This document shows, piece by piece, positions 1-64,000 of a DNA stretch of 64,000 nt. A model generated the notes under the pieces. It was not told the origin of the DNA and ran no database searches. It saw nothing but the letters and a program-made list of their open reading frames with translations. Source of the stretch: Lentisphaera profundi. Its GTDB lineage: Bacteria; Verrucomicrobiota; Lentisphaeria; Lentisphaerales; Lentisphaeraceae. The position numbers and the translations under genes were made by a program. Every line of letters starts with the position of its first letter. Position 1 is the first letter of the stretch. The stretch lies in the NCBI RefSeq assembly GCF_028728065.1, contig NZ_CP117811.1:2666001-2730000 (forward strand), in the 5' to 3' direction.

Positions 1-931
1 CTAAACCAAAACCGTAAGTATCATTGTAGTTACGATTAAGGTCGTTTGAACCTAAACCTGAATCTACTGCAATTTCCCCAAAACGACTCCATTCTTCCCA
101 ACTGGCTGATCCATAGAGTTTCCAATCTTCATTGACTTCATGACTAATGCCCATTTTCACCATTTGAGGCAAAGTCATCTCTAAATCTACCTTATCAATG
201 ATCCCACCAATAATGCTTCCCCCAGGAGTATTAGAAAAATTAGGTTTATCCTGGAACTCATGCTCTATTTCAGACTGATAAGTAAAGGAAAATCGCGTTG
301 CATCGCTGATTTGATACATCATACCCAAAGTTACACCGAAAGCCCAGTCTTCATCTTCGTATTTCATTTTACCATCGCCGGGAGCCAGTGTATTAATAGC
401 AACTTCAGCCTCATATATGGCATAATCAATGATTAAGCCAAAACCAACAGATAGCTTGTCGTTAACCTTGTAAGAAAATGCTGGAGATAGTTGGAGTGTA
501 GTTAAGGTGACGCTTTGCATATTATAGCGTCCGACCCAATTATCGTCATATTCTAAACTGAGCCCCGTATGAGCATTCATCCCAATACCGAAAGTCCACT
601 GATCATCCAAGTGCTGAATATAATAGGCCGTTGGCATTAACTCATTTGAGCCTATTTTTCCCCCATCATTGCCACCTGTTGTACTGCCTTTATCTTTGAA
701 ATCCATATCTAATGATAAGACTTGAATCCCCGTTGAAAACATATCGGCACTAGTGAAAGCCATACCTGCCGGGTTGGTCATAAGTATTGTTGCTTCGTCA
801 GTATTTGTTAAATTACTATTGCCCGCAGTCGCTACACTCGCTGGTGTTCCATAGACCACTAAATCCAAACCTCCTGCAAAGGCTGAGCTCGTTCCCAGTA
901 ATAAAGATGTTGCAATAAATTTTTTAAGCAT
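1..931 (-). CDS. FadL/OMPP1-type outer membrane transport protein (C-terminus cut by window edge)
   Basis: The gene begins at the ATG at 931 on the minus strand and runs off the left edge after about 310 codons. A strong AAGGAG ribosome site lies just upstream. The first 19 residues form a signal peptide ending SSAFA. Next come a NPAG motif near residue 50 and long alternating beta-strand segments with many Trp/Tyr/Gly, as in the FadL/TodX family of outer-membrane barrels that take up hydrophobic compounds. Family use is known; the substrate here is not visible. The last strands are outside the window, so completeness cannot be judged. Confidence 0.85.
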   Translation of the reverse strand, partial: MLKKFIATSLLLGTSSAFAGGLDLVVYGTPASVATAGNSNLTNTDEATILMTNPAGMAFTSADMFSTGIQVLSLDMDFKDKGSTTGGNDGGKIGSNELMPTAYYIQHLDDQWTFGIGMNAHTGLSLEYDDNWVGRYNMQSVTLTTLQLSPAFSYKVNDKLSVGFGLIIDYAIYEAEVAINTLAPGDGKMKYEDEDWAFGVTLGMMYQISDATRFSFTYQSEIEHEFQDKPNFSNTPGGSIIGGIIDKVDLEMTLPQMVKMGISHEVNEDWKLYGSASWEEWSRFGEIAVDSGLGSNDLNRNYNDTYGFGL

Positions 932-1259
932 GAATTTCTCTCCTTATTTTCGATAAGTTACAAACTTATAGGTCTAATTATTATCTAACAAGTATTTGAG
1001 GCCTGTTATTTAGCCTGATTTTTAATAAAAAATAGTTTAGCCCGCGTGTAGCTGAGTACTAATTCTAACCTAATTCGTACGATTATATTTTACATTAGTA
1101 AATATACGCGTGCGTGAGGTCTATTTTAGAGATTTCAACAAGGGCAAAATCACTCTAACCGTTCATAGCTTATGATCAACTTGAGTAAATCAAGGTAGCA
1201 ATCAAATTATGGCGTATTTTCAAGTCTTTAGAGGTAAAAAAAGCGTATATTAACAGCAT
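932..1259. other. Intergenic, no gene seen
   Basis: This AT-rich stretch lies between the FadL gene start and the left end of the IS1380-type element. It should hold the FadL promoter. No convincing ORF, RNA or strong repeat was seen. Confidence 0.5.
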
Positions 1260-2749
1260 GTGGGCGTGACGATTTTAGGACTCAGTAAAAAAGCCCTATT
1301 TTAAAATGTATGGTAACGGTTAAAGTGCGGGAATAACCCAAGGTATCAGTGACTTCGCCCATATTTCGTCAAAGTTCAACTCTCTCATTTTCCACTGAGT
1401 GATTTTCAGTTTAAAAGAGCGTCCTGTATAAATGATTTTCCCTGCTAAATCGAATAGTTTACGGCGTATGGTCGTTGGGTAGCAGTTCCAAGCAAAGCCC
1501 GCAATATTACGTTTGAAAATCTGAAAGAGATTGAAGGATATAATCCCCATTGTGTACCAAAAAGAGTTAGCGTGATAATCGAGACAAGGCATTCTCTCAC
1601 TAGCAAAGTCTTTAGCCGCACGGTGGGTAAGTTCATCAGCTCCACGAGAATGGTCATAATCAATTAATTCTTGATCGGAACAATCTTTCACATCAAGATT
1701 TGTAAGAATAATACGACTTTCCAAACCTAATAAGGCTTCTCCATTTTCTTCTGTTGGTCGTAAAAACAAAGCTCTATATTGCATTTCTTCTGGCCAGGTC
1801 GCTCGTCGTTCTTGAAAAGCGAGGTAATGCCAAGTGCAGGCTTTTTTACTATAGATACCATCGAACTCCTCTATTTTTTTATTTGCATGTATCTTGTGGT
1901 CTGAATAACGCTTTCCTGCACAAATAAAGTTGATTTTAAGCTCGTCGCAAGCCGCAAAAATCTTTTGATCGTAATAACCTCCATCCATACGCACTATGAT
2001 CTGAATGTCTTCTCCAAGGGTCTTACGAATCATTGGGGTTATTTCTTGTAACATCTTGATTGCCACACCATCGTGATTTGTTGAGCAATGACCCGATTGA
2101 AAATAAGTATCAACATACATACCATCCCAGATGAGGTTGATGGGATGGGATGGTATCCTTCTTTTTTCTTGTATGTACATTTTACTCCTGCGCGACATTT
2201 AGCTCCGTCGTTATCGTAGACACTGGAGTCGAGAAAAAGAATGACTTTCTGCAGATTTTTATCTTGGAGAGCACTAAGGAAAATCCTGCGGACTAAAGGA
2301 CGAAGTAGTTCAAGATCTACCGTATAAGCCTTGTGAAGAATTCTTTTTAAGGCGGCGGTACCTAGAGCTTTTTTACAGCCCAAGAGTTTTTGCCAAGCTT
2401 CATCTTTCTGCAAGGTATCGAAAGTTTTTAAACTACTTTCGGTACCGTCTGTAAAAAAGAGCACAAGCTGAAAAAAGGCTTCTTCAAGCTTTATCCCTTT
2501 CTTACTTTTTCTTAAATCTTGTAATACCTTCGCAAGTTCATCACAAATGCCAGTGCCATTAATGAAATTAACAAAAGGTGCTAATCCTGATCGTGAACTT
2601 AGACAGTTTGTGGTGACTCCAATTTCTTTGATTTTTCTACGACATTCTTTCTGGGTTATTCTAGTTTTTTTGTTTTTCTTGGGCATCGTAACTCTGTGGT
2701 GTTTTGGGTTGGTGTTTTTTAGTCGAAACTAATTTAGCCCAAACGCCAC
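1260..2749 (-). mobile_element. IS1380-family insertion sequence, probably inactive
   Basis: The element is defined by a split transposase at 1320-2686. The outer limits are estimates: the left end GTGGGCGTGACGATTTTAGG and the reverse complement of the right end GTGGCGTTTGGGCTAAATTAG are only imperfectly alike. No convincing target duplication was found. With a broken transposase the copy is probably dead unless complemented in trans. Confidence 0.6.
1320..2686 (-). pseudogene. IS1380-family DDE transposase, frameshifted
   Basis: Two overlapping reading frames together make one transposase. The N-terminal part (2686 down to about 2150) carries the first catalytic Asp in a LDSSVYDNDG-like stretch. 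The C-terminal part (about 2160 down to 1320) has RMDGGYYD, the second Asp region, and the late HSRGADE block typical of IS1380 transposases. The frame breaks at a GYHPI motif where the coding strand reads CATCCCATCCCATC. One five-base CCCAT unit is extra, and removing it joins GYHPI directly to NLIWDGM in a single frame. The downstream frame has an internal ATG but lacks the N-terminal half, so it is unlikely to be functional. Confidence 0.85.
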
Positions 2750-2812
2750 TTTTCACCTCCCCAGTGAAAGTTTTATGCCTAAAGCGTATTTCTTAGGTCT
2801 AAGTAATTTTCT

Positions 2813-3214
2813 CTAGGAATTAGATTTATTTTCATCTTTATCCATTGCCTTTAATACCTGTAAGCCCACTACACCAAAACCGATTTCCAGAATCATATAG
2901 GCGGTTAAAAGCCAGTGAGGCACACCATCCACTAGAAGGCTCAAAGCTCGTCCTGCGGCTAAACCAAACATAAAGACAATTAAACTGTAAACTGCAGGGC
3001 GAGTAAATTTTTCATTTTTAACCCCCATGGACCAAAAGACAACTAAGGCTAAATATAAACCCATTATGGCACGAAATATATGCACGCCATTCGGCGCAGC
3101 TACTTCTAAACCAAACATCATTTTCATTGTCTTTACTGGCATCAAGCCATAGCCGAGTGCTATGGGAACTAAACCGAGACATGCCGCTATTAAAAATATT
3201 TTTGCGAATTTCAT
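2813..3214 (-). CDS. DUF4345-like small membrane protein
   Basis: A 133-residue protein with four predicted hydrophobic helices, beginning MKFAKIFLIAACLG and ending in a charged tail. The pattern of a conserved first-loop FRAIMGLY, then FWSMG, then GRALSLLVDG, resembles DUF4345 proteins, whose function is unknown. The start is supported by an AAGGAG ribosome site eight bases upstream. It is followed downstream on the same strand by no close partner, so it may be monocistronic. The family call is from pattern memory only. Confidence 0.6.
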   Translation of the reverse strand: MKFAKIFLIAACLGLVPIALGYGLMPVKTMKMMFGLEVAAPNGVHIFRAIMGLYLALVVFWSMGVKNEKFTRPAVYSLIVFMFGLAAGRALSLLVDGVPHWLLTAYMILEIGFGVVGLQVLKAMDKDENKSNS

Positions 3215-3228
3215 TTTATTTCTCCTTG

Positions 3229-3305
3229 TTCATTTTTGTCTATTAACTAATTAAGTGAGGCAAGGCCCCGAGTCGCCTGCTTCATAATATTCATTTTTGT
3301 CTATT
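3229..3305. repeat. 16-bp direct repeat bracketing a GC-rich palindromic segment
   Basis: TTCATTTTTGTCTATT occurs at 3229-3244 and again at about 3290-3305. Between the copies is a short GC-rich segment with AGGC...GCCT symmetry (GGCAAGGCCCCGAGTCGCCTG). The core AGTCGCCTG recurs in the repeat near 58050, suggesting a dispersed intergenic element inserted with, or between, duplicated flanks. Confidence 0.45.
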
Positions 3306-3501
3306 TTAGATTTTCAAAAAATTGCTTAGTGGCTTTAATATTTTGGCTTTGATAAATTTTAATTAACAGAGCAGCGATAAACACTGCTAGGATACTTAAG
3401 CCCGTGATCCAACTCAATTCTTTTAAGAAGGAAAATATGTTTATCAACAACACACAGTCAACGGCTATAATTGCAGTTAAAAAGATATAACTTTTTTCCA
3501 A
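3301..3501 (-). CDS. Small two-helix membrane ORF, possibly the shifted tail of the upstream gene
   Basis: 66 codons starting at a TTG within the last 25 bases of the TIP30-like gene. The product has two hydrophobic helices. The same frame stays open about 33 codons upstream of the TTG, with a plausible amphipathic stretch (IKLQQIELIQKNHIIKN). It could be a genuine small overlapping gene, or a C-terminal membrane module separated by a frameshift from 3477-4346. No ribosome site decides between these. Confidence 0.35.
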   Translation of the reverse strand: MEKSYIFLTAIIAVDCVLLINIFSFLKELSWITGLSILAVFIAALLIKIYQSQNIKATKQFFENLK

Positions 3502-4346
3502 ATTTTTGATGATATGATTTTTTTGGATAAGCTCAATTTGTTGTAGCTTAATATAAGTATCTGCATCACTAAAGCTGTTAAAAATGCATATAAGACCTGC
3601 TCTAGCTTATCGTGATTAATCCTTTGTGATAAAACTACGACAAAAGTAAATATGATTAACAGCAGTTTGAATATCACAGAATTTTCACTCAAAAAGCGCT
3701 TAGGAGGCATACCGTATTCAGCAATTTCTGGTGAATTTATTATTTCTAAACTACTTTTTAAATTCTCCCTATCAGCCATACAACGGGCGACAGCGTTAAC
3801 TTCGACTGGTAGCTGTTTTTTGAGAGGAGGGAAAATGGCTACTAAAACCTTTAAAACGAGATAGCCCAATTCTTCTGCTATGCGAAAATCTTTTCTATGT
3901 GCACCACACAAAAGTGCTGGACGATAAATGATTACACGCTCGAAATTAAGTTCTTGTACCGCATCCTCTAAGTCACCTTTTACCTTTAGGTAATTCATTT
4001 TTGAATGTGAGTCAGCTCCCTGTGAACTTTGGATATGGATTTCAGGTATTTTTTTATTTTGAGCCCACTTACAAATATCCAAAACTAAATCAAAATCAAC
4101 TTTGCGGAAAGCCTGCTCTGAACCCGCTTGTTTGACGGTGGTTCCAATACAAATAAAAACGGCATCACAATCTATATCAAATGACTCCAAGGCTTTGTTA
4201 AAATCAATGACTTTTAATTTGCTATCAGTCCAAGTTAAAGGCCTTCGACTAGGACAATAAATTTCTGTCCACAAATCATCTTTACACAAGATCTGAGCCA
4301 ATTCTTGTCCCGTTGCACCTGTAGCTCCAAAAATTATGGCTCTCAT
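3477..4346 (-). CDS. TIP30/HTATIP2-like NAD(P)-binding protein with C-terminal membrane helices
   Basis: 289 residues. The N-terminus MRAIIFGATGATGQEL is a Rossmann-type dinucleotide-binding loop of atypical short-chain dehydrogenases. Around residue 108 is SSQGAD and around 120 a YLKVKGDLE stretch, corresponding to the Ser and Tyr-x3-Lys positions in TIP30-like proteins. After about residue 225 come two hydrophobic helices, unusual for this family, which is normally soluble. It starts at an ATGA overlap with the upstream membrane gene (4343-4816), so the two are probably co-translated. Substrate is unknown. The tail may be altered by a frameshift (see 3301-3501). Confidence 0.65.
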   Translation of the reverse strand: MRAIIFGATGATGQELAQILCKDDLWTEIYCPSRRPLTWTDSKLKVIDFNKALESFDIDCDAVFICIGTTVKQAGSEQAFRKVDFDLVLDICKWAQNKKIPEIHIQSSQGADSHSKMNYLKVKGDLEDAVQELNFERVIIYRPALLCGAHRKDFRIAEELGYLVLKVLVAIFPPLKKQLPVEVNAVARCMADRENLKSSLEIINSPEIAEYGMPPKRFLSENSVIFKLLLIIFTFVVVLSQRINHDKLEQVLYAFLTALVMQILILSYNKLSLSKKIISSKIWKKVISF

Positions 4347-4816
4347 TTTTCTTTACCCTGAGTCTCTTTCTTATGATTTTTTTGAATCTCTTCAACTTTG
4401 TCTATATAAGATTCTATATTTAAATGTTTATCTAGATTAAACACTAATGTCCCGTAATAAAAAATAGCGCACCAAAGTAGAGTAAAGGTACTTAAATTAA
4501 TAAAAGTACGTTTAAAGTTAGCTCCCAATTTTTTAGCTATTATTGCATACGTGGGTATGCCGATGAATATCGGTGATAATAAGGCGGCAGTACGATCTCC
4601 AAAACGATCCCACAAGGCTTCAAATTTTTTCATCTTTGTCGACTCTTGCTTCTTCTTTAAATTTAAAGAAAAAAACCAAGCTCCTGCATACCAAGCTTTG
4701 AGTCCTACCAACATTGCTGGAACAAAGTTATAGGCTAGCATTTCTAAAAAAGAAAAACCCAATACTGCAGCAATTGCTGGGCCTGCGTAGGTTTTCCAAG
4801 TACTTAGTAGACACAT
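4343..4816 (-). CDS. Small membrane protein of unknown function
   Basis: 157 residues with about three hydrophobic helices (residues 10-30, 34-50, 112-128). A positively charged segment sits in the middle, followed by GDRTAALLSPIFIGIP, and the tail is Lys/Glu-rich. I do not recognise the family; the Gly/Pro-rich middle helix is vaguely like DedA or small-export proteins. Its stop overlaps the start of the TIP30-like gene by four bases, which implies a two-gene operon. Confidence 0.6.
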   Translation of the reverse strand: MCLLSTWKTYAGPAIAAVLGFSFLEMLAYNFVPAMLVGLKAWYAGAWFFSLNLKKKQESTKMKKFEALWDRFGDRTAALLSPIFIGIPTYAIIAKKLGANFKRTFINLSTFTLLWCAIFYYGTLVFNLDKHLNIESYIDKVEEIQKNHKKETQGKEK

Positions 4817-4861
4817 TAATAAACTAAATAAGATGTAATTTTCTGCGTTAATGGAAACTCC

Positions 4862-4889
4862 AAAAAAATGCCATCAAAAATGATGGCAT
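4862..4889 (-). terminator. Rho-independent terminator of the sulfatase gene
   Basis: On the minus strand the hairpin TGCCATCA-TTTT-TGATGGCA is followed by a run of seven T. It lies just after the stop codon of the sulfatase at 4898. Confidence 0.85.
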
Positions 4890-4897
4890 AATTATTC

Positions 4898-6415
4898 TTA
4901 ATTTTTGCTTTCGACTCGAATTGTATCGTAATTTAAGCCTGCAGGGTTATTGCTTGCGCCCTTCTGTAGAGGGTATTTCCCGAGGGTCATTTGGAATTTC
5001 TTTATGTGAGTCGCCGCAGGACCAATTAACCACATGTTATCTGCCATCCAGCGCACATACATGCCTGCTTCTTTGGGTGCTGTCTCAAAGGGGTCGGCAT
5101 ATAAATTAATGATTTCTGGTAAAGCAGATACCGATCTAGTCGCAGTAAATTGATCGCCAGCTTCTTTAGCAAAATTTAGTTTCCATTCTTTCCAACGAAT
5201 TGCGTTGAGTTGACCTGAGGAAGAGAAATAAAAGAAAGCTTCTCTTGGTGCTACCTTAGTTTTTTCCGTCAAATAGGGAATGAAATTAAAACCATCAGGG
5301 TGAATTTTCCATGTTTTCCCATTTGCCTTATAACCATTTTTTAGTTTTTCTACTAATTTATCTTCTCCTGCAGCAGCTAATAAAGTAGGCATCCAGTCCT
5401 CGTGTGACATCATTTTGTTGATGCGAGTTCTCGCTTTGATTTTACCCGGCCACCTAATCAAGCATGGACCTCTAAAGCCACCTTCATTTGTCGTTCCTTT
5501 TTCACCATTATAAGGATTTGTACCACCATCCGGCCAAGCTACTTTTTGAGCGCCATTATCAGTGGAATAAATCACAATCGTGTTATCAGCTATATCCAAA
5601 GAATCTAGCTTGTCTAAAAATTTACCTATATGCAAATCATGTTCATACATTCCATCTGGGTATATGCCTACGCCAGTTGCACCGATATACTTTTTTTGTT
5701 GACGTGTCCAGACGTGCATTCTCGTTGAGTTATACCATATGAAAAATGGTTTTTTTGCTTGGTGGGCACGATCAATAAAATCTAAAGAAGCCTTGAGGAG
5801 ATCTTCATCCACGGTCTCCATTCTTTTTCGAGTGAGTGGCCCTGTATCTTCAACTTTGCCATCGGCAGTTGATTTAATGACTCCTCTTGGCCCAAATTTT
5901 TTGTGAAACTCTTTATCTTTAGGATAGTAATAAGTTTCAGGTTCTTCTTCAGCATTTAAGTGATAAAGATTACCAAAGAACTCATCAAAGCCATGATTAG
6001 TTGGCAAATGTTTGTCTTGGTCACCCAAATGATTTTTTCCAAATTGTGCTGTGACATAGCCCTGCTCTTTGAGTAAATCAGCAATTGTCGGTGTCCAAGA
6101 TGGAATACCATGCAATGAGCCAGGTAGACCGATAGAAAGTAAGCCAGTACGAAATGGTGATTGACCTAATATGAACGAAGCACGACCAGCGGTACAAGAC
6201 TGCTGTGTATAATAATGGGTAAACATCGCCCCTTCCTCAGCAAGTCGGTCAATATTGGGTGTTTCATATCCCATAATGCCGTTTGAATAAGCGCTTATAT
6301 TCGTTTCTCCAACGTCATCTCCCCACATGACCAAGATATTTGGTTTTTCTTGAGCAGAAATACAAGTGGTTAATAGGCCGCTACAAAGTAATTTTAAACT
6401 AAATGAAAATTTCAT
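4898..6415 (-). CDS. Secreted type I sulfatase
   Basis: 505 residues. Signal peptide of about 21 residues (ending TTCISA), so it is exported. PNILVMWGDDVG at 25-36 gives the two Asp that bind calcium. C74-T-A-G-R78 is the C-x-A/P-x-R motif whose Cys is converted to formylglycine by a maturase (not in this window). A later STDNGAQ supplies further metal ligands. Sulfatases hydrolyse sulfate esters, in marine PVC bacteria usually from algal polysaccharides; the substrate here cannot be read. It is transcribed alone with its own terminator and has no carbohydrate-active neighbour. Confidence 0.92.
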   Translation of the reverse strand: MKFSFSLKLLCSGLLTTCISAQEKPNILVMWGDDVGETNISAYSNGIMGYETPNIDRLAEEGAMFTHYYTQQSCTAGRASFILGQSPFRTGLLSIGLPGSLHGIPSWTPTIADLLKEQGYVTAQFGKNHLGDQDKHLPTNHGFDEFFGNLYHLNAEEEPETYYYPKDKEFHKKFGPRGVIKSTADGKVEDTGPLTRKRMETVDEDLLKASLDFIDRAHQAKKPFFIWYNSTRMHVWTRQQKKYIGATGVGIYPDGMYEHDLHIGKFLDKLDSLDIADNTIVIYSTDNGAQKVAWPDGGTNPYNGEKGTTNEGGFRGPCLIRWPGKIKARTRINKMMSHEDWMPTLLAAAGEDKLVEKLKNGYKANGKTWKIHPDGFNFIPYLTEKTKVAPREAFFYFSSSGQLNAIRWKEWKLNFAKEAGDQFTATRSVSALPEIINLYADPFETAPKEAGMYVRWMADNMWLIGPAATHIKKFQMTLGKYPLQKGASNNPAGLNYDTIRVESKN

Positions 6416-6803
6416 ATGTTCCCTTTATTTTTAATTGACTGCAAAAATATATAACATGAACAAAACAAAATGAAATGAAATGAAAAAACAATCCACAGTC
6501 CCTAGTGCCTCTACTTTCCTGTGAAAACTGTACATAAATCTCTTAAATTAGAGTTTTTATCATTTCGTCCTGAAGAAATAAACTTTGCTGGATACGCGAT
6601 CTTTAAAGATTCGCTACTTTGACCTTTAAAATCATCGCTGCCTGCAATACAGCACTTAAAAAATTTGGACGCATATAGATTTAAGATCTGTAAAAAAAGC
6701 TCCTTTTACAGTAAAATAGTGTTAGTTTTATCTCAAGAACCTCTATAGTTAGAATAGTCAAATTAATGATTTTCATCAAAAAAAATAAATTAGGACAAAA
6801 CAA
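6416..6803. other. Divergent intergenic region, no gene seen
   Basis: 388 bases between the sulfatase start and the DUF3313 gene start. AT-rich, with a short AAATGAAATG-type iteration near 6465-6485. It must carry both promoters. No ORF or RNA could be supported. Confidence 0.5.
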
Positions 6804-7538
6804 ATGAAATACATACTTACTCTTTTAATGAGTTCACTGCTCTTTTTTTCCTGTAGTCAAACAGCTCATATTGAAGAAGATGAAGATGCCAAGCCCTCAG
6901 GTTTTCTAGGTTCTTATGACGAGCTTAGCAAAGGCACAGATGATCAAGTTAACTCAAGATATATCGCCAAAGATATAGATTGGAAGAAGTACAAAAAAGT
7001 AAATCTCAAAGCTGTTGAAGTTTGGGCCGGTAAAGATTCTGAGCTCAAGGAAATTGATAAAGAAGATTTGAAAAGCTTACTTACCTATATGCATGCTGAA
7101 ATGCAGATCGAACTCGTCAAAAGTTTTCAATTAACTGATCAAGCAGGCCCTGATGTTCTCGAAATTCGTTTTGCTATGACTGATGGTGACTCCTCTAACG
7201 TAGCTCTCGATACAATATCTACAGTCTTACCAATTGGTCTAGCTTTATCTTTCATTAAAAAATGGACCTTGGGAACTCACCTTCAAGTTGGTGAAGCTCA
7301 CATGGAATTCGAAGTCTTAGACTCCGTCAGTCGTAAACGCCTTGCTGCGGGTATTGATGCTCGTGCAGGAACTAAAGCACTCAAGGGTAAATTTGATAAG
7401 TGGAACGACGTCAAAGAATCTTTTGAATTCTGGACTCAAAAAATGAGATATAAGCTCGTTGATCTCGGTTCTGGTACTCCTACAAAAGAAGATAAAGAAA
7501 AAATGAAAGAAGAAAAAGAAGATGCAGAAGACAAATAA
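6804..7538 (+). CDS. DUF3313-family lipoprotein
   Basis: 244 residues with a lipoprotein signal (LFFSC, Cys17 is the lipid anchor). The mature part has a GFLGSYDEL segment near 33-42, then the DUF3313 core with VEVWAGKDSEL, GPDVLEIRFAMTDGD and a C-terminal FEFWTQKMR. The last 20 residues are a Lys/Glu tail. DUF3313 proteins are envelope lipoproteins of unknown function. A damaged paralogue follows at 7932-9862, and both genes end with the same terminator sequence, which indicates a tandem gene duplication. Confidence 0.85.
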   Translation: MKYILTLLMSSLLFFSCSQTAHIEEDEDAKPSGFLGSYDELSKGTDDQVNSRYIAKDIDWKKYKKVNLKAVEVWAGKDSELKEIDKEDLKSLLTYMHAEMQIELVKSFQLTDQAGPDVLEIRFAMTDGDSSNVALDTISTVLPIGLALSFIKKWTLGTHLQVGEAHMEFEVLDSVSRKRLAAGIDARAGTKALKGKFDKWNDVKESFEFWTQKMRYKLVDLGSGTPTKEDKEKMKEEKEDAEDK

Positions 7539-7563
7539 AATTCTTCTCAGTAAGTAGTTTCCC

Positions 7564-7592
7564 AAAGCCCTTCATTACGAAGGGCTTTTTTT
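7564..7592 (+). terminator. Terminator after DUF3313 gene 1
   Basis: AAAGCCCTTC-ATTAC-GAAGGGCTTT followed by more T: a ten-base perfect stem and U-tract 25 bases after the stop codon. Nearly the same hairpin follows the second paralogue at 9885. Confidence 0.92.
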
Positions 7593-7659
7593 GTGCCTTA
7601 AACTAATTAATTTCTGCTTCGTCAAGCCTTATAAAACGATCAATGGTTTTATGTTCTTA

Positions 7660-7821
7660 ACCTGAATCCGTGAGCTACATTAAGTTAATCCTCTTGATTT
7701 TTCGCCTTCATTGACTTACAACTTTTTTCAAAAGACCTACGGGTATTCCTGCACAAAATTGGAAAGTTCTGAAAACAAAATCCCTACGAGATTATTACAA
7801 AGCCAGCTCACGGATTCAGGT
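7660..7821. mobile_element. MITE-like element with 17-bp perfect terminal inverted repeats
   Basis: ACCTGAATCCGTGAGCT (7660-7676) and its exact reverse complement (7805-7821) bound 162 bases with no ORF. The four bases outside each end are both CTTA (7656-7659 and 7822-7825), as expected of a target duplication. It lies in the 339-base gap upstream of the second DUF3313 gene; the rest of that gap holds no gene. The parent transposon is not in the window. Confidence 0.75.
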
Positions 7822-8276
7822 CTTAAGTTACACAATTTAATCTAAAATTATTTACTAGGCCTTTTAATTAAGCTTAATTCTCTCTATCATATATAACTCG
7901 AATTCGTCAAACCCATTTAGGAGACACACAAATGAAAAAAACATTCTTATTTTTAACGGGGGTAGCTTTACTATTCTCATGTAAATCAACTGAAGAAACT
8001 GAGGTTTTAGTTGAACAATCTGAAGCTCCTGTAGAGCAAGTTGCTAAAGTTGAACCTACTGGTTTTCTTACTTCTTATGTGAACATAAAGAAGAATAAAA
8101 AAGACCAATTAAGTAGACGGTATGTATCTAAAAGTGCTCAAACGCAGAAATTTAAACAAATCGAGTTCAATCCTAAATTCACTTCTTATGATAGCTTAGT
8201 GAAAGGAGACAGGGAGCAATTGAACCTACGCTATGTCTCTAAAAACGTCCAGTGGCATAAATATAAGCACCTGAAT

Positions 8277-9269
8277 TCAAGTAGTAAGTGCAACACCTAC
8301 TGATTTTCTTAAGTTAATTCCAGTTAAATTTTCAAAAACTTCATATGGCGTCTTAAATTTCAGACATTTTCGAGGTCTACTATTAAGTTTATCAACCGCA
8401 ATAATGACTTCATTTTCACTGATACCATCAAGCGCCATAGAGTTAGGAAAGTATTGCCGTAACAATCCATTAGCATTCTCGTTTTGGCCTCGTTCCCATG
8501 AGTGATATGGTTTAGCAAAATAACTATTACATTCCAATTCCTTGGAGATAGTCTCATGCTGAGTAAATTCTTTTCCATTATCAAATGTAAGAGTATGAAC
8601 CAAATCTTTGATCGGTGTTAGCAAAGAGATTATTGCATCTTTCACAAGCGTGGCTTTCTTATGAGACACAGGCAATGCTAGACGCAGTTTTGATTTTCGA
8701 TCATCCATAGTTACAATGGCTCCTTTATGAGCTTTTCCTATAATAGTATCCATCTCCCAGTCGCCTACACGCTCTCGCTTATTAGCTGCCTCAGGTCGTT
8801 CGTCTATATCCACACGATTGGGAATCCCATTACGACTATGCTGGTTGCCATAACGTTTGCGATAAGTTTTATTCTGATGACGTAGAAGCTTATATAGCTC
8901 ACCTCCTGATTCTTTATCTCTAAGAATATATTGATAAACTGTTTCATGATGAAGTAAGATGGATTGGTCATCTTTTAGTCGACCTACAATTTGTTCGGGG
9001 CTCCAATCCTTGAGTAAATGCTCATCTATATAGTCCTTAACTTCTTCAGTTAGTTTAATAGCCTTTGGTTTCACTTTGTGTCTTTCTTGAGCAAAGTCAT
9101 TGGCTTGCTTGTTTCGATAACCACGGAGACCTTTATTACGTTTAAGTTCTCGTGAAAGTGTGCTTGTACTACGATTTAAGTTTTTTGCTATTTTAGTGAT
9201 CGATGTGCCTGCCTTTAATTCAATTTCAAGGTAGTGTCTTTCTTCAAGACTCAGATGTTCATATGTCAT
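8277..9269 (-). CDS. IS30-family transposase
   Basis: 330 residues. An N-terminal helix-turn-helix (LSLEERHYLEIELKAG, then ITKIAKNLNRSTSTLSREL) binds the ends. The integrase core has the acidic triad: Asp in GDWEMDTIIG, Asp in LTFDNGKEF, and Glu in GQNENANGL. Length is normal for the family and the frame is intact, so this copy could be active. The C-terminus is encoded by the inverted repeat itself. Confidence 0.95.
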   Translation of the reverse strand: MTYEHLSLEERHYLEIELKAGTSITKIAKNLNRSTSTLSRELKRNKGLRGYRNKQANDFAQERHKVKPKAIKLTEEVKDYIDEHLLKDWSPEQIVGRLKDDQSILLHHETVYQYILRDKESGGELYKLLRHQNKTYRKRYGNQHSRNGIPNRVDIDERPEAANKRERVGDWEMDTIIGKAHKGAIVTMDDRKSKLRLALPVSHKKATLVKDAIISLLTPIKDLVHTLTFDNGKEFTQHETISKELECNSYFAKPYHSWERGQNENANGLLRQYFPNSMALDGISENEVIIAVDKLNSRPRKCLKFKTPYEVFENLTGINLRKSVGVALTT

Positions 9270-9384
9270 TTCTGACTCCTCTGTTTTAGGTTTGGTCGCT
9301 TATAGCAGAGTACATCTGAGTCTTGTTATTCTCAATAGATGTTTATGCTATAAGCAATTAACAGAAGTGTTGCACTTATTATAC
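8277..9384 (-). mobile_element. IS30-family insertion sequence
   Basis: About 1,108 bases containing one IS30 transposase. Near both ends lie inverted copies of TAAGTGCAACAC (8285-8296 and 9367-9378). GAAT directly flanks the assigned limits (8273-8276 and 9385-9388) and is taken as the target duplication. The transposase stop codon is the first three bases of the element. The ends outside the 12-base match are not symmetrical, so the limits could shift a few bases. Confidence 0.85.
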
Positions 9385-9884
9385 GAATGCAGGACAAATC
9401 AAAATCAATCCTGTTCAAGTTTGGGCTAATATGGATTCTACTTTGAACAAGGTCGATAAAAAAGAACTACAGAACCTTCTCAACTATATTCACGCTCAAG
9501 TTACTCAAGCACTAAGTGGCTATTTTGATTTAACTGAATTAGATGGTCCAGATGTTTTGACTATTTCTATTGCTTTAAGTGATGGTGAAGCTTCTTGTAT
9601 AGCTTTAGAAACAGAATCTTCAGCTATGCCTCTTGGACTTGCAAGTGCCTTTGTTAAAAATTCTTCATCGACTCTTCATCAACTCATAGATAATGCTTCT
9701 GTTGAAATAAAAGTTGAAGATGTAAAAACCCCAGATTTATTTTTTGCTGGAATTGATTCAATTACTAACAAGAAAGCTAATTGGAATAGTACTCAAGAAA
9801 GTTTTGATTTCTGGGCCTTAAGAGTTAAAAAAGAACTCTTAGCTTGTGGTGCAGGTAAATAAACTCTCTCACAGCTCAATTTTT

Positions 9885-9912
9885 AAGCCCTTCATCACGA
9901 AGGGCTTTTTTT
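9885..9912 (+). terminator. Terminator after DUF3313 paralogue 2
   Basis: AAGCCCTTC-ATCAC-GAAGGGCTT then a T run. It differs by one loop base from the terminator at 7564, so the two genes were duplicated together with their terminators. Confidence 0.9.
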
Positions 9913-9962
9913 GTGCCTAGATAACAAAAATATAATTTTTTTAGAAAGCACTTGTTTTTTTG

Positions 9963-9995
9963 TTGCATGCAATTATAATCAGTTATTGCACGCAA
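9963..9995. promoter_or_regulatory. Pair of palindromic operator candidates for the sugar cluster
   Basis: TTGCATGCAA (9963-9972) and TTGCACGCAA (9986-9995), centres 23 bases apart, lie 30-62 bases before the start of the first sugar gene. CTGCATGCAA also occurs before the LacI-type regulator gene (15638-15647). Recognition by that regulator is an inference. Confidence 0.55.
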
Positions 9996-10024
9996 CTTTC
10001 ATCCACAAGAAAAGGTTTTCACAA

Positions 10025-10849
10025 ATGAGCGATAAAGATCTAAGTAAACTCTGTCTCCACACCATGACCAACAAGCCCTGGAATTTAGACCAATGTCTAA
10101 GCAATTACGAAAAAGCGGGTATTGGCGGCATTTCAGTTTGGAGAAATGTGATTGAAGGCCGTAATCTCAATCAAGTAAAGAAAGATATTGCTAACGCAGG
10201 TTTAAAAACCGCTTCACTTGTTCGTGGAGGTTTCTTCACGGGTGATGCTGCACAAAAACAAGCGGCTATTGATGAAAACAAAACTATCATTGATGAGGCT
10301 CAGGCTATTGGCGCGCCTTTAGTTGTTCTCGTTTGCGGTGCAACACCTGGCAATACGGTTGAACAAAATTTACAAGAAGTTCGCGATGGCATCGCTGCTA
10401 TTCTCCCTCATGCAGAGCAAGCTGGAGTTAAACTCGGCATCGAACCTTTGCACCCGATGTATGCCGATACTCGTTCTTGTGTATCAAGTATGCGCTCAGC
10501 CAATGATCTAGCTGAAGGTCTTAATCATTCTCATATTGGCGTAACCGTCGATGTATTTCATCTCTACTGGGAAGAGCATTTGAGAAGTGAACTTCTCCGC
10601 TGTGGCAAAAATGGCAATCTCTTCTCTTACCATATTTGCGATTGGAAAACTAATCCTGCAGATATGTTAAATGATCGCGGACTCATGGGTGAAGGTATCA
10701 TCCCAGTTGATCGTATCAGTGAATGGGTTACTGAGGCTGGCTTTAAGGGTTTTCACGAAGTCGAAATTTTCTCCGATCGTTACTGGTCAATGGATCAAAA
10801 TGATTACCTCGATAAAATCGTTGAATCTTATAAGAAGTTGAAATACTAA
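10025..10849 (+). CDS. Xylose-isomerase-like TIM-barrel sugar isomerase/epimerase
   Basis: 274 residues from the ATG at 10025 (MSDKDLSKLC). The frame is open further upstream but crosses the operator pair, so that extension is unlikely. Recognisable blocks are GISVWRN, a GIEPLHPMYADTRSCV stretch with the metal-binding Glu, DVFHLYWEE, SYHICDW and GEGIIP, then HEVEIFS. These are the Glu/His/Asp metal ligands of the AP-endonuclease-2/xylose isomerase-like superfamily. Such enzymes isomerise, epimerise or dehydrate sugars. It is the first gene of the cluster with the dehydrogenases downstream. Substrate unknown. Confidence 0.85.
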   Translation: MSDKDLSKLCLHTMTNKPWNLDQCLSNYEKAGIGGISVWRNVIEGRNLNQVKKDIANAGLKTASLVRGGFFTGDAAQKQAAIDENKTIIDEAQAIGAPLVVLVCGATPGNTVEQNLQEVRDGIAAILPHAEQAGVKLGIEPLHPMYADTRSCVSSMRSANDLAEGLNHSHIGVTVDVFHLYWEEHLRSELLRCGKNGNLFSYHICDWKTNPADMLNDRGLMGEGIIPVDRISEWVTEAGFKGFHEVEIFSDRYWSMDQNDYLDKIVESYKKLKY

Positions 10850-10857
10850 AGATTAAC

Positions 10858-11041
10858 AACAAGTCGGGGCCAGCCCCGTACCCCGTGAGGGTTGCCACCC
10901 TCAACAGGCGATAATTTGCTCCGCACAATAAAAACAAATAAGAAACAAGTCGGGGCCAGCCCCAAACCCCGTGAGGCTTGCCACCCTCAACAGGCGATAA
11001 TTTGCTCCGCACAATAATAAATTTTAATAAAAACAAATAAG
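10858..11041. repeat. Two direct copies of an 86-base GC-rich palindromic unit
   Basis: The unit AAGTCGGGGCCAGCCCC... occurs from 10858 and again from 10944, nearly identical over about 73 bases and followed in both by AAAACAAATAAG. Each copy has two hairpins, GGGGC-CA-GCCCC and GAGGGT-TGCC-ACCCTC (the second weaker in copy 2). The repeat fills the gap between the isomerase and dehydrogenase genes and its trailing AAATAAGGAA serves as the ribosome site of the latter. It may shape mRNA stability. Confidence 0.85.
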
Positions 11042-11050
11042 GAATACACC

Positions 11051-12205
11051 ATGGAAATTAGAAAAATTGGTATCATCATGAACGGCGTAACTGGCCGTAT
11101 GGGAACTAACCAGCACCTTGAGCGCTCAATTCACGCAATTATGCAAGAGGGTGGGATCAAAATCAATAATGATTTAACTCTGCTTCCTGATCCAGTTTTG
11201 ACGGGTCGTAACGAAAACAAAATCAAAGCCCTTGCAGAGAAATACGGTATTGAAAAATACACTACTGATCTTCAGTCAGTGCTCGATGACCCTTACTACA
11301 AAATTTTCTTCGACTCTTCTGGTACTCAGTTCCGTCGTAAGTTCGTTGAAATGGCTGTAAAAGCTGGCAAGGCTATCTACTGTGAAAAACCAACTGCTAT
11401 CACTACTGAAGACGCCCTCTATCTGTACACACTTTGTACTGATGCTGGCCTCAAAAATGGCGTTGTGCAAGATAAACTTTGGTTGCCAGGCCTACGTAAA
11501 TTCTCTATGCTCAAGGAACAAGGTTTCTTCGGTAAAATCCTTTCTATCAAAGGTGATTTCGGTTACTGGGTATTTGATGGTAAAGTAGAAGACCAACCGG
11601 TTCAACGTCCTTCTTGGAACTACCGCGAAGAAGATGGCGGTGGTATGATCATCGATATGCACTGTCACTGGCGTTATGTTTTCGATAATCTTTTCGGCGC
11701 AGTGAAATCTGTATCTTGCCGTAAAGCAATCATTGTCGACGAGCGTGTTGACGAAAATGGCAATACTTACAAATGTACTGCTGATGATACGGCTTACGCA
11801 ACTTTCGAAGTTGAAGATGGCACTCACATTCAAATGATTTCTAGCTGGAATACTCGCGTTCGTAAAGATGATTTACTCACTATTCAGGTAGATGGTACTC
11901 ATGGTTCTGCGATTGTTGGTCTTCGCAAATGCTTAGTTCAGCCACACGCAATTACTCCTAAAGCTATTTGGAACCCAGATATCGATTCTCCTATTGATTA
12001 CCTCGACCAATGGCATGAAGTACCTGACGCTGGTTTCTATGATAACGCTTTCAAAATCCAATGGGAAAAATTTATTCGCCACGTTGAACTCGACGAAGAT
12101 TTCCGCTGGTCACTTCTTGAGGGTGCTAAAGGTGTTCAACTTGCCGAACTCAGTCTTGAGTCACATGACAAGAAATGCTGGGTAGACGTTCCAGGTTTGG
12201 ACTAA
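11051..12205 (+). CDS. Gfo/Idh/MocA-family sugar dehydrogenase
   Basis: 384 residues. The N-terminal Rossmann fold has GVTGRMG near residues 13-19. E112-K113-P114 is the family's EKP motif with the catalytic Lys, followed by QDKLWLPGLRKF. The C-terminal part has GGGMIIDMHCHW, where a metal- or substrate-binding Asp-x3-His sits. The family oxidises or reduces sugar hydroxyls and carbonyls with NAD(P). The ATG at 11051 is preceded by AAGGAA. It lies nine bases before the SDR gene, so both are co-transcribed. Confidence 0.9.
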   Translation: MEIRKIGIIMNGVTGRMGTNQHLERSIHAIMQEGGIKINNDLTLLPDPVLTGRNENKIKALAEKYGIEKYTTDLQSVLDDPYYKIFFDSSGTQFRRKFVEMAVKAGKAIYCEKPTAITTEDALYLYTLCTDAGLKNGVVQDKLWLPGLRKFSMLKEQGFFGKILSIKGDFGYWVFDGKVEDQPVQRPSWNYREEDGGGMIIDMHCHWRYVFDNLFGAVKSVSCRKAIIVDERVDENGNTYKCTADDTAYATFEVEDGTHIQMISSWNTRVRKDDLLTIQVDGTHGSAIVGLRKCLVQPHAITPKAIWNPDIDSPIDYLDQWHEVPDAGFYDNAFKIQWEKFIRHVELDEDFRWSLLEGAKGVQLAELSLESHDKKCWVDVPGLD

Positions 12206-12214
12206 GGTCTTAGT

Positions 12215-13003
12215 ATGAGCGAAACAGCTGTTGTTTTAGTAACAGGTGCAAGCCGCGGCCTCGGCCGTGGCATCGCCATAGAGCTCGCAGAGGGTGGTTA
12301 TTCAGTAGCCATCAACTATGCGGGAAATCGCACTGCTGCTGAAGAAGCTGCTGAGCTCTGTCGCGCCGCTGCACCCAATGCGGATCAAAAGTTCATCCCT
12401 ATACAAGGTGATATATCTTCTAGTGATTCTCGTAAAGCCATGCTTCAAAGTGTACTCGATCAATTCGGTCGTATCGATGCTTTAGTTAATAATGCTGGTA
12501 TTGCCCCAAAAGTTCGCGCCGATATTACTGAAGCTAGCGAAGAATCTTTTGAAGAATTAGTGAAAACAAATCTCATGGGTCCTTATTTCTTGACTCAAGT
12601 GGTGGCTAATCACTGGTTAGAAGCAAAGCCCGAAACCCTAAAAGGTGGTTTTAGAATTATTTTTGTTACCTCTATCTCATCACATACCGCCTCTGTCACA
12701 CGTGGTGATTATTGTGTCTCTAAAGCTGGTCTCTCTATGGCTGTACAACTTTGGGCACAACGTTTAGCTGATGAAAATATTCAAGTATACGAATTACGTC
12801 CCGGCATCATGAAGACTGATATGACTTCTGGTGTAACGGCTAAATACGATGCACTTATTGAAGGTGGACTTGTTCCTCAGAAGCGTTGGGGTACTCCCAA
12901 AGATTTAGGACTTGCTGCAAAATCACTTATTGATGGTGATTTCCCCTTCTCTACTGGTACCGTAATTGACATTGATGGCGGCTTTCAAATCCGTCACCTA
13001 TAA
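12215..13003 (+). CDS. Short-chain dehydrogenase/reductase (FabG-like)
   Basis: 262 residues. T10-G-A-S-R-G-L-G17 is the cofactor loop, NNAG follows near residue 91, and Y166-x3-K170 with an upstream Ser (TSISSH) gives the catalytic triad. The C-terminus DIDGGFQIRHL is typical of classical SDRs. The sequence looks like 3-oxoacyl-ACP reductase, but the sugar-gene context favours oxidation of a sugar or sugar acid. Gaps to both neighbours are nine bases. Confidence 0.9.
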   Translation: MSETAVVLVTGASRGLGRGIAIELAEGGYSVAINYAGNRTAAEEAAELCRAAAPNADQKFIPIQGDISSSDSRKAMLQSVLDQFGRIDALVNNAGIAPKVRADITEASEESFEELVKTNLMGPYFLTQVVANHWLEAKPETLKGGFRIIFVTSISSHTASVTRGDYCVSKAGLSMAVQLWAQRLADENIQVYELRPGIMKTDMTSGVTAKYDALIEGGLVPQKRWGTPKDLGLAAKSLIDGDFPFSTGTVIDIDGGFQIRHL

Positions 13004-13012
13004 GGAGAAATT

Positions 13013-15103
13013 ATGAGCGTAGAAATCCCACAAGATATCCTCGATTCACTCACACGAGTAAAAATGCCTTCAGGTGCGAGTGAGCGCCAAGTCAATCAAG
13101 TGATTGATATTGCTGGACACAAAGTCCCTGTTTATACAACAAGTTCACTTGTTTTAGGTTCTGGTGCTGCTGGCCTTCGCGCCGCGGTTGAACTCAAACG
13201 CAAAGGCGTAGATGTCACCGTTGCGACTAGCGCAATGTTTGGTGGGACTTCTGCTTGTTCCGGTTCAGATAAGCAAACTCTTCATACTGCAGGTACATCT
13301 AATCGTGGTGACGACTTTGTTCAGCTAGGCCAAGACATTAGTTCTGGTGGTGCAATGGATAAAGATACTGCCTATATTGAAGGCGCCGATTCTTTGCGCG
13401 CTTTCTCTAGCCTGCAATACATGGGCTTGCCACTTCCCCAAGATCGTTTTGGTGCCGTCTTGCGTTACCAGACTGATCACGATGAAGTCGGTCGTGCAAC
13501 CAGTTGTGGACCGCGTACTTCACGCCTCATGGTAAAAGTGCTCTGTGAAGAAGCTATTCGCCTTGGTGTTGATTTTATGAAAGGCACTACCGGGATTCAA
13601 ATCCTCAAAGAAGAGCGTGATGGTGAACTCAAATCAAGTGGTTTAATTGCCATTAAGCGTACAGATGAAACTAATGAATTTGGACTCATCGTTATTCTTT
13701 GTGATAAATTAGTCTTAGCAACCGGCGGTCCTGGTGAACTCTATCGCGATAGTGTTTACCCAAAAAATTGCTTCGGGTCATTAGGTATGGCTCTTGAAGC
13801 GGGTATAGAGGCGGTCAATTTAACCGAGAGCCAATTCGGTATTGGAACTCGTAGAACTGAATTTCCTTGGAATCTTTCGGGAACATACGTACAAGTTCTA
13901 CCTTATATTTACTCACTTGATAAAGAGGGTAATGAGCACAATTTCTTAGCGGATTACTACCGCACGACTCAAGAACTTGTTTCCAATGTATTCCGCAAAG
14001 GTTATCAATGGCCTTTCCATGCAACTCGCATGTTAGATTATGGCTCCAGTTTAGTTGATTTAGCTATCTTCATTGAGAGTAGTAAAGGTCATACTATTTT
14101 CATGGACTTTAATCGCAATCCTCAAATGGTTCCTGGAGAAAATGAATTTTCTTTAAAGCGTTTAGATGATGATGTGCGTACTTACTTAGTCAATAATGAA
14201 GCCTTACAAGACTTGCCTATTGATCGCTTACGTCGCATGAATCCACTCGCCATTGAACTCTATAAAATGCATGGTCACGATATTTCTGAAAAGCCTTTGC
14301 CTTTCAATGTATCTAACCAACATATGAATGGTGGTGTCGAAGTCGATATTTGGGCTCAAAGTTCACTCAAAGCCTGTTATGCTATTGGGGAAGTTTCCGG
14401 TACTCACGGAGTCACTCGACCTGGTGGTGCCGCACTCAATGCTGGTCAAGTATTTGGAACGCGTTGTGCTGATCATATTGCTTCAGTTGGAGCTTCTACT
14501 CCAGAGACAAGTGAAATAAAAACTCAAGAAAATACTATTGCTGCTGTTCTTGCTGAACTCACCAATGCTGTCGGTAATGAAAAACAACCAAGTACTGATG
14601 AAGTTCGAGATATCATTCAAAATCGTATGAGTGATAATGCTGGATTTATTTGCGATAAAGATAATGCCCTTAAAGCTTTGCTTGATACGCAAACTTTTAA
14701 TCGCAAATTGGAAAAAGGTCTAAGCATCAAGACAAGTCGTCATGCGGCCAGTTATTTTCAGTGGCGCCAAACAGCTCTTTCTGCAGAGGCGGTACTCAAT
14801 TGTCTCAATCGCTATATTAATAGTGATGGTGGAAGTCGTGGTGCGCGTGCACTTTGCTCAAAGCATGGTTCTGAAATTCCTGAAACACGCATGGGTAAAC
14901 TCAATGAATATCGCTTTATCGCTGAAAAAGATGAGCATAAATCAGAAAAAATCATTATTAAATTAGATCCAAAAACTAATGATTTTGTGACCTGTACCAA
15001 AGATATTCGTGAGATGGAAGATCCCGGCTCCATTTTCTTTGAGAAGAACTGGGGTAATTACCTCACTGAAAAGATCTACGATAAAGGTTTTAAGCATCGT
15101 TAG
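13013..15103 (+). CDS. FAD-binding oxidoreductase of the succinate dehydrogenase/fumarate reductase flavoprotein family
   Basis: 696 residues. GSGAAGLRAAVELKRKG at about 48-64 is the FAD ADP-binding loop. GGTSACSGSDKQ follows, as in the family's covalent or adenine-binding segment. TSCGPRTSR, VLATGGPGELY and RPGGAALNAGQVFG are the substrate and second FAD regions. No signal peptide is present, so it is cytoplasmic. It ends the run of four catabolic genes and is an unusual partner for them: it probably passes electrons from a substrate oxidation to an unknown acceptor. No iron-sulfur or membrane-anchor subunit is adjacent. AAGGAG precedes its ATG. Confidence 0.85.
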   Translation: MSVEIPQDILDSLTRVKMPSGASERQVNQVIDIAGHKVPVYTTSSLVLGSGAAGLRAAVELKRKGVDVTVATSAMFGGTSACSGSDKQTLHTAGTSNRGDDFVQLGQDISSGGAMDKDTAYIEGADSLRAFSSLQYMGLPLPQDRFGAVLRYQTDHDEVGRATSCGPRTSRLMVKVLCEEAIRLGVDFMKGTTGIQILKEERDGELKSSGLIAIKRTDETNEFGLIVILCDKLVLATGGPGELYRDSVYPKNCFGSLGMALEAGIEAVNLTESQFGIGTRRTEFPWNLSGTYVQVLPYIYSLDKEGNEHNFLADYYRTTQELVSNVFRKGYQWPFHATRMLDYGSSLVDLAIFIESSKGHTIFMDFNRNPQMVPGENEFSLKRLDDDVRTYLVNNEALQDLPIDRLRRMNPLAIELYKMHGHDISEKPLPFNVSNQHMNGGVEVDIWAQSSLKACYAIGEVSGTHGVTRPGGAALNAGQVFGTRCADHIASVGASTPETSEIKTQENTIAAVLAELTNAVGNEKQPSTDEVRDIIQNRMSDNAGFICDKDNALKALLDTQTFNRKLEKGLSIKTSRHAASYFQWRQTALSAEAVLNCLNRYINSDGGSRGARALCSKHGSEIPETRMGKLNEYRFIAEKDEHKSEKIIIKLDPKTNDFVTCTKDIREMEDPGSIFFEKNWGNYLTEKIYDKGFKHR

Positions 15104-15157
15104 CTTGGTATAAGAGACGTCTCGGTGCTTTAGGACTAAATGAAGTTCTTATCCTCC

Positions 15158-15316
15158 TGGGAGCGCAGGCGTCTCGCCTGCATTTTCACTCAAGCTCAAT
15201 CACCCGTCCCTGGGAGCGCAGGCGTCTCGCCTGCATTTTCACTCAAGCTCAATCACCCGTCCCTGGGAGCGCAGGCGTCTCGCCTGCATTTTCACTCAAG
15301 CTCGATCCCCCGTCCC
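15158..15316. repeat. Three tandem 53-base repeats with a GCAGGCG hairpin
   Basis: Units start at 15158, 15211 and 15264 and are almost identical; a remnant begins at 15317. Each contains GCAGGCG-TCT-CGCCTGC, a perfect seven-base stem. The units abut with no spacers, so this is not a CRISPR array. The repeat follows the flavoprotein gene, and could stop or stabilise its transcript. Confidence 0.9.
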
Positions 15317-15333
15317 TAGGAGCGCAGCGACTA

Positions 15334-15514
15334 GCCTTGGGATTCTTAAGGGGTGTTGCCACACAGGCGGATAAAAATTATTGGCCCGTACGGCAGTACC
15401 TTCAGCGAGGTTTGGGGCAGATCCCCAGTATAAATACCTCCGGTGGCCGAGGAGCCCTCGGGGCCTTACTAAAAAAGGTGGCAGCACGTATAAATACCCT
15501 TAAGTTCCCTAAGA
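15334..15514. repeat. Structured intergenic element with long imperfect inverted arms
   Basis: The left arm (15334-15361, CCTTGGGATTCTTAAGGGG...) pairs imperfectly with the right arm (15479-15514, ...ACCCTTAAGTTCCCTAAG). Inside are smaller hairpins such as TGGGG-CAGAT-CCCCA. The string GTTGCCACACAGGCGGATAA resembles part of the 10858 repeat (GTTGCCACC...CAGGCGATAA). No coding capacity is evident. With the tandem units it fills most of the 587-base gap before the regulator gene. Confidence 0.6.
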
Positions 15515-15637
15515 TTGGGAGCCCCCGAAACCATAACTTAAGCTTGAAATTTTTGATTTTATAAAAATGATTCCACTCAGGTTTTACCTGAGTGGAATTC
15601 TCTTTATCCAAAAGCTCTTTGGTGCGTAACTTGAAAG

Positions 15638-15647
15638 CTGCATGCAA
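15638..15647. promoter_or_regulatory. Candidate autoregulatory operator of the LacI-type gene
   Basis: CTGCATGCAA, containing the palindrome TGCATGCA, lies 43 bases before the regulator start and resembles the pair at 9963-9995. Confidence 0.45.
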
Positions 15648-15690
15648 AGATTTAGAGTAGCCTAATAAATTTTAATTCTAGGATCAAAAA

Positions 15691-16668
15691 ATGAGTGTGA
15701 CTATTTACGACATTGCAAAAGCAGCGGGAACTTCCACCAGTACCGTTTCTCGTGTTCTCAATGGCTCGGCACTCATTGGTGATGAACTCTCGGCAAAAAT
15801 CCTTGAAACCGCTGAACGCTTGGGTTATAAAAAACGCGCTATTCGCAAACAGAAGAGTCGCGCCATTATAAATATCAAATTAGTTCTCGGTCAACTAAGT
15901 GATCCCACCCTACCCCTTTTTTACTCGGTTCCCGAACTTATTAATTCACTTAAAAAAAGCGTACCAGATAATCAAGTCAATATTATTTGTGAAACGAGCA
16001 CTAAACCCGAAGATCTTTTTGCTTCCAAAAAAGCCGCCAATATTGATGCGGTTATTTTTGCTTTTTGTCACGTCCCAAAGAAGACAGTCGCCTACTTAAA
16101 AGAGGCTCAAATCCCTTTTCTCGCTTTGAATCGTGAATTAGCTGATTCGGATTTCATTTCTTATCCCAATACCGATGAAATGAAAAAATTAACAAGTCGC
16201 GTCATTAAAGCCAAAAACTCGAAATCAGCCATTTTTATCCAAATGAATAAAGATCTGGATGTCACTATTGAGCGACGCAATGGCTTTCTTCAAGCTTGTG
16301 CTGAACTGCAAGTCGACGCCCAAGTTGAAACACTCAAAAGCCTTGCTGATATAAGCGAAGATTTTATCCAAGACCTCCATCAACAAAATTGTCAGGCAGT
16401 TGTTTGCATGAACGATATTATTGCCACCAGTTTTATAATGCGCTCTCAGCAATCTTGTTACCAAGTTCCCCGTGATTTTTCTGTTTCCGGCTTTGATGGA
16501 TCCAGTATAACCGCGGTACTTCCAAAAAAGCTCTGTACCGTAAAGCTCGATATGAATACACTCGGCGAAAAGTCCGGCGAATGGATACTCGAACGCGTTA
16601 TCAATCGCAGTGAATCTCCTTGCCAAATTAAACTCCCCGGTCAATTCATCTCAGGCGAAACTCTTTAA
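15691..16668 (+). CDS. LacI-family transcription regulator
   Basis: 325 residues. The first 25 residues (VTIYDIAKAAGTSTSTVSRVLNG) are a textbook LacI helix-turn-helix plus hinge region. The rest is a periplasmic-binding-protein-like sensor ending in FDGSSITAVLPKKLCTVKLDM, a usual C-terminal pattern. It stands after the sugar cluster and is the likely local regulator; its ligand is presumably a pathway sugar. Matching TGCATGCA palindromes before it and before the first catabolic gene support local and self control. Confidence 0.93.
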   Translation: MSVTIYDIAKAAGTSTSTVSRVLNGSALIGDELSAKILETAERLGYKKRAIRKQKSRAIINIKLVLGQLSDPTLPLFYSVPELINSLKKSVPDNQVNIICETSTKPEDLFASKKAANIDAVIFAFCHVPKKTVAYLKEAQIPFLALNRELADSDFISYPNTDEMKKLTSRVIKAKNSKSAIFIQMNKDLDVTIERRNGFLQACAELQVDAQVETLKSLADISEDFIQDLHQQNCQAVVCMNDIIATSFIMRSQQSCYQVPRDFSVSGFDGSSITAVLPKKLCTVKLDMNTLGEKSGEWILERVINRSESPCQIKLPGQFISGETL

Positions 16669-16865
16669 TATTCTTCGATCGTCGTGAATGAATACACCTT
16701 GGCTAATGTCGAAGTATGTTTTCCCCACTCAAATCATCAATTGAATTTTATGATTTTTTTAGTTCATTTATATACATTTGGCATTACTGGCGAAAGCCTA
16801 TTATGATGCTATTTTCGGCACATATAACTGGCCTGTATTAACTAAAGAAATTGATTATATATTGA

Positions 16866-16887
16866 TATATTCGAATGAATGAATATA
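16866..16887. promoter_or_regulatory. Inverted repeat upstream of metH
   Basis: TATATTC (16866-16872), eight bases, GAATATA (16881-16887), 35 bases before metH. It could be an operator. No cobalamin or SAM riboswitch fold could be recognised in 16669-16921. Confidence 0.35.
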
Positions 16888-16921
16888 GTGCCCAAAATTT
16901 AACGTACGGATTCATCAAATT

Positions 16922-19900
16922 ATGAAATTTTTAGATGCACTTAAAGAGCAAGTCCTCATCTTAGATGGTGCCATGGGCTCCATGGTTCAATTACTTAAAC
17001 TCCCCGATTCTGCTTATGGTGGCGAAGAATTTGCCATGCTTTCAGACTTACTCGTTTTTTCACGTCCCGATCAAGTTCGCGATAACATTCACTTAGAGTA
17101 CCTCAAAGCCGGTGCCAATATACTCGAAACCAATACTTTTGGTGCCAGTCCACTTCGCTTGAAAGAATTTGACTTTTCAAGAATGGATCTCAGCGATTTT
17201 GCCGACTTACCTGAAGGGCTCGATCTGCTTGCGAATGATTACGATGAGCTCACTCATTACTTCAATATTCGCGGCATTGAATTAGCTCACGATGCCATTA
17301 CCAAATACAAAGCAATGGACGAATACGATGGTCGTCCACTCTTTGTTGCTGGCTCTATTGGTCCTTCTAACTGGGTTATTTCTTCCACGGCTGCCAATTT
17401 AAATAAAACAGATTTCGCTACTGTCAAACAAAACTTTTACCTACAAGTAAAAGCGATGATGAAAGCAAATGTCGATGTCTTGCTCTTCGAAACTCAGCAG
17501 GATATGCTCGAGTTAAAAGCCTCGATTGCGGGTGCGCATCAAGCAGCAGATGAATTGGGTTTCAAAGTTCCAATCATTGCACAAGTAACTGTTGACCAAT
17601 TCAATAAAATGCAGATCTTTAATACTGATATGGAAGCTGCCTATGCTTCCGTCGGTGGTATTGGTATAGATGTCTTTGGTATTAACTGTACGCTTGGTCC
17701 TGAGCTGATGCAGAAAGTTATTCCAGCACTAGCAAAAATGAGTGAATTGCCGATTTCTGTAGTTCCCAATGCAGGTCAGCCAATTTCTGTTAATGGTGAA
17801 ACTGTCTATCCCCTCTCTCCTGAAAAAATGGGTGAGTACATGCGTGATTACGAAGCCGAAAATGGCATCAATATCGTTGGTGGTTGCTGTGGTACGACTC
17901 CCGCTCATATTGCGGAAATCGCAAAATACCTCGCGGGTAAAAAACCTAAAGTTCGCCAAGTTAAAAAGCGCAATCTTATTTCTGGACCTCAAAATGCTTT
18001 TGAACTCGACTCTAGCAAAGGCCTGATTCAAATCGGCGAAAGACTTAATGTTCGTGGCTCGAAGAAAGTTCGTGATGCAGTAGAAGTTGAAGATAACATT
18101 GATAATGATGCGCTCGAAGATGTCGTTAATGAACAAAATCGCGATCTAGGTATTGATGTTCTCGATGTCTGTATGGATTCCAATATTGTTAATACTGAGA
18201 AAGTCTTGCCACGCGTTATCTATGATATGACCACAGATTTTGGTGGTTGTTTTTGTATTGATTCATTCTCTGTAGAAGCTTTAGCCACTGCGATTGATGT
18301 TTATCCTGGTCGTCCCATTATTAACTCTATTGCACTCGAAGAGCACTCCCCTGGTGTCAGTAAAATAGATGCTATTATTCCCCTCACTAAGCATCACAAC
18401 CCGATCTATATTGCTCTTGTAACTGATGGTGATGGCCCTGCCCTTACTGCAGATAAAAAAGTAGAACTCGCCAAAAGAATCATTGCGGAAAGTGCAAAAT
18501 ACGGTGTCACTCCTGATCAATTAATGATTGATATCAATGCTTTCCCTATTGGTGCTGAGTCCATAGAAGGCATGAACTTCTCTTTAGAATCACTCAATTC
18601 ACTTAAACCCATCAAAGCTCTTCACCCAGATCTCATGACTTCTATTGGTGTGGGTAACTTAACCAATGGTCTAGCTAAAAAGCCTTACATGCGTGTTGTT
18701 CTGACTTCTGTGTTTTTGGATGAAGCTTATAAACGTGGTCTTGATGCGGCTATTGTGAATCCCAATCATTTCATTCCTGTCGAATCCATTGACGCTTACG
18801 ATTATGACTTAGCTAAGCGCGTTCTTTTCGAACGCGACATGGATGCTTTCGAAGAACTCGAGACAATTGCTGCCGCTCGTCGCGGTATTGTCAAAGAGAA
18901 GAAATGCTCTTACGATGATATGCCCGTTGAGGAATCCATCTGCGAAAAAATTAAAGATGGCTTCAAAGAAAAATCTGATGGTTCATTCGATAAAGATGAA
19001 TTCACTTATGAATACAAAGATGCTATCGTCGTATCAATGAAAGATATTGTTGATAAGCACCAACCTCTTGATTTCATCAATGATTACCTGATGGAAGCTA
19101 TGCGTGAATTAGGCGATGGCTTTGGTCGCGGTGAAGTTTCTCTTCCTCACCTCCTTAAATCTGCCGATGTTATGAAACATTGCATGAATTTCCTTGAAGC
19201 CTACATGAAAAACATGAGCGGCGAAAGTTTAGATGGTGAACGTACATTTAAAGGCACCGTCGTCATTGGTACCGTATACCAAGACGTACACTCTATTGGC
19301 AAAGATTTGGCTAAAACTCTTTTAGAGAACTACGGCTACCGAGTGATTGATTTGGGTGTCCAAGTACCTCTAGAGAAATTTATCGAAACCGCTGTTGCTG
19401 AAAAAGCTGATGCTATTGGTATGTCCGCTCTCTTAGTACAGACCTCTAATCACATGATTTCTGTTCAGCAGTTACTGAAAGAAAAAAATCTTGATTTCCC
19501 ACTTCTTATTGGTGGTGCACCAGTCAATAGTCGTCACGCTGCTTATGTGTCTATGTACGGACAAGATGATTTTGCCGCTATGAATGGCAAAGTTTTTTAC
19601 TGTCAGTCAGGTATGGATGGTGTGAATATAATGAACACTCTTATGGATCCTGCTAAACGCGATGGCTTAATTAAAGAGAATACTGAGAAGCTTGAACAAT
19701 TCTATCGTTTAGCAATCAAACAGGCTGCTGCTCGCGAAGAACGTGAATCTGGTCTAGAGGCGCGTAAAGTCGACCTAAGTAATTGGCAAGCTCCTACAGA
19801 TAAAGCCATTCGTTTAGCTGACTATAATGTTGCTATTACTGACCTTAAGCAACACTTTGATTTGCGTACACTTTATGGCCTCAACTGGGACTTCGGTGGT

Positions 19901-20536
19901 AAAAAATCTTGGGTCAAAAAAGGCGTTTCTGAGGATGACCTCAATCGCATGCGTGATGAATGGGTTACAAAGTCCGATGAAAATAATTGGATCACCCCAA
20001 TTTCTCGTTTCGCTCTCTTACCTGCTCAGAGTATTGGCAAAAATTTAGTTGCTGTCTATAACCCTGATAACTTAGAAGAAGAATTGGGACGCTTTACTTT
20101 CAATGATGTAGCCGGACGCGAAGATCTTTGGTCTGTACCGCAATATATCCACTCAAAAGAAAGCGGTAAATTTGACCTCATTGGAATTCAAATTTCCTCT
20201 GGTGGCGCCAAAACTGAAGAAGTTATTACTGAGATGCGTGATGCTGGTGAATTGGAAGATTGTTTCTTATTGCAAGGTTTATCTGATCGTGTAGCAGAAG
20301 ACATGGCTGATCAAGCTCATGGCGCGGCTCGTAAATTAGCTGCTGTTGATTTAAACCAAGGTTGTCGTTATTCTCCTGGTTACCCTGCAATGCAAGATAT
20401 GTCCAATAATCAGCTCATTTTTGAACTCCTCAAAGCTGATGAGATGGGTATCAGCATGACTGAGGCCGATGAATTTGCTCCGACTTCAACAACTGCAGCT
20501 TTTGTCGTTTTCAATTCAGACGCAACTTATCAATAA
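16922..20536 (+). CDS. metH: Cobalamin-dependent methionine synthase
   Basis: 1,204 residues, full length. Homocysteine domain at about 1-345 with zinc ligands C256 (INCTLGP), C322 and C323 (GGCCGTTP). The pterin domain (about 365-640) has IGERLNVRGSKK. The cap and B12 domain carry D788-V-H790-S-I-G, the lower axial His of cobalamin. The activation domain (about 930-1200) ends with the SAM-binding RYSPGYPA motif. It transfers methyl from methyl-tetrahydrofolate to homocysteine in the cytoplasm. The reactivation module makes it a complete MetH. An inverted repeat upstream is the only regulatory hint. Confidence 0.97.
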   Translation: MKFLDALKEQVLILDGAMGSMVQLLKLPDSAYGGEEFAMLSDLLVFSRPDQVRDNIHLEYLKAGANILETNTFGASPLRLKEFDFSRMDLSDFADLPEGLDLLANDYDELTHYFNIRGIELAHDAITKYKAMDEYDGRPLFVAGSIGPSNWVISSTAANLNKTDFATVKQNFYLQVKAMMKANVDVLLFETQQDMLELKASIAGAHQAADELGFKVPIIAQVTVDQFNKMQIFNTDMEAAYASVGGIGIDVFGINCTLGPELMQKVIPALAKMSELPISVVPNAGQPISVNGETVYPLSPEKMGEYMRDYEAENGINIVGGCCGTTPAHIAEIAKYLAGKKPKVRQVKKRNLISGPQNAFELDSSKGLIQIGERLNVRGSKKVRDAVEVEDNIDNDALEDVVNEQNRDLGIDVLDVCMDSNIVNTEKVLPRVIYDMTTDFGGCFCIDSFSVEALATAIDVYPGRPIINSIALEEHSPGVSKIDAIIPLTKHHNPIYIALVTDGDGPALTADKKVELAKRIIAESAKYGVTPDQLMIDINAFPIGAESIEGMNFSLESLNSLKPIKALHPDLMTSIGVGNLTNGLAKKPYMRVVLTSVFLDEAYKRGLDAAIVNPNHFIPVESIDAYDYDLAKRVLFERDMDAFEELETIAAARRGIVKEKKCSYDDMPVEESICEKIKDGFKEKSDGSFDKDEFTYEYKDAIVVSMKDIVDKHQPLDFINDYLMEAMRELGDGFGRGEVSLPHLLKSADVMKHCMNFLEAYMKNMSGESLDGERTFKGTVVIGTVYQDVHSIGKDLAKTLLENYGYRVIDLGVQVPLEKFIETAVAEKADAIGMSALLVQTSNHMISVQQLLKEKNLDFPLLIGGAPVNSRHAAYVSMYGQDDFAAMNGKVFYCQSGMDGVNIMNTLMDPAKRDGLIKENTEKLEQFYRLAIKQAAAREERESGLEARKVDLSNWQAPTDKAIRLADYNVAITDLKQHFDLRTLYGLNWDFGGKKSWVKKGVSEDDLNRMRDEWVTKSDENNWITPISRFALLPAQSIGKNLVAVYNPDNLEEELGRFTFNDVAGREDLWSVPQYIHSKESGKFDLIGIQISSGGAKTEEVITEMRDAGELEDCFLLQGLSDRVAEDMADQAHGAARKLAAVDLNQGCRYSPGYPAMQDMSNNQLIFELLKADEMGISMTEADEFAPTSTTAAFVVFNSDATYQ

Positions 20537-20543
20537 AGAGCTC

Positions 20544-20577
20544 TCACAAATATCTCATCCTTATGAGGTATTTGTGA
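20544..20577 (+). terminator. Hairpin after metH, probable terminator
   Basis: TCACAAATA-t-CTCAT-ccta-ATGAG-g-TATTTGTGA forms a long stem with one mismatch directly after metH. The T-run behind it is weak (ATACTTTT), so termination may be partial. Confidence 0.6.
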
Positions 20578-20601
20578 ATACTTTTAAAGTGATTTTTTAG
20601 C

Positions 20602-21015
20602 ATGCACGAATTCCAAGACAAAGTAAAACAGTCCAAGCAACAATTGAGCTCCATAAAAGGCTTTATTGTTGCTCTTATTTTCTTTGTTATCATCATTGCT
20701 ATTGCCAACCCCTTAAGTTCCTGGTTGGCTGAACGTGGGTTTAAAGAAGGTAAAACTGAATACGTTTATCTCGCGGCTGGAACTAAACGAAATTTACTCA
20801 ATTATGAAACGGCTGAAGAACTTTATCGCCGACTCATAAAGACCTTTCCTCAAAAAAATGAGGCGGCTTTTTATCAACTTGCCTTTTGCCTTGATCGCCA
20901 AGCTAAAAAGAAAGAAGCTATTGAAGCTTATTCCGAGTATCTTAAATATTTTCCTTCAGGTGAATTTTCGCTAAAAGCACAAGAAAAACTGAAGGCACTC
21001 ATATCTAAGAACTAG
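20602..21015 (+). CDS. Membrane-anchored TPR protein
   Basis: 137 residues. One transmembrane helix at about 20-42 (GFIVALIFFVIIIAIANPL) is followed by a tetratricopeptide-like region: YETAEELYRRLIKTFP, AAFYQLAFCLDRQAKKKEAIEAYSEYLKYFPSGEF. TPR repeats hold protein partners, probably here on the outer face of the inner membrane. Nothing links it to methionine synthesis beyond position. Specific role unknown. Confidence 0.75.
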   Translation: MHEFQDKVKQSKQQLSSIKGFIVALIFFVIIIAIANPLSSWLAERGFKEGKTEYVYLAAGTKRNLLNYETAEELYRRLIKTFPQKNEAAFYQLAFCLDRQAKKKEAIEAYSEYLKYFPSGEFSLKAQEKLKALISKN

Positions 21016-21073
21016 CGTTTTTCTCTGAACTAGTAATCCGGCAATGAATTAGAGATAAAAATCTTAATCGAAA

Positions 21074-21143
21074 ATGCTGTAAGCATGACTCAATCAAGCC
21101 CAATGGCGTAAGCCTTGGGAAGTGTTATGAATGCTGTAAGCAT
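21074..21143. repeat. Three small hairpins with a common GTAAGC core
   Basis: ATGCT-GTA-AGCAT occurs at 21074-21086 and 21131-21143, and between them CCCAATGGC-GTAA-GCCTTGGG. The 336-base gap before the DUF2490 gene holds no ORF; the rest is AT-rich. Confidence 0.55.
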
Positions 21144-21351
21144 GGATTAGAGCTTTAATACGTTCCTACAGAACTCACTAATTCTTCATTTACTCGTTTT
21201 CCCTAGCTCTGACGAACTAAGCTAAGTTAATGCGTACTTTCAGCACTAAAAAGTAAATCTAATTCCTTGCCCGATTAATAGTACCATTTTTGATTTACGT
21301 GCAAAATATCAATAATGAGACTCTATATTATCTCATAACCGAGAGCTATAT

Positions 21352-22011
21352 ATGAAACGTTTATTACTATTTTTATCGCTCCTCTTCTTTCCTTTTTTAG
21401 GAAAAACAGAGGACGTGGGCTACTTAAATTGGACAACTTTTTCAACAAAAATTGATGATGTAAAGTTAAGTTTATTTCTGGATAACCGCTTTCGCAATGG
21501 TGTTGATGATCATTATTTTCGCTTTGCTTCAATTCAATTAGCCTACCCCATTCACGATAATGTCGATATAGGCTTTAATTATAGCCGTTATGATTTAAAA
21601 GCAATTGATGGTGAATGGAAAGATGGTCGTCGCTATGAATTCGAATTAAACCCTCATTACACTTTCACAAATGACTGGAAGTTAAGTTTGCGGAATCGCT
21701 TAGAGTTCCGTAAAATTGAGGATAAAGGAAGTGATAATACTCGCTCGCGTCATCGTTTGAAAATCGATATCCCTATAAAAACGAGGTGGCAAGCTTTTAA
21801 AGGTTTCTTTGCTAGTAATGAATTTTACGTCGATTATGATGATTCGACTCGCTGGGTTGCTAATGATTTACAACCTTTTGGTCTAGATTTCCAAGTTGCC
21901 GAAAATATTTCTTTTTCTGTCTTTTACATGGAAGAATACGGGCGACTCAATGGTCAATCAAGTTGGGACTCGAGTGCACTTATCGGTACATCTCTCATCA
22001 TTAATTTTTAG
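21352..22011 (+). CDS. DUF2490-like outer-membrane protein
   Basis: 219 residues. Signal peptide of about 19 residues (MKRLLLFLSLLFFPFLGKT). Mature part begins YLNWTTFSTK and shows repeated beta strands with aromatic girdles (LFLDNRFRNG, FNYSRYDL, LSLRNRLEFRK, RSRHRLKIDIPI), ending in LIINF as expected of a beta-barrel C-terminus. This fits DUF2490, a family of small barrels of unknown function. It is convergent with the gene at 22147. Confidence 0.75.
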   Translation: MKRLLLFLSLLFFPFLGKTEDVGYLNWTTFSTKIDDVKLSLFLDNRFRNGVDDHYFRFASIQLAYPIHDNVDIGFNYSRYDLKAIDGEWKDGRRYEFELNPHYTFTNDWKLSLRNRLEFRKIEDKGSDNTRSRHRLKIDIPIKTRWQAFKGFFASNEFYVDYDDSTRWVANDLQPFGLDFQVAENISFSVFYMEEYGRLNGQSSWDSSALIGTSLIINF

Positions 22012-22146
22012 CTTATACACATTTTTATATCAGTAAAACAAACAAGACTCTATTAACTCATGTCGTCGCTATTTAAATAGTATTTTCATTGCTGAAAGCA
22101 CAGATCAAAGATCTTGATCCATACTTTCTGCATTAATAAATCTAGT

Positions 22147-22443
22147 CTATTTTTTGTTAATCATATTCATGATTTGATCTTTGTATTGCCATCCAAAATA
22201 AACGATGGCTCCAATAATGGCCAATTTAATAATGAGGCTTAAGAAGCCGCCCTTCTTTTTACCGCGATAAACTTCCATATTCGCATTCGTTCTGGCATGA
22301 CCTTCAGCACAAGTTGCCGAACAAAAATGACTACCATCAGATTCAACTACACAATCTTCACAAACGGGTTTACGGCAACTCAAACAAAGATTTGAGGCTG
22401 CTCTATCCGTGTGGTTTAAACAAACTTTATCTGCTACTGACAT
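22147..22443 (-). CDS. B-box-type zinc-finger protein with a C-terminal membrane helix
   Basis: 98 residues. The Cys/His pattern CLNH, CLSC, CEDC, then H, C, C, H (CSATCAEGH) over residues 8-48 fits a B-box zinc finger with two metal sites. A single hydrophobic helix follows at 67-86. The zinc domain would face the cytoplasm. It lies 71 bases downstream of the NrfD gene on the same strand and may be the last gene of the nap operon. Role unknown; a part in assembly of the metalloenzyme is only a guess. Confidence 0.7.
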   Translation of the reverse strand: MSVADKVCLNHTDRAASNLCLSCRKPVCEDCVVESDGSHFCSATCAEGHARTNANMEVYRGKKKGGFLSLIIKLAIIGAIVYFGWQYKDQIMNMINKK

Positions 22444-22514
22444 AAACGACTCCTCTGGTTTGCGTTCCTTCTATAATAAAACAAAGTTGTTAGCAAAACA
22501 AGAATTCCGAGAGT

Positions 22515-23723
22515 TTATGTTTGCGGATTTCGCAAGTTCCCCTGTTCAACAGCAATGGCCACTCGCACCAAAAGTGTAAAGATAAATAAACCTAAAGACC
22601 AAATTCCTACGGTCACGCATAGCTCAACCCAAGAAGGTGAATATTCAACAATTTCTCCAAGGGGTGAAGGAATGAATCCTGGGACAATTAAACCCATTCC
22701 CTTTTCGATCCAAATCCCTAAAAATAGCAATAGGCATGCAGGGTAAAGAAATACAGGATTCCTACGTAACTTATGAAAAGTCAGAGTTATTGTCGCCAAA
22801 ATATTTAGACTTATTCCTGTCCAGATCCAAGGCACTAATGCATTATGACCATGTAAGCCAAAAAATAAGTATTGAGCACTCAGACTATGGTGAGTTGGTG
22901 TATAGAACTCTTTAAATAATTCTGAGCCCAACATCAATAAGTTTATTTGAGCCGCGACTGTAATAATCATCGCCATTTTATTAAAAGTTTTTGCAGGAAT
23001 ATCATAAGTCGTACATTTGCGAATTACCCCTAGGGCTAAAATCATAAAGGCTGGTCCACCTGCAAACGCTGATGCTAAAAATCGTGGTCCTAAAAGAGAG
23101 CTATTCCAGAATGGACGTGCAGGTAAACCCGCAAGTAAAAAAGCCGTTACCAAGTGAATCCCCACAGCCCAAAAGACTGAAAGATACATCAGCGGAACAT
23201 ATATTTTTTTATTAGGCTCGCGACCACAATATTTTGAATATAAAATATAGGCGGGAATACAGACGTTTATGGCTAAGTAACCATTTAAAACTATGACATC
23301 CCAGGTCAACATTGATTGAGGCCAATTAAATATTCCTACAATAGGCATCATATGCCATAAATTTTGTGGTCCACCCATATCTACAGTGACAAAGCAAAGA
23401 CACATGATCAAAGCTGAAACGGCTAAGCCTTCACCAATGAGAACCGCTTTACTAAAATCCACATCATGTAATACATAAGCGGGCATAACCAACATCACCG
23501 CAGCGGCAGCAAGGCCGACTAAAAAGGTGAAGTTCGAAATATAAAGTCCCCAACTAATGTGATCATTCATACCTGTGGTAATCAAGCCTTCATCCAATTG
23601 GACTGTGTAGGCATAAAAACCGATCATCATGAATAAACTAAGAACGCCCATCCATAAATGGAAGTTTTTGTTACCTTTAGTAGCCGCAGCTAAACTATCT
23701 TTTATAAAACTTAAAAAATGCAT
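22515..23723 (-). CDS. NrfD/PsrC-type quinol oxidoreductase membrane subunit
   Basis: 402 residues with about ten hydrophobic helices. It has the NrfD/PsrC character: an early GMNDHISWGLYISNFTFLVG, ARPFWNSSLLGPRFLASAFAGGPAF, and FFGLHGHNALVPW. Such subunits oxidise quinol and pass electrons to a partner ferredoxin, here the gene upstream (gap 14 bases). Together they are the expected membrane entry point for the leftward nap operon, which has no NapC. Confidence 0.88.
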   Translation of the reverse strand: MHFLSFIKDSLAAATKGNKNFHLWMGVLSLFMMIGFYAYTVQLDEGLITTGMNDHISWGLYISNFTFLVGLAAAAVMLVMPAYVLHDVDFSKAVLIGEGLAVSALIMCLCFVTVDMGGPQNLWHMMPIVGIFNWPQSMLTWDVIVLNGYLAINVCIPAYILYSKYCGREPNKKIYVPLMYLSVFWAVGIHLVTAFLLAGLPARPFWNSSLLGPRFLASAFAGGPAFMILALGVIRKCTTYDIPAKTFNKMAMIITVAAQINLLMLGSELFKEFYTPTHHSLSAQYLFFGLHGHNALVPWIWTGISLNILATITLTFHKLRRNPVFLYPACLLLFLGIWIEKGMGLIVPGFIPSPLGEIVEYSPSWVELCVTVGIWSLGLFIFTLLVRVAIAVEQGNLRNPQT

Positions 23724-23737
23724 GATTTATTCCTTCA

Positions 23738-24817
23738 TCAATCCATGTAATACCAGAATTTTGGCTCAGTTCCCAAATCTTCTTTGAGGCGAAATACTTT
23801 TTTATTTTTAAGTATGTAGTTGAGTTCACTATCTGGATCTAGAATATTACCAAAAGTTCTAGCTCCCGTAGGACAAGCCTCTGCACAGGCAGGCTGTAAA
23901 CCTTCACGAGTTCGAGAAATACAGAAAGTACATTTTTCCATTGTACCCTTAGTACGTAGGCGGTTCCCTAAATAATGCTGTTCTTTGTTAATTTCTTTAG
24001 CTGGTACTTCAGGCTCATTCCAGTTAAAACGACGCGCCCAATAAGGACAAGCTGCTTCACAATAGCGACAACCCACACACCAATCATAATCAATGACCAC
24101 AATTCCATCTGGCTCTTGCCAGGTGGCTTGAACTGGACAAACCGTCGTACAAGGAGGGTTGGCACATTGAAAACATTGTGTTCCCAAATAAAAGTGCCCT
24201 TCTGCTGGAACCATGTGAGTGTAATCTGCTTTACCCTCTTCTAAATCTAAATGACCATTCTCCATTTCAAACATTCTAATATATTGCATATTAGTTTTGC
24301 GATCTTGATTATTTTCTTCTACACAAGCTTCTATGCAGTCTCCGTAACCCTGACATTTTGAGATATTAAAAGCATAACCATAAAGAGTGTTTGGCTGAGC
24401 TTTTGTGCCTTTAATTTCTGGTCTCACGCCATGATCTATCTCACTTAAGCGCTCTAGACGCTCAATACTTGCTTCGCGCTCCTTATCTGTCATTAAACGG
24501 TAATTACTTTTAAAATATTCATCCATTTTAATACCTGCACGTTCAGCTTTTTCCTCTTTTCCAAAAGAAAAACTACTCGAAGCTAAGGCCGCTCCAGCTG
24601 TTGCTGTATTGCGAATAAACTTTAATGCTTCACGTCTATTCACCGTTTTGTTTAGTGCACCTGTATCGATTGCATTTTCATCCTTTGGATCTTCACAAGA
24701 ACAATTTCCACCACAAGAATCACTGGATTTTTCTGCTTTGTTTTTCAAATAGTTTAATTCATTGGTCGCGCTTGATTCGAAGCCAAAAAATGATCTAAAA
24801 TTAAATTTTTTCATCAT
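23738..24817 (-). CDS. NrfC-like four-cluster ferredoxin with an extended Tat leader
   Basis: 359 residues. A Tat-like motif NRREALKFIRN with a hydrophobic AGAALASSSFSFG lies at about residues 60-85, behind a 60-residue extension that carries its own Cys group (SCGGNCSCED). The core has the four cysteine sets of the NrfC/PsrB/DmsB family: CQGYGDCIEAC, CFQCANPPCTTVCP, CVGCRYCEAACP and CTFC...CAEACP. It would relay electrons from the NrfD subunit to the cytochromes. The family is known; the long Cys-rich extension is unusual. Confidence 0.88.
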   Translation of the reverse strand: MMKKFNFRSFFGFESSATNELNYLKNKAEKSSDSCGGNCSCEDPKDENAIDTGALNKTVNRREALKFIRNTATAGAALASSSFSFGKEEKAERAGIKMDEYFKSNYRLMTDKEREASIERLERLSEIDHGVRPEIKGTKAQPNTLYGYAFNISKCQGYGDCIEACVEENNQDRKTNMQYIRMFEMENGHLDLEEGKADYTHMVPAEGHFYLGTQCFQCANPPCTTVCPVQATWQEPDGIVVIDYDWCVGCRYCEAACPYWARRFNWNEPEVPAKEINKEQHYLGNRLRTKGTMEKCTFCISRTREGLQPACAEACPTGARTFGNILDPDSELNYILKNKKVFRLKEDLGTEPKFWYYMD

Positions 24818-24823
24818 AATTCC

Positions 24824-25411
24824 TTAGTGATTTTTACCCGTTCTAGGGATTGTCGGACGTCCCTTTGGATGGCGTTGAGTGAAGGATGGACTATGGGGGT
24901 TATGACATTCAGTACAGTTCATAACCACGCGTTTTCCATACCACGAATGAAGTCGCTTACCATGTGCTCCTCCTGCCCAATCACGTTCCTGTTCAAAATG
25001 GCACTGTGAGCATAATTTATAGGCGTGATTAAAAGAAACTTCATCGCCATTATTGAGTCGTAAGCTATCCATATTTTTAGCATTATGGCATGTTCGACAA
25101 TCCATTACTGCTTGATTCGCATGCTGCATTTTGATATCTAAATGCATTAAGGCACTACGTTCATTTTGCTGTTGGCGATCGGGAAGTTCATCTTGGTGAC
25201 AATTTGAACAAGCAAATTGACCTATCTTAGATGTTCTATCGGCAACATAAAATTCCTTATGCCCCACCATCTTAACTAAATGAGATTTAATTCCTTGGAG
25301 TTTGTGGGCAACTTCTGGAAGTTTTTTTTGCGATAAGTCAGTTTTTTTCTCTGGTGAACAGGAGAAAATAAGCAGTGATAAGCAAATAAGCTGTAATTTG
25401 AGAAAGTTCAC
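24824..25411 (-). CDS. Tetraheme cytochrome c lipoprotein
   Basis: 195 residues. Lipoprotein signal ending LLIFSC, so it is membrane-tethered outside the cytoplasm. Four CxxCH haem motifs: CSNCH, CRTCH, CSQCH and CTECH. Extra His in QHANQ, HAYK and HGKRLHS can serve as second ligands. It overlaps the preceding cytochrome gene by four bases and lies six bases before the ferredoxin gene, so it belongs to the electron chain feeding NapA. I do not assign a named family beyond multihaem cytochrome c3-like. Confidence 0.85.
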   Translation of the reverse strand: MNFLKLQLICLSLLIFSCSPEKKTDLSQKKLPEVAHKLQGIKSHLVKMVGHKEFYVADRTSKIGQFACSNCHQDELPDRQQQNERSALMHLDIKMQHANQAVMDCRTCHNAKNMDSLRLNNGDEVSFNHAYKLCSQCHFEQERDWAGGAHGKRLHSWYGKRVVMNCTECHNPHSPSFTQRHPKGRPTIPRTGKNH

Positions 25412-26127
25412 TTATCCCTCTTCTGCTCTATCAAATTATTTCTTGAACGAATAAAAACTTCCGGAGTCGTTTTCGGTGTATGGCATTGTACGCAGTTAAC
25501 GCGCTCTGGGTGAGGACAACGAATTTCGATTAAGGCCGCTGGGCCACTATGACAAGCTTGACAATTCTCTCGTAGTTGAAGACTATGAGGAATCTGAAGA
25601 GGCCCACCTGGTAAAGCTGATTGCTTTAATTTTGGTGGATCTATTTTCTCCCATTCACTTCCTTTAAATAAATCATTCGCTTCATTTAAACCGTGACACT
25701 GAAGACAGTTTTTGTATTCCGGGTGAGGTGTTACCGGAGTAAAGCTTGAAAACTGCGGAGCATAGCCACCCTTTTCATGACAGACATTACAATTCTGAGT
25801 TAACTGCATTTCTTTACTCACTGGGTGGGGTATATGTGGCGGCGCACCTGGGTAAGCTCGACGTTTATAATATTCCTTTATACTCCTCGCTTTTGCTCCA
25901 CTTGGATTAGTCGCATTCAAGGGTGTCGTAGAACTCACTTTTTGAGCCTGAAACTTGGATTGAGGAATAAGGCCCATTGGAGCTAAGCGCTCTACTTTCA
26001 CCGTAATGTCTTTTAGCTTGTGTTGTTTTCTTAGATAGTTTCCTACTCCAAAAACAAGGACAAACATCAAAGATAAACTCAAAGCTACTTTGATTAAGCG
26101 AACTATGAATTTTTTTTCATTATTCAT
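25408..26127 (-). CDS. Tetraheme cytochrome made of two NapB-like halves
   Basis: 239 residues with one N-terminal anchor helix (about 11-28). Four CxxCH motifs fall in two similar halves. Half 1 runs YPGAPPHIPHPV, NCNVCH, TPHPEYKNCLQCH. Half 2 runs LPGGPLQIPHSL, NCQACH, CPHPERVNCVQCH. Each half has the PG-x-P-x-x-IPH start and two haems of NapB, the dihaem partner of NapA. A duplication is inferred. It sits nine bases after napA, the place NapB usually has. Confidence 0.85.
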   Translation of the reverse strand: MNNEKKFIVRLIKVALSLSLMFVLVFGVGNYLRKQHKLKDITVKVERLAPMGLIPQSKFQAQKVSSTTPLNATNPSGAKARSIKEYYKRRAYPGAPPHIPHPVSKEMQLTQNCNVCHEKGGYAPQFSSFTPVTPHPEYKNCLQCHGLNEANDLFKGSEWEKIDPPKLKQSALPGGPLQIPHSLQLRENCQACHSGPAALIEIRCPHPERVNCVQCHTPKTTPEVFIRSRNNLIEQKRDK

Positions 26128-26136
26128 TTTTCAGCC

Positions 26137-28479
26137 TCATATTTTTTCGATTCTAACCGAACATTTTTTGTAGTCTGGTTGTTTAGATATTGGGCAATAA
26201 GAATCTAGAGTTAGTTCATTGATCAGATAGTTTTCGTCGAAAAATGGGACAAAAACTTGACCGTCAACAGGGCGACCGCGACCATCTATTTTTACTTTAA
26301 AATTCATTTTTCCACGACGTGTAACTAAACGAACTTCTTCTCCATCGAGAATATTCATTCGTTTGGCATCATCACGACTCATTTCTACATAAGCTTCCGG
26401 AACTGATTTGTGTAAAGTAGGAATGCGGCGCGTCATTGAACCTGAGTGCCAATGCTCTAAAACTCGACCCGTACACAGCCAGAAGGGGTATTCATTATCT
26501 GGAACTTCTGGTGCTGGTTGAAAAGGTCTCAGCCAGATATTTGCTTTGTGATCTTTATTTCCATAAAAATCAAAACCACTACCTGGCTTACATGCAGGGT
26601 CATAATCTGAATTGAATCGCCATTGAGTCGATTTTCCGTTCACATAAGGCCACATGGCTCCTGCTTGACTTTTTAAGACCTCATAAGGTGCCATTCCATG
26701 TTTTGACCCAGCTTGGTGAAGGCAATACTCTTTGTAAATTTCTTCAATATGATTTTCATCATCCCAAGGAAATAAATTATTATAGCCCATGCGACGAGCT
26801 ACTTCCATGAGCTGTAATGTATCACTCATTGCCTCGCCTGGGGGTTCTACTAATTGATCAAAATGCTGTGTTCTTCTCTCTGAGTTCCCGTACATACCTT
26901 CACGCTCAATCCACATAGCTGAAGGTAAAATAACATCGGCAATGTCAGTCGTCGGAGTGGGATAAATATCGGAAACCACAATGAAACGACCTTCTTTCTG
27001 ACTCGCTTCTCGATAGCGTTTTAACTTCGGCATTGTTACCATGGGATTAGTCACCTGAATCCACATGAAACGTATATCACCACTATCCAATGCTCTAAAC
27101 ATATCTACTGTATGGTAAGTTGGTTTCGATGGAATATGGTCAGGGTCAACTCCCCAAATTTTAGCCGCATGTTCACGGTGTTGCTTATTCATAACCACTC
27201 CGTGAGGGAGTTTATGAGTTAGCGTACCCACTTCACGTACTGTACCACAAGCTGATGGTTGACCTGTTAAAGAGAATGGACTATTACCAGGAGTGGAAAT
27301 TTTTCCTGTGAGTAAATGAAGGTTATAGACGAGATTATTGATCCACGTTCCACGTGTATGTTGATTCATTCCCATACACCAAAGAGACATAACTTTGGTT
27401 TTCTTACTACCATATAAATGAGCTAAATAGCGTAGATCATCTGCACTCACACCCGTGTATTTAGCTACCGCTTCAGGAGTATAATCATCTAGAAAATCAC
27501 GGTAGGCTTCTAAATCAGAGGGCTTCGCTTCATCTGTGAATTTATAGCCATCTTCTAGGCCATAACCAATTGTCGCATGACCCTCAATTTTTGTTTTTCC
27601 TGATTTAAAGGAGACGTGCTTATCTAAGAAACTTTTATCAACTTTATCTTCTTTCAATAATTCATGTGCAATGGCATTCGCGATCGCTAAATCAGCTTGA
27701 GGAAGGAATAAAATTTGTTTATCTGCCGCTTCACCCGTTCGTGTCGTACGGGTTTCCATAGAAATGATTTTTACTGATGGATCTTTCAATCTTCTATCTA
27801 ACATGCGACTAAATAATATGGGATGCATCTCTGCCATATTATTGCCCCACAAAATAAATACATTTGCATGATCTATATCATCATAACAGCCCATTGGTTC
27901 ATCTGCACCGAAGGATGTTAAGAAGCCTGTAACAGCACTTGCCATACAGAGACGTGCATTGGCCTCTAAGTTATTAGTTCCAATACCCGCTTTCATAAAT
28001 TTCGAGGCTACATAACCATCTGGAATTGTCCATTGACCTGAACCATAAAGTGAAACAGAATCTTTTCCGTGTTGTTTTATAGTTTGTTGCATTTTTAAAG
28101 CGACTAAATCTAAAGCTTCTTTTATGGGTACTTCTTCTAATTTACCGTTTTTACGAACCATTGCTTTTTTGAGGCGGTCACTACCGTAAAGTGCCTGAAC
28201 TGAATGATAACCTTTGACACAGCATAAGCCTTTATTAACTGGAGAAGCGGGATCGCCCTTAACTGCAACCGCTTTGCCATGAGAAATTCCCACCAAAAGA
28301 CCACAACCCACACCACAAAAACGACAGGGTGTTTTTTTCCATTGAAACTGATCATCTTGATCCATTAATTCTGCGCGTTGCGCAAAGGCCGTCCCTGGTA
28401 ACATTGCATTAGCGGCTGCTACTGCAGAAGTGTAAGCCATACCCTTTAATAAACGTCTTCTTGATACATTATTATCCAT
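26137..28479 (-). CDS. napA: Periplasmic nitrate reductase catalytic subunit
   Basis: 780 residues from the ATG at 28479. The frame is open 16 codons further, but that would displace the Tat leader SRRRLLKG. Cys52, 55, 59 and 87 bind the 4Fe-4S cluster (CRFCGVGC...CVKG), and Cys178 in EANARLCMAS is the molybdenum ligand of Nap-type enzymes. MGMNQHTRGTWINNLVYNLHLLTG and SLTGQPSACGTVREVGT match classical NapA closely. It reduces nitrate to nitrite in the periplasm using the bis-MGD cofactor. It follows napD with an 11-base gap. Confidence 0.96.
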   Translation of the reverse strand: MDNNVSRRRLLKGMAYTSAVAAANAMLPGTAFAQRAELMDQDDQFQWKKTPCRFCGVGCGLLVGISHGKAVAVKGDPASPVNKGLCCVKGYHSVQALYGSDRLKKAMVRKNGKLEEVPIKEALDLVALKMQQTIKQHGKDSVSLYGSGQWTIPDGYVASKFMKAGIGTNNLEANARLCMASAVTGFLTSFGADEPMGCYDDIDHANVFILWGNNMAEMHPILFSRMLDRRLKDPSVKIISMETRTTRTGEAADKQILFLPQADLAIANAIAHELLKEDKVDKSFLDKHVSFKSGKTKIEGHATIGYGLEDGYKFTDEAKPSDLEAYRDFLDDYTPEAVAKYTGVSADDLRYLAHLYGSKKTKVMSLWCMGMNQHTRGTWINNLVYNLHLLTGKISTPGNSPFSLTGQPSACGTVREVGTLTHKLPHGVVMNKQHREHAAKIWGVDPDHIPSKPTYHTVDMFRALDSGDIRFMWIQVTNPMVTMPKLKRYREASQKEGRFIVVSDIYPTPTTDIADVILPSAMWIEREGMYGNSERRTQHFDQLVEPPGEAMSDTLQLMEVARRMGYNNLFPWDDENHIEEIYKEYCLHQAGSKHGMAPYEVLKSQAGAMWPYVNGKSTQWRFNSDYDPACKPGSGFDFYGNKDHKANIWLRPFQPAPEVPDNEYPFWLCTGRVLEHWHSGSMTRRIPTLHKSVPEAYVEMSRDDAKRMNILDGEEVRLVTRRGKMNFKVKIDGRGRPVDGQVFVPFFDENYLINELTLDSYCPISKQPDYKKCSVRIEKI

Positions 28480-28490
28480 AATATTTGTCC

Positions 28491-28721
28491 TCAATTTTGC
28501 ACTTGTCCGAAGGATAAGACAAGGCAATTTATATCTTTTACTTGCTTGATTTTTTCTTGAAGAAGCTTTTCGTGATCCTTATCCTTGGTCTCTGTAAGTA
28601 GAATGATAAGTTTCTTGTCATCCGAAAGCGTAACGTCACACTCAGGCATACTAGATAATTTGCTCATGAGGGCCTGTTCTTTTCCCTCGATTGGGTAGGC
28701 GAGATAACTACAAACTGGCAT
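28491..28721 (-). CDS. napD: NapD, chaperone for NapA
   Basis: 76 residues. MPVCSYLAYPIEGKEQALMSKL, then CDVTLSDDKKLIILLTET, has the ferredoxin-like fold pattern of NapD, which binds the Tat leader of NapA and holds back export until the cofactor is in place. It is first in the leftward operon, immediately before napA. Confidence 0.9.
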   Translation of the reverse strand: MPVCSYLAYPIEGKEQALMSKLSSMPECDVTLSDDKKLIILLTETKDKDHEKLLQEKIKQVKDINCLVLSFGQVQN

Positions 28722-29024
28722 AATAAAAACTCCTTATTAAATAATAAAGATATTAGCAAGAAAGGCATGAACCAAAACAGCTTTCATATATGTAAAAGCT
28801 TGATATAAAGGAGTTTTTATAGATCCATAAAAATCTAAATAATCTCCCATATATAGCGATCATCCGAAAACGGACTCTTCTTGTATTCCGTAAACGGATG
28901 AGTTTGAAAATATCTATTAAATTATTTTTATATATAACCTTAATAAATAAGAACTTATGTCTTAATTTGAATAAACTCCTTAAATCTTGCTAAGATTAGT
29001 CTTTATAAAAATAAGGAGATAGAC
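28722..29024. promoter_or_regulatory. Divergent control region between the two nitrate/NO operons
   Basis: 303 bases without a gene separate napD (leftward) from ric (rightward), so both promoters lie here. I found no full TTGAT-N4-ATCAA site of the FNR type, only half-sites. A pair of other palindromes is listed separately. Confidence 0.6.
28863..28898. promoter_or_regulatory. Two TCCG-N4-CGGA palindromes, operator candidates
   Basis: TCCGAAAACGGA (28863-28874) and TCCGTAAACGGA (28887-28898) have centres 24 bases apart. With flanking CAT/ATG bases they also make one larger inverted repeat. Spacing and symmetry suit a dimeric regulator bound twice. No regulator gene is adjacent. Confidence 0.55.
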
Positions 29025-29741
29025 ATGAATAGCTGTGTTTCTGAGTTCGAAAATAAAAGCCTCGGCGAAATTGTGAGTAAAAAGCCTTGGGCCGCTTTAG
29101 TCTTTGAAGAATTTAAACTCGATTATTGCTGCGGAGGAAAACAAAGCCTACTCGAAGCTTGTCAAAAAGCAGAACTTGACACTCATCTCGTAACAGAAAA
29201 AATCCAAGAACAAGAAGGACAAGCTAATAATTGGGACTGTCCAAAAGAAAGCCTAACAGAACTTTGTGACCATATTGAAGAAGCTCACCATCGTCATTTA
29301 GAAAACTTACTTCCAGAGCTCGAGCATCTCATTCAAAAAGTCGCTCATGCTCATGGAGATAATCATCCCTTTTTACATGAGCTTTTATTCGTTTTTCAGG
29401 GCTTACATGTGGAACTTATGCAACACATGGGCAAAGAAGAACAAATTCTTTTCCCCTTCTGCAAAATAATTGAGACCAGTACTGAAGCACAAAGTTTCCA
29501 CTGTGGCTCAGTAGCTAATCCCATCAGAGTTATGTGCATGGATCACGATAATGCCGGTGAAGTTTTAAGGGAAATCCGTCAATTAACTTCCAACTATGAA
29601 ATCCCTGATGATGTCTGTACGACTTACCGTATCATGATGGAAGAACTCCAGGCATTTGAACTGGATATGAAACAACATATTCACAAAGAAAATAATGTTC
29701 TTTATCCCATGGCTCTAAAAGCAGAGGCAAGTCTGCATTAA
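29025..29741 (+). CDS. ric: Iron-sulfur cluster repair di-iron protein (RIC/ScdA/YtfE)
   Basis: 238 residues. The N-terminal ScdA domain ends in LDYCCGGKQSL near residues 36-46. The hemerythrin-like part has the His/Glu ligands in HHRHLENLLPELEH, HVELMQHMGKEEQILFPF, DHDNAGEVL and HIHKENNVLYP. RIC proteins repair clusters damaged by nitric oxide and oxidants. Its place at the head of a nitrate-reduction operon fits defence against NO. AAGGAG lies just upstream. Confidence 0.95.
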   Translation: MNSCVSEFENKSLGEIVSKKPWAALVFEEFKLDYCCGGKQSLLEACQKAELDTHLVTEKIQEQEGQANNWDCPKESLTELCDHIEEAHHRHLENLLPELEHLIQKVAHAHGDNHPFLHELLFVFQGLHVELMQHMGKEEQILFPFCKIIETSTEAQSFHCGSVANPIRVMCMDHDNAGEVLREIRQLTSNYEIPDDVCTTYRIMMEELQAFELDMKQHIHKENNVLYPMALKAEASLH

Positions 29742-29746
29742 ATCAC

Positions 29747-30100
29747 ATGACCAACTCGACTTCACATATAGCTTTTGAAAAAAAAGTCATCGCTTCAATG
29801 ATTAGGATTTATTGCGATCATAAACATTGCCAAAACAACGAGCTTTGCGAAGATTGCCATAAAATCTACCATTACTGCACTAAGCGTCTAGATAAATGCC
29901 CCTTTGGGGAGAACAAACCTGCTTGCCAGAATTGTCAGGTTCACTGTTACGAAAAAGTGATGCGACAAAGAGTCCGAAAAATAATGTCTTATGCAGGTCC
30001 AAGAATGCTGTACCGGCATCCTTTCATGAGTTTGAAGCATCTTTACCAAAGTAAAATTATTAAGGCTTTGAGCCTTAAAGAATATAAGCAAATTTCTTAA
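29747..30100 (+). CDS. ygbA: YgbA-type nitrous oxide-stimulated promoter family protein
   Basis: 117 residues, Cys-rich: IYCDHKHC, LCEDCHKIYHYC, KCPFGENKPACQNCQVHCY, then MRQRVRKIMSYAGPRMLYRHP. This order matches the YgbA family, which in enterobacteria is controlled by the NO sensor NsrR and linked to growth under nitrosative stress. It is five bases after ric, so the pair is an NO-response unit. Confidence 0.88.
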   Translation: MTNSTSHIAFEKKVIASMIRIYCDHKHCQNNELCEDCHKIYHYCTKRLDKCPFGENKPACQNCQVHCYEKVMRQRVRKIMSYAGPRMLYRHPFMSLKHLYQSKIIKALSLKEYKQIS

Positions 30101-30155
30101 TACATGAAACCTACTCACACTATAAAACTTTTAAAAATAAACATACAGGTAAGAT

Positions 30156-31385
30156 ATGAAAAAAATAAACACTTTTAGAACTTGGCTATTGCTCAGTTTT
30201 TCATTGTCAATAATCCCATTATACGCCAATGCAGAATTAATTAGCGAAGGGGAAAAAACTTACGACGCTAATTGCGCTGCCTGCCATCAAAAAAAGGGTA
30301 TTGGTCAAGTGGGCCTTGCTCCAAGTATTGGCAATAGAGATTTCCTTGCTATCGCCTCCGATGACTTTATCAAAAGTGTTATTGCTCAAGGTCGAGCAGG
30401 TACTGCAATGGTGGCTCGCCCTGATTTATCTGGACAGAAAGTCGATGCTATAATTGCCTTTTTACGTTCTTTGCCTATTTCTAATCCCAAAGTTATCAAA
30501 GTTGATAATTCCTTGAAATTTACAGGTGATATTAAGAAAGGTGCCGACCATTACCTTAAGTTCTGTTCTTCTTGTCACGGTACAGAAGGACAGGGATATT
30601 CCTATGGTGGTCCAGGACCTGGTATTGGACTCCCTAGTTTTTTAAACCAAGCATCTGATGATTTTATTTTTCAAACTCTCAAACATGGACGTTCGGGTAC
30701 CGCAATGCTTAGCTTTATAGGTGCTACTGGCTTAGCTAACCTAAGTGAACAAGATGCCAAAGACATCATCGTTTTTTTGCGCAATATTGATAAGACTACC
30801 ACAACTAAAACATCGGCTCCTACTGGCGCATCACAATATTCACTCTGTGTGAGTTGTCACGGCCAAAACGCAGAAGGGAATATCGCTCTGAAAGCTCCTG
30901 CTCTCCAACATTTAAGTGAAGACTATATCGTTAAGAGCTTAAAAAAATTCAAATTAGGCGCTCGTGGTTATGACCCTAAAGATATTAATGGCGCCACAAT
31001 GAAAAGCATGGCGGGTATGATTGCTGATGACAAAACCATGGTGATGGTAGCCAAACACATAAAAAGCTTAGCTGTAAAAACACCCGCAGCCACCATCAAA
31101 GGTGATGCCACTTCTGGTGCCGCTCTTTACGCCATGTGTGTCGCCTGCCATGGCGCTAATGGCGAAGGTAATCCTCTACTTAAAGCTCCTGCACTCGCAG
31201 GGCAAGCTGATTGGTACATTGTTGCTCAACTCAAGAACTATAAAGCGGGCTTACGCGGTGTTCATGCTGGCGATCCCGAGGGTGCCTTAATGCGCCCAAT
31301 GTCGATGATTTTAGCCAATGATCAAGCCATCAATGATGTTGCCGCACATATACAAAATTTATCAAAAAATAAGAGGTCAAAATAA
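30156..31385 (+). CDS. Secreted cytochrome with four monohaem domains
   Basis: 409 residues. Signal peptide of about 26 residues. Haem motifs begin at C40, C137, C231 and C328 (CAACH, CSSCH, CVSCH, CVACH), about 95 residues apart, each opening a cytochrome c domain. Most have a later Met that can be the second ligand (GTAMV, GTAMLS, MKSMAGM, MRPMSM). Domains 3 and 4 are closest. Its stop overlaps the start of the second molybdoenzyme by one base (TAATG), so it is the likely electron carrier for that enzyme. Confidence 0.9.
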   Translation: MKKINTFRTWLLLSFSLSIIPLYANAELISEGEKTYDANCAACHQKKGIGQVGLAPSIGNRDFLAIASDDFIKSVIAQGRAGTAMVARPDLSGQKVDAIIAFLRSLPISNPKVIKVDNSLKFTGDIKKGADHYLKFCSSCHGTEGQGYSYGGPGPGIGLPSFLNQASDDFIFQTLKHGRSGTAMLSFIGATGLANLSEQDAKDIIVFLRNIDKTTTTKTSAPTGASQYSLCVSCHGQNAEGNIALKAPALQHLSEDYIVKSLKKFKLGARGYDPKDINGATMKSMAGMIADDKTMVMVAKHIKSLAVKTPAATIKGDATSGAALYAMCVACHGANGEGNPLLKAPALAGQADWYIVAQLKNYKAGLRGVHAGDPEGALMRPMSMILANDQAINDVAAHIQNLSKNKRSK

Positions 31386-34033
31386 TGAAACGACGTTCAT
31401 TTATAAAAGGCTCAGCCGCCATGGGTGCGGCCGCTGGTGTATCAGGAAGCAAAGGCTGGGCAGTTCCCGGCAGTGATAAGATTGAACTTGAAGGGAAAAA
31501 GTGCGCTACTAATTTACTGGCTGCTTGTCCTTATTGTGGTGTGGGTTGTGGTACCATTATTCAGACGAAAAATGGCAAAATCACTAATATCCTCCCCGAT
31601 AAAGATCACCCCACTAACAAAGGTTTACAGTGTATCAAGGGCCTCACCTCTGCTGAAGCCATCTACGTAAATCGCTTAACAAAACCTCTCATTCGAAAAG
31701 ATATGTCCGATCCTCATACTGGACATATTTCAAAGACAAAAGGCTCTTATGACCCCAAACATTTCCGCGAAGCAACTTGGGAAGAAGCTGACGAGTTAAT
31801 TACGGATAAAATAGTTGAATTAGTACAGGAATATGGTGGTAACTCTATCGGACTCTACGGTTCTGGACAACTTCCCGTTGAAGGCCAATACTTAGAAAAC
31901 CTCTTCATGAAGGGGGTTTTAGGTTCTAACACAATCGAAGCTAACGCTAGAATGTGTATGACTTCAGCTGTTACGGGTTACTTCAAGGCTTTGGGCTCTG
32001 ATACGCCTCCGACCTGCTACGATGATATCGAAATTTCAGATATGATCTGTTTTTGGGGTCACAACGCTCGCGGTTCACACCCCATTCTCTACTGGCGTGT
32101 AGCTGATCATAAATCTAAAAATGATATTCCCACCCTCTGTGTTGACCCACGCCGTACAGGTACGGTAGCAGGGCTCGAGGAAATCAACCCTGAAAACAGT
32201 ACACATTTCCCCACCATTAATGGGGATATCTCCATTCATAATGCCATTGCTTATGCGATCATGGAAAAACATCCTGAAGCAGTCGATTGGAATTTACTTA
32301 AAAATCACACCACTGGTTGGGAAACTTACGTAGAAGAAGTCAAAAAAGACTACCGTCCTGAAGATGTAATTGATCGTACCATGATTCCAGCTGAAGAAAT
32401 CTATGCACTAGCTGCAACTTGGGCCGAAGCCTCGATCAAAGGTAAAAAACGTGGTCAAGGTGGCGTGCTTGCCTTCTGGGGCATTGGCTATAATCAACAC
32501 CTACATGGTCAGCATAATACGATGAGTCTTATTAACCTCATGGCTTTAACGGGTAATATTGGTCGTCCTGGTTGCGGACCGCATTCTCAAACGGGTCAGC
32601 CTAACGCCATGGGTGAACGTCTCACTGGTGGCCTCACTGGTCGCCTACCCTTTAATATCGGACTTGATGACGATAAGCACCGTGCTGTAATGGCCGAAGC
32701 TTGGGGCGTTCCCAAAGCCCGTCTCGATGCCGTTGCGAGTGCCGCAAATCCTGGTATGGCAGTCGGCATGATGGAACGCGCTCTTAAAGGTGAAGTCAAA
32801 GCCATGTTTATGATCTATGCTACGCATATTGACCTCCCAGATGCTTATAACTTATCGCGCCCAGCGATGACCAAAATGTTCACCGTCTCTCAAGAGATCT
32901 ACAAAGACGCACCAAATAATCTTTACTCAGATATCATTCTACCTGCAGCTACTTGGGGTGAATGGGTCGGTGGAACCTACGTTCAGTCCGAACGTCGTTT
33001 CTACGTTTGCGATGGTACCGCCAACCCGGTGAAAGGTTGCCGTCCAGATATGGATATGGTCATCGATAAAATTAAATCAATCGGTGAAAAATTAGGTCTT
33101 GATCCCAAAAAGATCGCACCTTATGAACGCAAAGAAAATGGTTATTATGATCCTGAAGAAGTCTTCCGCGATTTCCTTAAAGCCTCTAAGGGAACAGATG
33201 CCGACCTTACTGGAATTCTAGAAGTAGAAAAAGAAACGGGTAAATCTCCCTACCAACAAATTCGTGACCTACGTGGTATTCAATGGCCTGCACCTACTGC
33301 GGCTATTGCAAAAGCAGGGGGAACTAAACGTCGTTATATGGGTCAAGAATCGTACTGGCCAGATAAACCCTATGCAGAATTTCGACACCCTGATGGTAAA
33401 CTGCATATCCACATGTGCCGTCAGGATTATAGCAACTATAAGGAAGTCACCGACGAACTCAAAAAACTCGGTACAGATCCTAATTACTTTGCTATTGATC
33501 ACCTCGATGTACTCGTGAAGGCCCGTGATGCTGGCTTGACTCCCGAGCTTCCGGACAAGGACTTCCTCGGTAAAAAAATCGGTACTGTCCCCAAAGACAA
33601 ATTCCCCTTCTGGTGGGCTACTGGCGTAGTTTACGAGCATTTCCATACTGCGAAAACCATCCGTGCGGGTACTACGAAGAAACTCGTCCCAGAAATGTAT
33701 GTGGAAATGCACCCTGAAGACGCCGCAGAGCTAGGTGTGAAAGATGGTCAGTGGGTCAAAGTCATTACGCGACGTAATAATCCCAATGATAAAAATAACG
33801 AAGCCTATATAGAAGCTCGTGTTTCAATCGGTCTCGACTCGGTAGTTAAGCCGGCTCGTAACACAGTTCCCAAGGGCTTTCTTTTTAGTCCCTGGAATCT
33901 CTCTGTTGCCGATAGTGCCGACCCTGCGAAAAATCGCTGGTTAGCTAATGGCACGACTCACCGCGCCTTCGACCCTGTCTCAGGCCAGGCAGACTTCAAA
34001 AAGAATGCCTGTAGAATTGAACCCTTAAGCTAA
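31385..34033 (+). CDS. Second NapA-like molybdopterin oxidoreductase
   Basis: 882 residues. Leader MKRRSFIKGSAAMGAAAG is Tat-like. Cys48, 51, 55 and 83 bind a 4Fe-4S cluster; Cys191 (EANARMCMTS) is the predicted molybdenum ligand, so it belongs with the Nap/Nas group. It differs from NapA: GYNQHLHGQHNTMSLINLM replaces the usual QHTRG block, SQTGQPNAMGERLTGGLTG replaces SLTGQPSACG, and there is an added region at about 590-710. Nitrate is a reasonable substrate guess, not proven. NapGH-like and cofactor genes follow. Confidence 0.85.
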   Translation: MKRRSFIKGSAAMGAAAGVSGSKGWAVPGSDKIELEGKKCATNLLAACPYCGVGCGTIIQTKNGKITNILPDKDHPTNKGLQCIKGLTSAEAIYVNRLTKPLIRKDMSDPHTGHISKTKGSYDPKHFREATWEEADELITDKIVELVQEYGGNSIGLYGSGQLPVEGQYLENLFMKGVLGSNTIEANARMCMTSAVTGYFKALGSDTPPTCYDDIEISDMICFWGHNARGSHPILYWRVADHKSKNDIPTLCVDPRRTGTVAGLEEINPENSTHFPTINGDISIHNAIAYAIMEKHPEAVDWNLLKNHTTGWETYVEEVKKDYRPEDVIDRTMIPAEEIYALAATWAEASIKGKKRGQGGVLAFWGIGYNQHLHGQHNTMSLINLMALTGNIGRPGCGPHSQTGQPNAMGERLTGGLTGRLPFNIGLDDDKHRAVMAEAWGVPKARLDAVASAANPGMAVGMMERALKGEVKAMFMIYATHIDLPDAYNLSRPAMTKMFTVSQEIYKDAPNNLYSDIILPAATWGEWVGGTYVQSERRFYVCDGTANPVKGCRPDMDMVIDKIKSIGEKLGLDPKKIAPYERKENGYYDPEEVFRDFLKASKGTDADLTGILEVEKETGKSPYQQIRDLRGIQWPAPTAAIAKAGGTKRRYMGQESYWPDKPYAEFRHPDGKLHIHMCRQDYSNYKEVTDELKKLGTDPNYFAIDHLDVLVKARDAGLTPELPDKDFLGKKIGTVPKDKFPFWWATGVVYEHFHTAKTIRAGTTKKLVPEMYVEMHPEDAAELGVKDGQWVKVITRRNNPNDKNNEAYIEARVSIGLDSVVKPARNTVPKGFLFSPWNLSVADSADPAKNRWLANGTTHRAFDPVSGQADFKKNACRIEPLS

Positions 34034-34075
34034 ACTACTGAGCAGTGAGAGTGCCACTCTTGCTGCTCGTAGTTT
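34032..34075 (+). other. Intercistronic RNA hairpin
   Basis: AAACTAC-GAGCAG-AGAGT pairs with ACTCT-CTGCTC-GTAGTTT with one bulge and a two-base mismatch. It begins at the molybdoenzyme stop codon and has no T-run, so it may be a processing or stabilising hairpin, or a weak attenuator. Confidence 0.6.
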
Positions 34076-34099
34076 ATGAGCTTTTAGTTTAGGAAAAAA

Positions 34100-34732
34100 A
34101 TGAAATTAAGTCGTAAAAGATTTTTACTGAGTTTCGCTGCGGGGGTGGTCCTACCACTGCTGATACCTTTGATTGATAAGCTCCCAAAAAATTCACGCTT
34201 AAAAAGGTTCTTACGTCCCCCGGGTGCAGGTTCTGAAAAAGAATTTCTCAAGGCCTGTATAGGCTGTGGCGAATGTGCTAATGTTTGTCCCAATAAGTGT
34301 ATTGAAATGCATGGACTTGATCAAGGTTTAGAGAATTTAGCAACGCCAAAAATAATTGCACGTTCAAGAGCCTGTACACTGTGCATGGCCTGTACTCAAA
34401 TTTGTCCTACTGATGCCCTCAAGAAACTTGAGCCTACTGAGGAAGGAATGAAAGCCGTCGATATGGGTAAAGCCTACCTTTCTACTGATATCTGTTATTC
34501 CTTTCATGGTCGTACCTGCGGTGTTTGCTACCGTGCTTGTCCTCTCCCTGGTGTTGCTATGACCATTGGTCTTTTTGAGCAACCGACTATCCATCAAGAT
34601 GCCTGTGTCGGCTGTGGACTTTGCGAGAGTGCCTGCATTCACATGCCACAAGCTGTACGAATTGTTCCAAAGCATGAACTAGAGGCCATGAAACCTCGTA
34701 ATGAGCTCGCATTTATTAAGGTTCCAAAATAA
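34100..34732 (+). CDS. napG: NapG-like ferredoxin
   Basis: 210 residues with an N-terminal hydrophobic leader (KRFLLSFAAGVVLPLLIPL) and RPPGAGSEKEFLKACIGCGEC, the usual NapG/MauM start of the cluster region. Four Cys sets follow: CIGCGECANVCP, CTLCMACTQICP, CGVCYRACP and CVGCGLCESAC. NapG with NapH passes electrons from quinol to periplasmic nitrate reductase. It overlaps napH by one base. Confidence 0.88.
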   Translation: MKLSRKRFLLSFAAGVVLPLLIPLIDKLPKNSRLKRFLRPPGAGSEKEFLKACIGCGECANVCPNKCIEMHGLDQGLENLATPKIIARSRACTLCMACTQICPTDALKKLEPTEEGMKAVDMGKAYLSTDICYSFHGRTCGVCYRACPLPGVAMTIGLFEQPTIHQDACVGCGLCESACIHMPQAVRIVPKHELEAMKPRNELAFIKVPK

Positions 34733-35679
34733 TGAAAAAGAAATTTATCACTGGCAAAAAACTTCTGATTTTTTCAGTTATTTCCCGTAGCTTGGTTCTA
34801 TTATTACTTTGCCTCTTAGCGATGTGGACCGAATACCTCAACTTAAAAGTTGGTTACAATAATGCTCGCTTGGTAGAATTAAGTGCGGGAAGTGATCGCC
34901 CTATCTATGGTAAATTACTACGACAATTCTATGAAAGTTCTGATGCCTTTTTTTCATTTTTTGGTGATCCTATTCAAGTTATGCAAAGCAATGGTGGCAT
35001 GACTTGGTCGATTCGCCTCATGGGTGTCCCCTTTAGTGATCCTGTTGCAGGGATGGCTCTGATTGCTCGTAATCATACCCTGCCATTAAGTTTTGGCTTA
35101 GGCTTAATCATTCCACTCACAATTGTTTTACTTTTCGGACGTGTATTCTGTTCCTATATATGTCCTGCTTCTCTAGTCTTTTTTATTGCCGCTCGTATAA
35201 GACGTTACCTCGGTAAATTCTTTATTTTTCCCGAATTCAATACCAGCCCAGCTTTAGCTTGGGGTATCCTTTGTGGTGGCTTGCTTTGCTCGACATTATT
35301 TGGTTATGGTATCTGGACGCTCATTTTACCTTACTTTGCGATTGGCCAAACTATTTTTCATGGCCTTGCTTTTGGGACCCTATCCGTCACTATCATTTCA
35401 CTTGCCTTCTTTCTCACTTTTGACCTTATACTCGGTCAACAATTTACCTGTAGGAACCTTTGTCCCACGGGACGTCTTTTGGGCTTTCTTGGACAAAAAT
35501 CAAAGGTTATTATTAAGCGTGATGCCTCACAATGTGTTGACTCGTGTCATTCATGTACTCAAATCTGCCCTCTCAAAGTGGATCCCAAAAAAGACGAAAC
35601 GCGCGATTGCTCCTTATGTGGAGAATGCCTCAGTGTCTGCCCATCCAAATGCCTTAGCGTAGGAATCAGAAAAAAATGA
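34732..35679 (+). CDS. napH: NapH-like membrane ferredoxin
   Basis: 315 residues with about four to five membrane helices. C140-S-Y-I-C144-P is the NapH CxxxCP motif, repeated later as CRNLCPTGRL. Two ferredoxin sets at the C-terminus (CVDSCHSCTQICP, CSLCGECLSVCP) face the cytoplasm. The protein oxidises quinol with NapG as partner. Start and stop overlap the neighbours, showing tight co-translation. Confidence 0.88.
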   Translation: MKKKFITGKKLLIFSVISRSLVLLLLCLLAMWTEYLNLKVGYNNARLVELSAGSDRPIYGKLLRQFYESSDAFFSFFGDPIQVMQSNGGMTWSIRLMGVPFSDPVAGMALIARNHTLPLSFGLGLIIPLTIVLLFGRVFCSYICPASLVFFIAARIRRYLGKFFIFPEFNTSPALAWGILCGGLLCSTLFGYGIWTLILPYFAIGQTIFHGLAFGTLSVTIISLAFFLTFDLILGQQFTCRNLCPTGRLLGFLGQKSKVIIKRDASQCVDSCHSCTQICPLKVDPKKDETRDCSLCGECLSVCPSKCLSVGIRKK

Positions 35680-36278
35680 AATCACTCCGCCATTTTATCT
35701 TATTAAGTTTCATCTTGGGCCTAAGTGCCTCACTCTATGGCCATCACTTCAAAGGGCTACCTCACTTTTCTTACTTTGAAAATTATCCGCAGATCCCCGT
35801 CGATGAATACATCGGCCAATGCGATTCCTACGAGTTCTCTCTCGTTATTTATGATTTTCAGGGCATCAATAAACTCGATGCTCAACAACCCGATGATGTC
35901 CGACTCTTTCTAGTCATCTTCAATTTGCTCGAAAATAAAACTTATCAAGGTCCCGTAACGCTGAAAGTCATGGATGGTGAGACAGAAGTTCAATCGGAAT
36001 ATTTTCCAAATTCTGTCGAAGAAAGTATCTATACGCTACAACGCAATCTCAGTGAAACGGGTGATTTTTCACTCAAGGTTATATTACATGACCCTGCAGG
36101 TAAACTTGAAGGCACGATCCCCTTTCTTCTCTCCAATCAAAAAATTAACTGGGCACTATGGATTTCCGGCTCACTCTGTTTGATCATCGTTTGTGTAGCT
36201 TATGGTTCACGCCAAGCTCGCCTCAAACAAGATCGCAAAGAAAACCATCAAGCACAAATACTTAAGCCTAGGGATTAA
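35676..36278 (+). CDS. Periplasmic-domain protein with C-terminal anchor, nap-associated
   Basis: 200 residues. Signal peptide (about 1-21, ending ASLYG), a soluble beta-rich domain with HHFKGLPHFSYFENYPQIP near its start and PVTLKVMDGETEV in the middle, then one transmembrane helix at about 163-182 and a basic tail. I do not recognise the family; the layout resembles FixH/YtkA-like accessory proteins. The His-rich start could bind metal. It overlaps napH by four bases and is two bases before the next gene. Confidence 0.65.
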   Translation: MKSLRHFILLSFILGLSASLYGHHFKGLPHFSYFENYPQIPVDEYIGQCDSYEFSLVIYDFQGINKLDAQQPDDVRLFLVIFNLLENKTYQGPVTLKVMDGETEVQSEYFPNSVEESIYTLQRNLSETGDFSLKVILHDPAGKLEGTIPFLLSNQKINWALWISGSLCLIIVCVAYGSRQARLKQDRKENHQAQILKPRD

Positions 36279-36279
36279 A

Positions 36280-37860
36280 ATGAATTACTCACTGCTCGCT
36301 CAAGAACAAAGTGTAAGTAAAATTGCTGATGCGGTTATGCAAAGTTGCTGTTCTCAATCAGTTCAAGGTATTCCGAACTGGTTAGCCTCCGCAAGTATTG
36401 CTGCCATACTCATTTTTTCACATATTTTTATTAACAGTAAGGCCTCCTTTAAAATCAAATCTTATTGGACCTTTAATCTCTTTGAGAAATTCCCCTTACT
36501 ACTCAAAATTGTTAAAAAAAATAGCTTCCCTTTAATAATCCAGTCGCTCTCTATTTTTCTCTTTCTTTTTATAATTTTTGCGGGCTTTTTTGGAAGTCAA
36601 CGCATTAGTATTGTGCCGATGTTAGTGTGGACTATATGGTGGATTTTATTGATTTTTCTAGCCGCGGGTTTTGCCACAACTTTCTGTGCTATATGTCCTT
36701 GGGAAGGACTCAGTTCGATCATTAGTTCGCTCTCTTTACGCTCACGTAAAAAGAAAATTGGCTTTGAAATGAAATGGCCAAAAAAACTTAAGAATGTCTA
36801 TCCCGCTCTCGGTCTTTTTGTCTTCCTCACTTGGCTAGAACTCGGCATTGATGATATGACTAAATCTCCTTCTATGTCCGCAATTATGGGGCTCATTTTT
36901 TTAGCTATAGCCATATTGACGGTTAGCATATTTGAAAAAAGAGTTTTTTGTCGATACCTCTGTATGGTTGGTCGCATTAGTGGACTTTATGCCATGTTTA
37001 GCCCTCTCGAACTTCGCGGTAAATCCATGGATGTCTGCAATGCTTGTACAACGAAAGATTGTTTACGTGGCAATGAAAAAGCGACTGGTTGCCCCACCAT
37101 GCTATTTCCCGGTGGCATCAATGATAATAATTATTGTACGATGTGTACAGAATGTGTACGAGCCTGTCCTCATGATAATATGGCCCTCAATATACGCTCT
37201 GTTGCTGCGGACCTTATTCATCGTTCACGCTTTAAAATGGATGAAGCTTTTTTTGCTGTAACTTTGCTTGCTCTCACTAGTTTTCATGGAATCACTATGA
37301 CTCCATCTTGGAATATTATGGTGGATATGACCCGTGCGATGACGGGTTTAAGCCAAGCCCCCATTTTTAGCTTACTGATGATATTTATGATTCTTATACC
37401 GATGGGGATTTTTTGGTTCTCTGCTTGGACAACAAAACAGCTGACTTGCAATCATAAAATGCGAACGAGAGACTTTTTTAAAGCTTTTGCTTACCCACTT
37501 ATTCCCGTTGCCCTTTTTTATCATTTGGCTCACAATGGCATGCACTTTTTCATGGAAGCTCAGAATATCATCCCTTTGCTTTCAGATCCTATGGGTTGGG
37601 GCTGGGACCTTTTCGGTACCGCAACAAAAACATACGCACCCATGCTTTCCTTGACTAGTATTTGGTATCTTCAGGTTATCCTCATTGTCATAGGCCATAT
37701 TTTTGGTGTTATCGTTGCCGATCGTATTGCCAAAGTTCTCTTTAAGGATCGTAAGAATTTTATTCGCTGTCTTATTCCACAACTAATCGTGATGATTCTT
37801 TATTCCAGTTTCAGTATATGGTTAATTGCTCAACCGATGGAAATGCGTACGGGAATGTAA
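36280..37860 (+). CDS. NapH/NosR-like polytopic iron-sulfur protein
   Basis: 526 residues from the ATG at 36280. The frame is open 26 codons upstream, but that overlaps the previous gene. About ten membrane helices. Two CxxxCP-type motifs (CAICPWEG near residue 142; CRYLCMVGR near 224, where Met replaces Pro) precede a Cys-rich loop CNACTTKDC...CPTM and CTMCTECVRACP. This is the NapH/NosR/CcoG architecture of quinol-linked electron transfer to the periplasm. It is a second such protein in the operon, much larger than the first. Confidence 0.8.
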   Translation: MNYSLLAQEQSVSKIADAVMQSCCSQSVQGIPNWLASASIAAILIFSHIFINSKASFKIKSYWTFNLFEKFPLLLKIVKKNSFPLIIQSLSIFLFLFIIFAGFFGSQRISIVPMLVWTIWWILLIFLAAGFATTFCAICPWEGLSSIISSLSLRSRKKKIGFEMKWPKKLKNVYPALGLFVFLTWLELGIDDMTKSPSMSAIMGLIFLAIAILTVSIFEKRVFCRYLCMVGRISGLYAMFSPLELRGKSMDVCNACTTKDCLRGNEKATGCPTMLFPGGINDNNYCTMCTECVRACPHDNMALNIRSVAADLIHRSRFKMDEAFFAVTLLALTSFHGITMTPSWNIMVDMTRAMTGLSQAPIFSLLMIFMILIPMGIFWFSAWTTKQLTCNHKMRTRDFFKAFAYPLIPVALFYHLAHNGMHFFMEAQNIIPLLSDPMGWGWDLFGTATKTYAPMLSLTSIWYLQVILIVIGHIFGVIVADRIAKVLFKDRKNFIRCLIPQLIVMILYSSFSIWLIAQPMEMRTGM

Positions 37861-37861
37861 A

Positions 37862-38410
37862 ATGACTATTTCACGTCGACAGTTATTTCGCCTGCGCCCC
37901 TCAAAATTGATGGACTTGGCTTTTGAGGATAAAAAAGAATCCAAAATAAAATCATATATTCGTCCCCCTGGGGTCGTAAGTGAGGATTTATTTTTGGATA
38001 AATGTGACAATTGTTCGGCTTGTCTTGAAGCGTGCCCTCATGGTGTAATCAAAAAACTTGGACCTGAAGCGGGTAAATTTGAGTATACTCCATATTTAAA
38101 CCCTCGAGAACTTCCCTGTCATTGGTGTACTGATTTTGATTGTATAAAGGCTTGTCCTTCGGGCGTATTAAGTAAAAATAATGATGAAAAAGTTAAGCCT
38201 ATAGCGAAAGCCCTTGTCGATATGAATTCATGTCTTATTAGTTTAGGAACAATTTGCGATGAATGTCGTAGTGTATGCCCTTCTGAACTTCGCGCTATTA
38301 AAATTTTTGATAGACAAGTTCACATTGATTTGGATAAATGCTCTGGTTGTGGACTCTGTTCCTTTTACTGTGATAATGCCGGTTCCGCAATTAAAATAGA
38401 AAATATATAA
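37862..38410 (+). CDS. NapF/NapG-like ferredoxin
   Basis: 182 residues from the ATG at 37862, one base after the stop of the NapH/NosR-like gene. MTISRRQLFRLRP and RPPGVVSEDLFLDKC resemble the start of NapF/MauM ferredoxins. Cys sets: CDNCSACLEACP, CHWCTDFDCIKACP, CDECRSVCP, CSGCGLCSFYC. No membrane helix, so it is probably cytoplasmic, as NapF, which helps NapA mature. Could instead be an electron carrier. Confidence 0.8.
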   Translation: MTISRRQLFRLRPSKLMDLAFEDKKESKIKSYIRPPGVVSEDLFLDKCDNCSACLEACPHGVIKKLGPEAGKFEYTPYLNPRELPCHWCTDFDCIKACPSGVLSKNNDEKVKPIAKALVDMNSCLISLGTICDECRSVCPSELRAIKIFDRQVHIDLDKCSGCGLCSFYCDNAGSAIKIENI

Positions 38411-38446
38411 CTATGTGTCAAATGTTAAATGATAAGGAAAAAAGAA

Positions 38447-39646
38447 ATGATTAGCGTTCTTGAAGCTACTCAGCTTATTGAAAAATTTAGCCCCATTTAC
38501 CCATCTAAAAAACTCGCAACGGCTCTTTGCTCCGAGCATATTCTTCGTGAAAATATTTGTGCTGAACGAGAAAACCCACCTTTTCATCGTATCGCCATGG
38601 ATGGCATTGCCATCAATTTTCAAAGCTATTTGGATGGCAAAAGATCTTTTCTCATTGAGGGCATTCAAGCTGCTGGTCACGAGCCCCTTGAGCTTAAAAA
38701 CTTGGAAAATTGTTTTGAAGCTATGACTGGTGGAGTATTGCCTCATCATTGTGATTGTGTGATTCCCATCGAACGCCTAAGTGTGGAAAATGGTGTCGCA
38801 AGTTTAGAGACTGGTTTAGAATTGAGTCAATGGCAGAATATTCATAAACATGGCAGTGATCATGCTGCAGGGTTTTTACTCGCTGAAGAAGGAATAAGAC
38901 TCAAAGTACCCGATATCGCCGTTGCCGCTGCTGCAGGTTATGGATTCTTAGATGTTTCAAAAACTCCTTCTATTGCCATTATTGCGACAGGAGATGAATT
39001 AGTCGGCCCAGACGAAGAACTCAAGGCTTGGCAAATCCGTCGCTCCAATACAGTAGCCATCCTCGCAGGCTTAAATGCAGCTGGTTTCACTAAAAGTAAT
39101 GAATATCACCTCAAAGATGATGAAGCTGAACTTGAAAGAAAACTAGCTGAACTCCTAGAGCAAAACGACATGCTGATTCTTACTGGTGGAGTCTCCATGG
39201 GGAAATTCGATTTTGTCCCCCGTGTGCTCGAAAAACTAGGTGTTAATAAAGTTTTTCATAAAGTGGCTCAACGACCAGGCAAACCCTTGTGGTTTGGCGT
39301 TAAAGGCCAAAAAACAGTCTTTGGTTTACCCGGTAACCCGGTCTCGGCAGTCATTAATTTTCAGCGTTATATTTTACCTCAATTACAAAAAAGCTCTGCT
39401 TGTTTGCCTCAAAAACAGATTCCACTCGCAGTACTCACTAAAGATTTTAAATTCTCTAAAAAGATGACTCGTTTCTTACCCGTTACGACCTATTTTGATG
39501 CTAACTCTCGCTTATGTGCGACTCCAAAAGAAACAAATGGCTCTGGTGATTTTGGCGCTTTATCTGGATCTGATGGTTTTTTAGAACTCGAAGCCGAAAC
39601 TGACCTTTTTCCCGAAGCTTATTCTGCTCCCTTTTATACCTGGTAA
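38447..39646 (+). CDS. moeA: Molybdopterin molybdenumtransferase
   Basis: 399 residues from the ATG at 38447, behind AAGGA. Family blocks are present: FHRIAMDGIAI, TGGVLPHHCDCVIPIE, IATGDELV, TGGVSMGKFDFVP and GLPGNPVSAVINF. MoeA inserts molybdate into molybdopterin, the cofactor of both reductases here. It follows the nap-type genes by 36 bases and precedes moaA by four. Confidence 0.93.
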   Translation: MISVLEATQLIEKFSPIYPSKKLATALCSEHILRENICAERENPPFHRIAMDGIAINFQSYLDGKRSFLIEGIQAAGHEPLELKNLENCFEAMTGGVLPHHCDCVIPIERLSVENGVASLETGLELSQWQNIHKHGSDHAAGFLLAEEGIRLKVPDIAVAAAAGYGFLDVSKTPSIAIIATGDELVGPDEELKAWQIRRSNTVAILAGLNAAGFTKSNEYHLKDDEAELERKLAELLEQNDMLILTGGVSMGKFDFVPRVLEKLGVNKVFHKVAQRPGKPLWFGVKGQKTVFGLPGNPVSAVINFQRYILPQLQKSSACLPQKQIPLAVLTKDFKFSKKMTRFLPVTTYFDANSRLCATPKETNGSGDFGALSGSDGFLELEAETDLFPEAYSAPFYTW

Positions 39647-39650
39647 CTCT

Positions 39651-40658
39651 ATGGAAGTTTTCGATAAATTTACACGACCCATGCGGGATTTAAGGATTTC
39701 AGTTATTGATGTCTGTAATTTTCGCTGTTTATATTGCATGCCCCCAGATCAAGATTACGAATTTTTTAAAAATGACGAAAAATTAAGCCCTGATGAATTT
39801 GTTCGCTTAGCTAATATTTTCGTAAAACTCGGCGTTCAACGCATACGAATTACTGGTGGCGAACCGCTTTTACATCCCAAACTTAATCAAATTATTTCTG
39901 AAATAAACGAAATTGAAAACTTAGTCGATTTATCTATAACCACTAATGCGAGTTTATTAACAGAAAAAGCTCCTTTACTAAAGGAGGCCGGTATTCGTCG
40001 TATTACCGTATCCCTTGACTCACTTGATCCAGAAAAATTTAAATTAATGAATGGTGGTAGAGGCAATCTAGATGATGTTTTATCTGGGATTGATACTGCC
40101 ATCAAATTAGGTTTTAAAGAACTCAAAATTAATACTGTCATCGAAAAAGGCATTAACGAATACCAAATTTTACCGCTCACACGTTATGCTCGCGAAAAAG
40201 GACTCATATTAAGATTTATTGAGTTTATGGATGTGGGAAATAAGAATGAATGGAATATGAAAAAAGTATTACCTTCTGCTGAAGTAAGAAAAATTATTAG
40301 TTCGGAATTTGAACTCAAGGCACGAGAATCCAACTTTTATGGAGAAGTTGCTGGACGTTATGAATTTGCTGATAAAAAGGGAGAAGTTGGTTTCATATCT
40401 TCTGTAACAGAAGCTTTTTGTTCTTCGTGTACAAGAGCCAGAATTTCTTCTGATGGCAAACTTTATACCTGTCTATTTTCCGGACGAGGCTTTGATTTAA
40501 AAACCTTACTTCGCGATGGATCAAGTGATCAAAGTATTGCTGAAAAAATTTGTGGGGTTTGGGAAAATCGAAGCAATCGTTATTCTGAAGAACGCCAGGA
40601 AGCACTGAAAAATCCACGTACCCACGATATTGTAGAAATGTTTAAAATTGGTGGCTAA
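39651..40658 (+). CDS. moaA: GTP 3',8-cyclase, first step of molybdenum cofactor synthesis
   Basis: 335 residues. CNFRCLYCMPP is the radical-SAM cluster. A second cluster is formed by FCSSC...LYTCLFS near the C-terminus, and the protein ends in the required Gly-Gly. The enzyme rearranges GTP to the cyclic pterin precursor. It closes the rightward operon; the other moa/mog genes are not in the window. Confidence 0.95.
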   Translation: MEVFDKFTRPMRDLRISVIDVCNFRCLYCMPPDQDYEFFKNDEKLSPDEFVRLANIFVKLGVQRIRITGGEPLLHPKLNQIISEINEIENLVDLSITTNASLLTEKAPLLKEAGIRRITVSLDSLDPEKFKLMNGGRGNLDDVLSGIDTAIKLGFKELKINTVIEKGINEYQILPLTRYAREKGLILRFIEFMDVGNKNEWNMKKVLPSAEVRKIISSEFELKARESNFYGEVAGRYEFADKKGEVGFISSVTEAFCSSCTRARISSDGKLYTCLFSGRGFDLKTLLRDGSSDQSIAEKICGVWENRSNRYSEERQEALKNPRTHDIVEMFKIGG

Positions 40659-40680
40659 TTTAAGCCTTTACAAAGCAAAA

Positions 40681-41736
40681 TTAATGGAGTAATTCTTTAG
40701 CTGCTTGAGCTATTTGATCTTCTAGATTGTTCATACAGATCCACTGATCACAAAAACGTTGGTAGCAGGCTAAGCATTGAGCTTCTTTTGAACGAATCAC
40801 TCGGGCATGATTTCCCCAGGGTCCCACTCTAGTTGGCTGAGTTGGTCCAAAAATAACACAAATGGGACGATCTAGCGCACTCGCTATGTGCCCCACGGCG
40901 CCTTCACTCGCAATAGTCAGATCTGCTAAACGAATTAAGTCCTGCAACTCTTGGATATTTGTACAACCGGCTAAATTCCAAATGTTTTTTGCAAAAGACT
41001 CATCTAATTTAAACTTAATAATTTCTTCATCTATTTCAGCTTTTTTATCAGGTGTTCCAATAAAAATAAATTGGGCTTGTGGGTAGTCTTTTTTTATTAA
41101 TTGCGCTGATCGCAAATAGTTCTGAACTGGGTAATCTTTTGTTTCCCAAGAAGTATAGGGACTCATTAAAATGACTTGCTGAGATTTATCCTCGAGGGCA
41201 TTTTTTAATTCTTCGGGAAGTTTCTTCTTTAGTATGGCTTCTCCACCCTCTTTCAAATAAATTTTTGGAAAGAATTTATCAGCTTCAATTCCAGCTAATT
41301 TTAGTGTTCCTTTAAGCTCATCGAGCGCGTGATCATTTTTATCAGCATTTTTAAAACCTTTCAAAAAGGGTTTCTTTCCTTTAAGATATTTTTTCTTGGC
41401 CCGACAAAAATAGAGAAAGAAAATACTTCTTTCTATTCCCTGTAGATCTATCGCTAAATCATATTTTTCTTTGCGAACTTCGCGAAGAGCACTCATAAAT
41501 TGTCCCAAGACTGAGAAAATATTGATTAGGGATTTTTTCATTTTTTGCGCAATCAAAACTTTATCAAAAAGAATAAGTTTATCAATATGAGGATTGTTCT
41601 CTACTGCGAGCTTACATGATTTATCCACCATGAAGTGAATTTCAGCTTTGGGGTATTGAGCTCGAGTTGCCTCTATGGCTAGGCTGGAGTGAATTACATC
41701 GCCAAGAGAAGTTTGCTTTATTAAAAGGATTTTCAT
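40681..41736 (-). CDS. Glycosyltransferase family 9 (heptosyltransferase-like)
   Basis: 351 residues. MKILLIKQTSLGDVIHSSLA is the classic GT9 start. Middle blocks LMSPYTSWETKDYPVQ and FIGTPDKKAE match the nucleotide-sugar half, and EGAVGHIASALDRPICVIFGPTQPTRVGPWG is the family's donor-binding region. GT9 enzymes add heptose or related sugars to lipopolysaccharide core. Transcribed alone, convergent with moaA and divergent from folD. Cys-rich tail CLACYQRFCDQWIC. Confidence 0.9.
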   Translation of the reverse strand: MKILLIKQTSLGDVIHSSLAIEATRAQYPKAEIHFMVDKSCKLAVENNPHIDKLILFDKVLIAQKMKKSLINIFSVLGQFMSALREVRKEKYDLAIDLQGIERSIFFLYFCRAKKKYLKGKKPFLKGFKNADKNDHALDELKGTLKLAGIEADKFFPKIYLKEGGEAILKKKLPEELKNALEDKSQQVILMSPYTSWETKDYPVQNYLRSAQLIKKDYPQAQFIFIGTPDKKAEIDEEIIKFKLDESFAKNIWNLAGCTNIQELQDLIRLADLTIASEGAVGHIASALDRPICVIFGPTQPTRVGPWGNHARVIRSKEAQCLACYQRFCDQWICMNNLEDQIAQAAKELLH

Positions 41737-41934
41737 AGGGCACTATACAAAGCAAATTCTGTAGTTCAATAAATAGTATTCAATGATTAAAAAAATCTCA
41801 AATTTAGTGATTTTGGACAAGACTCTAAGAAAAAGTAAAGGACTTTTTAATATGAGCTTTGAGCTCGTTTGCGGAGATCGCAAAGTCATGTAGATTAGAA
41901 GAATTTTGTAAGCACTTTTAATTTGGAAAATTTT

Positions 41935-42822
41935 ATGGAAGAAAAATTGATTCGCGGCAAAGTAATTGCCGATGAAATTATAAAAGAATTGCACACTGAA
42001 GTTAGTTCACTTAGAGAAAAATCTGGCAAAACTCCTGGTTTAGCCGTTGTCCTCGTGGGCGAGGATCCTGCTTCACAAGTTTATGTTAATTCAAAAGAAA
42101 AAATGGCTAACTCACTTGGCTATCATTCTGTTAAAATAGTTTTGCCTATTGATTCAAGCCAAGAAGCTGTTTTAGCAGTTGTTGAAGAACTCAATAATGA
42201 CCCTGCTATTCACGGTATTCTCGTTCAATCCCCACCACCACCACAAATTGATGAAGAGCAAATTATTCTCAATATCAATCCGAAAAAAGACGTCGATGGT
42301 TTTCACCCTTCAAATGTTGGACTTGTCTTTACTGGTGCTGAAGAAGGTTTTCGTCCCTGTACGCCTGCGGGTTGCTTAGAGCTACTCAAACGCAGCGGCG
42401 TCGAAACCAAAGGTAAACACGCTGTAATAGTTGGTCGTTCCAATATTGTTGGTAAGCCAATGGCTTCACTCATGATTCAGAAAGGCGTTGATGCTACCGT
42501 CACTATTTGCCATTCTAGAACTGCTGACTTAGGTGCTGAAATTCGCCGCGCGGATATTGTCGTTGCTGCCGTTGGTATTCCTGAGTTCATTACTGGTGAT
42601 ATGGTTAGCGAAGGTACTGTCGTTATTGATGTAGGTATTAACCGCGTTGATGATGCTAGTCGCCCACGCGGTTATCGTTTATGTGGTGATGTTGATTTTG
42701 AGTCTGTGGCTCCAAAAGCTGCACTCATTACTCCTGTTCCCGGTGGCGTTGGTCCGATGACTATTGCAATGTTAATGACGAACACTTTACTAGCCTTTAA
42801 ACGGATAGAAAATATTGGATAA
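41935..42822 (+). CDS. folD: Methylenetetrahydrofolate dehydrogenase/cyclohydrolase
   Basis: 295 residues from the ATG at 41935; a TTG four codons upstream is less likely. [17 protein letters not shown] has the catalytic Lys region, [11 protein letters not shown] the substrate Asp region, [15 protein letters not shown] the NADP loop, and [15 protein letters not shown] the C-terminal signature. The usual QLPLP motif reads QSPPPP here. It interconverts C1-tetrahydrofolate forms, which may supply MetH. Overlaps the next start. Confidence 0.95.
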
Positions 42823-44056
42823 TTTCGATTTTAACCCACGTTTGGATCGCGGTGCCGTACTAGTTATTAGTAAATTACGTGAAGCCGGCTATGAAACTTA
42901 TTTAGTTGGTGGTGCCGTTCGCGACTTGCTTGTGGGTGAAAATCCTAAAGATTTTGATATCTCGACCAGTGCCACACCCGAAGAAATAAGTGCCGTTTTC
43001 GGAAGAAGAAAGGCTCGAATTATTGGTCGTCGTTTTAAAATTGTTCACGTTTATGAGCGTGGTACCATTTATGAAGTAGCCACTTTCCGTCGTACCCCAA
43101 ATGAAAAAGAACGCTCTGCGCGTCCTAGTGACGATGGCGAGATTGTTTGGCGTGATAATGTATGGGGTTCACCTGAAGAAGATGCTAATCGCCGAGACTT
43201 CACGGTAAATGCTTTATTTTTAGACCCTACTAACAAAAACAAAATTATTGATTTTTGTGGTGGCATTGCTGATATAGAGGACAAAAAAGTTCGTTCTCTT
43301 GGCGATCCTATGGTTCGTTTTACTGAAGACCCAGTGAGAATGTTGCGAGCTGTGAAACTAAAGGCTCAGTATGGTTTTGATTTTGAGCCAGATGTTGAAA
43401 AAGCGATTCGCGAATTAGCTCCAAAAATCACTTTGGTTTCACAAAGAAGACTCTACGAAGAAATTTTAAAAATTACCTATAAGCCCTACATGGCTAAAAC
43501 CATGGATGCTTGTCACCAGTCAGGACTTTTAGAACATATAATGCCTAATCTTTCTGATATTCTTTCAAGTGACGATAGAGACGTTTACCTTAATATTCTC
43601 AATGAAAGAGATGTTATGATTACCAAGGGTAGCACTTTATCGAGAGCTTATTCACTCCCCATTTTAGCTTACCGCTATGTTGAGAAACGTTTGAATCCTG
43701 GTTCTAAGTTCGGAGATAACTGGGAACACCGTGAGGGTATTGACCGAGAATTGCGTCACGCCGTTAATGATTTTATGAAGCCTCATAATATGACTCGTAT
43801 CATTGCCGCACGTGTTAAAGATGTGATAATGATGCAGGGACGTATTCTAAACGCTCATAATATTGGTAAAATTAAACGTCACCCTGAGTTCTTTTATGCT
43901 TCTTTACTTTACCGTACAATGGCACCTCATTTGGATTGGCCTGAAGCTGACTTTTTACCTGAACCACGTTTAAGCTCTCATCATAAACCTGGAAACAAAC
44001 CAAAATCCAAAAATCGTCGAAACCCAAGAAAAGATAAACAAGAACCCGATAAGTAA
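42815..44056 (+). CDS. pcnB: Poly(A) polymerase / tRNA nucleotidyltransferase-type enzyme (PcnB-like)
   Basis: 413 residues from a TTG at 42815 that overlaps the folD stop; no nearby ATG fits. [25 protein letters not shown] is the nucleotidyltransferase motif with the catalytic Asp pair, followed by [21 protein letters not shown] and [20 protein letters not shown]. The highly basic C-terminus ([12 protein letters not shown]) favours PcnB, which adds 3' poly(A) to RNA, over the CCA enzyme. Confidence 0.87.
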
Positions 44057-45066
44057 TGAAAGTTCCGAAAGCTATATCGATAAGCTTACCTATTTTAATT
44101 TTGGCTATAGCAGTTTATTTTTCGGGACAATATTTACAAAAAAAATCCGATCTTAAATTTTCTAAAACTGAAGTTAAAAAAGTTGAAAGATTAGAGGCTA
44201 AGAAAACACTTGTTGAGCCTCTAATAGAAAGGTTTAAGTACCTTTCTATAGAAGATAATCATAAAGCTGAAAAATCAGCTTATCGTTTTCCTTCTGTTTC
44301 ACGAGTACGAGTTGGACTTGTTTATGAAATGAATAAGGGAAAAACGCTTTGGTCGTCAGGTGCCAATAAATCTGTTCCCATTGCTTCACTCACAAAGTGT
44401 TTAACTATTTTGACTGTTTTAGACCATATAAAAGCTAATCCACAACACAGTTTGCTTGACCAAGTCCTTATCTCAAAAAGCTCAATGCAAACGTCATCGA
44501 GCTCCTTTTTGAGAAAGTATCCCAAAGATACCATAAGTGTTGAGGAACTACTAATTTCTGCCATGGTGAAAAGTGCTAATGATTCCTGCCAACTTTTAGC
44601 TGAATATTTTGGTCATGGTAATTCCAACAATTTTATTGCTATGATGAATTTAAAAGCTAAAGAATTGGGAATGAAGCAAACTAAAATTTCGAATGCTCAC
44701 GGTTTACCTTTTAATAGAGAAAGACCCGAATTAGATAATCATTCCTCTATGAGTGATCTGCTACATTTAATAAGAAAAAGTATTCATGATTACCCGATGA
44801 TACTTAAATGGACTTCTTCACGTGAAGTTTTACTGCCAAAAAACTCTCGTAAGCCTGTACGCCTAGGCAATACCAACCCTCTGCTTGGTGTTAAAGGTGT
44901 TAATGGTTATAAGACAGGTTTTACTATTAATGCAGGCTGGTGCCAAATTGTAAGCGTTCGCTCAAATGGAAAATTTTATTTTATGGCTATTACTGGTTGT
45001 CCAAGTAAAAATACTCGTGACGTAACTATGAGAGCACTTTTAAATTGGGCTGTGAGAGTTCCATGA
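44056..45066 (+). CDS. D-alanyl-D-alanine carboxypeptidase (penicillin-binding protein, S11 family)
   Basis: 336 residues. Signal anchor helix at about 7-24, so it acts in the periplasm. Catalytic motifs are S111-L-T-K114, S173-A-N175 and K286-T-G288. This is a DacA/DacB-type enzyme trimming peptidoglycan stem peptides. It lacks the C-terminal amphipathic domain of classic PBP5. TAATG overlap with pcnB and ATGA overlap with holB show one operon. Confidence 0.9.
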   Translation: MKVPKAISISLPILILAIAVYFSGQYLQKKSDLKFSKTEVKKVERLEAKKTLVEPLIERFKYLSIEDNHKAEKSAYRFPSVSRVRVGLVYEMNKGKTLWSSGANKSVPIASLTKCLTILTVLDHIKANPQHSLLDQVLISKSSMQTSSSSFLRKYPKDTISVEELLISAMVKSANDSCQLLAEYFGHGNSNNFIAMMNLKAKELGMKQTKISNAHGLPFNRERPELDNHSSMSDLLHLIRKSIHDYPMILKWTSSREVLLPKNSRKPVRLGNTNPLLGVKGVNGYKTGFTINAGWCQIVSVRSNGKFYFMAITGCPSKNTRDVTMRALLNWAVRVP

Positions 45067-46046
45067 CTTATCAAACATTTCTCGATGACAAGGTTTCACC
45101 TTATATACTTAAATCTCTTAAATCTAATCAATCAGGTCACGCATGGATTGTTTCTGGTGCGGATGTTGAGTATTTAAACGAATTTGTACAAGGATGGATT
45201 GAAGTAATGATCTGTTTGGATCGTGGCGAAGATGGAAGTCCTTGTGGTGTTTGCGAAGCCTGCAAAAGACATAAGTTAGGGATACATAATTGCAATACTT
45301 TAAAACCTATGTCTTTATCACGCTCTATACTGACTGACCACATTCGACAATTCATCTCTAAGTTTGGCTATAAGCCACTTCCCTGGGAAATTAAGATAGG
45401 GATCATTTACGAAGCTGATTGTATGCTTGAACAGGCACAAAATGCCTTTCTAAAGACTTTAGAGGAACCTCCACCACAAACTTGTTTTTTCTTAGTCTCT
45501 AATAAGGCAGATTCACTTTTAGATACAATTCGTTCTCGCTGCCGTACTTTAAACCTTAATCGCGAGAGTTTTTCTTACCTCAATAAACCTTGGTTTTCTG
45601 AATTACAGGAAATTTTACAAAATTTAAAGCCCGCTAACGGCATTAATAGTGCTTGGATTGGTGGAAGTAAACTAAACTCTTTAATGGCTTCTCTACGCAC
45701 TCAAGCAGAGTTAGAAATAATGAGTGATTTGGAAAATGAAGAAGAAGATGAGAATGAAAAAGCTGGCGATAGAAAAAAACGCTTAGAACTCGCTATAAAA
45801 ACAAAAATGTTAGAAGAAAGAGAGTGTTTAATTAATGCTTTAGAACTATGGTTTTGTGACTTGCTAAAATTAAGCCAAAAACTAAGTTCTAGTGCTTGTT
45901 TTGATATACCTTGGGCCGCAGATATTAGCTGGGATCGCGCATTAAAAAGCTTCGAAGATTTTCAAACTTTAAAGGATAATTTAAAAGCTCCCATGGGTCA
46001 TAATGAGGCTATTATTAATTTTGTGTCAAAACTATGTAAAGCTTAA
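45063..46046 (+). CDS. holB: DNA polymerase III delta-prime subunit
   Basis: 327 residues from the ATG at 45063. The AAA+ fold is recognisable: HAWIVSGADVEYLNEFV replaces a true Walker A, as in delta-prime; CGVCEACKRHKLGIHNC is the zinc module; EADCMLEQAQNAFLKTLEEPPPQTCFFLVS and TIRSRCRTLNL are diagnostic of clamp-loader subunits. An acidic insert (EEEDENEKAGDRKK) occurs near 225-240. It loads the beta clamp together with DnaX and HolA. Confidence 0.9.
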   Translation: MTYQTFLDDKVSPYILKSLKSNQSGHAWIVSGADVEYLNEFVQGWIEVMICLDRGEDGSPCGVCEACKRHKLGIHNCNTLKPMSLSRSILTDHIRQFISKFGYKPLPWEIKIGIIYEADCMLEQAQNAFLKTLEEPPPQTCFFLVSNKADSLLDTIRSRCRTLNLNRESFSYLNKPWFSELQEILQNLKPANGINSAWIGGSKLNSLMASLRTQAELEIMSDLENEEEDENEKAGDRKKRLELAIKTKMLEERECLINALELWFCDLLKLSQKLSSSACFDIPWAADISWDRALKSFEDFQTLKDNLKAPMGHNEAIINFVSKLCKA

Positions 46047-46301
46047 AATTTCGATTTGATCAATTAAAAAATGTATAATAACACTATATTTATTAACAAG
46101 TTATTAACAGGCTTATTTTTAATAGTTAGTATTTTTTTATTTTATATAAGTTACTCATAATGAATACTTTATGTTAATTATTAAAATATAAGTAATATAA
46201 TTATTTCAAATAATACAAAACTGTTAACAATCATAAAGCACTTATTTATCAAGACTTTGCATCAATACTAAGTATAATAATAAAAGACTAAACTTAATAA
46301 A
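46047..46301. other. Very AT-rich intergenic region
   Basis: 255 bases with repeated TTAACA strings (for example GTTATTAACAG and CTGTTAACAATC). No gene seen. It carries the promoter of the GmhB-like gene. Confidence 0.45.
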
Positions 46302-46814
46302 ATGAAAAATAAAAAACTAAGCCTACGCTCATCATCAGAAAGGGGAAATAAAGAAATTATTTTTATTGACCGCGACCTTCTTATTACTTATTCTGGAGAT
46401 GTTTGTTATAGATCTATAGATTATCAACTTAATAGTAGTCATTTAGATAAATTTAACTCATCAAAATATGGTGATTTAGAATTCATTTTAGTTCACCATG
46501 CAAAGGAGTTAGCTCTCTCTCATCAAACCCTCGATCAACTAGATAAAATAGATAAAACTTTGAAAGAATTAATAAAAGATAAATCAAGTAAATTACTCGA
46601 TCAACTCAATTGTATCCATCATGAAGATGCTGATGGAAATGAAGCTTTAAGTGTAAGTTGCTCCTGTCACCCTCGCAAAGGAGGATTATTTTTGGATGCT
46701 GCAGTAAAATATTCTCTTAGTTTAAGTCAATGTCATTATTTATCTATAAAAGATGAATTTGCGGAAGTCGCAAAAGGCTTTGGAATAAGTATTTTAAAAA
46801 TAGATAATCTTTAA
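46302..46814 (+). CDS. Degenerate GmhB/HisB-type HAD phosphatase-like protein
   Basis: 170 residues. FIDRDLLI (D23-x-D25) matches the HAD nucleophile motif. C104-x-H106...C120-x-C122 matches the zinc site of D,D-heptose-1,7-bisphosphate phosphatase (GmhB), followed by GGLFLDAAVKYSLSLSQC as in that family. The motif II TNQSG and the motif IV Gly-Asp are missing: FILVHHAKE and YLSIKDEFAEV take their place. It is probably not an active phosphatase, or uses other residues. It lies ten bases before an Lrp-type regulator. Confidence 0.55.
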   Translation: MKNKKLSLRSSSERGNKEIIFIDRDLLITYSGDVCYRSIDYQLNSSHLDKFNSSKYGDLEFILVHHAKELALSHQTLDQLDKIDKTLKELIKDKSSKLLDQLNCIHHEDADGNEALSVSCSCHPRKGGLFLDAAVKYSLSLSQCHYLSIKDEFAEVAKGFGISILKIDNL

Positions 46815-46824
46815 GGTTTATATA

Positions 46825-47277
46825 ATGAGTAATGCAAAAGAAATTATTGATCCCCTTGATTGGGAAATTATTGAGAAGCTCCGTGAAAATGGACGCTTGT
46901 CAAATTCTGCCATTGCTCGTGAACTCAATGTAACAGAGGGAACGGTTAGACATAGAGTGAAGCGTTTAACTGAGAAAGGTATTTTAAAAATATCCGGAGC
47001 CGTAAAACCTGGCTATGTGGAAAAAGAGCTTCTCGTTGTTTTAGGTGTAAGTATATCTGAATCAAGTAAACTTCGTACTGCTTTTGAAAAGATCACCAAA
47101 CTCCCCGAAGTACGTACGACTTTTATTACTTCAGGACGCTACGATTTTATGATTGTCGTGGCGGTTCGTGGTAACCGTGGACTCATTAATTTCTTGACCA
47201 CTTCTATTGCTGGTGTGAAAGAAATTATTAATACAGAAAGTTTTATCGTTTTAAAAACTGATAATTACTGGATTTAA
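46825..47277 (+). CDS. Lrp/AsnC-family regulator
   Basis: 150 residues. Winged helix-turn-helix at about 10-55 (LDWEIIEKLRENGRLSNSAIARELNVTEGTVRHRVKRL), then an effector domain (RAM fold) with VRTTFITSGRYDFMIVVAV. Such proteins sense amino acids or related metabolites. Co-transcribed with the degenerate GmhB-like gene by spacing; its target is not evident. Confidence 0.93.
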   Translation: MSNAKEIIDPLDWEIIEKLRENGRLSNSAIARELNVTEGTVRHRVKRLTEKGILKISGAVKPGYVEKELLVVLGVSISESSKLRTAFEKITKLPEVRTTFITSGRYDFMIVVAVRGNRGLINFLTTSIAGVKEIINTESFIVLKTDNYWI

Positions 47278-47360
47278 GCAAAATAATTAAGCTCGGTCGT
47301 TTAGCAGATGCTGTACTAAGTCTATTTGAGCCTTTTTAATGAGAATACTGAACTTATTCG

Positions 47361-47540
47361 AACACCACTCCATTTTATTCAACTGATCGTCTAGACGCTA
47401 TTATTGCTTACTAGAAACCATTTATACCTAAAATCATTAAAGACCTAGCTGAGCTTCTTCCTAGGCCTTATAACTTAGATATTATTTGGGCAATGGATTT
47501 TCCTACTCTTAAACAAAAACTATTTTATAAAAATACTGTA
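47361..47540 (+). pseudogene. Possible gene remnant upstream of the IS4 element
   Basis: In one frame the DNA reads as protein-like sequence (TDRLDAIIAY, stop, KPFIPKIIKDLAELLPRPYN, LDIIWAMDFPTLKQKLFYKN) interrupted by a TAG at 47412. It has no start, and closes soon after the IS insertion point. I do not recognise it. It may be a decayed gene end or chance. Confidence 0.25.
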
Positions 47541-48962
47541 CAGTCATCCCATAGAGCAGGAAAAACTGACTCTTTAATACATTTCCCTGTGTAAATACCT
47601 TCTATTTATTAGATGGATGTTTTGGTTTTGATTAAGGCTCAGTCATTGGCTGTCCCATAGATTTATGTAAATCCCGGCAAATACTGCTGAGGAGGAGTTG
47701 AGTATAGCCTTGGTGGGTCACTGGCTGTCCCACAGGATTTGAGGACTGAGTACAATTCAAGCCTTGACCATAGTACGCCACGGATAACGGTGAATATTCT
47801 TGAGAAAGAATATTTCCACTTACTTTGAAATGCTAAAAATCGCAAAAGCACGTAAGTCAATAATGCTGTCCAAACTTGCCACCGAATGGCATTTTCGTTA
47901 TGGCCAAGGAAATCAGATATTTGCAATGTTTGTTTGATCTGTTTGAAAAACACTTCGATTCCCCAACGTGATTTATAGATTTGTGCGACTGAACTGGGAG
48001 CCCATTTAAAGTTGTTAGTAATGAAAACCATTTTCTTAAGTTTTCCGTCAATTTCTACTTCAGCTTCGACAAGTCGTAATTCTGTCGGGTAATGCAGTTG
48101 AGTTTTCGTACCTTTGAGACGAATACGCTGATCACGGATGATAGAACCTTTGGCTTCAGAGATATTTTCAATAATCTCGTAGCTCATATTATCTTTTGCC
48201 CGAGTAACCCAAAATACTTTACGTTCATTGAGGTGAAAGAGATGTTTATAATCCACGTAAGCCTTATCAAAAACCACTATTTCTCCAGGTAACATTCCTG
48301 CACATAATTCCTTTGCTTCCGTTGAATCATGAGTGTTCGCAGCTTTTACAATAGCGAAAGAAGGTAAGAAATTTTGTAAGTTAAGCTTCATGTGACATTT
48401 AGCCGCAGCTTTACGACGACGATGTTTTGCCCATGGCATACAATTAGCAACAAGCTGGATAGTTGTAGAATCCACCGCGTGAATTGCTTTTTTGAAACGT
48501 CTAGGAAAACCAGTATATTTTTGCTGAATACCAAAGCCCGCATACTTATTCTGTAAGTGATTAAGAACACTCCAGAAAAGTTCTTCTGCCATGTCGGCAT
48601 TACGAGTTCTATTTGCGTTAGATAAGGTATTTCGTTTCGGGACTGTCGCGCCTCGTATAGGCTCAAGGCTTCCACTATGATTTTGAAGGCTATCGCAAAT
48701 ATCATTTAAGCTCAGAGAATGAGATAACTGAGCATAAAGTAAGGTTAGAACATGGCTCCAAGGACTAAACTTACGAGTTTTGATTCCGTGCTTATCTGCA
48801 AGTTTTTGAACTAAATGTCCTGGAATTAATTGGCAGATTTGTTTGAGACTACATACATTACTTTTGTCTGGCTTCATGATGGACTCCTTTTTTTGTCGTT
48901 ATTAAAAGAAACATCTGAAGCTAGATTTTTCATAGCTTAGTTATTTTTATGGGATGGCTGTG
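47541..48962 (-). mobile_element. IS4-family insertion sequence
   Basis: 1,422 bases. The ends TACAGTCATCCCATA (47541-47555) and the reverse complement of the right end, CACAGCCATCCCATA, agree at 13 of 15 bases. Nine bases, AAAATACTG, are duplicated just outside (47532-47540 and 48963-48971), a clean target duplication. Related GGCTGTCCCA strings recur at about 47650 and 47722 inside the left end and may be extra transposase sites. Confidence 0.9.
47663..48877 (-). CDS. IS4-family transposase
   Basis: 404 residues. The N-terminus LKQICQLIPGHLVQKLADKHG is the DUF4372 region of IS4 transposases. Catalytic Asp in HAVDSTTIQL, Asp in VVFDKAYVDY, and the YREK signature in IYKSRWGIEVFFKQIKQ (Y-x2-R-x3-E-x6-K). 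Full-length and unbroken, so probably functional. Confidence 0.95.
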   Translation of the reverse strand: MKPDKSNVCSLKQICQLIPGHLVQKLADKHGIKTRKFSPWSHVLTLLYAQLSHSLSLNDICDSLQNHSGSLEPIRGATVPKRNTLSNANRTRNADMAEELFWSVLNHLQNKYAGFGIQQKYTGFPRRFKKAIHAVDSTTIQLVANCMPWAKHRRRKAAAKCHMKLNLQNFLPSFAIVKAANTHDSTEAKELCAGMLPGEIVVFDKAYVDYKHLFHLNERKVFWVTRAKDNMSYEIIENISEAKGSIIRDQRIRLKGTKTQLHYPTELRLVEAEVEIDGKLKKMVFITNNFKWAPSSVAQIYKSRWGIEVFFKQIKQTLQISDFLGHNENAIRWQVWTALLTYVLLRFLAFQSKWKYSFSRIFTVIRGVLWSRLELYSVLKSCGTASDPPRLYSTPPQQYLPGFT

Positions 48963-49086
48963 AAAATACTGAATAAATCCTGACTTAATTACTCTAGATT
49001 TTTTTGTATATTTTAATCAACTTTACTTGCTTATTGACTATATAAAAACCTTATTAGTATATTGAATACACAGATAGGATTATATT

Positions 49087-49488
49087 ATGAATCGAAGAAA
49101 TTTTTTATGTTTATCATTATTTCCAATGAATATTATTTTGGCTGATAAGCCTATTATTATTAAAAAGAATAATAAGAAGAAAAGTAATAATAACAATCAA
49201 AATCGTAATAAGAAAAAAGTTGTTAAAAAAGACCCTAAACAAGATAAGAAAGTAACAGGTATTATTTATATATCGGATGAGGGTGGAACGCAATCATATA
49301 AAATAAAAGCAGATAAAATTTATACACTCTCAGCTAGTCTAGAAGATAAAGTAGATCCCGTTATTGGTAAAAAAGTGACTCTTCATGCAACCGTCTATGA
49401 AAATAAAATAATAGGCATAGACCTCATTCAAATTCAAGAAAAGAAAGAAGTCAGTAAAGATAAAAAAAAGGATACTTCTAAAAAATAG
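49087..49488 (+). CDS. Secreted small protein with Lys/Asn-rich linker
   Basis: 133 residues. MNRRNFLCLSLFPMNIILA is a signal peptide. Then a low-complexity Lys/Asn stretch (about 27-55) and a compact domain GIIYISDEGGTQSYKIKADK...GKKVTLHATVYENKIIGIDLIQI, like a small beta-barrel, and a Lys-rich tail. Family not recognised. Basic ends may bind nucleic acid or acidic polysaccharide. It stands alone. Confidence 0.6.
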   Translation: MNRRNFLCLSLFPMNIILADKPIIIKKNNKKKSNNNNQNRNKKKVVKKDPKQDKKVTGIIYISDEGGTQSYKIKADKIYTLSASLEDKVDPVIGKKVTLHATVYENKIIGIDLIQIQEKKEVSKDKKKDTSKK

Positions 49489-49578
49489 TTTATAATGGCT
49501 TACTTTAGTAAAATTTATAGAGAGAGTGAATCCTCCATAATTAGCTATTCGTTTAGCTAAAAATGTACTTAGCTTAAA

Positions 49579-49971
49579 CTAATGAGTAATTGGTGCGGTT
49601 AAATAGAAACGATTTATTTTAGCTTGAACGACATCGCCGTCCTCCCTCTCTAAAATATAAAATCCTTCCATTGTCCCAAAAGGAGTATCTAAAATTGAGA
49701 AGCTTGTGTACTGGTAAGATTCACCAGGAGCAATGAAAGGCATTTCTCCAACAACTCCTTCACCACGAATAATTTTTTCTTCGCCATCAGAATTAATTAT
49801 TTTCCACATTCTAGATCGAAGTGTTACACCAATCTGCGATTGGTTGATAATACTAATTTCATAGGAGAATAAAAAACGCTTCTCTTGCTCGGAGGAGTGA
49901 TAAGGCTGATAAACAGGATCAGCAATAACTTTGATTCCCTCTGTAATATTTTCTGATGAGACCTTATTCAC
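49579..49971 (-). CDS. apaG: ApaG-domain protein
   Basis: 130 residues. FLFSYEISIINQSQIGVTLRSRMWKIINSDG, GEGVVGEMPFIAPGESYQYTSFSILDTPFGTMEGFY and the C-terminal FYLTAP are the ApaG signature, nearly the full family length of about 125. ApaG is an immunoglobulin-like fold protein linked to magnesium/cobalt resistance and pyrophosphate binding; the precise role is unsettled. Not adjacent to apaH here. Confidence 0.93.
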   Translation of the reverse strand: MNKVSSENITEGIKVIADPVYQPYHSSEQEKRFLFSYEISIINQSQIGVTLRSRMWKIINSDGEEKIIRGEGVVGEMPFIAPGESYQYTSFSILDTPFGTMEGFYILEREDGDVVQAKINRFYLTAPITH

Positions 49972-50483
49972 GATATGTTCCTTTGATTAGCATCTCTCAC
50001 TATATTCCATAATTATGACTTTCTAAAAAGAAATCACTGCTTCATTGAAAAAATACAAAAGAAAAATCCTTTCCTTATTATTTAATTCTTTCTATATTAT
50101 TATAAGTATTAGTTTATTTAATATATAGTATATATAGGGCCTGTTAATAGTGTGAGTAACTTTTTATATACTTTATTAATAAAGGTTTATATAAGATTTT
50201 ACTTGTTCATTAGTTTGTTAATTGATGTTGCTTATTATTGTTAGTAAGTACCTTTTTGGCTTTTACACAAAGTTATCAATATAGTTACTAACATTATCAA
50301 CAGTTATTATAAACACTCTGTGAACAACTTGTTGTTAATAACTTTATTTGCATTTAAGAGCTTTTTTACTTTGTTTAAATATTTAAAGAAAATGCCCTTT
50401 CTCTCTTATTTAGTTATAAACTGATTTAGCTATATAAATAGAGCGGAGTAATTTTTTAGTAATATATAATATACGGATAAAAG
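49972..50483. other. Long AT-rich divergent intergenic region with DnaA-box-like sites
   Basis: 512 bases with no gene, between apaG and asnS. TTATCAACA (50294-50302) is one base from the DnaA box TTATCCACA. TTATCAATA at 50273 and TGTGAACAA at 50319 (reverse strand) are two bases off, and AACAA-CTTG-TTGTT follows. It carries two promoters. An origin is possible but unproven. Confidence 0.35.
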
Positions 50484-51863
50484 ATGCTTTTAATTAAAGA
50501 ACTGAATAAAGATAAAGTCGGTGATAAAATCACTTTGGCTGGTTGGTTAAGAACAAAAAGAGATTCTAAAGGTGGATTTTCTTTTTTAGAAATTAATGAT
50601 GGTTCTACTTTTACAGGGATTCAGGTAGTAGCAGATGATAATTTAGATAACTATTCAGATATAAAATCACTTCATACGGGAGCTTCTCTTAAGGTATCAG
50701 GTAAGTTAGTTGAATCACCTGGAGCCAAACAAGCGTATGAACTTCAGGCAGATAATGTAGTTATTTACGGAAATACAGATCAAAGCTATTTATTGCAGAA
50801 AGGAAGAATCAATTTCGAAACTTTACGGGAATCAGCTCATTTACGCTGTCGAACCAATAGTATCGGTGCGGTAATGAGAGTAAGAAATGTATTAAGTAAG
50901 GCAACACATGATTTCTTCCAAAGTCGCCATTTTTTAAATTTACATACCCCCATAATAACGGCATCGGATTGTGAAGGTGCAGGAGAAATGTTTCAAGTAA
51001 CAACTTTGGATTTGGATAAATTGCCAAAAACAGATTTGGATAAGGTTGATTACAAAAAAGATTTCTTTGGTAAACAAACTCACCTCACTGTGAGTGGCCA
51101 ATTAAATGGGGAATCATATGCTTGCGGTATGGGGCGTATTTATACTTTTGGTCCAACTTTCAGGGCTGAAAACTCAAACACATCTCGTCATTTGAGTGAG
51201 TTCTGGATGGTAGAACCCGAGGCAGCTTTTTTTGAACTTAAAGAAAATGCTGATTTAGCAAGGGATTATTTAAAGTATTGTTTTAAAAGTGTTGTGGAAA
51301 ATGCTGAAGAAGACCTAAAGTTTTTTGATCAACGTATTGAGAAGGGAATTATTTCTAAATTAGAACTTCTCTCAGAAGCTGAATTCACTCGAATTACTTA
51401 TACTGAAGCCGTGAAAATTCTCGAAAAATCTAGTGTTAAATTCGAGTTTCCTGTAAAATGGGGAATAGATCTTCAAAGTGAACACGAAAGATTTTTGACT
51501 GAAAAAGTATTTAAGCAGCCAGTTATTGTGACTGATTATCCTAAAGATATAAAAGCCTTCTATATGAAACTTAATGATGATGAAAAAACAGTCCGAGCAA
51601 TGGATGTACTTTGTCCTCAAATAGGTGAAATTATAGGCGGAAGTCAAAGAGAAGAAAATCTGGATGTATTATTAGCGAGAATGAAAAATTTAGAGATAGA
51701 TCCACAAGATTATTCTTGGTACTTGGATTTACGCCGTTATGGTTCAGTTCCTCATTCAGGTTTCGGCTTGGGCTTTGAAAGATTGGTTCAGTTTTGTACT
51801 GGTATGAGTAATATTCGCGATGTCATACCTTTTCCTCGTACACCAAAAAACGCCAAATTTTAA
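50484..51863 (+). CDS. asnS: Asparaginyl-tRNA synthetase
   Basis: 459 residues. OB-fold anticodon domain at about 15-100 ([30 protein letters not shown]). Class II core: motif 2 [26 protein letters not shown], and motif 3 [30 protein letters not shown], which ends as AsnS enzymes do. Charges tRNA-Asn with asparagine. Its own promoter region lies in the AT-rich gap upstream. Confidence 0.97.
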
Positions 51864-51897
51864 TAAAGTTATATAATATGAATACAAGGAAAGTCAT

Positions 51898-54324
51898 TTG
51901 AATAAAAATTTAGTAGATATGAAGGCTTGGTTAAAGAACTACCCCTTACAAGCAAGTTTATTTCTTTTGGCTTTCTTAGCTTATCCTTTGGTTATTATAT
52001 CACCCCAAGGAACAACTCTATTTCGAGAAGTATTTCTTTTTCGTCTTCCCGTAGAGTTATTAATGTCTGGCCTGAGTTTGTCGTGGATCATAAAAAATAG
52101 CGATAAGTTTAAATTAAAGTCATTTTCTTCTTACATGACGATGATCTTTGTGGGCTCAGCCTTATTAAGTTTTCTTCTTAATAAAGCTCATGGTGCTGAT
52201 TTATTAATAAGTCTAAACTTTATATTAGTGATGAACTGCGTTGCAGCAGCTTTTAATAATGAAGATAATCGTCGAGGCGGTTTATTTTTTGTTTCCCTGC
52301 TCTTTTCAGTCATTCTATTTATTAACTTAATTCATTATTATTGCTTCAATTCATTTTATGGAATAGCGGGTAACCCCAATTGGTTTTCGGCAATTTTGTG
52401 TATGACTTTACCTTTCTTTATCTATATGATTTTTTCATTAGTAAAGAATAATTATTTGAAATATGGAAGTCTAATAATTGTTTGTTCTTTGACTTTAAAA
52501 GCCTTATTAGCAGCTTCTTCTCGAGCGAGTTACCTAGCAATTATAATTGTGATTTTACTCTTTATATCGAGAAAATTAAAGATAAGAAACAAGCTCTTAA
52601 TTTTATTGTTTTTATTTTTAGTTCCCCTTATTGCGACAAAACTATTTCCTCAAAAATACGAGAAATTTTTAATCAATGATATAAGGAAAGAATTGTGGAC
52701 GAGTTCAGCTCACGTCATTAAAGATAATTTGCTTGGTGTAGGTCAAAATAACTTTAAAAAAGCTTTTCCTATTTATGCTCAAGAAGGATATAAAAAGCAT
52801 ATAATTAATTCAGATGAAACCACTCATCCTCACAATCAATTTATGCTTATAGCGATAGAAAATGGTTTATTAGCAAGTCTTGCATTAATGTTGATTTGCT
52901 TATTTTTACTCAATAGAGCCGCTAAAGCAGATAGAGATGAATGGCCTTTTTTAGCAGCTTTCACTATTTTGTTAATTCAGGGTTTCTTTGATAAAGCTTT
53001 AGTTATGCCCCCTACTTCTATGGCTTTTGCTTTGTGTGCAGCTTATTTATGGAGAAACGAGGTACAATTTAAAGTATGTGATGGATGTCCCAATAGAAAA
53101 AAATACTTAGTTTATATATCCTCCTTATTTTCATTACTTATTATTGTTATGGTAGCTAGAGATTTGATAGGACAAATTAAATACCGTGAAGGATATATAG
53201 CCTTTAAAAGTAATAAAAAAGACCGTTTTCCACAAGCAAAAAAAGATTTAGAAGATGCTGTGAAATATAAGTCGAGAGATCTAGACTTTAAATACACACT
53301 TATGAGAGCTTATGAGCAATCTTTGAACCTTCCTAATGAAGCTTTAAAAGAGTCCTTAGAAATAGATAAAATGGCTCCTCATTACAAAAGAATTAATAGA
53401 CATTTAGCGAATATAAATAGTCAATTAAACAATAAAAATGAAGCCGAACTCTATAGCGAAAAAGATCTAATAGATTTTCCCTGGGATGTCAATTCTTTAA
53501 TTGATTTAATAAACCTTAAAATAAGTTTGGGGAAAAGCTCTGAAATATTCCCTCTTGTTAATAATCTCGACCAAATTTATGAAGATAGGTTTATAGCTTA
53601 CGCTAAATACTATTATGCTGACTTAAAAGAATTTAGGTCAAAATGGTTAAATCAAAAAACTTTTAAAGAATGGTATAACTTTACGGATATCCGATTAAGA
53701 GGCGCACAGTATAATGATACTCAAGATAAGTTCTTCAATAATATAAATAAGTATCCTGAATTAGCTTCTTATTATAGCTATGGTTTTAATAAACTAGATG
53801 CTGAATTTTGGCTAGAAATGCAGCAAATAAATCAGCTTTATTCTAATAAGAATAGGATTCAAATTTTTGAAGAATTCAAAAATAAATACACTATCAATGA
53901 TGAACTTAAATATAGTTCACCAAAAGAGTCTTTGAAATTAAAAAGTTTATCTTCAATTTCTTACTATTCTTTACTATCAGTTATTCTTCGTCAGAGAGAT
54001 ATAAAGAGCTCCTTGATTATGAAAGAAAATAAGTGTGAAGGTTTGGTATTTATCGATCAAGAAAAATTAAAAGTTTTCGATTTTAAAGGGATACGAGATT
54101 TTAATACTGTAAGTGAAAAAGTTGAGCTTTATAGCTTTTACTACCCACAAAATTGTGCTCTAAGAAATTACATGTTATCCACTACTTTAAATAGTGATGG
54201 GAATTTTTATACTTTATCAGTTTGGCCTATAATTGATATAATTGAGTTCAATAATTTGAGTGGACTTCGAGTGAAAGGAGTTCTACCTCATCCTTTTGCT
54301 GAAATGAATAATAAACTCAAATAG
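51898..54324 (+). CDS. O-antigen ligase-like membrane protein fused to a TPR-like domain
   Basis: 808 residues from a TTG at 51898, chosen because AAGGA lies eight bases before it. The first 430 residues are about twelve membrane helices with the Wzy/ligase-type loop between them (NNFKKAFPIYAQEG, THPHNQFMLIAIENGLLA), where the TxPHN His is the conserved site. From about 440 on it is soluble, with a TPR-like YREGYIAFKSNKKDRFPQAKKDLEDAVKYK and more helical repeats. It would join or polymerise surface sugars. Follows asnS by 34 bases. Confidence 0.8.
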   Translation: MNKNLVDMKAWLKNYPLQASLFLLAFLAYPLVIISPQGTTLFREVFLFRLPVELLMSGLSLSWIIKNSDKFKLKSFSSYMTMIFVGSALLSFLLNKAHGADLLISLNFILVMNCVAAAFNNEDNRRGGLFFVSLLFSVILFINLIHYYCFNSFYGIAGNPNWFSAILCMTLPFFIYMIFSLVKNNYLKYGSLIIVCSLTLKALLAASSRASYLAIIIVILLFISRKLKIRNKLLILLFLFLVPLIATKLFPQKYEKFLINDIRKELWTSSAHVIKDNLLGVGQNNFKKAFPIYAQEGYKKHIINSDETTHPHNQFMLIAIENGLLASLALMLICLFLLNRAAKADRDEWPFLAAFTILLIQGFFDKALVMPPTSMAFALCAAYLWRNEVQFKVCDGCPNRKKYLVYISSLFSLLIIVMVARDLIGQIKYREGYIAFKSNKKDRFPQAKKDLEDAVKYKSRDLDFKYTLMRAYEQSLNLPNEALKESLEIDKMAPHYKRINRHLANINSQLNNKNEAELYSEKDLIDFPWDVNSLIDLINLKISLGKSSEIFPLVNNLDQIYEDRFIAYAKYYYADLKEFRSKWLNQKTFKEWYNFTDIRLRGAQYNDTQDKFFNNINKYPELASYYSYGFNKLDAEFWLEMQQINQLYSNKNRIQIFEEFKNKYTINDELKYSSPKESLKLKSLSSISYYSLLSVILRQRDIKSSLIMKENKCEGLVFIDQEKLKVFDFKGIRDFNTVSEKVELYSFYYPQNCALRNYMLSTTLNSDGNFYTLSVWPIIDIIEFNNLSGLRVKGVLPHPFAEMNNKLK

Positions 54325-54328
54325 ATAA

Positions 54329-55048
54329 ATGTTTTGGAATAAAAACAAATTTTTACTTTCTGATGCTCATTGTCATTTATTAGATTTTGAAGAATTACCA
54401 GAAGTCGAAATTCCAACGTTTTGTGTGACCACACGACCAGAGCAATTTTGCGAAGCTCGCAAATTAGCAGCAAACAATTCTTTAATTAGAGCGGGTTTGG
54501 GTTTATTCCCACTTTATATAAAAGATGAAGAAGAGGATATATTAGCCTTTGAAAAACAATTAAAAGAAACGCATTTTATTGGCGAAGTTGGTTTAGATTT
54601 TACAGTGGACGAAAACGAGCAAGAAAAACAAATTCGCATTTTTGAAAAAATTCTAGATTTGGCTGAAGCTAAAGGTAATTGTGTTTTATCACTTCATTCA
54701 CGACGCTCTGCAGAGCAAGTAATGAAGATGATAAAAAGCAGAAAAGCTACTTTTATATTGCATTGGTATTCAGGTCCAATTGAACTTCTGGATGAGCTAA
54801 GTGACAATATATATTTATCTTTAAATCCGGCGATGATAAAATCACGAACGGGAAAGAAGGTTTTGAGAACAATTGATTTGCAGCACATTTTATTGGAATC
54901 TGATGCACCTTATGTAAAAATGAATGATGGTCAAAGTGGTTCATTTTTAAGCACTCGTTTAGTGGATACTTTATCAATACTTAGAGCTAAACCAGCAGCA
55001 GAAATATTGAAAATAATCAATAAAAATTACAATGATATTTTTAAATAA
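54329..55048 (+). CDS. TatD-family metal-dependent hydrolase
   Basis: 239 residues. SDAHCHLLD gives the H-x-H pair, FIGEVGLDF the Glu, LSLHSRRS and FILHWYSG the two later His, and LLESDAPYVK the Asp, i.e. the complete TatD metal site. TatD enzymes are DNases or deacylases. It is shorter than most (about 260) and looks like the TatD of Qat defence systems, but no Qat partner genes are present. Starts four bases after the O-antigen ligase gene. Confidence 0.85.
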   Translation: MFWNKNKFLLSDAHCHLLDFEELPEVEIPTFCVTTRPEQFCEARKLAANNSLIRAGLGLFPLYIKDEEEDILAFEKQLKETHFIGEVGLDFTVDENEQEKQIRIFEKILDLAEAKGNCVLSLHSRRSAEQVMKMIKSRKATFILHWYSGPIELLDELSDNIYLSLNPAMIKSRTGKKVLRTIDLQHILLESDAPYVKMNDGQSGSFLSTRLVDTLSILRAKPAAEILKIINKNYNDIFK

Positions 55049-55154
55049 ATTTACTGATTTTCGAAAAGCTTAAGGTTTTTTTGACCCTAACTAACAAGTT
55101 TTATCTTGTGTGCTAAATTACGCGCGAATTTTTTATAAGCGTAAGGAAAGTAAT

Positions 55155-57854
55155 ATGTTGAGTTCAAAAGAGATTAGACAAAGTTTTTTTGATTATTTTC
55201 AATCTAAAAAACACAGCTTGGTATCGTCGGCAAGTTTAATGCCAGATAGCCCCAACCTCTTGTTTACAAATGCAGGTATGAATCAGTTTGTTCCCATTTT
55301 TTTGGGAGAGAAAAAATGTCCCTATACTCCTGGTCGTGCCGTTGATACACAAAAGTGTATTCGTGCTGGTGGTAAGCACAATGATTTAGAAGATGTGGGA
55401 ATGGATACTTATCACCATACATTTTTTGAGATGTTGGGAAATTGGTCCTTTAATGACTACTTTAAAAAAGAAGCTATTGAATACGCTTGGGAATACTTAA
55501 CTAAAGTATGTAAGATTCCAAAAGAAAGACTTTACGCAACGGTTTATAGTCCTGACAAATCAATTGGTGATCCAGCTGATTTCGATCAAGAAGCATATGA
55601 TATTTGGGCTGAAATTTTCAAAGCAGATGGTTTAGATCCTGCAGTCCATATTGTTAATGGCAATAAAGCAGACAACTTTTGGATGATGGGTGAAACCGGT
55701 CCTTGTGGTCCTTGCACAGAACTTCATATTGATCTCACTCCAGAGGGTGATACTAAGGGTTCCTTAGTCAATATGGATACAGATAAATGTATCGAAATTT
55801 GGAATTTGGTTTTCATTCAAATGAACGCTAATCCCGATGGTTCTTTTTCTGAACTACCGACAAAAAATATCGATACGGGAATGGGCTTTGAACGTTTAGC
55901 TTCAATTATTTTAAATACTAAAAAGTTCAGTGATTTTAGCGGAATAATATCTAATTATGAAACGGATATATTTACTCCCATTTTTAATAAATTAAGTGAA
56001 ATATCTGGTGAAAAATATACTTCTACTCTTCCTCAAAAAAATGAAGAAGGTAATTTTGTAGCCGCAAATGATCAAGAAATGGTTGATATTGCCTTTCGCG
56101 TTATAGCTGATCATATTCGTACACTCTCATTTTCAATTGCCGATGGAATTCAACCAGGAAATGGCGATAGAAACTATGTATTACGTCGAATACTTAGACG
56201 TGCAGTTCGCTATGGTAGAACAATAGGTTTAAGTAAACCTTTCTTTTATCAATTAGTTGATACACTAGCCGATCAAATGGGCGAAATTTTCCCTGAATTA
56301 GCTAAAGGTCGTCAACATATTAAAACTGTTATAAAAAGTGAAGAAGAAGCTTTTAATAGAACTTTAGATCGTGGCATTAATCTTTTTGAAACTGAAATAG
56401 CTAAACTCTCAAAAGGCGATTGTATTTCAGGTGCTTTTGCTTTCCGTTTAGCAGATGAACAGGGTTTCCCACTTGATTTAACAGAGCTTATGGCCCGAGA
56501 ACAAGGTTTTAAAGTTGATGTTGCAGGTTTTGAAAAACTCATGGATGAGCAAAGAAATCGTGCTCGTGCAGCGCAAAAGAAAGAAATTATTTCTTTATCA
56601 GAAATCAAAACTTCTGAGCCAACTAAATTTTTAGCTTATCAAAAAGAAAGCTCAAATGAGGCCCAAGTTAAAGAAGTTATAAAAATGAAAAATGGCTTAG
56701 CAGTGATTTTTGATTCATCAGTTTGTTATCCTGAAATGGGTGGTCAGCTTGGTGATAGCGGAACAATTGCTGCCGGTGGAAAACTTTATACGATTAGAGA
56801 TACTCAAAAAAGTGGTGATGCCACACTTCATTACTTAGAAGGTGATGAAGCCCCTGAAGAAGGTGAATATGTAGTAGTCTCTTATGATGTTGAACGTCGT
56901 AATAAAATCAGAAGAAATCACACAGCAACTCACTTACTTCACAAAGCACTACAAGATTTATTAGGTGAGCATGTAGAACAGAAAGGTTCTTTAGTGGCTG
57001 CTGATTATTTGCGTTTTGATTTTTCTCATCACCAAGGTTTAAAAGCTAAAGAAATTGAGAAATTAGAAATTCTAATAAACGAAAAAATTATTGAGAGTTC
57101 TCTTGTAGAAACTCATTTAAAAAACATTGACGAAGCCAAAGAAATGGGTGCAATGGCCCTCTTTGGTGAAAAATATGATAATGATGTTCGCGTTGTAGAA
57201 ATCGGTGATTTTTCTTTGGAGCTTTGCGGTGGTACTCACGTAAGTAATACCGGAGAAATTGGTTTATTTAAAATTACTTCTGAAGGTTCTGTTTCTGCAG
57301 GTATTCGCCGTATTGAAGCTATTACCGGTATGGATGCAGTCAAAAATGCTCTTAATACTAATAAGCTTTTACAAAACTTAGCTGGCGACCTTAAGTGTAA
57401 AGTTGAATTAATACCTGAAAGACTTACTAAGCTATCCAGTAACGTTAAAAGTCTTCAAAAGGAACTAGATGAGGCTAAGTCTAAGTTAGTGGCTTTAGAA
57501 GCCGATTCTTTACTTGAGAAAGTAGAAGAAATTAACGGTATAAAAGTCCTAATGTTGAAAGTAGATAATGATGCAGATACTCTCAAAAATATGACTCATA
57601 GTCTTCGTAAAAAAATTGGTTCTGGAATTGTTGTTTTTGCTTCTTCCGCAAATGGCAAAGTCGTTTTAACTAGTGGTGTTTCGGATGACTTAACAAAAAA
57701 AGGCTTCAAAGCTGGTGAGATAGTAAGTATCGCAGCTAAACAAGTTGGTGGTGGAGGCGGTGGTGCCCCTACTTTCGCTCAAGCAGGCGGACGTATGCCC
57801 GAAGCAATTCCTTCAGCTTTTAAAGCCGTTAGAGAGCTTATAGAGAGTAAGTAA
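55155..57854 (+). CDS. alaS: Alanyl-tRNA synthetase
   Basis: 899 residues from the ATG at 55155 (AAGGAAAG nine bases upstream; the frame is open further but without a ribosome site). FTNAGMNQFVPIFLG and RAVDTQKCIRAGGKHNDLEDVG open the class II core. The editing domain has HTATHLLHKAL and CGGTHVSNTGEIG, the zinc site. C-Ala ends QVGGGGGGAPTFAQAGG. Charges tRNA-Ala and clears mischarged Ser/Gly. A terminator follows. Confidence 0.97.
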   Translation: MLSSKEIRQSFFDYFQSKKHSLVSSASLMPDSPNLLFTNAGMNQFVPIFLGEKKCPYTPGRAVDTQKCIRAGGKHNDLEDVGMDTYHHTFFEMLGNWSFNDYFKKEAIEYAWEYLTKVCKIPKERLYATVYSPDKSIGDPADFDQEAYDIWAEIFKADGLDPAVHIVNGNKADNFWMMGETGPCGPCTELHIDLTPEGDTKGSLVNMDTDKCIEIWNLVFIQMNANPDGSFSELPTKNIDTGMGFERLASIILNTKKFSDFSGIISNYETDIFTPIFNKLSEISGEKYTSTLPQKNEEGNFVAANDQEMVDIAFRVIADHIRTLSFSIADGIQPGNGDRNYVLRRILRRAVRYGRTIGLSKPFFYQLVDTLADQMGEIFPELAKGRQHIKTVIKSEEEAFNRTLDRGINLFETEIAKLSKGDCISGAFAFRLADEQGFPLDLTELMAREQGFKVDVAGFEKLMDEQRNRARAAQKKEIISLSEIKTSEPTKFLAYQKESSNEAQVKEVIKMKNGLAVIFDSSVCYPEMGGQLGDSGTIAAGGKLYTIRDTQKSGDATLHYLEGDEAPEEGEYVVVSYDVERRNKIRRNHTATHLLHKALQDLLGEHVEQKGSLVAADYLRFDFSHHQGLKAKEIEKLEILINEKIIESSLVETHLKNIDEAKEMGAMALFGEKYDNDVRVVEIGDFSLELCGGTHVSNTGEIGLFKITSEGSVSAGIRRIEAITGMDAVKNALNTNKLLQNLAGDLKCKVELIPERLTKLSSNVKSLQKELDEAKSKLVALEADSLLEKVEEINGIKVLMLKVDNDADTLKNMTHSLRKKIGSGIVVFASSANGKVVLTSGVSDDLTKKGFKAGEIVSIAAKQVGGGGGGAPTFAQAGGRMPEAIPSAFKAVRELIESK

Positions 57855-57876
57855 AACTGTTTTTATATAGTTAATG

Positions 57877-57907
57877 AAAAAGCCGAGTTATTTAACTCGG
57901 CTTTTTT
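57877..57907 (+). terminator. Terminator of alaS
   Basis: AAAAAGCCGAGTTA-tt-TAACTCGGCTTTTTT: 13-base stem with a T-run, 22 bases after the stop codon. Confidence 0.95.
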
Positions 57908-58009
57908 GTGCTCATACAAGAATCAGCAAAGCTTTCAAATTTAGTAAGCCTGTAAGTATGGTAGCTAAACAATTGATATATGTATAATCTATATGGATCC
58001 TACCCTAGG

Positions 58010-58167
58010 ACTTTTAAGTATACGATTATCCATTAAAAGGGGCAAAGCCCTTTAGTCGCCTGGTCAAGGATTGGCAAATCCTTGCTGGGGGAGCTAGAGG
58101 GGGACAGCGTCCCTCTCTTATGCGAAGCATCATACCCTTAATTATGGTTAATCGTGTTCAAGTATGC
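58010..58167. repeat. Multi-hairpin intergenic repeat with imperfect terminal inverted arms
   Basis: The arms share ACGATTA-n-CCAT and TTAA in inverted orientation (left 58010-58040, right 58137-58167). Between them four hairpins follow one another: GGGGC-AAA-GCCC, AAGGATT-GGC-AAATCCTT, GAGGGGGAC-AGC-GTCCCTC and ATGC-GAA-GCAT. No ORF. It sits between the two convergent terminators and resembles in style the elements at 3250 and 10858. Confidence 0.6.
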
Positions 58168-58192
58168 AATATTTGAGTGTAATACGGCCAAA

Positions 58193-58221
58193 GAAAAAGC
58201 CGAGTTATTCACTCGGCTTTT
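58193..58221 (-). terminator. Terminator of the accB/Asp23/AmaP group
   Basis: On the minus strand AAAAGCCGAGT-GAATA-ACTCGGCTTTTTC. It is nearly the same sequence as the alaS terminator and works leftward. Confidence 0.9.
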
Positions 58222-58242
58222 CAAATAATTCGATTTAGAGCT

Positions 58243-58749
58243 TTAGCTTAAGACTTCAGCTTTTTCATCAACAGTATTAATGAGTTTCTGATTTTTCTTT
58301 TCTAAAGACTTCTCTTTAGTTTTAAAATCTTTAACAATGATGTCGACTTTCTCTAAGTTATCGATGCCTAACTTTTCAGATACTTGTTGAAAAACAATGT
58401 CATGTAAAGTTTTAACTGTTTCAGTAACATTAGCAGCTGGAGGAACAGATATATAAACCGTGAGGTAATGGTTAGATTTCTTAGAATAAATAAAAACTTT
58501 TTGAACTTGAGCCTGAACTCGTCCAGAAAGAACTTTATTTATAAAATCGGCAATAGCTGTTTGATGAATAAGTATATCACCTCTTTCACCCTTAATATAA
58601 ACGCCTTTGGGTTTTCTGTTCTTTCTAATATAAGATAGAAAACGGACGAAAATAGTAAAGGTAATTCCGCTTAAAGCCCCTAAGTAAAACTTTATTGAGG
58701 GGTCAGAAGAATTTATAAGCTTAAGGAAGCTCTGTAGCAAATCTTGCAA
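58243..58749 (-). CDS. AmaP-like membrane protein
   Basis: 168 residues. One or two N-terminal hydrophobic segments (about 18-42, FYLGALSGITFTIFVRFLSYI), then a domain with RGDILIHQTAIADFINKVLS and VYISVPPAANVTETVKTLHDIVFQQVSEKLGIDNLEKVDIIVKDF. This matches the alkaline-shock membrane anchor AmaP, a membrane-linked relative of Asp23, and the Asp23 gene is directly upstream (no gap). Role in Gram-negative-type cells is unclear. Confidence 0.75.
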   Translation of the reverse strand: MQDLLQSFLKLINSSDPSIKFYLGALSGITFTIFVRFLSYIRKNRKPKGVYIKGERGDILIHQTAIADFINKVLSGRVQAQVQKVFIYSKKSNHYLTVYISVPPAANVTETVKTLHDIVFQQVSEKLGIDNLEKVDIIVKDFKTKEKSLEKKNQKLINTVDEKAEVLS

Positions 58750-59157
58750 TTAAGCTTCTTCCTCTACTTCTAATTCAGCATCTTCTACTTTGACAATATT
58801 ATGGATACGAACGTTTACAGAGCAAACAGTTTGACCAGTCATATTTTTAATTGAAGAAGTAATTTTATTTTGAATATCCTCGACGATTTTAGGAATGAAA
58901 ACACCATACTTAACAACAATATTAATTGTTACAGTTACGTCGGAGTTTTCTTCATCAATGCCGATGTGTATCGGACTATCGCTAGTTTTTTTACCAATTA
59001 AATTAGCAATGCCGCCAACAATACCTGAGTTAGCAAATTGAACAACTTCTTCAATTTCTAAGACAGTGCTACTAACTATTGAACTATAAACATCTTCAGA
59101 AATATGGGTACTATTTTTAACACAGTTACTAATATCTATATCATTTGTTTCAGACAT
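58750..59157 (-). CDS. Asp23/Gls24-family protein
   Basis: 135 residues. ISEDVYSSIVSSTVLEIEEVV, then VTINIVVKYGVFIPKIVEDIQNKITSSIKNMTGQTVCSVNVRIHNI, is the Asp23 (Gls24) domain. In Firmicutes Asp23 sits at the membrane through AmaP and is tied to envelope and alkaline stress. An AmaP-like gene follows. It is 14 bases after accB, suggesting a link to fatty-acid or envelope supply. Confidence 0.88.
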   Translation of the reverse strand: MSETNDIDISNCVKNSTHISEDVYSSIVSSTVLEIEEVVQFANSGIVGGIANLIGKKTSDSPIHIGIDEENSDVTVTINIVVKYGVFIPKIVEDIQNKITSSIKNMTGQTVCSVNVRIHNIVKVEDAELEVEEEA

Positions 59158-59171
59158 GAAGAACTCCTTAT

Positions 59172-59603
59172 TTAGCTTGGTTTGATTTTGATGATAGCTT
59201 GACCGTACTCTACAGGAGTTCCGTTATCAACTAAAATTTCAACAACAGTACCATTTACTTCAGATTTAATTTCGTTCATTACTTTCATAGCTTCAACAAT
59301 ACACAATGTTGAGTCTACAGTAACTTCGTCACCAACTTTTATATAAGCGGCTGAATCTGGTGAGGCGGATGCATAGAAAGTTCCAACTAATTCAGATGTG
59401 ACTATATGTAGTCCTTCATCAGAATTAACAACAGGTGCAGCAGCACTTGCGGCTTGAGCTACAGGAGCAGCCATAGCTTGTACCGGAGCAGCAACAGCTC
59501 CTTTAAGAGTAATACTAAAAGCGTCGCTTTCTGTATAATCGATTTCAGATAGGTTGTATTTATCCAAAATTTCTGCGAGTTTTTCGATGTTTTCGAAGTT
59601 CAA
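59172..59603 (-). CDS. accB: Biotin carboxyl carrier protein of acetyl-CoA carboxylase
   Basis: 143 residues. The N-terminal helix and the Ala/Pro linker (about 35-60) lead to the biotinyl domain, with VEAMKVMNEI, K107 being the biotin site. It carries CO2 between AccC and the carboxyltransferase, the first step of fatty-acid synthesis. accC, which usually follows accB, is not adjacent; Asp23 stands in its place. Confidence 0.95.
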   Translation of the reverse strand: MNFENIEKLAEILDKYNLSEIDYTESDAFSITLKGAVAAPVQAMAAPVAQAASAAAPVVNSDEGLHIVTSELVGTFYASASPDSAAYIKVGDEVTVDSTLCIVEAMKVMNEIKSEVNGTVVEILVDNGTPVEYGQAIIKIKPS

Positions 59604-59694
59604 AAGAGCTCTCCCTTTTTATAAATTTTCAGTTTAAAAACGATCTAATCTAGTATGAATATAAGTATTAATCAATCTAGTCGAAACTTATTAA

Positions 59695-60333
59695 TTAATC
59701 TAAATCCGAAGTATAGGTGATTTTCTTGTTATTCCCTTCGTGGATATGCATGAAATAATCTTTATTTATACACTCCATTGCATGGGCATCATCTGTGACA
59801 GATAAGTTATTATCTATGACAAAATTAATAGCTTTTTTTAAGTCCTTGCAATAAAAAATTTGTGGTGTTTCTGCTGCGGTTAAATGATCTCTTTGTAGTG
59901 TGCGAACACCTTCGCTATCATTTATTTTTATGGTATCACTTACTTTCTTACAAAGTATAGCGCCTCCATGTTTATAAGCAGAGGAGAAAGTATCTTCTAT
60001 GAGTTTAGAACTTATAAAAGGTCGAGCAGCATCATGAATGGCGACTAAAGCCTTTTCTGAACACTTATTGAGGCCTTTCAATACAGAGTGATAGCGTTCT
60101 TTTCCACCACAACATACCTGCACATCAGAAAAGCCATTCACTTTAAGCAATTCCTTAAATTGACTTTTATCTTTTTCTGAAGAGACGAGAACTATATTTT
60201 TGCTATCAATAACTTGAGCAAGCGCTTCTAATGAATGGAGAAAAACCTCTTTACCATCCAGTTTAACTAAGAGCTTATTACTCCCAAACCTTGAGCCTGA
60301 ACCTCCACATAATAAAACAGCCGCTTTTTCCAT
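59695..60333 (-). CDS. ispD: 2-C-methyl-D-erythritol 4-phosphate cytidylyltransferase
   Basis: 212 residues. LLCGGSGSRFGSNKLLVKLDG is the CTP-binding loop, VAIHDAARPF and TDDAHAMEC the catalytic and metal residues, and LTAAETPQIF the product region. It makes CDP-methylerythritol for isoprenoids (MEP pathway). ispF is not adjacent. TAATG overlap with the upstream gene shows co-translation. Confidence 0.93.
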   Translation of the reverse strand: MEKAAVLLCGGSGSRFGSNKLLVKLDGKEVFLHSLEALAQVIDSKNIVLVSSEKDKSQFKELLKVNGFSDVQVCCGGKERYHSVLKGLNKCSEKALVAIHDAARPFISSKLIEDTFSSAYKHGGAILCKKVSDTIKINDSEGVRTLQRDHLTAAETPQIFYCKDLKKAINFVIDNNLSVTDDAHAMECINKDYFMHIHEGNNKKITYTSDLD

Positions 60334-62084
60334 TAGGGTTTTATTCCATATTTATTACTAATACTCTCACAAAAAGAGATATAGTTTTTACTATAACAGT
60401 AGCGATAAACATCATATAATAGACGGCGATCATAATAATTTTTAGGGTCTAACTGTATAGAAAAGAGCTTATCTTCAATGAAATCCAGAATGACTTGTTC
60501 TTCATTTTTTTCTCTCAAACAGTTAAAAATTTTATATCTTAATGAAGCTTCATAAATTTTATTAGGAGGTAAATTTTTATATATACTTAAAGCTAGATCC
60601 AGGTGATCAACATTATTCTCTAAGCCATACAGTAAAAATAAAAAATCTGCAGATTTACCAGCTATGTAGGGATTGGGGCTATTGGGGTCAAGCAATTTAG
60701 ATGCCCCCGAAAAGTCAGCACTTTGACTTAAAAAGATAGAACGTAAAAATAGATGTTGTGGATATAAATATTCGTCTTCAGGAAAGTCTTTTAATAGATA
60801 CTTATAATTTTTTTTGCGGAACTCTAAAATACCTTCTAAAGCTAATAGGTTTTTGTTTTCCTTATCCTCTTCGTCTAATTTTATTTCGTAGCCACTATTA
60901 AAGTCATGGTACAGAATATAGCTATGTGCCGCAGGGTTTGGGTTACTTTTCCAAATACTTAAAGCTTTTCCTTTATCGTGTTTATAAACGAGGCGACCAT
61001 AATTATTTAATAGTTCTTTGTCTTGCTTATGTATATAGATTTCTAATTTCTTAATATTAGAATATGTTTCCAAATCTGTAAACTGAAGATAATTAATGTA
61101 GGAAAATAAAATTTTTCGATGCTTTAAAAGTTCTTCACGGTAGCTATAAACTAGTTCAAAACTATTCTTCTTTTGTAAACAGGAAATGAACATATAATAA
61201 AGGTATTTATCCTTTTTATAGTCTTCATATAATTGTAGAAATAGTTTAGGACTCCTTTCCATGCTGGCTTTTATAAAGTAAAAATTTTCTTGATTATTTG
61301 GATTGAGTTTTACGAGCAGACTTAAGTCTTTTTTGCTTATTTTACCTTCTTGGCTAAGTGCACTCAATTTTTCGAAGGATTGAGTATTAGTAAATGAGCT
61401 AAAAATCTTTTCAGCATACATGGCATACTTATCATCACTATAAAATGAACTCTCAAGTAGTTTTCGAATATCGAGGATTTTACAGTTGTGGACAATAAAA
61501 TCTTTGATGTCTTCAGCAATCATTTCATTATGACTTTTTAATATCTTATAAGCTTCAAACAGGGCTAACCATTGATAGTTTTTATTAGCGCTTCTCAAGT
61601 CTTGGTAGTTACTAACTATAAAAGAATTAATTTCTTTTATATCTTGCTTTTGAACAAGATAATAAAGCTTATAAAAAGGACTCTCTATGGATTCAAAATC
61701 GTCTAAATTAAGTAGTCGACTTAAGTCATTATTTATATTTGTTTTTTTACTTTTCTTTATATTTATATAATCAATGAGCTTTTCATTTTGGGTGGAATTT
61801 TCTAAGTCTTCAAAATTATTGAGCGCTGTATTACAGTAGTTTTTTAAATAAGTAATATACTTGTCATCAAGGCGTGTGAGTTGAATAATTTCGAGGGATT
61901 TTTTATACTTATTTTGCCTTATTAAAGTTTTTATATAAGACCTTAAATGCTTGATATCACCACTTTTTTCCCAGTACTTTTTATAAATAATTTCTGCTTC
62001 GGCATAATTTTTATCTAGGTAAGCATAATCACTTGACCAAAGTGAACCAACAAATAAAAAGCTGTATATAATAAACTTATTCAA
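60333..62084 (-). CDS. Large secreted helical-repeat protein of unknown function (TPR-like)
   Basis: About 583 residues if started at the TTG at 62084, which overlaps the stop of the upstream gene and puts a signal peptide (NKFIIYSFLFVGSLWSS) at the start; an ATG 16 codons further upstream is also in frame. The rest is almost wholly helical with TPR-like pairs (YAEAEIIYKKYWEKSGDIKHLRSYIKTL). Rich in Lys, Asn, Leu, Tyr. Overlaps ispD by one base. I do not recognise a family. Confidence 0.6.
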   Translation of the reverse strand: MNKFIIYSFLFVGSLWSSDYAYLDKNYAEAEIIYKKYWEKSGDIKHLRSYIKTLIRQNKYKKSLEIIQLTRLDDKYITYLKNYCNTALNNFEDLENSTQNEKLIDYINIKKSKKTNINNDLSRLLNLDDFESIESPFYKLYYLVQKQDIKEINSFIVSNYQDLRSANKNYQWLALFEAYKILKSHNEMIAEDIKDFIVHNCKILDIRKLLESSFYSDDKYAMYAEKIFSSFTNTQSFEKLSALSQEGKISKKDLSLLVKLNPNNQENFYFIKASMERSPKLFLQLYEDYKKDKYLYYMFISCLQKKNSFELVYSYREELLKHRKILFSYINYLQFTDLETYSNIKKLEIYIHKQDKELLNNYGRLVYKHDKGKALSIWKSNPNPAAHSYILYHDFNSGYEIKLDEEDKENKNLLALEGILEFRKKNYKYLLKDFPEDEYLYPQHLFLRSIFLSQSADFSGASKLLDPNSPNPYIAGKSADFLFLLYGLENNVDHLDLALSIYKNLPPNKIYEASLRYKIFNCLREKNEEQVILDFIEDKLFSIQLDPKNYYDRRLLYDVYRYCYSKNYISFCESISNKYGIKP

Positions 62085-63438
62085 AACCAAGTGCTTCCAT
62101 TTTTTCTTTAAGTAAAATCTGTTGAGGCTCACTTAATTTTGCGAAAATCTCACGATAAATAATAAAGCATTCGATGTATGCTAGAGTTTCGTTTTTATTA
62201 ATTCTATCATAGCATTCATAAAAATCACTCAAAGCAAGGTTCTCAATACTCAAGTCCTTTAATAAGGGTGTCTTGACTAAGTTTTCATCAATGAGTAGGC
62301 TTTGCTGATTCAGTCGCGTAGAAAGGCTTTTATAAGGACTTTCATCTTCATCTACACTTACATCCAAGAGGATTTTCAGCTTATCTTTTAATAGGTCTAA
62401 TTCTTTATTAGCAATGAAAAGTTCTTCATCAGCATTGATCAGTAAATAAGCTTTTCGAAATTCATTAACTAGAATTAAGTTTATCGTTTTATAATAAATG
62501 AAATCGCCAATGAACTCGGGATCATTTTCTTCTTCAGGCAATATTTCATCAAATTCTTTATCGTGTTCGTATACTGTTTTTATGATTAGGTATCTCAGGT
62601 CCTTTAATCTTTCATCCTCTACTTTCTTAGAGAGTAAATCATAATCACTTTGCTTAATTTCTGTGGCCTTCAAAGATATAATTTTTTCAATGAGCTTATA
62701 ATTTTTTTGCTGGCTAAGGATTAAATCTATTTCTGCTAACATAGAAAAATAATGCTCTTCTTTCTCATATAAATCTAAAAGTTTATAGGAGTACTCAATT
62801 TCATATTCTAATTCATTGCGTTGTTCGATAAGCTTAATTAATTCAGAATTATTTATTTTTAAATCACTATTAATGAGTAAATCCATGAGCAATTTTTTTT
62901 CATTTTTATCTGATTGGGAAATCATTCTTTTTAGATAGACATAATTAGCTTTTTCATAATTATATTTGATGAATAACTTCTTTTGATTATCGCTAGTTTT
63001 AAGCGCTAAAATAAGTGAATCCATATAGGGTCGATAATGATTAAAAGCTTGGTAAATGAAGTATTCGTAGACGTATTTATCGTTAAGTTTATCTTTTAAT
63101 AAGAGTGCCACTTCATCATCATTTTCAATATTTATAGACAGGTCTTTTAAGCTTTTTAGATCCTCATCAACATAATATTGTTTTTTAAAATCTGATTTAT
63201 TTTCTAATAAGTTTATGTACTGATAGTAATCAAGTGCATCGATTAGTTTCTGTTTTCTAAGCTTATTAATTTGTTTAATAATTGCTGATTTATCTTTATC
63301 ATAGATAAAAGCAGATATGACCTCTTCCTTTAGACTATGACTCTCGGTACTCTGTAACTTAACGTCACTAAGTTGATGGATTTTTGCATAGCCAGTAAGG
63401 CTAGTAAGAGTAATGAATATAATATTTTTTAAATGCAT
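62077..63438 (-). CDS. Large secreted helical protein of unknown function
   Basis: 453 residues. Signal peptide at the start (KNIIFITLTSLTGYA), then an almost all-helical, highly charged body with many Leu/Lys/Asp/Glu stretches and no recognised motif. Probably periplasmic. It ends with an eight-base overlap into the next, similarly built protein, so the two are likely a functional pair. Confidence 0.6.
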   Translation of the reverse strand: MHLKNIIFITLTSLTGYAKIHQLSDVKLQSTESHSLKEEVISAFIYDKDKSAIIKQINKLRKQKLIDALDYYQYINLLENKSDFKKQYYVDEDLKSLKDLSINIENDDEVALLLKDKLNDKYVYEYFIYQAFNHYRPYMDSLILALKTSDNQKKLFIKYNYEKANYVYLKRMISQSDKNEKKLLMDLLINSDLKINNSELIKLIEQRNELEYEIEYSYKLLDLYEKEEHYFSMLAEIDLILSQQKNYKLIEKIISLKATEIKQSDYDLLSKKVEDERLKDLRYLIIKTVYEHDKEFDEILPEEENDPEFIGDFIYYKTINLILVNEFRKAYLLINADEELFIANKELDLLKDKLKILLDVSVDEDESPYKSLSTRLNQQSLLIDENLVKTPLLKDLSIENLALSDFYECYDRINKNETLAYIECFIIYREIFAKLSEPQQILLKEKMEALGFE

Positions 63439-63473
63439 TTTATAAAGATAATTTTTATACTATTACATCATAT

Positions 63474-63508
63474 AAAAAGGACTTAAACCTCATTGGTTTA
63501 AGTCCTTT
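63474..63508 (-). terminator. Terminator of the gene at the right edge
   Basis: On the minus strand AAAGGACTTAAACC-AATGA-GGTTTAAGTCCTTTTT: 14-base perfect stem with a T-run, after the stop at 63542. Confidence 0.93.
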
Positions 63509-63541
63509 CATTTTTTCTTGCTTTTGAGTAAAGTTTGTCGA

Positions 63542-64000
63542 CTAAATTTTACCTAAGCGTTTGAGGATATTTCTAATTTCACTGGTTTCAGTTCCCTCTT
63601 CACGAGCCACTTCTTCAGCTCTAGTTTCCATATTGACTGCAACCTTTTCCATTTTTGTATTATGGTCGATTGATTTTTTGATTTTTTCTCGTGTAGTTTC
63701 TTCTGCAACACGATTGTAATCATCGACCAAGTCAGCGGGCTTTCTAGAGTATAAAAGCGACACTGTGATATGTGGCTTATCGATATTAGGGTTTCTTACA
63801 ACACTGTATATAGGAGTTACTTTTTGAGCATCGAAATGGTCGAGAATATTATAAAAAACAGTGTGATCATAGTTTTCTGGTACTTCCAATAAGAAGAGTG
63901 CTTCAATGGGGACATCTGGTCTTAGCATCAGTTCATTGTAATTTTCTTCCATCTGTTCATCAAAGTAACGGTCAGGGTTATATTCAAAATCGGTAAAATA
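63542..64000 (-). CDS. Unknown protein, N-terminus beyond the window
   Basis: At least 152 codons. The frame stays open from 63542 to the right edge (YFTDFEYNPDRYFDEQ before an internal Met at 63952, which has no ribosome site), so the gene starts outside. Visible part: ALFLLEVPENYDHTVFYNIL, KPHITVSLLYSRK, and a C-terminal charged helix that may coil. Family not recognised. It has a strong terminator. Confidence 0.65.
   Translation of the reverse strand, partial: YFTDFEYNPDRYFDEQMEENYNELMLRPDVPIEALFLLEVPENYDHTVFYNILDHFDAQKVTPIYSVVRNPNIDKPHITVSLLYSRKPADLVDDYNRVAEETTREKIKKSIDHNTKMEKVAVNMETRAEEVAREEGTETSEIRNILKRLGKI

Follow-up and report, generated by a model that had tools for sequence, protein, structure and literature searches.

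A third lineage of Nap/Nas-type molybdenum enzymes, encoded in a putative respiratory operon of Lentisphaera profundi

Periplasmic nitrate reductases of the NapA type (TIGR01706 / PRK13532; solved structures 2nap, 2jio, 2nya, 1ogy and 3ml1) are exported by the Tat pathway, contain a [4Fe-4S] cluster and Mo-bisPGD, and have a Cys-Met pair at the Mo site. Periplasmic Nap-type systems can coexist in one organism, as do Nap-alpha and Nap-beta of Shewanella, both of which use a true NapA (PMC6308320), and denitrification by the cultured sulfur oxidiser Thiolapillus brandeum reportedly involves two Nap enzymes (PMC4136832). In Campylobacter and Wolinella, periplasmic nitrate reduction is proposed to be fed by a Qcr complex with Rieske/cytochrome b proteins and a dihaem c4-type subunit; NapB is the acceptor, NapA is canonical, and the NapGH proteins, also present, have been proposed in Campylobacter to act in maturation (PMC6195509). 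A large survey of the MopB superfamily reports novel branches, and the passages of it accessible here do not identify the enzyme described below (PMC10100899).

The window examined in this study, a stretch of 64,000 nucleotides from Lentisphaera profundi, contains two nap-like loci. The first (22515-28721, - strand) is of the NapD-NapA-cytochromes-NrfC-NrfD type rather than a textbook NapABC/GH cluster, and matches a Flammeovirga plasmid cluster with 72% identity in NapA; its NapD-like gene is a 76-aa ORF recognized by inspection (28491-28721). The second locus (30156-38410) is made of seven tightly packed genes, all intact and transcribed in one direction, with junctions of 0-70 bases (Table 1). 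One of them encodes an 882-aa NapA-like enzyme, hereafter NapA*. Given that the genes are intact and that their predicted products give strong domain matches, chance is not at issue. The operon probably runs on to moeA and moaA, and moaA homologues are also found near the NapA* operon in four other loci (L029, L068, L077 and L086).

Table 1. Genes of the NapA* operon and its neighbours in the window: predicted product, position, strand and basis of assignment
RIC/ScdA/YtfE di-iron Fe-S repair protein (nitric-oxide stress), upstream neighbour	29025..29741	+	NCBIfam TIGR03652 222 bits, cut-off 204.7
YgbA-type 'nitrous oxide-stimulated promoter' family protein, upstream neighbour	29747..30100	+	NF007714 121 bits, cut-off 88; PF11756
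Exported cytochrome c with four class-I haem domains, in NapB's place	30156..31385	+	PF00034 four stretches; four CXXCH
NapA*, Tat-exported Mo-bisPGD/[4Fe-4S] oxidoreductase, 882 aa, Cys191 likely Mo ligand	31385..34033	+	
NapG-like ferredoxin, four [4Fe-4S] motifs	34100..34732	+	PRK09476 NapG 122 bits, below cut-off 269
NapH-like membrane ferredoxin	34732..35679	+	TIGR02163 115.6 bits, below cut-off 213
200-aa periplasmic protein: signal peptide, beta-sandwich domain and C-terminal TM helix (membrane anchor)	35676..36278	+	
NosR/NapH-like polytopic membrane [4Fe-4S] protein	36280..37860 (likely start; ORF opens 36202)	+	
Second NapG/NapF-like [4Fe-4S] ferredoxin	37862..38410 (likely start; ORF opens 37826)	+	PRK09476 97.5 bits, below cut-off
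MoeA-like molybdenum insertase	38429..39646	+	translation inspected; 18-base gap after operon
MoaA-like radical SAM enzyme of molybdopterin synthesis	39651..40658	+	translation inspected

This gene content agrees with a preliminary description of the locus, which listed a four-domain cytochrome, the enzyme, NapG/NapH-type proteins and a periplasmic protein; its count of two NapGH-type modules holds if the NosR/NapH-like protein is taken as a second NapH. NapA* was also said to be about 100 residues longer than NapA. Such is the case in comparison with the window's own NapA (796 aa as listed, ~780 from the likely Met start), but not with E. coli NapA (828 aa), which NapA* exceeds by ~54 residues. 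Besides the Tat signal, the enzyme has an Fe4S4 domain, a molybdopterin domain and a dinucleotide-binding domain, and its largest internal insertions span residues 108-119, 610-621 and 678-732. As in NapA systems, NapG and NapH genes lie beside that of the enzyme, together with NapC in Proteobacteria. Unlike NapA systems, the operon has a class-I cytochrome, an extra NosR-like/NapG module and several clade-only residues in its enzyme; NapB and NapD are found neither in the operon, which leaves no unassigned coding gap, nor in the conserved block of related loci.

Divergence from NapA, claimed in the preliminary description, was evident when NCBIfam models were used. NapA* scored 297.7 bits with TIGR01706 (cut-off 930.55) and 327.6 bits with NF010055 (cut-off 904), thus missing the equivalog level, while the other NapA of the window (26137-28527) reached 973 bits with the latter model. 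When 48 aligned members of the NapA* family were compared with NapA, formate dehydrogenase and Nas models, the best E-values were ~1e-107 and none was lower; the true NapA of the window reaches 1e-292. No NarG model matched the window's NapA* at 1e-3, and the Mo-ligand position is Cys, as opposed to the Asp expected of NarG. Identity as a formate dehydrogenase was rejected as well: all 48 members have Cys-Met at the Mo site, the corresponding pair in E. coli FdhF being Sec/Cys-His. NapA* is not covered by any curated NCBIfam family, and a description of the family was not found in the open-access papers searched.

A maximum-likelihood tree of 41 sequences gave a consistent picture. All NapA* sequences fall into a single clade (100/100), whose stem measures 1.85 changes per site; the 12 NapA rows form a separate clade (100/100) that does not include them. 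NapA* thus falls outside the clade of proven NapA, placement inside a clade of proven nitrate reductases being the outcome for which the preliminary description would have given up the new-substrate idea. Nas rows make up another group (92/80), outside Nap plus NapA*. Grouping of the latter two has 99/94 support (97/84 after dropping the two longest rows), and the separation of Nap, Nas and the NapA* family from formate dehydrogenase rows has moderate support (83/90). A tree in which the family is held with Nas instead of Nap is not rejected (p-AU 0.234), so that a position as sister of Nap is preferred rather than settled. The best solved-structure matches of NapA* are NapA enzymes, both by profile and by fold, and the nearest match of its AlphaFold model (mean pLDDT 82) is D. 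desulfuricans Nap (TM 0.73/0.89). Judged from sequence, NapA* is best placed in the Nap/Nas group as a third lineage, which probably lies nearer to Nap; its predicted mode of working is likened to that of Nap, yet by the tests made it is not a NapA.

A different Cys-Met MopB protein of 730-745 aa, with the motif CGYCSTGC or CGFCSTGC, was detected beside NirB-like genes in gammaproteobacteria (L221:5537-7732 and L227:8044-10224) and also in the genome to which the window belongs (C2:2250969). Its score, 593 bits, is below the formate dehydrogenase cut-off of 666, and it looks like another Nas-type lineage.

Active-site residues were examined in the alignment (numbering is that of the window's NapA* unless E. 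coli NapA is indicated). Invariant positions in the 48 members are the four cluster cysteines, Lys85, Arg189, Cys191-Met192, Gln405 and Arg412. The residues common to all NapA and nearly all Nas rows are these same ones plus Gln162, Asp206, Asn227, His232 and Gln371. NapA* therefore shows the marks of a Nap/Nas-type enzyme, namely the Cys-Met pair, the Arg at E. coli position 418, the Gln at 410, the four cluster Cys and the bridging Lys. At two funnel positions the enzyme is unlike Nap: E. coli Glu195 corresponds to Thr207, and Met197 to Pro209, the latter as in Nas. Substitutions found in the clade only, relative to E. coli NapA, lie near active-site loops and include A217 to Arg229, M372 to Ile367, N482 to Thr480, R720 to Val748 and W725 to Phe753. 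With Nas/NarB, NapA* shares the Cys-Met ligand region, a Pro where NapA has Met197, and a 'TGQPNAMG' stretch; it differs in being Tat-exported, in having respiratory neighbours and in its place in the tree.

At least 80 loci, with 57-82% identity, were found when 84,980 species genomes were scanned. Carriers are found in Verrucomicrobia and relatives, Planctomycetota, Myxococcota (Myxococcales), Alpha- and Gammaproteobacteria and others, and many come from marine, seep and vent samples. Named isolates are Photobacterium profundum, P. indicum, Shewanella gelidimarina, S. abyssi and a Ruegeria. Among 369 sampled gammaproteobacterial genomes, 24 carry NapA* at 60-64% identity, the next match being at 37%, a sharp break between the family and other enzymes. 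Classical NapA is co-resident in 19 of the 48 carriers tested (~40%), in some of them as two copies; S. gelidimarina and S. abyssi, for instance, have two NapA each in addition to NapA*. Classical NapA is likewise present in the cultured carriers identified here (Photobacterium, Shewanella, Ruegeria), which for this reason offer no clean phenotype.

NapA* is rare near the window's organism. Only 4 of 388 genomes of its phylum have it, its own included, and examination of 40 relatives revealed a single additional genome of the same class with NapA*, while two genomes of the same genus were without it. The operon has a G+C content of 0.43 (window, 0.37), and transposase-like ORFs lie on both sides of the region (1320-2686, 8277-9269 and 47663-48877). 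Recent acquisition of the operon would fit the transposase-like flanks, the G+C difference and the absence from the two congeneric genomes.

Conservation of the neighbourhood was examined by clustering the ORFs of 84 loci, many of which lie on contigs that end short of the full locus. The order cytochrome-NapA*-NapG-NapH is kept across phyla, and most relatives with a long enough contig have a cytochrome homologue immediately upstream of the enzyme. Cytochrome and NapG/F clusters include 68 loci each, NapH 65, the NosR-like protein 43 and a NapC-type pentahaem cytochrome 31. The number of haems in the cytochrome varies: two in Proteobacteria, mostly four in the window's relatives and ten in L013, L014 and L091. 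Next to the operon in L013 and L014 lie genes for an FAD/ferredoxin protein, a Rieske protein and a cytochrome b (domains confirmed for L013). An N-oxide or anaerobic context is found in several loci, with RIC in five, nirK beside L019, FNR directly upstream in L165, hemN beside L163 and L167, and aprA beside L159 and L165; the neighbours of L013 include an ammonium transporter and NrfH-like and octahaem cytochromes. Two further observations are a NosR-like protein with an N-terminal YHS domain (L014:1162-3111, - strand) and a long thioredoxin-like/DUF255-type gene that adjoins the operon in seven loci (L050, L053, L056, L064, L065, L079 and L090).

The 200-aa periplasmic protein belongs to a family present in 42 of the 84 loci (as two clusters), fused to NapH in L013/L014, and matches no Pfam family. 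A His-His pair (H23 H24), invariant in 31 homologues, lies right after the predicted signal peptide and would make up the mature N-terminus. The AlphaFold model (pLDDT 87) has the copper proteins CrdA and PmoD as nearest folds, with weak similarity (E 2.8e-3), and a role in metal handling is possible.

These arrangements support the earlier suggestion of a second electron route: the operon is without NapB and NapD, class-I cytochromes of two, four or up to ten haems stand where NapB would be, and Rieske/cytochrome b genes adjoin some loci. We infer the substrate, the direction and the electron order of the NapA* system as follows. Quinol would be oxidised by two membrane modules, NapH-NapG and the NosR-like protein with the second NapG; a NapC-type pentahaem cytochrome may be a further quinol-side module in Proteobacteria, and a Rieske/cytochrome b complex in a few lineages. 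Electrons would then pass to the multi-domain class-I cytochrome c that replaces NapB, and from it to the [4Fe-4S] cluster of the enzyme and the Mo-bisPGD site, where nitrate would be reduced to nitrite. Of the two NapGH-type modules, one may function in maturation and not in respiration. By analogy, Campylobacter Nap may be taken as a model, without being a demonstration, both for the role of the cytochrome and for the existence of two NapGH-type modules. The analogy is partial: NapA* is non-canonical, its class-I cytochrome is encoded next to it, and bc1-type genes lie beside only some loci.

Two single-contig genomes, G519 (2.92 Mb) and G571 (3.11 Mb), bear upon the substrate. Each has five PF00384 proteins, of which one is NapA* and another NuoG; a third is of the SoeA type and has SoeB/SoeC-like neighbours, and the remaining two are Nas-type proteins that lack a Tat signal (SoeA, NuoG and Nas were assigned by similarity, length and context). 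The PF00384 search found neither napA nor narG in these genomes, and a missed narG is unlikely because PF00384 picks up E. coli NarG at 2.5e-76. As predicted from its signal, NapA* is the sole exported Mo-bisPGD enzyme in both. The two genomes also have nirS and nir biogenesis genes, and the stretch covered includes norC- and norB-like genes in G519 and norD-like genes in G571. Being the sole exported candidate in nirS genomes argues for nitrate as the substrate, even if it is no proof, as a denitrifier may start from nitrite. Association with denitrification across draft genomes is weak: among 24 carriers without detected NapA or NarG, mostly draft genomes, NirK, NirS or NrfA was found in 7, and weight was thus shifted to G519 and G571. 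The window's genome harbors nrfA, so that any nitrite formed could be used.

Altogether, these observations suggest that the operon encodes a third lineage of Nap/Nas-type, Cys-ligated Mo nitrate reductase that likely works as a periplasmic respiratory enzyme. An alternative, doubtful but deserving attention, is a respiratory reductase for another oxyanion (e.g., iodate, selenate or chlorate), derived from Nap/Nas stock and fed by the same kind of electron supply. The long stem, the clade-only residues in active-site loops, the co-residence with one or two classical NapA and the class-I, probably high-potential cytochrome donors all agree with such an enzyme, which would act on a second substrate as envisaged in the preliminary description. 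However, the Arg-x-Cys-Met, Gln and Arg residues of nitrate reductases are kept, and the denitrifiers G519 and G571 have no exported candidate for nitrate other than NapA*; neither fact supports a second substrate. As for iodate, an iodate-reductase-like idrAB-P1P2 cluster does adjoin the operon in L050, a Kiloniellaceae locus (927-6602, - strand: IdrA/AioA-like protein, Rieske protein and two dihaem peroxidases, divergently oriented). Yet this is one of at least 80 loci, and the cluster would itself account for iodate; the link was set aside. Related dihaem peroxidase genes were found in L028, L030 and L063, with no idrA beside them in the stretch covered. Were the acceptor another oxyanion, which we consider a shade more doubtful when extended to ecology, it would be a dedicated acceptor in marine bacteria, and a common unnamed anaerobic respiration would exist in ~6% of the sampled gammaproteobacterial species.

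Nitrate could also be the substrate in a different capacity. A high-affinity or redox-balancing reductase, acting beside NapA or Nas and not as the main respiratory enzyme, would suit the ~40% of tested carriers with classical Nap and the presence of Nas in the window's genome; it appears improbable, as G519 and G571 carry NapA* without NapA and NarG, and in some sulfur oxidisers the adjoining FNR and aprA genes point to anaerobic respiration. That NapA* is an ordinary NapA duplicate is very improbable: the general architecture is the same and the nearest solved structures are NapA, but the score is about one third of the NapA cut-off, the clade is separate and the operon lacks NapB and NapD. 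An ordinary paralogue was accordingly rejected on model score and tree. Hardly credible is operation in reverse, from nitrite to nitrate. Class-I cytochromes could accept the electrons; the quinol-side modules (NapH/NapG, NapC, NosR-like) and the FNR neighbour, however, fit a reductase.

A periplasmic respiratory nitrate reductase of this third lineage would matter for the way in which nitrate respiration is recorded. Genome surveys call it from napA and narG models, and NapA* lies far below the cut-offs of those models. If NapA* reduces nitrate, some organisms now counted as devoid of the first denitrification step, such as G519 and G571, would in fact have it, by way of a different electron chain.
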